Shown here one piece after another: positions 1-32,754 of a stretch of DNA of 32,754 bases. The stretch is taken from positions 4,432-37,185 of the forward strand of contig DYQK01000021.1 of NCBI GenBank assembly GCA_020719385.1, read 5' to 3'. The notes beneath the pieces were generated by a model, which was given only the letters and a program-made list of their open reading frames with translations, was not told the DNA's origin and ran no database searches. Each line of letters starts with the position of its first letter. The stretch's first letter is position 1. This DNA is from Rikenella microfusus. GTDB taxonomy: Bacteria > Bacteroidota > Bacteroidia > Bacteroidales > DYQK01. The position numbers and the translations under genes were made by a program.

Positions 1-35
1 AATTTTTTCTGTAAAATTTTAATTTTTAGAAAAAA

Positions 36-61
36 TTTGTCAGACTAAAAAATCTGACAAA
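36..61 (-). terminator. Intrinsic terminator downstream of the flavoprotein gene
   Basis: A perfect 9-bp stem (36-44 pairs with 53-61) encloses an 8-nt loop. Read on the minus strand it is followed at once by a run of T. It lies 25 bp after the stop codon of the minus-strand flavoprotein gene, so it most likely ends that transcript. Confidence 0.75.
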
Positions 62-86
62 ATTTAATTTTTTTCGACAAAAAAGT

Positions 87-665
87 TTATTGATGTAATT
101 TTTTCAACAGCCAAGCGATGTTTTTACCCAAAATTTTCATTGTTCGCACACCTTCGGCATCGTTTAATACGCCGTTTTTTTCCTGATGTCCCATTCCGAG
201 ATTCCAATAACACGAACCAGGAACAATCATTTGGTTGATTAAGAAAAAATGGTTTATTGCGTCAAAAGTCGGAACAGAACCCGCCCTTCGCACAGCAACA
301 ACCGCCGCACCGATTTTTTTTGCAAACATTGCGTCATTTCGCAACGCAACAATACCTGAACGGTCAATTAACGCTTTTATCTCGGTGCTAACATTCGAAA
401 AATAGGTCGGCGAACCAAGAATTATCCCGTCTGCGGCAATCATTTTCTCAATAACTTCGTTAATCTCATCATCTTCGATGGAGCAACGTTTATTTTTTGC
501 CACCGCACATTTCATACAAGCGGTGCAACCGTGCAGTTTTTTTCCGCCGAGTTGATAAAATTCCGTTTCGATTCCCTCGTTTTGAAGTTCTTCGAAAACC
601 ATGTTTATCAAATGAAACGTATTTCCGTCTTTTCGCGGACTTCCATTTATCGCAAGAATTTTCAT
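87..665 (-). CDS. Iron-sulfur flavoprotein / NADPH-dependent FMN reductase family
   Basis: The 192-residue protein has the flavodoxin-like fold of the FMN-reductase/iron-sulfur flavoprotein family. It opens with a beta strand and the phosphate-binding loop NGSPRKDGNT, followed later by GSPTYF, both typical FMN contacts. Around residues 47-61 a cysteine cluster C-x2-C-x2-C-x7-C resembles the compact 4Fe-4S site of archaeal Isf proteins, so I expect FMN plus an iron-sulfur cluster and an electron-transfer role; the physiological partner cannot be read. The open frame continues upstream to 725, but the family N-terminus begins at the ATG at 665, and a good Bacteroidota promoter (695-702) lies 30 bp upstream, which supports that start. 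It is a single-gene unit with its own terminator, divergent from the M23 peptidase. Confidence 0.85.
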   Translation of the reverse strand: MKILAINGSPRKDGNTFHLINMVFEELQNEGIETEFYQLGGKKLHGCTACMKCAVAKNKRCSIEDDEINEVIEKMIAADGIILGSPTYFSNVSTEIKALIDRSGIVALRNDAMFAKKIGAAVVAVRRAGSVPTFDAINHFFLINQMIVPGSCYWNLGMGHQEKNGVLNDAEGVRTMKILGKNIAWLLKKLHQ

Positions 666-694
666 TTTTTTATTTATTTTAAAAAATTTCACTG

Positions 695-726
695 CAAAAA
701 TAATTTTTTTTTTATTTATTTGCAAA
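695..726 (-). promoter_or_regulatory. Promoter of the flavoprotein gene
   Basis: On the minus strand the sequence reads TTTG (726-723), a 20-bp spacer, then TATTTTTG (702-695), which is a full match to the Bacteroidota -33/-7 consensus. The start codon is about 25-30 nt downstream. The spacer contains a run of ten A (T at 704-713 on the plus strand). Confidence 0.65.
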
Positions 727-733
727 TTTTTTT

Positions 734-741
734 TATTTTTG
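734..741 (+). promoter_or_regulatory. -7 promoter element of the M23 peptidase gene
   Basis: TATTTTTG matches the TAnnTTTG consensus and lies 38 bp before the ATG at 780. I see no well-placed TTTG 18-20 bp upstream, so it is weaker evidence than the facing minus-strand promoter. Confidence 0.45.
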
Positions 742-779
742 TACGTTTTTTCGAATTAAAAAATATTAATTTTTGTTTT

Positions 780-2165
780 ATGAAAAAAATTTTTGTATTT
801 CTCTTTATTTTTTCGTTTTGTAAAAGTATTTTTTCGCAACAACATTCTCAATTTTTTGATTTTCAAGAATATAAATTTGAAAAAAATATTGAGTTTTCGC
901 AAAATGAATATTTGATTTTCAAAAAAAATGTTCAGAAGAATATCGAAATTCTTGCGAAAAAAGATGTTTTTAAAAATTTTTTCACAAAAACTTCTGTGAA
1001 ATTTCGTCTTCCGCTTCGCGAGAAGTCAGGAATTCAAAATTACGGTTTTTATTCTATTTCTGCTTATTTCGACCACGACACACTTTATCCCAATTCTCTC
1101 AAAGATTTTAACTGTCAACAATTTACTTATGACACGCAAGATGGTTATAATCACGCAGGTACGGATTTTTTTACCTTTCCCTTTCCTTGGAATAAAATGG
1201 AAAATGACGAGGTGGAAGTAATTGCCGCCGCAAACGGAATAATTGTTTACAAACAAGATGGAAATCGCGATAAAAATTGCGAAGCAGGAATAGATATTCC
1301 ATTTTGGAATGTTATTGTTTTGCAACATTCCGATGGAACGCTTACGTATTACGGGCATTTGAAGAAAAATTCAGTGACACAAAATAATGTCGGCGAGATG
1401 GTTTCTGCGGGCGATTATCTCGGTGTTGTTGGAAGTTCGGGCAGTTCGTCTACGCCGCATTTGCATTTTGAAGTCAATAACGAGAAAAATGAACCCATCG
1501 ACCCGTTTTCGGGCGAGTGTGGTGATTCTGTTTCTCTTTGGGAGACGCAAAAACCTTACGTGGATGCGGGAATAAATCAAATTACAACAAATTTTGCGTA
1601 CATAAATTTTCAGGAATGTCCGAATTCTGACATTTTAAATTTGCGAGATACTTTTTCCTTGTCCGATACGATATTTTTTTCGATATTTTTTCGCAATATT
1701 TCGTTAAATGATACGGTTTCGATAAAAATGATTTCTCCTTCGCAAACTCTTTGGGATTCTTGGGTTTGGAATTGTCCGTATCCGTTTTTTGCAGGCAGTT
1801 ATTTGCAGTTTTGGGCGAAATTATTTTCATCCGATGTGGGTGGAAATTGGAAAATCGAGGCAAATTATAAGGGGAAAACTTACGAAAAAGCGTTTTTTGT
1901 ACAAAAATCTTCAGAAATTTCACAAAATTTACCTCAAAACATAGAGATTGGTCCGAATCCTGCTTCTGAAATATTGACTGTAAAAAATGTTGAGGCAAAA
2001 AATTTGCGAGTAAAACTAATTTCTCTGCAAGGAATTTGTGTTTTTGAGAGATATTTTTCTGAAAAAAATATCGAAATTTCATTGAAAAATTTTGCGAGGG
2101 GAATTTATTTTTTGCAAATTTGCAGCGAGAAAGATTTTCAGAATTATAAAATTTTTGTAAAATGA
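780..2165 (+). CDS. Secreted M23 (LytM-type) metallopeptidase with T9SS sorting domain
   Basis: The 461-residue protein begins with a signal peptide (residues 1-19, ending SIFSQ). The M23 zinc peptidase domain is visible at about residues 115-240: HAGTD gives H125 and D129, and the PHLHFEV motif gives H227 and H229, the expected zinc and catalytic residues for cleaving peptidoglycan or other glycine-rich peptides. Residues ~388-461 form a type A C-terminal sorting domain (GPNPAS near its start, GIYFLQ and a final FVK strand), the signal for export by the type IX secretion system and surface attachment. The frame is open upstream to 531, but the signal peptide fixes the ATG at 780. Its stop overlaps the next gene's start (ATGA). 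A surface or released wall hydrolase is the likely role. Confidence 0.88.
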   Translation: MKKIFVFLFIFSFCKSIFSQQHSQFFDFQEYKFEKNIEFSQNEYLIFKKNVQKNIEILAKKDVFKNFFTKTSVKFRLPLREKSGIQNYGFYSISAYFDHDTLYPNSLKDFNCQQFTYDTQDGYNHAGTDFFTFPFPWNKMENDEVEVIAAANGIIVYKQDGNRDKNCEAGIDIPFWNVIVLQHSDGTLTYYGHLKKNSVTQNNVGEMVSAGDYLGVVGSSGSSSTPHLHFEVNNEKNEPIDPFSGECGDSVSLWETQKPYVDAGINQITTNFAYINFQECPNSDILNLRDTFSLSDTIFFSIFFRNISLNDTVSIKMISPSQTLWDSWVWNCPYPFFAGSYLQFWAKLFSSDVGGNWKIEANYKGKTYEKAFFVQKSSEISQNLPQNIEIGPNPASEILTVKNVEAKNLRVKLISLQGICVFERYFSEKNIEISLKNFARGIYFLQICSEKDFQNYKIFVK

Positions 2166-2695
2166 TTTTAAAATTGTTGCAATTTATTTGCGAACTGCTT
2201 GATAATACGAATATTGCGTATATGATTTCGGGCAGTATTGCGTCAAATGTTTATACGATACCTCGTATGACAAGAGATATTGACATTGTTATTGAATTGC
2301 CTCTTTCAAAAATTGATGAATTTGTATCAAAATTTTCGAATTTTTATTTTGATAAATTAACAATAAAAGAAGAAATTAAGCGGGAAGGAATGTTCAATAT
2401 CATTGATAATTCAACAGGTTTTAAAATAGATTTTATTATTCGGAAAAATTCTGAATATTATAATCTTGCTTTTAACCGTCGTAAACGAGTTAAAGAATTT
2501 GGCACAGAACTTTGGGTGATAAGTGTTGAGGATTTAATAATTGCAAAACTTATTTGGACGCAACAAATTTATAGCGAACAACAAATTCGTGATATTCAAA
2601 ATTTGTTATTATTTTCAGAAATAGATTTTGACTACATTATCGAGTGGTGCAAAAAGTTAAAGTTAAAAACTTTTAATTTATTTTTCAATGAATGA
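2162..2695 (+). CDS. Nucleotidyltransferase-fold protein (AbiEii / DUF6036-like)
   Basis: The 177-residue protein carries the polymerase-beta-type nucleotidyltransferase signature: GS at residues 24-25, then D39-I-D41 after an R-x-T-R stretch, and a third acidic residue at D90 in a beta strand (KIDFII). All three carboxylates needed to bind metal and NTP are therefore present. The family includes toxin-like members of AbiEii/MenT type and uncharacterised housekeeping relatives; I cannot tell which from sequence. It overlaps the M23 gene by 4 bp and the next small gene by 8 bp, so the two small genes are very probably translated as a coupled pair. The substrate is unknown. Confidence 0.7.
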   Translation: MILKLLQFICELLDNTNIAYMISGSIASNVYTIPRMTRDIDIVIELPLSKIDEFVSKFSNFYFDKLTIKEEIKREGMFNIIDNSTGFKIDFIIRKNSEYYNLAFNRRKRVKEFGTELWVISVEDLIIAKLIWTQQIYSEQQIRDIQNLLLFSEIDFDYIIEWCKKLKLKTFNLFFNE

Positions 2696-2969
2696 TACGC
2701 CGAAACATATTTTGCAAAAGCAATTTGAGATAGTTATGGCTCGTCCTTTGAGTGTGCGAATTTCTGAAATTTTCGATTTAACGGAGTTGTCGCGTCAAAT
2801 TATTTCGAATCGAATAAGAGAAAAATTTCCTGATATTTCAGAAATAGAGTTAAAAATTGAGTTATTTAAAACGTTTTATCGCTTTGATTTTGACAAAGAA
2901 ACGTTAGAAAAAATTGCCGTAAATATGCGAGATTGGTTAGAAAATCAAGCAAAAAATTCTAAAACTTAA
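2688..2969 (+). CDS. Small conserved partner of the nucleotidyltransferase, function unknown
   Basis: This is a 93-residue, mostly helical, soluble protein with no signal peptide. I recognise the type (N-terminus MNDTPKHI..Q, a central RxLVxNRIRK-like helix, an FDKETL segment) as a small protein that recurs in Bacteroidota next to nucleotidyltransferase-like genes, but no function is known to me. It starts 8 bp inside the upstream gene, which suggests translational coupling and possibly a toxin-antitoxin or enzyme-regulator pair. The next gene begins 6 bp after its stop. Confidence 0.65.
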   Translation: MNDTPKHILQKQFEIVMARPLSVRISEIFDLTELSRQIISNRIREKFPDISEIELKIELFKTFYRFDFDKETLEKIAVNMRDWLENQAKNSKT

Positions 2970-2975
2970 TTTTTT

Positions 2976-4322
2976 ATGAAAACCTTATTTTTTTCATTTT
3001 TTTTCATTTTTTCGTTTTCTTGTTTCGCTCAAGAAGGGTATAGAATCAAAATAAAAGTGAAGGGTTGGGAGAAAAAAGAGTTGCAACTTGGTTATTATCA
3101 AGAAGATAAGAAATTTTCTCTCAAAACTTCTACAACAGACAGAAAGGGTGAAGTCATTTTTTCGGACAAGGGAAAATTGCCTCGCGGCATTTATCTAATT
3201 ATTTTGCCGCAGCAAGGTTTTTTCGATTTTTTAATCAACGAAGACCAAGAATTTTCGTTAAAAACTGATACTTCTGACTTAATTTCGAAAATGGAAGTTT
3301 CTGGAAATGACGAGAATAAATATTTTTTCGATTATCAAAAATCAATGATAAAAAATAATCTGGAAATTGTTGAAATTGAGAAGAAATTGAAAAATTTTTC
3401 TGCAAAAAATAATTCTGAAAAAATTGATTCGGCAATGTGGCGGCAAAAAATTAAAAATATTCAAGAGGAAAGTGAACATTTGTGGAAAAAAGTTGTCAAT
3501 GAACACCCAAATTCGTTGCTCTCGGCGCTGCTTTCGACAATGAACGCTTACGATGAGGACGCTGAAAAATTTTTGAACAGAATTATTTTCGCTGAATCGG
3601 GCTTGCTGCGAACACCGTTTTATTTCAATATTATCCGTTTGTGGATTAAACGAAATATCGAGAAAAATTCTGCTTATATCATCTCTGAAAACGACAGATT
3701 TATTGAGAAATCAAGGGCAAACAAAGAAGTTTTTCAATATACAACTTTGTATTTGTTAAATTTTTATAATCAATTTTACAAAGCAGGAATAAATGATGTT
3801 GTTGTGCATTTGGCAGAGAAATATTTTTTGAATCCGCCTGCACAATGGCTTGATACTGCAATAATTAGCAGTATTTCTCAACGCGTGAGGAAGTTAAAAG
3901 TTTGTGCCATCGGTCAAGCAGCACCCGATATTACGGCTGAAAATATTGCGGGCGAGTTTATTTCGCTTTTGCAGGTGAACAAAAAATATACGTTTTTATT
4001 TTTTTGGTCAACAGGTTGTGGACATTGCGAGAAAGCAATTAATCTTTTTAAACAATATTTAACAGAAATTAAGGAAAATGATATGGAAATTTTCGGTCTA
4101 AACACAGAGCAAAATAAGGAGGAATGGAAAAAGTATGTCTCGCAGATGGAAATGAAATGGATAAATTGTATTGACCCAAATTCTACAACAAATTTTCGCG
4201 AGTTGTATTATGTTTACAGCACTCCGATTTTGTATGTTTTAGACTCGAAAAAAACAATTATCGCAAGATGTATCGGTGAAAATGAAATTGAATTTTTAGT
4301 GAAAAAAATGTTAAATAAATAA
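2976..4322 (+). CDS. Exported thioredoxin-like (TlpA/ResA-type) protein with DUF4369-like N-terminus
   Basis: The 448-residue protein has a signal peptide (about residues 1-18, cleavage after CFA). Residues 20-115 form a beta-rich domain like the DUF4369 modules that precede thioredoxin domains in Bacteroidota. A helical middle (about 120-310, similar to the DUF5106-type linker) follows, and the C-terminal thioredoxin fold (about 315-448) holds the redox motif C348-G-H-C351 in an FFWSTGCGHC context and a cis-proline region (YSTPILYV). It should act as a periplasmic or outer-membrane-facing thiol-disulfide reductase, perhaps in cytochrome or secreted-protein maturation; the substrate is unknown. 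It is the last gene of the plus-strand run and is followed directly by a strong terminator. Confidence 0.83.
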   Translation: MKTLFFSFFFIFSFSCFAQEGYRIKIKVKGWEKKELQLGYYQEDKKFSLKTSTTDRKGEVIFSDKGKLPRGIYLIILPQQGFFDFLINEDQEFSLKTDTSDLISKMEVSGNDENKYFFDYQKSMIKNNLEIVEIEKKLKNFSAKNNSEKIDSAMWRQKIKNIQEESEHLWKKVVNEHPNSLLSALLSTMNAYDEDAEKFLNRIIFAESGLLRTPFYFNIIRLWIKRNIEKNSAYIISENDRFIEKSRANKEVFQYTTLYLLNFYNQFYKAGINDVVVHLAEKYFLNPPAQWLDTAIISSISQRVRKLKVCAIGQAAPDITAENIAGEFISLLQVNKKYTFLFFWSTGCGHCEKAINLFKQYLTEIKENDMEIFGLNTEQNKEEWKKYVSQMEMKWINCIDPNSTTNFRELYYVYSTPILYVLDSKKTIIARCIGENEIEFLVKKMLNK

Positions 4323-4351
4323 AAAATTATTTAAAATTTTTCACAAAAATT

Positions 4352-4395
4352 TACTCTGAAAAAAGAATTTCAGGGTACTTTTTCTTTTTATTTTT
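4352..4395 (+). terminator. Intrinsic terminator of the peptidase-to-thioredoxin gene run
   Basis: A 10-bp stem (4352-4361 with 4368-4377, one T-G wobble) with a 6-nt loop is followed by an almost unbroken T-rich tail to 4395. It begins 30 bp after the thioredoxin-like gene's stop codon. Confidence 0.85.
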
Positions 4396-4423
4396 GCAAT
4401 TTAAACAAAATTTTTGCGATTTT

Positions 4424-4453
4424 TTTGTAATTCAAAAAAAGTTATTAATTTTG
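4424..4453 (+). promoter_or_regulatory. Promoter of the cheY gene
   Basis: TTTG at 4424-4427, an 18-bp spacer and TAATTTTG at 4446-4453 match the Bacteroidota consensus. The predicted transcript would have a leader of about 85 nt before the ATG at 4544, longer than at the other promoters here. Confidence 0.6.
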
Positions 4454-4543
4454 CGTTTTTAAAATAAAAAATTTTCGATTTTTCTTTTGAAAAAACGAAA
4501 AAAATTTGTAACATTGCAAATAAATTTTATAGTTTACTTTTTT

Positions 4544-4909
4544 ATGCAAAAAAAGATTTTAATTGTAGATGATTTTCAAAATACGCGTTACGTTACTCGC
4601 ACTGCTCTGGAGCGCGAGGGTTACAAAGTTCTTGAAGCGTGTGACGGCAAAGACGCACTGAAACATTTCAACGGTCAAGGTATTGACCTGGTGATAACAG
4701 ACCTCAATATGCCAGTAATGGACGGAATAACGCTTGTCGAAGAGATAAAAAAATTGCCTCTTTACCGTTATGTGCCGATTCTTTTGCTTACCACCGAGAC
4801 AAGCGAGGCAAAGAAAAAACGCGCCTTCGAAGCAGGAATTACGGGATGGATAAAAAAACCCTTCACTTTCGACAGATTTCTCGAAATGGTTAAAAAAGCG
4901 TTAAAATAA
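4544..4909 (+). CDS. cheY: CheY-type single-domain response regulator
   Basis: The 121-residue protein is one receiver domain with all conserved residues: acidic pocket D9-D10, phospho-acceptor D53 in the ITDLNMPVMDG segment, switch threonine T83, and K105-P106. It should accept phosphate from the CheA kinase encoded 65 bp downstream. The frame is open upstream to 4487, but the ATG at 4544 starts exactly at the first beta strand of the fold. An AT-rich hairpin spans its stop codon (4899-4925). The output partner (motor, gliding machinery or other) is not visible in the window. Confidence 0.88.
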   Translation: MQKKILIVDDFQNTRYVTRTALEREGYKVLEACDGKDALKHFNGQGIDLVITDLNMPVMDGITLVEEIKKLPLYRYVPILLLTTETSEAKKKRAFEAGITGWIKKPFTFDRFLEMVKKALK

Positions 4910-4925
4910 AATTTTTATTTTAACG
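4899..4925 (+). promoter_or_regulatory. Hairpin across the cheY stop codon
   Basis: An 11-bp perfect inverted repeat (4899-4909 with 4915-4925) with a 5-nt loop covers the cheY stop codon. It is not followed by a continuous T run, so it may be a partial attenuator or a stabilising 3' structure that reduces cheA expression relative to cheY. This is a guess from position. Confidence 0.35.
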
Positions 4926-4941
4926 TCTCTTGGTACTTTTT

Positions 4942-4961
4942 TTGTGTAATAAATTACACAA
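4942..4961. promoter_or_regulatory. Perfect 9-bp palindrome just upstream of cheA
   Basis: The arms TTGTGTAAT and ATTACACAA are separated by AA, giving a 20-bp dyad that ends 12 bp before the cheA start codon. It has the shape of a dimeric-regulator operator, or it could fold in RNA and mask the translation start. Confidence 0.4.
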
Positions 4962-4973
4962 TTCTAAAAACTT

Positions 4974-6605
4974 ATGAACGGAAATACGAAAATACAAGTT
5001 TTTCACGTACATTTTTTCCCAAACGAGGATATTTTCTCGCGTGGAGTAAATCCGTTTGCTATTCTCAACGAAATCAATGAGTTAGGTGCTTGCTTGGTTT
5101 GCCCATATTTTATAGAAATTCCTTCTCTCGAACATTTTGAAGTGGGAATATGTTTTTTCTCATGGAATATTTTTTTGGAAACTACAAAAACCGAATCAGA
5201 CATTGAAGATGTTTTTATGTTTGTTTTTGGGCAATATGAAATTCATCAAATCTCAACATTCTCGCTGCTTGGTAATGATGTTTTTTTGCAAAAAATTAAA
5301 GAGTTAATCAGTTTTTCGCCCTTAATTTCTGCCTCAGATTTAGAAAATTGCGTTAAAGATTTTTCCAACACCAAATCTGAAATAGAATTATTTATCGACA
5401 ATTCTGAAAACACAGAAAAAATTCTTATTCAAGACAATTCCTACGTCTACACGGGGCAAGCAACGTCAAGCATAAAAGTTTCCTCCGAGAAATTGGACAA
5501 TTTAATGAATTTAGTTAGCGAACTTATCACGAAACAAGCGGCACTGAGTCTGTTAGCGGAAGAGGAGAAAAACCCGAATTTATTAATTGTTATTGAAGAT
5601 ATAGAAAAAATTACGCGAAAATTAAAAGATAACGCACTCAATATTCGTCTTGTTCCTATTAATAATTTATTGTTGAGTCTGCGGCAAATGGTTCATCAAA
5701 TTGCGGCAGAGTTAAATAAGGAAGTCGATTTTGCCATCGAGGGCGGCGAAACTGAATTAGACAAAAATATCATTGATTATCTCGCAACCCCTTTGATGCA
5801 CATTTTGCGAAACAGCATTGACCACGGAATCGAGCAGGCAGAAGTGCGAGTACAAAAAGCGAAACCGCCGAAGGGTCGTTTGCAACTTTTTGCGTTTCAC
5901 ACAGGGACAAATGTTTTTATTCAGATTCACGATGACGGTGCAGGAATCGATGTTCACGAGATTCGAGAAAAGGCAATACAAAAAAATTTAATCCCAAAAG
6001 ATGCCATTTTAACCAACAAAGAAATTTATAATTTATTATTTATTCCACATTTTTCTGCCGCAAAACGAGTTACAGAAACATCAGGAAACGGAATGGGACT
6101 CGATATTGTTAAACAAAAAATATTTTCGCTGCGCGGCGAGGTAGAAATTGATTCTGAATTGCACTTGGGAACAATTGTTACGATAAAATTGCCGCTAACG
6201 CTTTCTATTATTGATACTTTGTTGATAAGTATAGATCATTTTCGATTTTTAATTCCTGTTTCGGCTGTCGATTCTTGCGAGGAAATTGAACATTCGGAGT
6301 TGATAAAAATTCATCAGAAACGTTTTATTTTAAATGATGAACTTGTGCCGTTTCTTTATTTGCGAGATGAATTTGAAATTCTCGAAAATCCGCCTGATAT
6401 TGAGAAAATTATCGTTGTAAAATATGAGGAAAAACGCGTTGCGTTAATTGTTGACACAATAATTGGTGAGCATCAGGCAGTTTTGAAACCTTTGGGTGAA
6501 ATTTTTAAAAATCAAGATTATTTCTCTGGGGCAAGTATTTTGGGAGACGGAAATGTGGCGTTTGTTATTGATGTGAATAAATTAATTAAACGAAAAAATA
6601 AATGA
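4974..6605 (+). CDS. cheA: CheA-like histidine kinase lacking the HPt (P1) domain
   Basis: The 543-residue protein starts directly with the P2-like domain (about residues 7-115, with NEDIFSRGVNPFAIL and ELG), followed by a linker, the P3 dimerisation helices (about 165-235), the P4 ATPase (about 240-405) and the P5 CheW-like regulatory domain (about 410-540). ATP-binding motifs are intact: N box H276-I-L-R-N280 with D283-H-G, G1 box D320-D-G-A-G324, and a G2 box SGNGMGLD around 370-377. The N-terminal HPt domain with its phospho-accepting histidine is absent, and only 64 bp separate the gene from cheY, so it is not simply missed upstream. Kinase activity should be possible only on an HPt protein supplied in trans. 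The start of the GNAT gene overlaps its stop (ATGA). Confidence 0.85.
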   Translation: MNGNTKIQVFHVHFFPNEDIFSRGVNPFAILNEINELGACLVCPYFIEIPSLEHFEVGICFFSWNIFLETTKTESDIEDVFMFVFGQYEIHQISTFSLLGNDVFLQKIKELISFSPLISASDLENCVKDFSNTKSEIELFIDNSENTEKILIQDNSYVYTGQATSSIKVSSEKLDNLMNLVSELITKQAALSLLAEEEKNPNLLIVIEDIEKITRKLKDNALNIRLVPINNLLLSLRQMVHQIAAELNKEVDFAIEGGETELDKNIIDYLATPLMHILRNSIDHGIEQAEVRVQKAKPPKGRLQLFAFHTGTNVFIQIHDDGAGIDVHEIREKAIQKNLIPKDAILTNKEIYNLLFIPHFSAAKRVTETSGNGMGLDIVKQKIFSLRGEVEIDSELHLGTIVTIKLPLTLSIIDTLLISIDHFRFLIPVSAVDSCEEIEHSELIKIHQKRFILNDELVPFLYLRDEFEILENPPDIEKIIVVKYEEKRVALIVDTIIGEHQAVLKPLGEIFKNQDYFSGASILGDGNVAFVIDVNKLIKRKNK

Positions 6606-7141
6606 ACAAATTTTTGCTCGAAACAGAAAATGTTAAACTGCGGGCTGTCGAGCCACAAGATGTAGATTTATTGTATAAATGGGAAAATAATACAGAAATT
6701 TGGAGAATCAGCAATACGCTTGTGCCGTTTTCGAAATTTCTGTTGAAAAAATATATCGAAAATTCATATCTCGATATTTATCAAGTTAAACAATTGCGTT
6801 TAATAATTGATTATAAACGAGATACGTTAAAATCTGTCGGAACAATAGAATTATTTGATTTTGATGCTTTTCATCAAAGAGCAGGAATTGGAATTTTAAT
6901 TGCAGAAAACGAATTTCGCAGAAAACATATTGCAAGCGAAGCGTTGACAATTTTGGTAAATTATTGTTTTGAAATTTTGCAGTTGCATCAAATTTTTTGC
7001 AACATCTCTGCGACCAACGAGGCAAGTTTAAATTTGTTTAAAAATCAAGGTTTTGAGATAATTGGGGTAAAAAAAGATTGGTTAAAATCTCTCGCGGGTT
7101 GGGAAGACGAACTTATGTTGCAAAAAATTTCCGAGATATAA
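6602..7141 (+). CDS. GNAT-family N-acetyltransferase (RimJ/RimL/SpeG-like)
   Basis: The 179-residue protein fits the GNAT fold: N-terminal LRAVEPQDVDLLYKWENN (strand 1 and helix 1), a GTIELFDFD strand, the acetyl-CoA pyrophosphate loop as RRKHIASEAL at about residues 101-110, and a C-terminal NEASLNLFKNQGFEIIG motif typical of RimJ/RimL-like enzymes. It should transfer acetyl from acetyl-CoA to an amine, but the acceptor is unknown. Its ATG overlaps the cheA stop by 4 bp, which implies co-transcription with cheY-cheA. A link to chemosensory signalling is possible but not shown. Confidence 0.8.
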   Translation: MNKFLLETENVKLRAVEPQDVDLLYKWENNTEIWRISNTLVPFSKFLLKKYIENSYLDIYQVKQLRLIIDYKRDTLKSVGTIELFDFDAFHQRAGIGILIAENEFRRKHIASEALTILVNYCFEILQLHQIFCNISATNEASLNLFKNQGFEIIGVKKDWLKSLAGWEDELMLQKISEI

Positions 7142-7165
7142 AATTCACACAATTTTTCGTTTAAA

Positions 7166-7198
7166 ATTTCTCACAAAAATACGATTTTTGTGAGAAAT
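7166..7198. terminator. Perfect 15-bp hairpin after the GNAT gene
   Basis: Arms 7166-7180 and 7184-7198 are fully complementary around a 3-nt loop. It lies between the end of the GNAT gene and the end of the convergent NACHT remnant, so it probably terminates both. There is no T run on the plus strand, which makes plus-strand termination less certain. Confidence 0.5.
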
Positions 7199-7208
7199 AA
7201 CAAAAAAA

Positions 7209-7370
7209 TTACGGCAAAGACGCAAAATAATCTTGCAAAATTTTATGGCGAAAACGATAACTGCCGCCATCATTATGCTCCAAAAAACGACAAGCACAAC
7301 CATATTCCAAAAAATCCACATAACGAAGCGGCATAACGCCCTCTAAATAAAAACAAAAACGCAAAATAAG
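7209..7370 (-). pseudogene. 3' remnant of a NACHT/STAND-type NTPase gene
   Basis: On the minus strand a 53-codon segment reads as the last part of a NACHT-type NTPase: an LRFCFYLEG segment, then LRYVDFLEYG, a short hydrophobic helix, GGSYRFRHKILQDYFASL and a natural stop. In full-length bacterial NACHT proteins this pattern (Y-x-F-x-H-x2-L-x-[DE]-[YH]-F-A) closes the NTPase-associated helical region. Nothing upstream in the frame continues the homology: it breaks at about 7370, where the promoter region of the restriction-modification cassette begins. I read it as a gene truncated when the cassette was inserted or the locus recombined. No large NACHT part lies elsewhere in the window. Confidence 0.6.
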
Positions 7371-7394
7371 GGTAAATTTCAGACACAAATACAA

Positions 7395-7402
7395 TATTTT
7401 TG
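7395..7402 (+). promoter_or_regulatory. -7 promoter element of the controller/endonuclease operon
   Basis: TATTTTTG ends 18 bp before the ATG at 7421, so the predicted transcript has a leader of only about 12-14 nt. It makes a start at the TTG at 7400 unlikely, because that codon would lie inside the promoter. Confidence 0.6.
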
Positions 7403-7420
7403 TCGCCCAAATTTGAGAGA

Positions 7421-7732
7421 ATGAAATCAAAAAAAACTGAAATTCAATTAAAAATTATTCATAAATTAAGATACTTAAGACAATATTATAACTTAAGTCA
7501 GGTGCAAATTTGTGATATTTTAGGTTTGAATAGCGCAGGACAAATTGGAAACATTGAAAGTCCTAAGTTTAAACAAAAGTATACCATTCAACAAATTTAT
7601 AAACTTGCAAATTTTTTCAATTATCCAATTGAAAAAATATTTTTATCGGACAAAGAATTAGAAAAATCTACAACAGAAGTAGTTAATGATTTGATATTAA
7701 GACTTATAGATTACGAAAAACAATTAAATTAA
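7421..7732 (+). CDS. XRE-family HTH regulator, likely controller (C) protein of the R-M cassette
   Basis: The 103-residue protein has a Cro/CI-type helix-turn-helix at about residues 12-67: RYLRQYYNLSQVQICDILGL, then the recognition-helix region and a KLANFFNYPIEKIF ending typical of XRE domains. It precedes the endonuclease gene by 7 bp and opposes the methyltransferase gene, the usual arrangement of a C protein that delays restriction until host DNA is methylated. I saw no clear C-box repeats at its promoter. The gene has only three CpG in its first 300 bp, against about twenty in the same length of cheY, so it appears to be of foreign origin. An unrelated XRE repressor is the alternative. 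Confidence 0.75.
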   Translation: MKSKKTEIQLKIIHKLRYLRQYYNLSQVQICDILGLNSAGQIGNIESPKFKQKYTIQQIYKLANFFNYPIEKIFLSDKELEKSTTEVVNDLILRLIDYEKQLN

Positions 7733-7739
7733 CAAAAAT

Positions 7740-8315
7740 ATGTGTTTAAATGTAAGTGATTTTGTAACTGCTTCTAAACAGGTAGAAGATATTGAAGAAC
7801 AATCTGTTGGTCTAATTAACGAAATTTCAGGTGACGAAATAACTGTCTTTTTTATTGGAAAAAAGAAAACAGTGAAAACAAGCAACCAAAATGTTACATT
7901 TTTAGATATTACAAAAACTGGAAAACCCTATAAAGTGAAAATATGTAACATTTGTCATATTCTCAAAGATATTGATGAATTTGACATAAACCAAACTGAC
8001 GCAAAAGGCAGAAAAACCACCAGACCAAGTTGTAAAGTTTGTCGAGTTGATATTGACGGAGAAAAGTTAAAAGCAGCCGAAAGTAAAAAATTAGACGCTA
8101 TAAAACCAAAACTTATCTTTACTTGTCCGATTTGTGAAAAAATGTCCATTGTTGGAGTTACTGCAAATTTAGTAAAAGACCACGATCACAAAACAGGTAA
8201 TGCTAGAGAATGGATATGCGACAGCTGCAATACTGGTTTGGGTAGGTTTAAAGACAACATAAAATTACTTGAAAAAGTAATTGATTATCTCAAAAAACAC
8301 TCAAACAAGCAATAG
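7740..8315 (+). CDS. HNH/endonuclease VII-fold type II restriction endonuclease, Hpy99I-like
   Basis: The 191-residue protein has a beta-rich N-terminus (about 22-65), then two zinc ribbons: C69-x2-C72 with C98-x2-C101, and C129-x2-C132 with C160-x2-C163. The second frames a beta-beta-alpha-Me nuclease motif, D147-H-D-H-K-T-G, with N164 in CNTGLG. This order (barrel, two Cys4 zinc sites, DH and N catalytic residues) and the length match what I recall of Hpy99I (190 residues; catalytic D148, H149, N165), a CGWCG-cutting enzyme. General membership in the recombination endonuclease VII family is firm; Hpy99I-like specificity is inference. It follows the HTH gene by 7 bp and overlaps the 3' end of the convergent methyltransferase gene by 15 bp. 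Confidence 0.78.
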   Translation: MCLNVSDFVTASKQVEDIEEQSVGLINEISGDEITVFFIGKKKTVKTSNQNVTFLDITKTGKPYKVKICNICHILKDIDEFDINQTDAKGRKTTRPSCKVCRVDIDGEKLKAAESKKLDAIKPKLIFTCPICEKMSIVGVTANLVKDHDHKTGNAREWICDSCNTGLGRFKDNIKLLEKVIDYLKKHSNKQ

Positions 8316-9134
8316 AGAATTTAATGTTGGTTGCTTTTCTATTAGTTTTATTCTTTCTTTTGCAATATTAACATAATCTTGTGAAATGTCAAAACCGATA
8401 AAATTTCGTTTCAAAAGTTTTGCCATTTTACAAGTTGTTCCTGAACCATTCATTGGGTCTAAAACTAAATCACCTTCATTTGTCCAAGAAAAAATATGGT
8501 CTCTTGCCAACTTTTCAGGGAAAATCGCAGTATGTTGAAAAGCAATTTTATCATTAGTGGAACCACCTAAACCAACTGCATATTCCCAAATATTTGTCAA
8601 TGTTTTTTCAGGATTTAACTCACCCCAAACTTTATTATTTACCCCATCGGTTTTTTTATTTGCAACAAGTTTTTCTTTACCTTGTCTTACTGTTTTTGTT
8701 TTCAAAGGATTAAACGTATTTGGACTACCTTTGGAAAAGATAAACATAAATTCGTAGCAATTTGTGTAAGCATTTGAACGCATAAAAGGTGTATTCCTTT
8801 TTTCGTAAATCATCACATCGTGAACATTGAAACCAATTTCTTGAAAATAGATTGCTTGTTTAAAACTTGTCAAAGAACGATTTCCATTTTTTATTTTATC
8901 TCCAACCACCCAAACAACAACTCCACCATTTTTAGTGATTCTATAAATTTGTTGTGCAATTTTTTCAAACTCAAAATGATAACCATTATAATCCCTTAGG
9001 TCATCATACGGTGGAGAAGTAACAACTAAATCAATAGTGTTATTTGAAATTTTTTGCATTCCCAAAACGCAATCCATACAATAAATCTCATTCAATTCCA
9101 ACTCTCCAGTCATATTTAGTTCAGAAGTTCCCAT
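8301..9134 (-). CDS. Type II DNA methyltransferase (beta-class, N4-cytosine or N6-adenine)
   Basis: The 277-residue enzyme has the catalytic motif TSPPY near the N-terminus (about residue 40) and the SAM-binding motif DPMNGSGTT near the C-terminus (about 235-243), followed by FIGFDIS. The order IV then I marks a beta-class amino methyltransferase. The SPPY form is used by both N4mC and N6mA enzymes, so the methylated base is uncertain. The frame is open to a TTG at 9161, but I start it at the ATG at 9134: a full promoter (TTTG-N20-TAAATTTG, 9172-9203) puts the transcript start near 9166, leaving a leader of about 32 nt. It should protect sites cut by the convergent endonuclease. Confidence 0.85.
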   Translation of the reverse strand: MGTSELNMTGELELNEIYCMDCVLGMQKISNNTIDLVVTSPPYDDLRDYNGYHFEFEKIAQQIYRITKNGGVVVWVVGDKIKNGNRSLTSFKQAIYFQEIGFNVHDVMIYEKRNTPFMRSNAYTNCYEFMFIFSKGSPNTFNPLKTKTVRQGKEKLVANKKTDGVNNKVWGELNPEKTLTNIWEYAVGLGGSTNDKIAFQHTAIFPEKLARDHIFSWTNEGDLVLDPMNGSGTTCKMAKLLKRNFIGFDISQDYVNIAKERIKLIEKQPTLNSLLLV

Positions 9135-9171
9135 ATAGCAGTGCTTAACTTTGATTAACAAAATGACAACG

Positions 9172-9203
9172 CAAATTTAAACAGTTTTTTTCAAATTTCC
9201 AAA
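9172..9203 (-). promoter_or_regulatory. Promoter of the methyltransferase gene
   Basis: On the minus strand TTTG (9203-9200), a 20-bp spacer and TAAATTTG (9179-9172) fit the Bacteroidota consensus exactly. The -7 element sits in the string GTTTAAATTTGCGTT, which also occurs at the promoters near 14722 and 15191. Confidence 0.65.
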
Positions 9204-9218
9204 TTTTTCAGTGAAAAC

Positions 9219-9253
9219 AAAATAAAATTTCGAGAAATTTTATTTTCTCGAAA
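9219..9253. promoter_or_regulatory. Two overlapping, mutually exclusive inverted repeats
   Basis: A 13-bp dyad (9219-9231 with 9234-9246, 2-bp centre) overlaps a 10-bp dyad (9228-9237 with 9244-9253, 6-bp centre). The two cannot form together. They lie between the divergent methyltransferase and gldA promoters and cover the place where a -33 element of gldA would be. Confidence 0.4.
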
Positions 9254-9261
9254 AAATTTCT

Positions 9262-9269
9262 TATTTTTG
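9262..9269 (+). promoter_or_regulatory. -7 promoter element of gldA
   Basis: TATTTTTG lies 19 bp before the ATG at 9289. No TTTG or TTG is placed 18-20 bp upstream; that position is covered by the overlapping inverted repeats. Confidence 0.55.
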
Positions 9270-9288
9270 CTCTCTAAAAACGCAAAAA

Positions 9289-10191
9289 ATGTCGATAGAA
9301 GTTTCGAATGTTAGCAAAATTTACGGCAAACAACGAGCATTAGACAATGTTTCGTTCAAGATAAACGCAGGCGAGGTGGTCGGTTTTCTGGGACCAAACG
9401 GTGCGGGAAAAACTACGATGATGCGAATTATCACGTGTTTTATTCCACAAACTGAAGGAAAAGTTTTAGTCAATAATTTTGACGTAATCACCGAGTCGTT
9501 GCTTGTACGTAAGAACATTGGTTATTTGCCCGAACATAATCCGCTTTATTTGGAAATGTATGTGAAGGAATATTTGTCGTTTGTGGCGGGAATTTATAAA
9601 TTGAAAAATCCGAAATCTCGCATTTTTGAAATTATTGAGCAAACAGGTTTACTTTCTGAATCGCACAAAAAAATCGGCGATTTGTCGAAGGGGTACAGGC
9701 AGAGAGTTGGTTTGGCACAGGCACTTTTGCACAACCCCGATGTTTTGATTCTTGACGAGCCAACCACAGGACTCGACCCAAATCAAATTATTGAGATTCG
9801 CAATTTAATTGTCGAAGTGGGAAAGAAAAAAACTATTATGCTTTCAACACACATAATGCAGGAAGTCGAAGCAATTTGTAACCGTGTGATAATCATTGAC
9901 AAAGGAAAAATTGTGGCAGATAATTCTGTTTCGAAAATTCGCAATATCGAAGATTTTCAAACAATAATTTTAGAATTGGACAGAGAAATTTCTGTCGAAA
10001 AATTGATGGAAATAGAATTTGTAACAGATGTTAAACATTTAAACGAGAATCGTTTTCTGATTCAAAGCGAGTCGAAAAATGATATTCGAAGTAAAATTTT
10101 TCAATTTGCGGTGGAAAATCATTTTACAGTTCTCGGAATGCAAAAATATGAAAAAACTATTGAAGAAGTTTTTCGCGAATTAACAAAGTAA
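9289..10191 (+). CDS. gldA: ABC transporter ATP-binding protein, GldA-type
   Basis: The 300-residue ATPase has Walker A G35-P-N-G-A-G-K-T-T43, signature L132-S-K-G-Y-R-Q-R139, Walker B VLILDEP with catalytic E157, and H-loop H188. The Q-loop glutamine is replaced by E82 in a YLPEHNPLY segment, a form I associate with GldA, and the length equals that of GldA (about 300 residues). In Flavobacterium GldA works with membrane subunits GldF and GldG in an ABC transporter required for gliding; no permease gene is next to it here, so the partners would be encoded elsewhere. Another Bacteroidota ABC-2 ATPase is the alternative. It is followed after 12 bp by a secreted-protein gene. Confidence 0.8.
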   Translation: MSIEVSNVSKIYGKQRALDNVSFKINAGEVVGFLGPNGAGKTTMMRIITCFIPQTEGKVLVNNFDVITESLLVRKNIGYLPEHNPLYLEMYVKEYLSFVAGIYKLKNPKSRIFEIIEQTGLLSESHKKIGDLSKGYRQRVGLAQALLHNPDVLILDEPTTGLDPNQIIEIRNLIVEVGKKKTIMLSTHIMQEVEAICNRVIIIDKGKIVADNSVSKIRNIEDFQTIILELDREISVEKLMEIEFVTDVKHLNENRFLIQSESKNDIRSKIFQFAVENHFTVLGMQKYEKTIEEVFRELTK

Positions 10192-10203
10192 ACATTTTTT
10201 GAT

Positions 10204-10881
10204 ATGAAAAAAATCTTAGGAATTTTGTTTTGTATTGCGTTGTCAATACAAATTTCTGTCGCACAGTCGCAGGCAAGTTATTCTGATTATTCCCCCTCGC
10301 AGAAGAATAACATTTTTTATGACGATTTTAGCGACAACAGTAAAAGTTGGACTACGGGAGAGAACGGAACATTTAACCGCTCCGCAGGCACTTACACCTG
10401 GAAAGACCACAAAAACGGCGGTTGGGTAGTAACAAAACAATCCGTTTCGATTGATTATCAACGCGATTTCGAAATCGAATATTACGCAAAATTTCACATC
10501 GCCGATATTTACGGTTCAATATTTTTGTTTTGGGGAACAAATTATAACCAATCTCACACGCTCGGCATTACGGGATATCCGTTTTACGCAATGGGAACTT
10601 ACGGCAGTTTCACAAAATTTTCGAAAAATTATGAAAAGTTAAAAAACATTGAATTTTCGCGTTTTAATAAAGTCACTTTGCGAAAAGTTCGAAATCGGCT
10701 GTATTTTTTTATGAATGAAATGTATATTTTTGAAACTGAACACACTCCCGAAAGAATTTCGGAAGTTGGTTTAATGCTTTCAAATAAAAATGCTATTGAG
10801 TTGGATTATTTTCGAGTTTCTTATCTCGGTGGACGAAGTTCGTCTGTCGATTTAGACGACAACGGCGAGCCAAGTCGATAA
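10204..10881 (+). CDS. Secreted beta-rich protein with a concanavalin/DUF1080-like domain, function unknown
   Basis: The 225-residue protein has a signal peptide (about residues 1-20, ending SVAQ). The rest is beta-rich and resembles the jelly-roll domains of DUF1080 and related glycan-binding or glycoside-hydrolase proteins: FYDDFSDN-SKSW at the start, aromatic strands in the middle (DFEIEYYAKF) and a terminal ELDYFRVSYLG strand. I see no catalytic motif. There is no T9SS sorting domain, so it probably stays in the periplasm or is attached in another way. It follows gldA by 12 bp and ends at a strong terminator, so the two are likely one operon. Confidence 0.65.
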   Translation: MKKILGILFCIALSIQISVAQSQASYSDYSPSQKNNIFYDDFSDNSKSWTTGENGTFNRSAGTYTWKDHKNGGWVVTKQSVSIDYQRDFEIEYYAKFHIADIYGSIFLFWGTNYNQSHTLGITGYPFYAMGTYGSFTKFSKNYEKLKNIEFSRFNKVTLRKVRNRLYFFMNEMYIFETEHTPERISEVGLMLSNKNAIELDYFRVSYLGGRSSSVDLDDNGEPSR

Positions 10882-10889
10882 AAAAATCT

Positions 10890-10918
10890 AAAACCATCTT
10901 TCGCAAGATGGTTTTTTT
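10890..10918. terminator. Bidirectional intrinsic terminator
   Basis: An 11-bp stem (10890-10900 with 10905-10915) with loop TCGC is followed by a T run to 10918. An A run on the other side gives T on the minus strand, so it can also serve the convergent M1 peptidase gene that ends at 10928. Confidence 0.85.
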
Positions 10919-10927
10919 GTGAAATTT

Positions 10928-12829
10928 TTACACAAAAATCGAACTGACAAATTGCAACAAATTTTCTGTCCAAAATAAAAATTTCACTAAATATTTCCAT
11001 CTCGCTGCGGAATTATTTTCTTGCGAAAGAGAATTATTTTGCAAATTTATATCTAAAAAATTTTTCTGAAATGGGTCAATTTTTGCCCACAAAATCGCAC
11101 TTTTTTCATTATAACGAAATGTTTTTGTCCGAGATTTTCCATCCCATTTTTCTAAAATTTCTTTTCCATTTTCGAAGTGTACTAAAATTTCAACAGGAAA
11201 TGTTATCTCACCCATTCGATGCAAAATTATCTCTGAATCGTGAATTTTTGCCATTTTATAATCACAAATATTTGTCCCGTATAAAACTTGATAAAAAAAC
11301 CAATTCAAATCGGCACCCAATTTTTCGTTATGCGATTCGGCAAGCGTTTCGTTTATTGTCGCAATAAAATCCTCGCCGCAAGGATGTTTAAACTTCCATT
11401 TCTCGAAATATTTTCGAAAAATTTTGTCCATCGTCTCGCTGCCAATATTTTTTTCCAATGTTTTTAACCAAACAAGCGGCTTGTAATAACTCAAAACGGC
11501 ATAACTATTTTCTGAAAATTCCCAAGATTTTAACGAAGTCTCTGCGATTTTCGGATTTTCTGCGAAAGTATACAAATTTTTTTGAAAATCGAAAGTTCCA
11601 ATTTTTAAACCAAACATCTCAAGCAAAGAAGTTTTTTCGCCGAAATATTCGTTCATAATTTGCGTTTCGAAATAGGTCGTAATTCCTTCGTCCAGCCAAG
11701 CCTCTTCAAACTCGTTAGTCGCAACCAAAGACATAAAATATTGATGCGTAAACTCGTGAATTGTAACCAATTCCAAAAAACGAAAATTTTGCGGATTTCC
11801 GACAAAAACTTCACCGACAACCAACATCGGATATTCCATTCCTGCCGAATTATAGCCCGAAAACGGCGGACTAATCAACGTTATGACAGGATGAGGATAT
11901 TTTCCGAGATTTTTTGACAAAAAATTCATTGATTTCTCTATTGCCGAGAAATATCTTTGAGCGAAATGTTCGTGTTCAGGAAAAAGTAAAACCTTGATTT
12001 TCACATCGTTATAATTTTTCTCGAAGACTTCAAAAAGCGGCGAAGCGGCAAAAGCAAAATCAATAACCGAATCTGCTTGAAAAGTTAAAGTTTTTGTTTT
12101 TCCTAATATTTGTTCATTTTTCAACATTCCTGTTGCACCGACAACAAAGTTTTGCGGCACAGAAATATTCACTAAATAATTTCCAAAATCTGCGTAAAAT
12201 TCACTATTTCGGTGATATTGATGACAATTCCATTGTCCTTTTTGTGCGAAACGCATTCCTGCGGGTTCGTAAACGCCGATTTTCGGAAACCATTGCCCGA
12301 TGAGAAAATAATCTTGCGAAAAACCACTTCGAGCAATGATTTTTGGAATTTTCGAAGAAAAATGAATTTTTATTTTCGCAATTTTTTCGGGAAAAATAAA
12401 ATTTTTTAACGAAACTTTCGCAACCGTTTGGTCGTCAGGGTTAGAATCATCGGGAGAAATAAACTGCAAAGCAGAAGTTAAATTCTCTTCAAAAGTCGAA
12501 TCAAAATGAATCAAAGACAAAATTTCGATATTGCCCCAAAGGTCTTTGTCGTTGATATTCAAATCGTTAACACCTCTTTCCTGCAAAAATGTTGACCGAG
12601 AATTTTTAAACGCATTCCAATACAAATGAAATTGCAATTCTTTAATTGTGTCTTGCGAGGGATTTTTCCAAAATAAAATTAAATTTCCTTCGAGAGTTTT
12701 CCTCTCTGCGTCAAGTTTCGCATCTATTTGATAATTAGCAATTTGCACCGAATTTACTTGCGGCAAAAGCGGCTGCGAAAAACAATTTAACGAGATAAAA
12801 ATCGAAATTATTGAAAAAAAAGTTTTCAT
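10928..12829 (-). CDS. Secreted M1-family zinc metallopeptidase (aminopeptidase N-like)
   Basis: The 633-residue protein has a signal peptide (about residues 1-18, ending NCFS). The N-terminal half is the beta-saddle domain seen in M1 peptidases. The gluzincin site is complete: H358-E359-F-T-H362, with the third zinc ligand E381 eighteen residues after H362 in an AWLDEG segment, and a GYNSAGMEYP segment before it that corresponds to the family's GAMEN substrate loop (here SAGMEYP). It should release N-terminal residues from peptides outside the cytoplasmic membrane. It starts 3 bp after the stop of the MORN-variant gene and so is probably co-transcribed from the promoter near 14722. Confidence 0.88.
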   Translation of the reverse strand: MKTFFSIISIFISLNCFSQPLLPQVNSVQIANYQIDAKLDAERKTLEGNLILFWKNPSQDTIKELQFHLYWNAFKNSRSTFLQERGVNDLNINDKDLWGNIEILSLIHFDSTFEENLTSALQFISPDDSNPDDQTVAKVSLKNFIFPEKIAKIKIHFSSKIPKIIARSGFSQDYFLIGQWFPKIGVYEPAGMRFAQKGQWNCHQYHRNSEFYADFGNYLVNISVPQNFVVGATGMLKNEQILGKTKTLTFQADSVIDFAFAASPLFEVFEKNYNDVKIKVLLFPEHEHFAQRYFSAIEKSMNFLSKNLGKYPHPVITLISPPFSGYNSAGMEYPMLVVGEVFVGNPQNFRFLELVTIHEFTHQYFMSLVATNEFEEAWLDEGITTYFETQIMNEYFGEKTSLLEMFGLKIGTFDFQKNLYTFAENPKIAETSLKSWEFSENSYAVLSYYKPLVWLKTLEKNIGSETMDKIFRKYFEKWKFKHPCGEDFIATINETLAESHNEKLGADLNWFFYQVLYGTNICDYKMAKIHDSEIILHRMGEITFPVEILVHFENGKEILEKWDGKSRTKTFRYNEKSAILWAKIDPFQKNFLDINLQNNSLSQENNSAARWKYLVKFLFWTENLLQFVSSIFV

Positions 12830-12832
12830 TTT

Positions 12833-14692
12833 TTACTTTTTTAATTCAGGGATTCCGTTTTTAAATTCTTTTTTTGAGACAACTTTGCCGTATTTGTCGT
12901 ACTGAATTTCGAAACCGTGTTTTTTGCCGTTTAGATAAAAAATCTCGGTTTTGGGCTTGCCGTTTGGGAAAAATTTAGTGAATTTGCCGTCTTTGAGATT
13001 ATTTTTGTAATTTATCTCGCTTTCGAGAAATCCTTGTTCGCCCCAAGTTTGACTTAATCCGTCTTTTTTGCCCTTTTTAAACGATTCTTTTCGCAACATT
13101 TGTCCTTGCTCGGAGAAAAATGCCCAAATTCCATCTTTTAAACCCTCGAAATAATTGCCGCCGCAAATTTGTGTTCCGATTTCATTAAATTCGATATAAT
13201 TGCCGTGATATAAACCCTGTTTGTAATTTTCGGCTTTTCGCAGTTTTCCTGTTTCGAAATAAAAAACTGATTTTCCATTTTTTATTCCGTCAAGATATTC
13301 GACTTCGTACAATTTTACTTCATTTTCTGTCCATTCTGTCCATTTTTTCGTCATTTTTCCGTTGTTAAAATCGCCTTCGATTTTTTTGCTTCCGTTTTCG
13401 AACCACGAGACCCAATGTCCGTCTTCTTTGCCGTTTGCGAAATAACCTTCGCTATATTTTTGTCCGTTTTCATAAAAAGTTGTCCATAAACTGTCTTTTT
13501 GTCCGTTTTTGTAAAACCCGATTTTCCAAATTGCGTTTGGTTTAACTTTGTAATTGAGAGGTTTAAAAACTGTGTCTGCACCGAAAAAAATCATTGTTCC
13601 GAGTTTTTGCGAAACTTTAACCGTGTCAAAACCGTACCAATATGTCCATTTTCCGTTCATTTCGCCGTCTTTGTAAAAACCTTGATTTCCGATTTTGCCG
13701 TTTTTTTTCCAATAAGTCCATTTTCCTGTTTGAACGTCATTGTCAAATTCGCCTTCCATATCTTTGAAACCGTTTTTTTGCCACCAAATCGCTTTTCCGT
13801 CTTTTTTGTCATTATTGAAAAAAATTTCAAATTCGGGTTTTCCGTCTTGATAAAATTGCGAATGTTTTCCCGTTTTTAAACCGTTTTTATATTCGCCTTG
13901 CATCTGCAAATTTCCGTTTTCGTATCGAAAAACCCAAAAACTATCTCTTTTTTCGTTGAAAAGTTTGCCTTTCATTGCTATGATTCCGTTTTCGAAATAT
14001 TCGATATTGAGTCCGTTTTCATAATTTAACTCGCTTTTTAACTTTCCATTTTCGAAAAAAGTGTTCCATTTTCCTGTTCTTTTTCCATTTTTGTAATTTC
14101 CTTTTGCGAAAACTTTGCCGTTGGAATGAAAAAAAGTCCATTCTCCTTCTTCGCGTCCATTTTTTAAACTTCCTTCTTGCCGTTTTTGATTATTGGGGTA
14201 AAAATCGTAAAAAATTCCGTTTCCATCTTTGACAATTTGTTTTCCTTCGTTGTTCCAAGCGTTTAAAATTTTAGAGGAATCATCGGAGAAATAATATTTT
14301 TCCTTGATTTTTAGCCCTTTTTCGTTGTAAAAAATCCATAAACTGTCTTCGAGTCCCATTTTATAGAATCCGTTTTCCTTGACTTGACCGTTTTCGAAGA
14401 AAGACTGAAAAGTTCCGTATTGAACGTTGTAACGATATTCTGCTTCGAATTGTTTTTTGCCGTTTGCGTAGAAATACGTGAGTTTTCCGTGAACAACGCC
14501 GAAGAGGAATTCTGTTTCCTGAATTTTTTCTCCTTTTTCGTTCCACGAGGTCCATTTGCCGATTTCATCGCCGTTGCGAAGTTTTCCTTGACGTTTTTTC
14601 TGTTTGTTTTTCCAAAATTCGGTAACCAACGAATCTTGAGCGGCAGATAAAAATGAAAAGAAAATCAAAAAAATTGCGAAAAATGTTTTCAT
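12833..14692 (-). CDS. Exported MORN-variant (YwqK-type) repeat protein
   Basis: The 619-residue protein has a signal peptide (about residues 1-18) followed by about 23 imperfect repeats of roughly 22-24 residues with the pattern W-x3-[FY]-x2-NG-K-x4-G-x-[FY]-K-NG-x3-G. These are the YwqK/MORN-variant repeats that form an extended beta-hairpin rod. One repeat near residues 360-400 is interrupted by a longer insert (around FDTVK...LNYKVKPN). Such proteins in Bacteroidota are surface or periplasmic and of unclear function; some Ywq relatives are antitoxin-like, but nothing here suggests that. It forms an operon with the M1 peptidase gene. Confidence 0.85.
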   Translation of the reverse strand: MKTFFAIFLIFFSFLSAAQDSLVTEFWKNKQKKRQGKLRNGDEIGKWTSWNEKGEKIQETEFLFGVVHGKLTYFYANGKKQFEAEYRYNVQYGTFQSFFENGQVKENGFYKMGLEDSLWIFYNEKGLKIKEKYYFSDDSSKILNAWNNEGKQIVKDGNGIFYDFYPNNQKRQEGSLKNGREEGEWTFFHSNGKVFAKGNYKNGKRTGKWNTFFENGKLKSELNYENGLNIEYFENGIIAMKGKLFNEKRDSFWVFRYENGNLQMQGEYKNGLKTGKHSQFYQDGKPEFEIFFNNDKKDGKAIWWQKNGFKDMEGEFDNDVQTGKWTYWKKNGKIGNQGFYKDGEMNGKWTYWYGFDTVKVSQKLGTMIFFGADTVFKPLNYKVKPNAIWKIGFYKNGQKDSLWTTFYENGQKYSEGYFANGKEDGHWVSWFENGSKKIEGDFNNGKMTKKWTEWTENEVKLYEVEYLDGIKNGKSVFYFETGKLRKAENYKQGLYHGNYIEFNEIGTQICGGNYFEGLKDGIWAFFSEQGQMLRKESFKKGKKDGLSQTWGEQGFLESEINYKNNLKDGKFTKFFPNGKPKTEIFYLNGKKHGFEIQYDKYGKVVSKKEFKNGIPELKK

Positions 14693-14698
14693 AAAATT

Positions 14699-14734
14699 AA
14701 AATTTTGATTTTAAAACGCAAATTTAAACATTTT
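14699..14734. repeat. 36-bp direct repeat carrying a promoter, copy 1
   Basis: This 36-bp string is identical to 15168-15203. It contains the minus-strand -7 element TAAATTTG (14726-14719) upstream of the MORN-variant gene, with the ATG about 27 bp further on. In this copy a TTG lies 20 bp upstream of the -7 element. Confidence 0.8.
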
Positions 14735-14782
14735 TTGCAAATTAAACAACAAAATTTGGGAATAGAAGAGAGATAATTTCGT

Positions 14783-15154
14783 TTAACTTGTCAGCCATTC
14801 CAATGCGTCTTCTCGCTTAGAGAACCCTTTGATGTTGGTTTTTGCGAAAAAATTCACTGCGTTTAACAACATACTTTTGGCATCAGATATTCCAATGACT
14901 GCCATTTTTTCAGTTATTTTTTTGGTGCGTGAGGCGGCTTCCTTGAATTTTAACAAAACGCGTCCATTTATGAAGCAGTTGGTTACATCAATTAAAATTA
15001 ATAAGTTTGTTCCTTGTTTGAAATCGTATAAAATTCCTTCTTCAATGAGGGACGAAACCGAGTTAATCTCGGATTTTTCGTCATCTACTAAGCCGCTGTA
15101 ATTGTTGAAAATCACCTTTTTCCTGTTATAAAGACCTGTAAAAAAGCGTTCCAT
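14783..15154 (-). CDS. STAS/SpoIIAA-like protein
   Basis: The 123-residue protein resembles the SpoIIAA-like/STAS-SEC14 family: an N-terminal strand pair (KKVIFNNYSGL), a helix, a central strand LLILIDVTNC, an amphipathic helix, the strand MAVIGISDAK and a final helix with DALEWL. It lacks a signal peptide. Family members are small cytoplasmic or membrane-associated regulators of uncertain function; related STAS proteins act in partner switching. The gene is divergent from the receiver-PP2C phosphatase gene, with both promoters inside 110 bp, which makes a functional link plausible but unproven. The start is the ATG at 15154, 34 bp after a -7 element. Confidence 0.65.
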   Translation of the reverse strand: MERFFTGLYNRKKVIFNNYSGLVDDEKSEINSVSSLIEEGILYDFKQGTNLLILIDVTNCFINGRVLLKFKEAASRTKKITEKMAVIGISDAKSMLLNAVNFFAKTNIKGFSKREDALEWLTS

Positions 15155-15167
15155 AAATATTTGTTAA

Positions 15168-15203
15168 AAAATTTTGATTTTAAAACGCAAATTTAAACAT
15201 TTT
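15168..15203. repeat. 36-bp direct repeat carrying a promoter, copy 2
   Basis: The string is identical to 14699-14734 and contains TAAATTTG on the minus strand (15195-15188) upstream of the STAS-like gene. The sequence upstream of it differs from copy 1 and has no clear -33 element. Confidence 0.8.
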
Positions 15204-15204
15204 A

Positions 15205-15234
15205 TTGAAAAAAATAAAATATTTTTTATCTTTG
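15205..15234 (+). promoter_or_regulatory. Promoter of the receiver-PP2C phosphatase gene
   Basis: TTG at 15205-15207, a 19-bp spacer and TATCTTTG at 15227-15234 fit the Bacteroidota consensus. The ATG at 15265 follows about 30 bp later. It is back to back with the promoter of the STAS-like gene. Confidence 0.65.
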
Positions 15235-15264
15235 CAAATATTTTTCAAAAATTTTTGTGCAAAA

Positions 15265-16449
15265 ATGAAAACTGACAAAATTTTAGTTGTTGAAGACCAA
15301 CCCGATATTTTAGAGTTAATCACGAATATTATTGAATATTCCGATATTGTTGAAAAGGTTTTTGGGGCAACAAACGCTCAGATGGGTATGAATATTGCGG
15401 TGAAGGAGCAGCCGAATCTTATCATTTCAGATTGGTATATGCCCGATATTTCGGGAATTGAGTTTATTCGGCGGTTGAAAAATCATTCGCTGACAAGAGA
15501 TATTCCGATAATTATTTGCACAGGAATAATGGATTCGTCTTATCATTTGAAAATTGCCCTTGACTCGGGTGCGGCAGATTTTATTCGCAAACCTATTGAT
15601 AGAATCGAGTTAATTGCCCGAATGCAGTCAGTTTTGAAATGGGCAAAATTGTACGATTTTACGAAACAACAAAAAGCAATTATTGAAAATAGTCATCGCG
15701 AGATTACCTCAAATATCACTTATGCGAGCCGAATTCAAAATGCAATTTTGCCGACAGAGGAGAATTTGCAAAGCGTTTTGAAGAATTATTTTATTTTTTG
15801 GAAGCCACGCGATATTGTTTCAGGCGATTTTTATTGGGCGACAAAAATTGGAAATTATATAATTCTTGCAGTTGCGGACTGCACAGGTCACGGCGTTTCG
15901 GGAGGATTTCTGTCAATGCTTGGAATTGCGTTTTTAAACGAGATAATTTATCGCAAAAATCTTGTTTCTGCTTCAGAAATTTTAGAGGAAATGCGGGCAA
16001 AAGTTAAAAATCTTCTCAAACAGACAGGAAATACTCACGAGGCAGGAGATGGAATCGATATGGCTTTGTGTATTTTAGACACAGAGGAAAATATTTTGCA
16101 ATTTTCAGGTGCAAACTTGCCCTTAATTTTGATTCGCAATAACGAGTTAATCGAGTTTCACCCAACGAGAAATCCGTTAGGAATTTATCTTTTAGAGAGA
16201 AATTTCGAGAATCATATTATTCCGTTGCAAAAAAATGATGTAATTTATTTGTTCTCAGACGGTTATGTTGACCAATTTGGAGGAGAAAACGGCGATAAAT
16301 TTATGACTCGCAAGTTTAAAAATTTACTTCTCTCGATTCATTCTTTCGAAATGAGTGAGCAAAAAACAATTTTAGAAAAAACACTTTTCGAATGGATGGG
16401 AAAACATAAACAAATTGACGATATTTTTGTTTTAGGTTTCAAAATTTAG
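15265..16449 (+). CDS. Response regulator with C-terminal PP2C (SpoIIE/RsbU-type) phosphatase
   Basis: The 394-residue protein has a receiver domain (about residues 4-125, acid pair E10-D11, phospho-acceptor D56 in SDWYMPD, and a RKP motif near 108). A coiled segment (about 130-175, ending ASRIQNAILPTEE) links it to a PP2C-like phosphatase domain (about 180-394). The metal-binding acidic motifs are present: SGDFYW, ADCTGHG, DGIDMAL and SDGYVDQ. It should be a phosphorylation-controlled serine/threonine phosphatase of the RsbU type, which normally acts on STAS-domain proteins. The frame is open to 15205, but the fold begins at the ATG at 15265 and the promoter excludes the earlier start. Confidence 0.87.
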   Translation: MKTDKILVVEDQPDILELITNIIEYSDIVEKVFGATNAQMGMNIAVKEQPNLIISDWYMPDISGIEFIRRLKNHSLTRDIPIIICTGIMDSSYHLKIALDSGAADFIRKPIDRIELIARMQSVLKWAKLYDFTKQQKAIIENSHREITSNITYASRIQNAILPTEENLQSVLKNYFIFWKPRDIVSGDFYWATKIGNYIILAVADCTGHGVSGGFLSMLGIAFLNEIIYRKNLVSASEILEEMRAKVKNLLKQTGNTHEAGDGIDMALCILDTEENILQFSGANLPLILIRNNELIEFHPTRNPLGIYLLERNFENHIIPLQKNDVIYLFSDGYVDQFGGENGDKFMTRKFKNLLLSIHSFEMSEQKTILEKTLFEWMGKHKQIDDIFVLGFKI

Positions 16450-16456
16450 CGAAAAT

Positions 16457-16488
16457 TTTGGTAAAATGAAAAAAAAATTATATTTTTG
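16457..16488 (+). promoter_or_regulatory. Promoter of the PDDEXK nuclease gene
   Basis: TTTG at 16457-16460, a 20-bp spacer and TATTTTTG at 16481-16488 form a full consensus match. The ATG at 16527 is about 39 bp downstream. Confidence 0.65.
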
Positions 16489-16526
16489 CCAAGAGAAAAA
16501 TGTTTAACAAATAAATTTTAACAGAA

Positions 16527-17447
16527 ATGTTACCTGTAAATCCGAAGATAGATTTAGTTTTCAAAAAAATTTTTGGTGTCGAAAAGAACAAAGATTTATT
16601 AATCTCGTTGATAAATTCTATTGTTCCTGCCGACGAGCAAGTGGCTGATGTGTTGTTGAAAAATCCGTATAATGAGTTAAATTTCCTGAACGACAAATTA
16701 TCCGTCTTGGACATAAAAGCCGTTGACCACAATGGACGTTTGTACGATATTGAGATTCAACTGGCAGGTTACGATTTTTACGGAAAAAGAGCCTTGTTTT
16801 ATTGGGCGGAATTGTTTGCGAGTCAGTTAAAATCGGGGAAAAGATATGATTCGCTTTGCAAAACTATCTCAATAAGTTTCTTGGACTTCGAACTTTTTAA
16901 CGACAAACGATGTTTTCGCAGAATTTGTCTCAAAGATTTTGATACGAATCAATTTTATTCGCAACTTGACTGCGAGGATTTGTATTTCATTGAGATGAAA
17001 AAATTTGAAAACAAATTGGAAAATATCAAAACGGCACTTGAACGTTGGGTTGCGTTTTTAAATAATGCTTCGCTTTTGCCGAAGGATTTGCAAAAAAATG
17101 TTCCCGAATCAGAACAGAAATTGCTTGAAAAGGCTGCTGAAGTGGCAACGCAAATGGGTTTCAGTGAAATTGAACAGGAATATTACTTTGCTCATCAAAA
17201 ATTTATTTACGACCAAGAAGCAATTTTTGCAGTTAAAATGTCAAAAGTTCTTGCTGAGGCAGAACTCAAAAAAGCAGAAGCAGTTGCTAAGGCAGAATTA
17301 GAGGCAGAACTCAAAAAAATTAAGGCTGTGAAAGAAACAGAGGAGAACTTGGTTAAAAAACTTTTTGTCAAAGGAAGTAAAATCGAGGAAATTGCCAATT
17401 TGCTTGATATTTCTGTCAACAAAATTAACGAAATTTTAAAAAATTAA
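16527..17447 (+). CDS. PD-(D/E)XK nuclease-family transposase / Rpn-like protein
   Basis: The 306-residue protein belongs to the PDDEXK_2/Rpn group: N-terminal MLPVNPKIDLVFKKIFG, then the nuclease core with D62 and E76-I-Q78 in a LYDIEIQ strand, and an arginine-lysine-rich helix with FYWAELFASQL. Residues ~235-275 are a charged coiled coil (repeated AEAELKK/AEAVAKAEL), and the last 35 residues look like a small helix-turn-helix (KIEEIANLLDISVNKINEIL). Family members are single-gene mobile or recombination-promoting nucleases; several are involved in defence. No terminal repeats are seen, so it is a solitary gene with its own promoter rather than a clear insertion sequence. Confidence 0.82.
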   Translation: MLPVNPKIDLVFKKIFGVEKNKDLLISLINSIVPADEQVADVLLKNPYNELNFLNDKLSVLDIKAVDHNGRLYDIEIQLAGYDFYGKRALFYWAELFASQLKSGKRYDSLCKTISISFLDFELFNDKRCFRRICLKDFDTNQFYSQLDCEDLYFIEMKKFENKLENIKTALERWVAFLNNASLLPKDLQKNVPESEQKLLEKAAEVATQMGFSEIEQEYYFAHQKFIYDQEAIFAVKMSKVLAEAELKKAEAVAKAELEAELKKIKAVKETEENLVKKLFVKGSKIEEIANLLDISVNKINEILKN

Positions 17448-17454
17448 CATTTCT

Positions 17455-17487
17455 ATTTGTCTCGAAAAAAATTTTTTTGAGACAAAT
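17455..17487 (+). terminator. Hairpin after the nuclease gene
   Basis: Nine-base arms (17455-17463 and 17479-17487) enclose a G, seven A and seven T that can pair further, giving a long stem. The T content lies inside the stem and no clean T run follows, so termination is likely but not certain. Confidence 0.5.
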
Positions 17488-17508
17488 ATTTTCAAAAAAA
17501 AATAAAAA

Positions 17509-17982
17509 ATGGAAAACTCAAATAAAATTACTTATTTGTCTTTTGTCTTGGGTGAGGAAATTTTCGCTGTCAATGTGGGCAAGGTGTTGGAAGTTTTGGA
17601 ACATCAAAAAATCACGCGAGTCCCAAAAACGCCGTCATATATCAAAGGAGTAATTAATTTTCGCGGTGAAATTTTGCCCGTCATTGACACGCGTCTGAAA
17701 TTAAATCTTGCCGAACAACAAATTAATGATAAAACCGTCATTATTGTTTTAGACCTAAAAGTTAAGGATAAATCGGTGATATTAGGTGCAATGGCAGATT
17801 CGGTGAAGGATGTTATTGAGATTCACGAAAACGAAATCCGCGATGTTCCCGATATTGGAAACCGATATAATGTTGAGTTTCTGCAAGGAATGGTGAAAAT
17901 TGAGAATATTTTTGTAATGTTATTGAACGTTGATAAAGTTTTTCTGTCAGACGAACAACAGCAACAAATTGTTGTCGAATAA
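17509..17982 (+). CDS. cheW: CheW-type chemotaxis adaptor
   Basis: The 157-residue protein is a single CheW domain: the first strand ITYLSFVLGEEIFAV, the motif EVLEHQKITRVPKTPSYIKGVINFRGEILPVID (about residues 28-60) that is diagnostic for the family, and the second subdomain ending MVKIENIFVMLLNVDKV. It should couple receptors to CheA through the P5 domain; CheA is encoded 11 kb upstream. It is the first gene of the run that continues through the restriction-modification gene and the two chemoreceptors. I see no clear promoter before it, so read-through from the nuclease gene is possible. Confidence 0.88.
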   Translation: MENSNKITYLSFVLGEEIFAVNVGKVLEVLEHQKITRVPKTPSYIKGVINFRGEILPVIDTRLKLNLAEQQINDKTVIIVLDLKVKDKSVILGAMADSVKDVIEIHENEIRDVPDIGNRYNVEFLQGMVKIENIFVMLLNVDKVFLSDEQQQQIVVE

Positions 17983-18006
17983 TTTTAATTTTTCAAAAAC
18001 TTTTTC

Positions 18007-18034
18007 TTTCGAGAAAATGAAAATTTTTTCGAAA
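18007..18034 (+). promoter_or_regulatory. Weak hairpin between cheW and the type ISP gene
   Basis: An 11-bp stem (18007-18017 with 18024-18034, one G-T wobble) with a 6-nt loop lies 23 bp before the next ATG. A terminator is unlikely because no T run follows directly; a processing or attenuation site is possible. Confidence 0.3.
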
Positions 18035-18056
18035 AATTTGTTTATTAAACATTTTT

Positions 18057-21000
18057 ATGACTGAATTTTTAGAATATATCGAATCTTTACAAAGCGATTC
18101 TTTGGAAAATATCACAGAACATTCTAAACGTTCTGCGTTAGAAATGTTGTTGAAAAAATTTGCCGAAAAATCAGTTAACTTTGGCAGAATCAAGGTTTTA
18201 CACGAACCAAAACGCAAAGAAAATTACGGTGCGCCCGACTTTTTAGTCAACGTAGATTACGCAACGGTGGGCTATGTTGAGAATAAAAAATTGACAGAGA
18301 ATCTCGAAAAAACGTTAAAAACGCCGCAAATTTTCAAATATCGCGAGTTGTGCAAAAATATTATTCTCACCAATTATCTCGATTTTTACTGGATTTTTGG
18401 AGAAAATATTGAGAAAGTTTCGCTTTGCGAGATTTCAGATTTAGAGAGTAAACATTTTATTCCTGACAAAGAAAAGTGCGAAAGAATTGAGAATATGTTG
18501 CTAACCTTCTTTGCTCAAGTGCCGCAATACATTGATAATACAACAGATATGGCTGTTGCTCTTGCGAATCGATGTAAAAATTTGAGAGTATTTCTCACCA
18601 ACGAATTGTTTCATCAAACCACAGAATTGCAGGAAGGCAGACTTCACGATTTATACAGCGTTTTTCAGAAACACATTTTTAACGAATTGACTATCAAGCA
18701 GTTCGGCGATTCCTTCGCACAAACTCTCGTCTACGGACTTTTTCTTGCCAAATTAAACGCAAAAGAAAATATTTTGTCTCTGAAAAATGCAAAAAATTTC
18801 ATTTCAGCAACATTTCAGTTAATTCACGAGTTAGTTGCGTTTCTTGAGGAATTGGACAAACCCGAATATCGCGAGGCAAAATGGATTGTTGATGAGATTT
18901 TAAGTATTTTTAACTATCTCAACGTTGAAAAAATTCAGGAATCCCTGTCGTTCAACAAATTTGAAGACCCTTATATTTATTTTTATGAGGATTTCTTATC
19001 TGTCTACGACCCCGAATTACGTAAGGCGAAAGGCGTTTATTACACACCAACGCAAATTGTCAATTTTATCATTCGCGTTTTAAACGACATTTTAATCTCA
19101 ACTTTCAATATTTCTGAAGGTTTTGCAGCGAAGGACAAAGTTACCGTTCTCGATTTTGCCACAGGAACAGGAACATTTCTGATGGAAATTTTTAAACAAA
19201 TTCTCAATAATGAAACTTTTGCCCCGCAAAAAAATAAAATTATCAGCGAACATTTGCTGAAAAACATTTTTGGGTTTGAATGTCTTATTGCTCCTTATAC
19301 GGTTGCTCATCTCAAACTTTCGCAATATTTGAAGGAAAGCGGCTATGAATTTTTGTACGGCGAGAGAATGCAAATATTTCTCACAAATACGCTTGAACCT
19401 GTTGAATTACAAGGAAGAATTCCGTTTTTGCCTGCCATCACGCACGAGGTAAAACAGGCACAAAATATCAAAGATAAACCTGTTTTAGTCATTACAGGAA
19501 ATCCGCCGTATTCTTATCGTTCACAAAATACGGGAAAATGGATTAGCGAAAAAATCCGAAATTATTATTTTGTTGACGGCAAACCTTTGAAAGAAAAAAA
19601 TTCGAAAGGTTTACAAGACGATTATGTGAAGTTTATCCGTTTTGCCCAAAATAAAATGGACAATGTTGAACAAGGTGTCGTTGGGATAATTACGAATCAT
19701 TCGTTTTTGGACAACCCAACATTTCGCGGAATGCGGCAAAGTTTAATGAAAACTTTTGACCAAATTTATTTTATCGACCTGCACGGAAATGCCCGCAAAA
19801 AAGAGAAATCTCCCGAAGGAAAACCTGACAAAAATGTTTTTAAAATTATGCAAGGCGTTTGTATCTCGATTTTTATCAAAAAAAGAGATATGGAAAAAAA
19901 GATTTTTCACACTGATTTTTGGGGAATAAAAAAAGAGAAATTAGATTTGTGTTTAAATAATTCTTTGCAAACCGTTGATTTTCAAGAGATTAAACCGAAT
20001 TCACCTTTTTATTTTTTCGTTCCGCAGAATCAGGAAAATCGAAAAGAATATGATAAATTTTGGTCAGTCAAAGATATTTTCGATGTTTGTAGTATTGGAA
20101 TAACTTCGGCAAGAGATAAATTTACAATTCACGTTAAACGCGAGAAATTGATAAAAACAATTCGCGATTTTGTCAATATTTCGGAATCCGATGCGAGAAA
20201 AAAATATAATCTCGGCAAAGATACGCGAGATTGGAGAGTTTTGTTTGCTCAAAATGATTTGAAAAATAATTTTTTCAGAAAAGGAGAAGCATACGTTATG
20301 GATGTTAGCAAAATAAAAAAAATCGCGTACAGACCTTTCGATTTTCGATATACTTTTTACACGGGAAAAACTTGCGGTTTTCATTGTATGCCGAGAAAAA
20401 ATGTAATGAAACATATGGAAAAGCCGAATATTGCGTTAATAACGGTGCGACAAATGGTTATTGCATCGGGAAGATGGCGACATGTTTTTGTCAGCAATAC
20501 TTATACTTCTGCTTATCTTGTTGGTTCGACAAATTATGTTTTTCCGCTTTTTTATTATAATGGAAGTAGTGGGAATTCAACGAGTTACCTGTTTAAAGAA
20601 AATGATAAACGCGATAATTTCACTGAAAAATTTCGCAATTTTTTCAAAAATCTTTTTGGGACAAAAGTTTTAGACAAAACGCAAATTTCTGAAATTGAGA
20701 AATCAATTAAGGAATTGAAAAAACAACAGAAAAAAATTGAGAAATTAATCTCTGATTCTGAAAAAAATAAATTCCCCGATGAAATAATTATCGGACAAAA
20801 ACAACTTTTTGAAGAGTTAAAAACGCAAATTGACTCTAAGAATAAAGAATTGGAGAAATTTTCGACAGAAAATTCTGAAGTAAATTTTTCACCTGAACAA
20901 ATTTTTGCGTACATTTATGCGGTTTTGAACAGCAATTTGTATCAAAAAAAATATTTGGAGTTTCTCAAGATGGATTTTCCCAAAATTCCGTTCATAGAAA

Positions 21001-21377
21001 ATATCGAAATTTTCGAAAAATTATCAACTTTGGGACAATCTTTGATAGATTTACATTTGTTTGATGTTGCTAAAATTTCTTCGAAATTTAAACATCTCGG
21101 CAAATTCAAGGGCGAAGGCAATTTCTTCGTTACAAAAATAGAATTTCTCGATTCGAAACTTTTTATCAACGAGAGTCAATATTTTGAAAATGTTTCGCAA
21201 GAAATTTTCGATTTTTGCGTAGGAAATTGTAAAATTTTGGAAAAATATTTGCAGAAAAGAAAAGAAATTTCTATCTTTGAGAGTTTCGAAGAAGTCGAAA
21301 ATATCGTTCAAATAATTGCTGAAACTATTGAAATTTCAAGCGAAATTGATGATTTGGTTACAGCATTTTTACTTTGA
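18057..21377 (+). CDS. Type ISP-like (type IIG-type) restriction-modification fusion enzyme
   Basis: The 1106-residue protein combines restriction, methylation and specificity. The N-terminus has a PD-(D/E)XK-like nuclease pattern P60-D61 ... E75-N-K77 in a GYVENKK strand. The N6-adenine methyltransferase core has the helper YYTPTQIV, motif I D366-F-A-T-G-T-G372 and motif IV N482-P-P-Y485. The C-terminal third matches the type ISP specificity domain (VLFAQND... YRPFDFRYTFYTG... MPRKNVMKHM). Unlike LlaGI-type enzymes it has no helicase domain, so it is a shorter variant. Residues ~872-945 form a long charged coiled coil that breaks up the specificity region. It lies between cheW (74 bp) and the first chemoreceptor (23 bp), on the same strand. 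Confidence 0.82.
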   Translation: MTEFLEYIESLQSDSLENITEHSKRSALEMLLKKFAEKSVNFGRIKVLHEPKRKENYGAPDFLVNVDYATVGYVENKKLTENLEKTLKTPQIFKYRELCKNIILTNYLDFYWIFGENIEKVSLCEISDLESKHFIPDKEKCERIENMLLTFFAQVPQYIDNTTDMAVALANRCKNLRVFLTNELFHQTTELQEGRLHDLYSVFQKHIFNELTIKQFGDSFAQTLVYGLFLAKLNAKENILSLKNAKNFISATFQLIHELVAFLEELDKPEYREAKWIVDEILSIFNYLNVEKIQESLSFNKFEDPYIYFYEDFLSVYDPELRKAKGVYYTPTQIVNFIIRVLNDILISTFNISEGFAAKDKVTVLDFATGTGTFLMEIFKQILNNETFAPQKNKIISEHLLKNIFGFECLIAPYTVAHLKLSQYLKESGYEFLYGERMQIFLTNTLEPVELQGRIPFLPAITHEVKQAQNIKDKPVLVITGNPPYSYRSQNTGKWISEKIRNYYFVDGKPLKEKNSKGLQDDYVKFIRFAQNKMDNVEQGVVGIITNHSFLDNPTFRGMRQSLMKTFDQIYFIDLHGNARKKEKSPEGKPDKNVFKIMQGVCISIFIKKRDMEKKIFHTDFWGIKKEKLDLCLNNSLQTVDFQEIKPNSPFYFFVPQNQENRKEYDKFWSVKDIFDVCSIGITSARDKFTIHVKREKLIKTIRDFVNISESDARKKYNLGKDTRDWRVLFAQNDLKNNFFRKGEAYVMDVSKIKKIAYRPFDFRYTFYTGKTCGFHCMPRKNVMKHMEKPNIALITVRQMVIASGRWRHVFVSNTYTSAYLVGSTNYVFPLFYYNGSSGNSTSYLFKENDKRDNFTEKFRNFFKNLFGTKVLDKTQISEIEKSIKELKKQQKKIEKLISDSEKNKFPDEIIIGQKQLFEELKTQIDSKNKELEKFSTENSEVNFSPEQIFAYIYAVLNSNLYQKKYLEFLKMDFPKIPFIENIEIFEKLSTLGQSLIDLHLFDVAKISSKFKHLGKFKGEGNFFVTKIEFLDSKLFINESQYFENVSQEIFDFCVGNCKILEKYLQKRKEISIFESFEEVENIVQIIAETIEISSEIDDLVTAFLL

Positions 21378-21400
21378 AAAAATGAAAATTGAAAGAGATT

Positions 21401-24400
21401 ATGTTTAAAAAAATGAAATTAAAAACCCGCATTTTTGCCTCAATTTGCGGAATTGTCAGTTTTGCATTTGTCTTGGTTACTTTTACCGTTGCAACAAACT
21501 CGATTCGAAGCGCAAGAGAATCAGCATTTAACGAGGCAAAATCTCTTGCAAGTGAACACGCAACAGCCGTTGACAGCGAATTTGAAGTAAATATGCTTGC
21601 CACAAGAACCGTTGCACAGGTTTTCGAAAATCTGCGAAATAACGGTTTCACAGACAGAAAAACTTTCGACGACATACTCAAAAGTGTCTTAGAGGAAAAC
21701 GACAACTTCCTCTCTGTCTGGAGCATTTGGGAACCAAACGCATTAGACGACAACGACAAACGTTTCGTCAACACAACTTACGGCAACGAAAAAGGCAGAT
21801 TCACAACTGCTTGGTATCGAACAGGACCCAAAACCGTTGAGAGACAAGTAAATCCAGAACCCTCACCTGCGAGCGAATATTTTACAACCATCAAAGTCGG
21901 CGAAGAAGTAATGGTTAATCCGTATTATTACAAATACGAAACTCGTAATGATTCAGTTTTGGAAACCAGTGTTGTGGTGCCGATAAAAAATAAACGCGGC
22001 AAAGTTTTTGGAGTCGTTGGAATCGATATTGAACTTTCGAAGTTTCAGGAAATGGTCGAAAAAATTCGCCCCTACGAAACAGGAACAGCAGTTATTTTGT
22101 CCAACAATTCAACAATTGTCAGTTCAACGAAAAAAGACAGAGTCGGGAAAAATTTGAATCTCGTTGATAGTCTCGAAAATAAAAGCAGTTTGAAACCGTT
22201 TAATGTTGAGTCACAAATAAAATTGGGCAATACTTTTTCCTTTAACACTTTTAATTCGCTTTCAAGTTCAGAAAATCATTTTATTTTTGTGCCGTTTCGG
22301 GTCGGAAAAACTAAAATGCCCTGGTCTTTTGGCATTTCCGTGCCGATGAATAAAATTATGGAAGACGCAAACAGAGCGATTCTTTATACAATTATCATCG
22401 GAATTTTGTGTATGCTTGGGTTAATTTTAGTCATTTATTGGTTGACGAGAAATATTGAAAAAATTATCAATAAATTAATCAACGAAACTAAAAACCTTAC
22501 CGATGAGGCAAGTAAGGGCAATTTCAAGATTCGGGGCAATGTCGAAAATATTGATAACGAATTTCAACCAATTATTGTCGGAATAAATAAAACGCTAGAC
22601 ACAATTATTGCGAAAACATTTTGGTACGAAACTATATTAGACTCAATACCGCTTCCCATTTCGGTTACCGATTCAGAGTTAAAATGGACGTTCTTCAACA
22701 AAGCCGCCGAAGGATTAGCACACATAAAACGCGAAACACATATCGGTCAACATTGTAATAATTGGGGTGCAGATATTTGTAACAACGAAAATTGCGGAAT
22801 TAAACGGTTGCAGCAAGGAATAACTAAAACTTTTTTCAAACAAGAAGCCTCAAATAAAAATTATCAAGTTGATGCTGCTTTTTTGAGAGACGAGAAAGGA
22901 AATATTATCGGGCAAATCGAAATTGTGCAAGATATTACTCATATGCAGAGAGTTGCAGAATTTAACGAAGTTGAAGTCAATAAACTTCTCGAAAATCTGA
23001 GTTTTATCTCCGAAGGACGTATAAAAATAGACTCGAATGTTACTCCTGTAGACGAATATACGCAGGAAGAATTTGCGAAGTTCACAAAAATTTATCAATA
23101 TTTAACTGTCACCGTCGAATCTATGCAGTTGTTGATTTATGATACGATTGCGATAAGTAAAAGCGCCACAGCAGGTGATTTGGCAAACATAAAAATTGAT
23201 CTCTCGCGTCATAAAGGCGATTATGCAGTCGTAATGAAATCGTTGAACAAAGTTTTCGAAATGATTATTAGGCCCCTGCGTCAGGGAAGTATAATTTTGG
23301 AACAACTCGCAAGCGGCGAATGGGTTGAGGAAATTGATTCGTCTACTTATAAAGGTGATTTTAAAATTTTTATGGAAAGCATGTCGATGATTCGAAATTC
23401 TATAAAAACTTTGTTTAACGAACTTTCGCAACTCATCGACCAAATTTCTGTCGGAAATTTAAAAACTGTTTGCGAAACAAATTTGCTGCAAGGTTTTTAT
23501 AAAGATATTTTATTCGGCATAAATCAAACTGTCGAGGCAATTGTTACTCCGCTGAACAAAAATGTCGATTATTTGCGAAAAATCTCGAAAGGAGAAATCC
23601 CCGAACGAATCACAGAAAATTATCAAGGCGATTTCGAACATTTTAAAAATGCGTTAAATCGTTGTATTGATGCGTTAAATGGAATTGTTGAAAACGTTAA
23701 AACGTATATTTCCTTCGCACAAGCAGGAAAAATTAACGAAATTAATTTTGAAACAGACAAATATCAAGGCGTTTTTGCCGATATTATGTCGGGACTCAAT
23801 ATTTCTGCACAGGCAACCGCCACGCCGATAAACGAAATGATTGACATTTTGAATCGAATTGCAAAAGGAGACTTGTCGAAAACCGCTGAAGGAAATTATC
23901 AAGGAAAATTTATTGAAATGAAAAGTGCCTGCAACACTTCAATTACTGCGTTAAAAAGAATGCAAAATTATTTAACCAACACCATCGAAGCGTTAAAAAT
24001 CGGCGATATTGACTCGCGTTGCAGCACGGAAAATTTGCAAGGTGTTTATTTCGATTTGTTAAACGGCACAAATCAAGCCATCGAAACCATTGTTACTCCC
24101 GTAATTGAAGGGACAACAATTTTAAACGAATACGCAAACGGCGAATATCACAGAGAAATGCGAGATTTAGTCGGAAAACAAGTCGTCTTTTCAGATAGTA
24201 TTAAGTTGATTCGCAACAACTTAATGATTTTGATTCAAGATACGATGCAACTTTCTATCTTCGCTGCCGAAGGAAAATTTGACAAACGAATCGAAATCGA
24301 GAAATACAAAGGAAATTATGCCGTTATTGCTAAAAGTTTAAACAAACTTTTTGACAATATTATTTCCCCAATTAATTATGCGAAAAATTGGATAAAAGCA

Positions 24401-26029
24401 CTCTCCGAAGGAGAAATGGTCGAAAAAATTGAGGTAGAAAATTATAAAGGTGAATTTAAAATTTTTATGGAAAACCTCGATTTGATTAGAGAATCCATCG
24501 ATATTTTGCTTGACGAAATTTTGATGGTCATAAATCACACGGCAGAAGGAAAATTGAACTATCGCTGCGAGGCAAAACGCTTAAATGGTTTTTATCTGTC
24601 TATTTTAGAAGGCGTAAATGCCACTCTTGACGCAATTATTTCGCCGCTTTATGTAATGGCAGGATTTATTGAGAAAGTTTCAAAAGGCGAGGAATTAAAA
24701 CCAATTACAGACCAATATAACGGCGATTTTAATATTATCAAAAATAATATTAATGTTTGCGTTGAGATAATTTATAAACTTATCAATGAAATTAACTCGT
24801 TGATAAAAAGCACGTTAAACGGAAATCTCAAAACGAGAATAAAATCTAATGAATATCAAGGAAATTGGGAAGTTATTGGAAAAGGAATCAACGAAACACT
24901 CAACGCACTTACCGACCCGCTCTCGGTTACAAGTCAATATTTAACGAAAATCTCGAAAGGTGAACTTCCTCCGACTATTTCTCAAGAGTACAAAGGTGAA
25001 TTTAACTCGTTTAAAAATTCGATTAACTCTTTAATTGAAGCGTCAACGTTAATTGTTGAGAAATCGAAGTTAATTTCTCAAGGACATCTTGATATTGAAC
25101 TGCAGAAACGTTCTGACAAAGATGAATTAATAGAATCCTTCACAGAAATGGTAAAAACAATTTCGAAAACCGTTTCAAATGTTGCCTCCGTTTCGAATAG
25201 CATTGCCGAAGCATCGCAAAGTATGAATCAGATGGCACTCAACATGACGCAAGGGGCTAATGAACAAAGTTCGTCTACCGAGGAAGTTTCCTCTTCGATG
25301 GAAGAAATGGCGGCGAACATAAATCAAAATACTGAAAATGCTTTGTTGACTGAAAAAATTGCTCTCAAAGCGGCTCAAGATATTCTCAAAAGCAATAAAT
25401 CTGTTATGTCAACGGTTGAGTCAATGAGAAATATCGCTGAAAAAATTAAAATTATTTCTGAAATTGCCCGCAAAACCGATTTGCTTGCCATCAACGCTGC
25501 CATCGAAGCCGCTCGCGCAGGCGAACACGGAAAAGGTTTCGCCGTAGTGGCAACGGAAGTGCGAAAGTTAGCCGAAAGAAGTCAAACCGCCGCAGACGAG
25601 ATAAACAAAGTTTCGAGTCAGAGTGTGAAAATCGCAGAGGAATCAGGAAAATTGTTGTCTGAAATTGTGCCAGATATTCAAAATACGGCAAAATTGGTTC
25701 AAGAAATTGCCGCTGCAAGTCGCGAACAAAATACAGGTGCCTCGCAGGTCAATAATGCGATTTCGCAACTGAATCGAGTAACGCAGCAAAATTCTGCTGC
25801 CGCAGAAGAACTCTCAACAAGTGCAGAGGAACTTGCCTCGCAAGCCGACCAACTTTTACAATCCATCTCGTTTTTTAAAATGAAAATGGAGAAAGAAATT
25901 TCTCAAAAAATCTCGTTGAATAAAAAAAATCCGTTAATTTTGCGATGCGAAACTAAACGTTCTACCAATTTAAAAGGAGTAACTTTAATTCTTGACGACG
26001 AAAATGACCAAAATTATGAAAAATTTTAA
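21401..26029 (+). CDS. Methyl-accepting chemotaxis protein with dCache, PAS and about 17 HAMP units
   Basis: The 1542-residue receptor has TM1 (about 12-33), a periplasmic double-Cache-like sensor (about 35-320, with [16 protein letters not shown] and [12 protein letters not shown] segments), TM2 (about 327-347), one HAMP unit, and a PAS domain (about 406-512) containing C452, C460 and C465 in an [17 protein letters not shown] context. A tandem array of about 16 further HAMP units (about 523-1263) leads to a complete MCP signalling hairpin (about 1265-1490) whose tip reads [26 protein letters not shown]. Methylation-type EE pairs are present ([21 protein letters not shown]). The C-terminus ends NYEKF. 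I start at the ATG at 21401; a TTG at 21389 and an ATG at 21413 are alternatives. It follows the restriction-modification gene by 23 bp. Confidence 0.88.
22970..25190 (+). repeat. Tandem HAMP array of the first chemoreceptor (about 16 units)
   Basis: The array consists of units of 43-47 residues, each with two amphipathic helices around a G-[DENK]-[ILFW] turn. Units of two alternating types (GExP...YxGDF and GNLxxR...LNGxY) occur in pairs of about 91 residues. One unit has a unique G-K-Q insert (about 24100-24230). Confidence 0.75.
25472..25586 (+). repeat. 115-bp near-identical segment shared with the second chemoreceptor, copy 1
   Basis: The segment encodes the signalling-domain tip. It matches 29691-29805 at 108 of 115 positions without gaps, and six of the seven differences are synonymous. 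Confidence 0.8.
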
Positions 26030-29000
26030 TATCGAAACCGTAAAAAACTTTTTCTCGCAGCGACAAAATCGATTACTCGTTTATTATTTTGTGATTTTGC
26101 TGCTTTTAACCTACTTTTTTTCAGATAGTAAATGGACAAGCAACATTCATTTGCATACGATTTTCGATTTGTCTGCGACATTTTTTATTTTTGTCAGTGG
26201 GTTAATCTCGTTTATTTATTTTTCCACAACGAAAAAAGAAGTTTATTTATTTCTCAGTGCAGCCTTTCTCGGTACAACATTGCTTGATTTATATCATACA
26301 ATTGTGCCGTCAGAATGGTTTATTAACCGTTTTCCAGAAACACCTGCGGCAGTCATTGGGTGGAGTTGGCTCGCTCCACGTTTATTTCTCGCCGCTGTAC
26401 TTTGTTTTTGTGCATTTTTTTACCAAAAAAAGAGAGAATTATTCCCAAACAAAACGACTCAACATAAAATCAAAGTTGTTTTTGGAACAATTTTTCTTGC
26501 TTCAATAATATTTTTCGTATTTTTTGCGTTAGTAAAATTGCCTTCCGCATACAATTCGAACTTTTTTATTCACAGAGTGCAAGAATTTTTGCCCGCAATG
26601 TTGTTTATCATTGCGTTTTGGGGTTTTGCAAAAAACGGAATCTCGCAAAAAAAACATTTCGAGTATCTTTTGTTGTTTGGAATCATTACAAATATCGTAA
26701 TCCAAACTTTTGTAATGCCTTTTTCCCATCAACCTTATGATTTTTTCTTTGATTTTGCTCATGTTTTAAAAATTTTGAGTTACTTTCTCATTATGGGCGG
26801 ACTTTTGGGTGATATTTCTGAACGTTTTAAACTGCTCGAAGTGCGAAAAGAAACCGTTTTGAATTGCGAAACAAAGTTTCGGTCTATTTTTGACTGCGGA
26901 GTAGAGAACGCAGGAATCGAAATTATGCTTGAAGAAGCACTTATCCCGTTGAAAACGACTAACGAATATATTAAAAAACTTGCAAACGGCGAAATTCCGC
27001 CCCAAATTACCGCAGAATACAAAGGTGATTTTAATAAAATTAAAATTTATTTCAATTCTTTGATAGAAACTTTTACAGCAATGTTCTCGGAAACAGAAAA
27101 TCTTGCTAAAAATGCTGCTGACGGAAACCTCAAAATGAGAGCAGATATCTCAAAACATCAAGGAATTTATCAACAAATTATCAACAACTTCAATAAAACG
27201 CTTGATAATTGGAATCAACCAATTACATTGACCGCTACTTATCTCGAAAAAATTGCGAAAGGTGAAATTTCTGAACACATAAAAGAGGATTTCAAAGGCG
27301 ATTTTAACATTTTAAAAACGAATGTTAATTCTTGTATTGAGTCTTTGCACGGCGTTGTCGATTCCATCAACCTATATATATGGCTGATGCGAGGCGGCGA
27401 GATTGAGAAAATTAAATTTGACGCAAATAGTTTCGAAGGCGTTTACGGCGAAATTATCAACGGTTTAAACCTTGCCGCAGTCGCAGTTAATCAACCGTTC
27501 TCCGAGATAAACAACGTTTTAATCAATATTTCTCAAGGCGATTTGTCGAAAAAAATCGAAGGAAATTATGCTGGAAGTTTTTCTGTAATGAAAAATGCGT
27601 GCAATAAACTCGTCAAAACGCTAAATATTTTGCAGGACGAATTGAATTATGTTATCTCGCAACAAAAAGAAGGCGAATGGGACTCAAGATGCAACACTAC
27701 GCAAGTGTCAGGAATTTTTCATTCTCTACTCACAGGAATCAACGAAACGCTCGACGCCGTGGGACAACCTCTCAAAAACGGAATAACTATTCTCAACCAT
27801 TATGCAGACGGCGATTTTAACAAAACCATCCCAATTTTCAAAGGCAAACAACTCGAATTTTCTAATTCGTTAAATACTTTGAAAAACAATATGATTGCGG
27901 TAATGAAAGACTCAATGACAATGTTAAGCAACGCTTCGGCAGGAAATTTGAACGTTGTCATAGACCAAGAAAAGCACAAAGGCGGTTTCGGAATAATGAT
28001 AAAAAGTATGAACAAAATTTTTTCAACAATTTCAGAACCTTTGATATATGCGACAAATTGGGCAAAACGACTCGCAGCAGGTGAAAAAGTTGAGAACATT
28101 GAACTCGAAAAGTACAAAGGAACTTTCAGAGATTTGATGGAAAGTTTAAATTTAATTCACAAATCTATAGAAAATCTTTTGTCAGAAATATTCGCACTCA
28201 TCGAAAAAGCAGAAGCAGGAAATCTTAATTATCGCGCTAAAACCGAAGGTTTAAACGGAAATTACAATGAAATTTTAAACGGAATTAATAAAACTCTTGA
28301 TTCTATTGTTTCGCCGTTGCAAATTGCCGCCTCATATTTCGAGAAAATTGCGAAAGGACAAATCCCACAAAAAATCACCGAAAATTATAACGGAGATTTT
28401 GAAAATATTAAAAATAGCGTCAATAAATGTATTGAGGCAATAAATTTGTTGGTCAACGATACAAATTTTATCTCATCAGCCGCCGCTGAAGGCAATATTA
28501 TGATTCGAGGTAACACAGAAATTCATCAAGGAGAATTTAAGCAAATTATTTCGGGAATGAATCAGACACTTGACTCAATAATTTTGCCGTTCAATACTGC
28601 CGCAGAATATATTGATAACATCTCGAAAGGAATAATTCCGAAGAAAATCGACCAACAATACAAAGGCGTTTACAACATTTTGAAGGAAAATTTGAATCAA
28701 TGTATCGAGGCAATCAATGCTTTGACCGTTGATACGACTTATTTGTTGTTCTCAGCGGGAGAAGGAAAGTTAAACATCCGCGCAGACAGCACGAAACATC
28801 AGGGAAAATTTAAAAATATCATTGAAGGAGTGAATAAAACTCTCGATGCAGTTACAAATCCCGTTCTTACCTCTACGCAACTTCTCGACAAAATTGCGAA
28901 AGGTGAAATTCCGCAAAAAATTTCAGAAACTTATAGCGGCGACTTTAACGTGATGAAAAATGCGATAAATCAATGTATTGATACGTTAAATTTGCTTTTG

Positions 29001-30242
29001 TCAAGTATCAACGAATTTATTGCGTTTTCGAAACGCGGCGAACTGAACCAAATACGTTTTGAAACGAAAAATTTCGAAGGAATTTACAAAGCGATAATCG
29101 AAGGTTTAAATCAGTCTGCCGCTTTGATTTCTGCTCCCTTGGACAATATTACGAAAGTGTTGAATCGAATTGCTCAAGGTGATGTCAGCAATAAACTCAC
29201 AGAAAATTATTTCGGACAATTTAAGGTTTTAAAAGAAAGTGCGAACACGTTAATTGAGGCGGAACATTTAATTATTGAAACTTCGAAGCAAATTGCTGCG
29301 GGAAATCTTAACGTCAAGATACAAAAACGCTCGGAAAAAGATGAATTTTTCGATTCTTTTGGAAACATGGTGAAAACGTTGGTTTTTGCGTTAGAAAATT
29401 TTGCAGAAGCAGCACATAACATTGCGGAAACCGCCCAACAGATGAATAAAATGTCAACTTTTATGGCAGAATCTGCAAACAGACAGGCAACAGCCGCCCA
29501 AGAGGCTTCTTCTTCGATGGAAGAAATGGCGGGTAGCATCAGACAAAACACCGACAACGCAAAACAAACCGAATCTATCGCACTCAAAGCGGCTAATGAT
29601 ATTTTGAAAGGCAATAAATCTGTTGAGATAACATCAGAATCGATGAGAAATATCGTTGAAAAAATTAGAATCATTACAGAGATTGCGAGAAAAACCGATT
29701 TGCTTGCCATCAACGCTGCCATTGAAGCGGCTCGCGCTGGTGAACAAGGAAAAGGGTTCGCCGTAGTGGCAACGGAAGTGCGAAAGTTAGCCGAGAGAAG
29801 TCAAAATGCGGCAAATGAAATCAACGAAGTTTCACTTTCGAGTGTGCAAGTGGCTGAAAATTCGAGTAAATTGCTTTCGAAAATTGTTCCCGATATTCAA
29901 AATACCGCAAAATTAGTGCAAGAAATTGCCGCAGCAAGCAAAGAACAAGACTCTGGCGTTAACCAAATCAATTCTGCCATTCAATTATTGAACCAAATCA
30001 CGCAGGAAAATACTGCTTCTGCCGAAGAACTCTCGACAAGTGCAGATGTTCTTGCTGCTCAATCTGAAAAATTGTTGGAAATTCTTTCTCAATATAAGTT
30101 TAACAAAACTTTTGAAACTGAAAAACAAAAAAAACAAGAGAAAAAATTTATTGTTGAACAGACAAAAAAGAAAAATGTCACAAATTTTGGAGGAATAAAC
30201 TTAAAACTTGACGATGACGACTCAGAATTTGAGAAATATTAA
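26016..30242 (+). CDS. Methyl-accepting chemotaxis protein with an 8-TM sensor and 18 HAMP units
   Basis: The 1408-residue receptor starts with about eight membrane segments (residues ~20-265) that form a MASE-like sensor with conserved-looking [14 protein letters not shown] and [10 protein letters not shown] motifs; it has no large periplasmic domain, so it probably senses membrane-linked or hydrophobic signals or the energy state. After a short linker come 18 tandem HAMP units (about 311-1128) and an MCP signalling hairpin (about 1128-1360) almost identical at its tip to the first receptor. The C-terminus ends EFEKY. The frame extends back to a TTG at 25992; I prefer the ATG at 26016 (14-bp overlap with the first receptor gene), with 26004 as an alternative. 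It is a paralogue of the upstream gene. Confidence 0.86.
26947..29400 (+). repeat. Tandem HAMP array of the second chemoreceptor (18 units)
   Basis: Eighteen units of 43-47 residues run without interruption from the end of the membrane domain to the signalling domain. Units 3-11 match units 6-14 of the first receptor in order, and units 3-5 reappear as units 15-17 within this array. Confidence 0.75.
29691..29805 (+). repeat. 115-bp near-identical segment shared with the first chemoreceptor, copy 2
   Basis: The segment matches 25472-25586 at 108 of 115 positions. The only amino-acid change is H to Q at the hairpin tip (AGEHGKG against AGEQGKG). Confidence 0.8.
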
Positions 30243-31518
30243 ACTTCCCAAACTAAAAATTCATACACAAATTAGTATTTCTCTTATTTTGGGGATATTT
30301 TTTGGGATATTTTTCGGAAATTTTCACGGTTCAATATACCTTTTCGATGGGTTTATTGATGTGAAGTTTCATATCAAAGCGGAATATTTCTCTTGGCTCG
30401 GAGATTTATTTTTGCGTTGTCTCAATTTTGTAACGATTCCTTTGCTTATTATCTCGGTCATTTCGGGTTTTGCAAACATCGAAAACGGCAAAAACTTGAT
30501 TCGTTTAATCTCAAAAACTTCTTTTTTTTACTTTTTAACGACTTTTTTTGCGATTCTTATCGCAATATTCTTCTCAAAATTGTTCGTTTCGGGAGAAAAT
30601 ATTGATTTACGACTAACCGTCTCCGTTGAAGGACTCGAAACAGCAATGGAATCTTTTGGTGAAATTGTGTTGCAACTCGTCCCGACCAACATTTTTTCTG
30701 CTTTTATGAAGGGGCAACTCGCTTCGATTCTTGTCTTGGGAATTTTATTTGGGTTTTTCATTGGCAAAGTTTCGGTTTCATCGCAATTATTTCTCACAGA
30801 ATTTTTTAATTCCTGCTTCGAAGTAATGATGAAATTGACTTTGTTTATTTTAAAACTCACGCCAATCGGAATTTTTGGAATTGCTGTTCACATCACTGCA
30901 ACAGAAGTCATTGAAAATCAACGTTTTATATCTATTTTCCCGATGATGAGTAAATTTTTTTTATTGGTTTTAGGATGTTTATTTTTTCACGGAATAATTA
31001 TTTTGCCGATATTTCTCAAAAGTAAAAAAATTAATGTATGGAAACATTTTAAACAAATGCGAAGTAGTTTATTGATGGCTTTTTCCACAGCCTCTTCAAC
31101 GGCAACATTACCGCTAACTATCGAGAGTCTGCAAAGTGGTTGCGGAGTTTCGAACCGAATTTCGAGTTTTGTCCTGCCGCTTGGGGCAACATTTAACATC
31201 AATGCAACGGTGATTTATGGTTGTGCGGCAACAATTTTCGTAACACAAATTTATGGCAATCATTTGAGTTTTTTTGATTATATAATAATGATTTTAACGT
31301 CAATAATTGCTTCGATGGGTGCGGCGGGAATTCCGATGTCGTCAATGGTTGTTCTCTCAATAATATTGACTTCCGTAGGGCTTTCGAAAGAAGCAGTTGG
31401 TTTATTGTGGATTATTGACCCGATTTTAGAAATGTTTAAAACGGTAACAAACGTTTGGAGCGACAGTTGTATTGCCGTTGTTGTCGCAAAAAGCGAGGGA
31501 GAAATATTAAATGTGTGA
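30214..31518 (+). CDS. Dicarboxylate/amino acid:cation symporter (DAACS family)
   Basis: The 434-residue membrane protein has the family's architecture: about eight membrane segments plus two re-entrant hairpins. HP1 carries a serine-rich SSTATLPL segment, TM7 reads NINAT where the family has NMDGT, and TM8 reads D-P-I-L-E-M-F-K-T...NVWSD. By eye-alignment with GltPh, the sodium-site aspartate of NMDGT is N here, the amino-group ligand D394 is E, and the side-chain ligand R397 is K, so the substrate or coupling ion may differ from glutamate and sodium. The ATG at 30214 lies 29 bp inside the second receptor gene; a TTG at 30208 is the alternative. Co-transcription with the receptors is very likely. 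Confidence 0.86.
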
Positions 31519-31523
31519 AATTA

Positions 31524-31555
31524 TTTGTTACAAAGATAAAAAATTCTTATTTTTG
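31524..31555 (+). promoter_or_regulatory. Promoter of the TumE-like toxin-antitoxin pair
   Basis: TTTG at 31524-31527, a 20-bp spacer and TATTTTTG at 31548-31555 fit the consensus. The ATG at 31567 is only 11 bp after the -7 element, so the transcript would be nearly leaderless. Confidence 0.65.
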
Positions 31556-31566
31556 CAAAAAAATTT

Positions 31567-31857
31567 ATGATGTTAGAAGAGTTAATCAATATTTTTGCCT
31601 CAAAAATTGGTTTTTCAACGCAAGAATTGTTGCGTCAAAGTTTTGTTGCGTTTATTGAAAAAAATTTACAAGAGATAAAAGACGAGATTTCTCGTATTCA
31701 AAATTTGTATGAAATTAAAAAACCTTCAGATTTTGAAAAATTATATGAAAATGGAATTATTGAAGAGAAGGATTCGTGGCAAGATTATCAACTTTTTGAC
31801 CATTTATTTTATAAACAAGAAATTTTTGAGGAATTTTTAATCATTTTTAAAATATGA
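31567..31857 (+). CDS. Small coiled-coil protein, probable antitoxin partner of TumE-like protein
   Basis: The 96-residue protein has a short N-terminal helical segment (LINIFASKIGFSTQELLRQSF, possibly DNA-binding), a charged helix (about 28-48) and an acidic C-terminal half. I recognise no named family. It overlaps the next gene by 4 bp (ATGA) and precedes a TumE/DUF6516-like gene, the usual position of an antitoxin. The characterised TumA antitoxin is an HTH protein; this one does not look like a standard HTH. The start may be the ATG at 31567 or the one at 31570. Confidence 0.6.
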   Translation: MMLEELINIFASKIGFSTQELLRQSFVAFIEKNLQEIKDEISRIQNLYEIKKPSDFEKLYENGIIEEKDSWQDYQLFDHLFYKQEIFEEFLIIFKI

Positions 31858-32231
31858 ATCGCAAAATAGTCAATACAAAGGAATTAAAATTAATTATTTT
31901 AACAGAATTTTCAGATATTGTTTCTGATGTGCAGGAATCTTTTATGAACGAGTTGCGAATCATACTGTATGATAAAAGTTTTATTGATATTTGGTTCTCA
32001 ATAAATTTAGAAAATCGTTACAGTTATCATTGGGAACGAAAACATATAGATGGTTTTATATTTCGACACGATAATATTCCACATATAAAATGGAAAAACA
32101 TCTCAACTTTCCCCAAACATTTCCATAATAAATCAGAAGAAAAAGTAGAATCCAGTTTTATTTCTGATTCTCCACAAAATGCTGTTCGAGAAATAATGGA
32201 ATTTGCAAAGTTTTTTCTAAGAAAAGGATGA
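31854..32231 (+). CDS. TumE-like (DUF6516) toxin-family protein
   Basis: The 125-residue protein matches the DUF6516/TumE pattern: a strand-rich N-terminal part (LRIILYDKSFIDIWFS), then RYSYHWER, RHDNIPHIKW and the ending STFPKHFHN that is the clearest hallmark of the family, followed by a C-terminal helix. TumE proteins are putative ribonuclease toxins of toxin-antitoxin systems. Translation is coupled to the upstream small gene. The stop lies 4 bp from the end of the convergent restriction-modification gene. Confidence 0.7.
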   Translation: MNRKIVNTKELKLIILTEFSDIVSDVQESFMNELRIILYDKSFIDIWFSINLENRYSYHWERKHIDGFIFRHDNIPHIKWKNISTFPKHFHNKSEEKVESSFISDSPQNAVREIMEFAKFFLRKG

Positions 32232-32235
32232 ATTT

Positions 32236-32754
32236 TTATTTTTGTTTAACAATTTCCTCTTCCAATTTCGTTAAATGATATAATTGAAAAACTAAATTGT
32301 CGAATTCGTTTTCGATTTTCTTAATTTGCTTGAAAATTTTTTGCAATTTTTCTTTTTCTTCTTTGAAAATGATAATCCATTCTGTTTGTTTGCGAGAAAT
32401 TACAGGAGATTTTAATTTCGCCATCTCATCGCAAAATTCTTTCCATTCTAATGAAAACCAACGTTCAGAAAAATGATTTGTTGACGCAAAATTAAACTCT
32501 GCTTTTAATATGTCAATAAAATTTTCGTTCAGTTGATAAAAATCGTTGTTTAATTTTAACAAAGTTTTCACTTTCTCAATAATTTTCTGTTCATTTTCGA
32601 CAGAAATTTCAGGAATAGGTAAATTTTCAAAAAAACTTATCGGATATTTTAACGAACCCTTCGGAATACGAATGTTATAACAAGTAGTTTTATGATACCA
32701 ATTCAATAATTTCGAGTTTAATAAACCCAATAAAACAAATTCGTTGATTTTTGT
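32236..32754 (-). CDS. C-terminal part of an Eco57I/TaqI-like restriction-modification enzyme (partial)
   Basis: The minus-strand frame is open to the window's right edge, so only the last 172 codons are seen; an apparent start at 32730 is a TTG within the gene. The visible part reads as the end of a TaqI/Eco57I-type specificity domain: INEFVLLGLLNSKLLNWYHK, then IRIPKGSLKYPISFFENLPIP, followed by helices (QKIIEKVKTLLKLN) and a C-terminal coiled coil ending KLEEEIVKQK. These features contact DNA and bound methylase in type IIG or TaqI-like enzymes. The catalytic domains lie outside the window. Confidence 0.75.
   Translation of the reverse strand, partial: TKINEFVLLGLLNSKLLNWYHKTTCYNIRIPKGSLKYPISFFENLPIPEISVENEQKIIEKVKTLLKLNNDFYQLNENFIDILKAEFNFASTNHFSERWFSLEWKEFCDEMAKLKSPVISRKQTEWIIIFKEEKEKLQKIFKQIKKIENEFDNLVFQLYHLTKLEEEIVKQK

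Follow-up and report, generated by a model that had tools for sequence, protein, structure and literature searches.

A CheA paralogue without an HPt domain and with altered P4 residues in a draft genome of Rikenella microfusus

CheA dimers phosphorylate P1 across the dimer. The HPt (P1) domain was present in 98.3% of 13,673 CheA proteins and was named a core domain (Berry et al., PMC10782961). That survey attributed the remaining HPt-less proteins to contig ends or to an Hpt gene located within the same operon, and treated R. sphaeroides as unique (PMC10782961). An earlier survey, of 206 species, reported CheA proteins made up of P3-P4-P5 only in R. sphaeroides plus four further species, one of them Salinibacter ruber (PMC2829493). 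The P1-less CheA4 of R. sphaeroides phosphorylates P1 of CheA3 (PMC3591291). In E. coli, CheA-short is an alternative translation product from codon 98 of cheA (PMC7696710).

The window, the whole stretch of 32,754 nucleotides analysed here, contains a cheA gene whose product lacks the HPt domain. The gene lies internal to a 37-kb contig, not at a contig end, of a 288-contig draft genome. The gene, its domains and the upstream region are arranged as follows.

4544..4909, plus strand: cheY, single-domain response regulator of the 'DDFENTR/DDFQNTR' subtype, 121 aa from an internal ATG (Pfam Response_reg, 1.4e-28)
4910..4973, plus strand: cheY-cheA gap, 64 bp, 20% GC, two hairpins in and around it
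4974..6605, plus strand: cheA without HPt (P2-P3-P4-P5), 543 aa (Pfam, frame, alignment)
4974..5258, plus strand: P2-like (CheY-docking) domain, residues 1-95, beta-alpha-beta-beta-alpha-beta (alignment to P2 of full-length relatives, model, Foldseek)
5466..5642, plus strand: P3 dimerisation helices, residues 165-223 (Pfam H-kinase_dim)
5646..6200, plus strand: P4 ATP-binding domain, residues 225-409, N and G1 boxes intact (Pfam HATPase_c, 7.4e-15)
6219..6593, plus strand: P5 CheW-like domain, residues 416-540 (Pfam CheW, 1.6e-20)

The initial annotation had described a CheA that lies immediately 3' of cheY, begins with a P2-like domain, keeps P3, P4 and P5 and lacks HPt, and each of these points held. 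Pfam matched H-kinase_dim (residues 165-224), HATPase_c (272-409) and CheW (416-540), and no Hpt match was returned for the protein. P3 (PF02895) scored 37.1 bits against a cut-off of 23, the P4 HATPase with its N, G1, F and G2 boxes scored 55.8 bits with atypical F/lid and G2 sequences, and the CheW-like P5 (PF01584) scored 73.6 bits. The stop-to-stop frame is just 545 codons long and opens two codons before the ATG, so a longer start is impossible, and the 64-bp upstream gap is, as claimed, too short in any frame to hold an HPt. Comparison by tblastn of four HPt domains from the same genome with the window and with the initial 6 kb of its contig gave chance matches only, and a genome-wide Hpt search found none on the cheA contig (C248), all six matches lying on other contigs. 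The N-terminal model (residues 1-131, pLDDT 88) is predicted to form beta-alpha-beta-beta-alpha-beta followed by two helices, with no four-helix HPt. Foldseek with this model retrieved P2 of T. maritima CheA (1u0s) with probability 0.99 and E = 0.018 at rank 41, a low rank because many ferredoxin-like folds score alike; alignment to the P2 domains of relatives agreed with a P2-like N-terminus. An upstream HPt that had been missed and a degenerate HPt fold in residues 1-160, two of the findings named beforehand as fatal to the annotation, were thus ruled out by the frame, by tblastn and the contig-wide Hpt search, and by the predicted fold. Since Pfam, the genome Hpt search, tblastn and the fold revealed no HPt/P1 with a phospho-His in the protein or its operon, the window protein is a CheA paralogue and not a complete CheA.

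Like the window CheA, E. coli CheA-short consists of P2-P3-P4-P5 without a phosphorylatable P1 and occurs in the same cell as full-length CheA, and its length is 557 aa (second CDS of cheA) compared to 543 aa. However, CheA-short shares one gene and an identical P4 with full-length CheA and keeps the end of P1, whereas the window CheA has a diverged gene of its own, carries P4 changes, has no HPt coding upstream and is not an alternative translation product of a full-length cheA. CheA4 of Rhodobacter (Cereibacter) sphaeroides likewise has P3-P4-P5 and no P1, but it also lacks P2 and shares one operon with CheA3, which bears P1 and is kinase-dead (PMC10782961, PMC3591291). The window CheA keeps P2 and has no such partner adjacent; the four HPt-bearing CheAs of the genome are encoded on other contigs, and their P4 boxes are intact. 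Bipartite CheAs also have a kinase polypeptide without HPt, yet their HPt gene lies in the operon (PMC10782961), whereas there is none in the operon, window or contig here. The window CheA therefore fits none of the HPt-less classes of that survey, namely contig end, same-operon HPt gene and CheA3/CheA4. It differs from the P3-P4-P5-only CheAs in its retained P2, lack of an operon partner and P4 substitutions, although the occurrence of one of these in Salinibacter ruber (PMC2829493) means that the suggestion of a split CheA wholly new to Bacteroidota was overstated.

The window CheA was aligned with 65 other CheAs including that of E. coli (66 in total). Two motifs are altered.

5685..5702, plus strand: P3-P4 junction motif, residues 238-243, 'QMVHQI' for 'RLVRDL' (R338Q, E. 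coli numbering; R in 65/65 others)
6048..6095, plus strand: ATP lid / G2 motif, residues 359-374, 'HFSA...SGNGM' for 'GFST...SGRGV' (G458H, T461A, R471N, V473M; T and R in 65/65 others)

The initial annotation stated that all ATP-binding boxes are retained; the N, G1 and G2 boxes are indeed present, but the lid/G2, which reads 'PHFSA...SGNGMGL', and the P3-P4 junction are atypical. Three of the 29 columns in P2-P5 that are invariant among 63 relatives are changed, Q238 (R338), A362 (T461) and N372 (R471), all of them in or at P4; E. coli CheA, from another phylum, is changed at none of the 29. Seven of 74 near-invariant columns are changed in the window CheA, all within residues 238-243 and 359-374, while E. 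coli CheA also shows seven departures, scattered and with none in those two motifs. By simple counting, the chance that all seven would cluster in this way is 6e-6, a descriptive figure for motifs picked post hoc. The remaining 67 of 74 columns are kept, including N-box, G1-box and G2-glycine residues, which indicates that the window CheA is under constraint. Foldseek comparison of the P4 model with T. maritima P4 structures gave TM (target) values of 0.86-0.95. The 'GNGMGL' sequence is similar to the G2 box found in ordinary histidine kinases, which makes ATP binding plausible. R471 is a lid residue modelled to form a salt bridge with P1 D74 in E. coli CheA (PMC10653900), and 51 of 63 relatives have Asp at the D74 position. 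By alignment, the surface predicted to face P1 differs in the one aligned protein without a P1 of its own. This joint loss of P1 and P1 contact points to a functional shift rather than simple truncation, and is compatible with either a trans-kinase or a dead kinase.

A match to the window CheA was found in 116 of 393 genomes of the order. The full-length orthologues listed from these genomes have frames no shorter than about 630 aa, and HPt is present in those that were aligned; the phospho-His column is His in 98% of the 63 aligned relatives, the sole exception being cut by a contig end. The loss of HPt is above chance, as the full-length orthologues checked in the order keep the domain. In 395 genomes sampled from the phylum, the CheAs that were checked included no further HPt-less case. 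The family of the window CheA is represented by its own genome alone, the HPt-less gene being known from one genome, and in the tree the protein sits alone on a branch of length 0.98, without a well-supported sister. Several seemingly HPt-less orthologues were rejected: one has a frameshift with an N and its HPt in an overlapping frame (G098), three are cut by contig ends (G161, G173, G450), one has its HPt cut by a contig start (G255), three short frames begin at most 9 bases from a contig end (G017, G383, G006), and two frames of 573-574 codons both carry HPt (G558, G630). Two other orthologues contain internal stops, TAA in one (G168:C184:11104-12657) and TAG/TAA in the other (G036:C40:377-2001), and are possibly pseudogenes or draft errors.

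The cheY upstream of the window cheA is 59% identical to the cheY beside the CheA gene on contig C104 of the same genome and 66% identical to a cheY that neighbours cheA in family f77 genomes. In other families, cheY-cheA pairs with the same cheY subtype have an HPt-bearing CheA, so the ancestor most likely had HPt. Two stable hairpins span 4900-4961 (z = -3.7 compared to shuffles), one across the cheY stop and the other a perfect 20-bp palindrome, TTGTGTAATAAATTACACAA, at 4942-4961, with no second exact copy in the genome. The hairpins may uncouple cheY and cheA expression. An Rfam search of 4000-7500 returned nothing, and promoter and terminator scans showed no excess over shuffled sequence. 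Directly after the window cheA lies a GNAT acetyltransferase gene, in the place held by cheW in C104 and several relatives. Further chemosensory genes of the window are listed below.

15205..16449, plus strand: fusion of a response regulator to a SpoIIE phosphatase, which may be an output protein of the locus (Pfam Response_reg, SpoIIE)
17509..17982, plus strand: cheW, possible coupling protein for the window CheA (Pfam CheW, 3.8e-31)
21389..26029, plus strand: poly-HAMP chemoreceptor with dCache, PAS, 7 HAMP_2 and MCPsignal (Pfam)
25992..30242, plus strand: poly-HAMP chemoreceptor with MASE3, 9 HAMP_2 and MCPsignal (Pfam)

These four genes lie 9-24 kb downstream of cheA on the same strand among unrelated genes. 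A link between the window CheA and the poly-HAMP receptors, proposed at the outset, is possible but weak, since cheW and both receptors are 11-24 kb away with unrelated genes between. The two giant receptor genes (21389-30242) overlap each other. The chemosensory cluster is split between cheW and the receptors by a gene for a 1106-aa N6-methylase with a Type ISP C-terminal specificity domain (18057-21377; Type ISP restriction enzyme-like). The genes at 7400-9161 look like a small restriction-modification island: in a row they encode an HTH-like protein, a protein rich in cysteine and nuclease-like by eye, and an N6/N4 DNA methylase, with search support for the methylase alone. A small ORF pair at 31567-32231, the second a TumE-family toxin, is likely a toxin-antitoxin pair.

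The proposed search for a second cheA yielded four full-length CheAs on other contigs (C104, C162, C11, C55), all with HPt, phospho-His and intact ATP boxes, so a kinase-dead HPt-bearing partner of the CheA3 type was rejected. Like the window CheA, C104 has cheY directly upstream; unlike it, C104 (686-codon frame, cheY-cheA-cheW order) combines HPt with canonical lid/G2 and RLVRDL motifs and is directly followed by cheW. Over P2-P5, the genome search put the identity of the two proteins at 48%. Their P3 domains are 64% identical, which ranks first of 65 and gives the largest P3-minus-P4 excess, P4 being only 48% identical; this is suggestive of a dimer interface that the two P3 domains may share.

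From sequence and predicted structure, we infer kinase activity, heterodimerisation, trans-phosphorylation and the identity of the partner. The reading we favour, with a probability of roughly 0.45, is that the window CheA is a paralogue minus HPt with a gene-encoded CheA-short layout, which pairs with one of the full-length paralogues (perhaps C104) in a heterodimer and phosphorylates that partner's HPt in trans. An ancestral HPt would have been lost from a CheA paralogue that has its own gene. The protein would join receptor arrays through P5 and CheW, its P3 would dimerise with a full-length paralogue, C104 being the best candidate, its P4 would phosphorylate the HPt of the partner, and its P2 would dock CheY, probably the product of the adjacent cheY. 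This is consistent with a layout and length that match CheA-short, with the phospho-His-bearing HPt domains offered by the four other CheAs, with the 67 conserved near-invariant columns (N, G1 and G2 glycines among them) and with P3 as the domain most like C104, as expected under a common dimer interface. Action of a P1-less CheA on the P1 of another CheA is established for R. sphaeroides CheA4/CheA3 (PMC3591291), and the changed R471 is the modelled contact of P1 D74 (PMC10653900). However, a trans-kinase must still bind a P1, and with R471, T461 and R338 changed, all three of them invariant in 65/65 others, the kinase activity of the window CheA could be weak or absent; conservation of the N and G1 boxes is no proof of catalysis. 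In addition, the window cheA shares no operon with a full-length CheA, and shared ancestry or gene conversion may be enough to explain the P3 likeness to C104.

Almost as likely as this trans-kinase role is one as inhibitor or scaffold. The window CheA would then fill P5/CheW sites and form heterodimers, with P2 docking CheY and P4 transferring little or no phosphate, such that the output of full-length CheA is lowered or tuned. The three changed residues that are invariant in 65/65 others, all in or at P4, the confinement of all seven near-invariant departures to two short P4 motifs (6e-6, post hoc) and the absence of its own HPt substrate argue for such a role, yet the N box, the G1 box and the glycines of G2 are preserved, and ATP binding is plausible. 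Under either reading, the window CheA probably functions only together with a full-length sister kinase or serves to restrain such a kinase.

The initial annotation had called for a separate HPt protein or another role, and had proposed a search for stand-alone HPt proteins. The need for a foreign HPt or another job stands, and just one stand-alone HPt was found in the genome (C213, 116 aa), which would allow a two-gene split kinase with this protein as the dedicated phospho-acceptor. Such a split is improbable, since the C213 HPt is on another contig in a row with a DUF6272 protein and SiaC (G000:C213, L054 5985-7927; a Sia-like cluster), has stand-alone relatives in at least five related genomes in which no CheA matched (G014, G038, G043, G047, G053) and is thus unlikely to be a dedicated partner, and published bipartite CheAs keep HPt in the same operon (PMC10782961). 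Least likely is an assembly error that dropped the HPt segment or a recent pseudogene in which it was lately deleted, for although the genome is in 288 contigs, the gene has an intact 543-codon frame inside a 37-kb contig, the gap at the junction is AT-rich and hairpin-forming, the P4 substitutions are independent of any error in an HPt segment, the loss of both P1 and its conserved contact on P4 from one protein makes an assembly gap hard to credit, and the end branch of 0.98 with 67/74 conserved columns argues for long persistence under constraint.

The window CheA offers a natural test of the roles of the invariant R338, T461 and R471, which are changed in 1 of 66 aligned CheAs, the HPt-less one. 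It may, tentatively and with somewhat less than even odds, represent a free-standing, gene-encoded CheA-short, in which HPt loss goes together with remodelling of the P4 residues that touch P1 or relay control (R338, T461, R471); the outcome would be a subunit acting only on other CheAs in mixed arrays and linking several chemosensory pathways per cell. If mixed dimers do form, the locus would show how one cell wires several chemosensory kinases together.

Follow-up and report, generated by a model that had tools for sequence, protein, structure and literature searches.

How did two neighbouring chemoreceptor genes come to carry some 17 and 18 HAMP units each, and why should the units stand in the same order in both? 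HAMP relays are thought to work by switching between two conformers. A first-pass annotation of the locus proposed that a whole array had been duplicated, that the copies had then diverged at their ends and that the sensor domain had been replaced. We have followed up this proposal in the window, which is the whole stretch of 32,754 nucleotides, and in the 3.66 Mb draft genome it comes from (98% complete, 288 contigs). The sixty relatives drawn were all from the same order and all from outside its family and genus. We consider it likely that the two receptors, here called A and B, go back to an old tandem duplication of a long poly-HAMP chemoreceptor with a stalk built from two-unit modules, which would form a HAMP relay to CheA.

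The two receptors

The features of both receptors are collected in Table 1. Receptor A starts at a TTG, with an in-frame ATG also at 21401, and its hydropathy peaks at about residues 16-34 and 332-350 mark the two transmembrane (TM) segments. Receptor B, whose gene overlaps the 3' end of the receptor A gene, likewise starts at a TTG, with further in-frame ATGs at 26004 and 26016; its hydropathy profile has seven clear TM peaks, and an eighth segment is plausible. The signalling domain of receptor A matches that of Tsr (3zx6, E 6.9e-41) with a conserved hairpin tip, and the alignment has two 7-residue gaps, placed symmetrically with one in each arm. Since each arm lacks a heptad that the 36H receptor Tsr has, we assign receptor A to the 34H class, which is defined by having two heptads fewer than 36H.

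Table 1. Features of receptors A and B (window positions; numbers given for clades are branch supports)
Feature	Position	Strand	Evidence
Receptor A, dCache chemoreceptor, 1546 aa	21389..26029	+	ORF; Pfam dCache_1, PAS_4, HAMP_2, MCPsignal
dCache_1 periplasmic sensor, A	21608..22198	+	Pfam E 3.5e-14; TM1 and TM2 on either side
HAMP a0, between TM2 and PAS, A	22481..22612	+	Clade with c0 (C172a) and b12, 99
PAS domain, A	22637..22942	+	Pfam PAS_4 E 5e-8
HAMP array a1-a16, contiguous, A	22970..25183	+	Cut by hand and profile-tiled; units 43-52 aa
Unit pair a6-a7, common with b4-b5	23690..23962	+	a6-b4 97, a7-b5 97; missing there in C172 receptors
a9, GKQ unit, probable Aer2-HAMP3 (HAMP_N3) type	24098..24235	+	a9/b7/c7/d7 clade 100
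MCP signalling domain, A, 34H-like	25337..25837	+	Pfam PF00015 E 3.6e-33
C-terminal pentapeptide NYEKF, A, CheR/CheB tether motif xZxxZ	26012..26026	+	Sequence; definition in PMC7390727
Receptor B, MASE3 chemoreceptor, 1416 aa	25992..30242	+	ORF; Pfam MASE3, HAMP_2, MCPsignal
MASE3 multi-TM sensor, B	26133..26801	+	Pfam E 5.3e-16
HAMP array b1-b18, contiguous, B	26940..29402	+	Cut by hand and profile-tiled
Unit pair b4-b5, counterpart of a6-a7	27360..27632	+	Unit tree
b7, GKQ unit (probable HAMP_N3 type)	27768..27905	+	Pfam below cut-off; unit-tree clade 100
b12-b15, includes two units missing from A	28452..28997	+	Unit alignment
b16-b17, putative ancestral terminal pair, lost in A	28998..29273	+	With c14-c15 and d14-d15, 98 and 97
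MCP signalling domain, B	29550..30002	+	Pfam PF00015 E 1.2e-30
C-terminal pentapeptide EFEKY, B, CheR/CheB tether motif xZxxZ	30225..30239	+	Sequence; definition in PMC7390727

Composition and fold of the arrays

Cutting the arrays unit by unit gives 17 HAMP units in receptor A (a0, the PAS domain, then a1-a16) and 18 in receptor B (b1-b18), as the first-pass annotation had counted them; its array coordinates were right to within a few bases. The Pfam entry HAMP_2 (PF18947) matches eight stretches in A (E 4e-113) and nine in B (E 1e-163); in a genome-wide search it finds array units that the HAMP entry (PF00672) misses. Conserved glycines mark either end of the connector in the units, the interior units have no DExG motif, and a DE motif (KDEL/KDEF) occurs among array units in the last unit only. 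Two unit classes, D and P, alternate along the arrays. Units of the P class start with proline and follow the pattern ...KGEI..I.E.Y.GDF....

Array profiles match solved poly-HAMP structures, namely the histidine kinase 9trk (E 9e-33) and Aer2 (3lnr, E 2.6e-7, and 4i3m). A monomer model of b5-b10, of moderate confidence (pLDDT 69), has unbroken helices of 31-37 residues between connectors, which is what would be expected if AS2 of one unit continues into AS1 of the next. The top three Foldseek matches of this model are all Aer2 poly-HAMP structures (best E 0.024, probability 0.98-1.00). VIA-align rows were left out as evidence, since at Z 8-10 they mix Aer2 and helical bundles that are not related to it.

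The shared unit order is inherited

In our unit numbering, the colinear block proposed at 23557-24786 is a5-a13 (23549-24784) and the one at 27223-28460 is b3-b11 (27219-28451), and the GKQ units a9 and b7 stand opposite each other in the unit alignment. Counterpart units in the two blocks are 42% identical, against 29% for same-class units that are not counterparts. Since two-class alternation by itself lets any two arrays partly align, all tests of order were run within class. Aligned unit against unit, a5-a13 and b3-b11 have a summed score of 932, which 3 of the 2880 within-class re-pairings, all enumerated, reach; no other nine-unit diagonal scores higher. When unit order was shuffled 1000 times within class, no shuffle reached the score of the ordered alignment of the whole A and B arrays (z 4.2).

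A maximum-likelihood tree of 69 HAMP units, among them those of A, B and two further receptors described below, gives the same picture. Counterparts cluster across proteins rather than with the other units of their own protein, at a6-b4 (support 97), a7-b5 (97), a8/b6 (96), a9/b7 (100), a12-b10 (84) and a16/b18 (98). The units are only 43-52 residues long and the deep branches of the tree are therefore weak; units of the T5 type (a5, a13, b3, b11, b13 and b15) are too similar for the tree to resolve. Alternation and the near interchangeability of T5-type units are the two points that might suggest a convergent order, or one forced by alternation alone. Against the within-class shuffles, the exact re-pairings and the positional clades, we regard such an origin as extremely improbable and take the order to be inherited.

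A second pair and the history of the duplication

Contig C172 of the same genome carries a second adjacent, overlapping pair of poly-HAMP receptors, with 16 units each. Receptor C (C172a; 1540 aa) has dCache, HAMP and PAS domains before its array, and receptor D (C172b; L037:7766-11368, minus strand; 1200 aa) has two TM segments and a PAS domain. Receptor D stops shortly past the signalling helix and has no pentapeptide, whereas its neighbour ends in EYEKF. C and D match in unit order from end to end; each also aligns with A and B.

In a tree of signalling domains, A and B are split from the rest with a support of 90 and C and D group at 98; the four are set apart from the other receptors with a support of only 62. 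The receptor pairs on contigs C78 (100) and C168 (91) are also siblings, and this recurrence at several loci indicates that local tandem duplication is habitual among the receptors of this genome. The proposed whole-array duplication thus holds in that A and B are tandem duplicates with an inherited unit order. That order is not private to them, as the C172 pair has it too, and the view that divergence was simply at the ends is not supported: the internal pair a6-a7/b4-b5 is present in A and B and missing at that place in the C172 receptors.

The replacement of the sensor is also borne out, and Pfam confirms MASE3 in B and, in A, dCache and PAS. Since dCache, the following HAMP (a0/c0, support 99), PAS and a1-a2 (a1/c1, support 100) are common to A and C, MASE3 is most simply the newcomer. 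Judging from the sequences, the sensor, PAS domain and first units of B would have been replaced by MASE3, and the most likely ancestral architecture is dCache-HAMP-PAS-polyHAMP-MCP. At the other end, b16-b18 group with c14-c16 and d14-d16 (supports 98, 97 and 98). In the simplest history, the terminal pair b16-b17 was ancestral, a copy of it was inserted in mid-array in the ancestor of A and B, and the terminal pair was later lost in A. An older block duplication within the array itself is indicated by the resemblance of a2-a5 to a10-a13, at an offset of eight units in A and six in C. The comparison as a whole indicates that all four receptors would descend from one long poly-HAMP receptor, copies of which were tandem-duplicated at each of two loci.

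How old is the A/B duplication? The hairpins of A and B are 77% identical over 549 bp, and their fourfold-degenerate sites are 45% identical, compared with 35-39% in other pairs; elsewhere in the phylum, in genome G447, two neighbouring receptors have identical C-terminal parts. These observations would fit a recent duplication whose arrays were homogenised by gene conversion. However, A and B are only 38% identical in residues overall, their fourfold sites are far diverged (26% identity is expected at random), and same-class units within one array share 29-37% of their residues in A and B but 49-73% in the arrays of G447 and another genome, G219. On the diverged fourfold sites we reject a recent duplication, and we think recent copying followed by homogenisation very unlikely. 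The A and B arrays are, on their sequences, old, with each position individually diverged.

Array length changes two units at a time

In the preferred unit alignments among the four receptors all gaps are two units long, the unit before the PAS domain aside. The contiguous arrays of A, B, C and D have 16, 18, 16 and 16 units, all even; total parity differs, at 17 for A (a0 included) against 18 for B. To see how general the alternation is, we also took a census of unit junctions, tiling by profile a single Calditrichota locus and 40 regions that belong to other genomes of the phylum; the counts include this genome's own arrays, with receptor B counted twice. With G for the GKQ unit, the junctions are DP 138, PD 89, DG 20, GD 20, PP 4 and DD 1, so that 5 of the 272 junctions in the arrays examined are exceptions to the alternation. 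A first tiling pass trained on this genome's units only already gave the alternation. Because indels among the four receptors are of two units and the classes alternate strictly, we regard the di-HAMP as the module. A paired HAMP repeat is not new as such, since the tandem HAMPs of the fungal kinase CaNik1 have been described as pairs of 92 residues (PMC3848655). What may be new is how strictly different receptors keep to the pairing, and the part it plays in indels.

If successive units alternate in state, insertion or loss of a single unit would reverse the output and a two-unit change would not, which fits the indel pattern and suggests that the arrays lengthen and shorten in steps that leave the phase of the relay as it is. 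Strict alternation by itself forces even indels, so that the sign rule is not proven by them, and a structural packing need for alternation, with no inversion of sign, could explain the pattern equally well. Paralogues that have changed by two-unit modules, together with alternation across the phylum, provide natural variants for testing whether the sign alternates.

The GKQ unit was a further feature of the A/B order, and it had been described as odd. It appears instead to be of a known type, HAMP_N3 (PF18575), which we take to be the family of Aer2 HAMP3, and it is present in other genera. The idea that it is peculiar to this pair was ruled out by its presence in G447 and in the Calditrichota locus. 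The GKQ units of A, B, C and D form one clade (support 100); those of C and D score 40.7 and 33.1 bits against HAMP_N3, above the cut-off of 25.7, and those of A and B (a9, b7), at 18-19 bits, lie under it. A profile of the a8-a9-type pair matches residues 75-158 of Aer2 3lnr (HAMP2 and HAMP3; E 8.5e-8). In the census the GKQ unit always stands between two D units, in the place of a P unit, and the type is widespread.

A proposed relay, a possible spacer and the kinase context

In the receptor dimer, each HAMP unit would form a parallel four-helix bundle, with the bundles stacked end to end. Signals may pass from unit to unit as conformer changes, by analogy with Aer2, for which conformers of opposite signal have been described in HAMP1 and HAMP2 (PMC3570549), and the relay would end at the 34H signalling hairpin controlling CheA through CheW. 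Length may then change by pairs, since with a single unit more the hairpin would end up in the opposite phase of the relay. For adaptation, CheR/CheB would be tethered by the pentapeptides at the C-termini. The xZxxZ motif (Z = F, W or Y) is abundant in Bacteroidetes (PMC7390727), most other receptors of this genome carry a similar pentapeptide and CheR genes are present.

The window itself holds cheW (17509-17982), cheY and a CheA-like gene. The CheA-like protein (4974-6605, plus strand) has H-kinase_dim, HATPase_c and CheW domains; HPt is not matched in it, and none of the reading frames upstream could hold an HPt domain. The CheY gene (4487-4909) lies just before it. CheA-type ORFs on contigs C104 and C11 have, by eye, an HPt-like N-terminal sequence. 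A Type ISP restriction-modification enzyme (N6_Mtase, Type_ISP_C; 18057-21377, plus strand) is encoded between cheW and the receptors. At 14783-16449, a SpoIIAA-like protein (its match just under the cut-off) adjoins a response regulator that carries a SpoIIE-type phosphatase domain; the two may form a partner-switching pair next to the chemotaxis genes. The 619-aa protein at 12833-14692 (minus strand) consists, by eye, nearly entirely of MORN variant-like repeats (G.W..Y..NG......Y.NG). No flagellin gene was found, and the motility output is therefore probably not a flagellum.

The array might instead be only a spacer, its length setting the distance between the membrane and the kinase baseplate and giving these receptors a tall array of their own, apart from the short receptors. 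We estimated heights from a rise of about 2.5 nm per HAMP unit (half of the ~33-residue helix in the model) and from published distances of 17.5 nm for the signalling part of 36H receptors and 5.6 nm between PAS layers (PMC7184735); about 1 nm was subtracted for 34H, about 5.6 nm was allowed per PAS and a straight stalk was assumed. The membrane would then lie about 64 nm from the baseplate in A and C and about 61 nm in B and D, compared with about 19 nm for the one-HAMP receptors of the genome, and, given a straight stalk, such a height of ~60 nm would be exceptional. B is without the N-terminal HAMP, the PAS domain and two units, yet has four units absent from A, so that its total has hardly changed, and five CheA-type and four separate CheW matches allow for more than one array. 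On the other hand, the heights depend on the straight stalk and the monomer model, the four receptors, being paralogues, do not provide four independent lengths, and receptors of about 4, 8 and 9 units in the same genome fit neither height. A pure spacer is a tenable reading to which we assign somewhat less than even chances. A related and more doubtful proposal combines both roles: a separate array with its baseplate ~60 nm from the membrane, in which di-HAMP gain and loss matched the heights and kept relay phase and height alike. Such a baseplate would be far taller than described arrays. The relay remains our preferred reading.

Comparison with known systems

Long poly-HAMP chemoreceptors are already known as a kind; Dunin-Horkawicz and Lupas reportedly described HAMP arrays of up to ~31 units in 2010. 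Of 395 genomes of the phylum, 65 contain HAMP_2. In the regions fetched, 12 genomes other than this one have arrays of 8-19 units, counted with PAS insertions allowed. The longest of these is in G447 (19 units, 1515 aa); G219 has 14 units. A contig scan with the receptor B array found no relative, and one with an alignment of the four arrays found a single locus, in a Calditrichota MAG. The G447 and G219 receptors resemble A and B in D/P alternation, in their HAMP_2 units and, in some, in a GKQ unit. They differ in that their units are near-copies of each other, and those read have no pentapeptide. Like A and B, the G447 receptors are a neighbouring pair with different, swapped sensors (L073:3077-7624 and 7901-12544, minus strand), and their C-terminal parts are identical over more than 300 residues, suggesting a recent duplication or gene conversion there.

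Aer2 of Pseudomonas aeruginosa (PDB 3LNR, 4I3M, 4I44) also has contiguous divergent HAMPs and an MCP output, as well as a PAS domain between HAMPs, as in A, and its HAMP2-HAMP3 pair is the one matched by the a8-a9/b6-b7 pair. Unlike A and B, which are membrane proteins with other sensors, it is soluble and has 3+2 HAMPs. The group III hybrid histidine kinases (CaNik1, NikA and AskA/AskB of M. xanthus) have tandem HAMPs in pairs too, but have a histidine kinase output, no TM segments and fewer units (nine in CaNik1). Chemoreceptors of the Tar/Tsr type share the signalling hairpin and the C-terminal CheR pentapeptide, and are 36H proteins with one HAMP. What the present analysis usefully adds is a further pair of colinear receptors, the pattern of indels by two units and an identity for the GKQ unit. 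What is distinctive in A and B is that each array position has kept its own identity and that the arrays change two units at a time.
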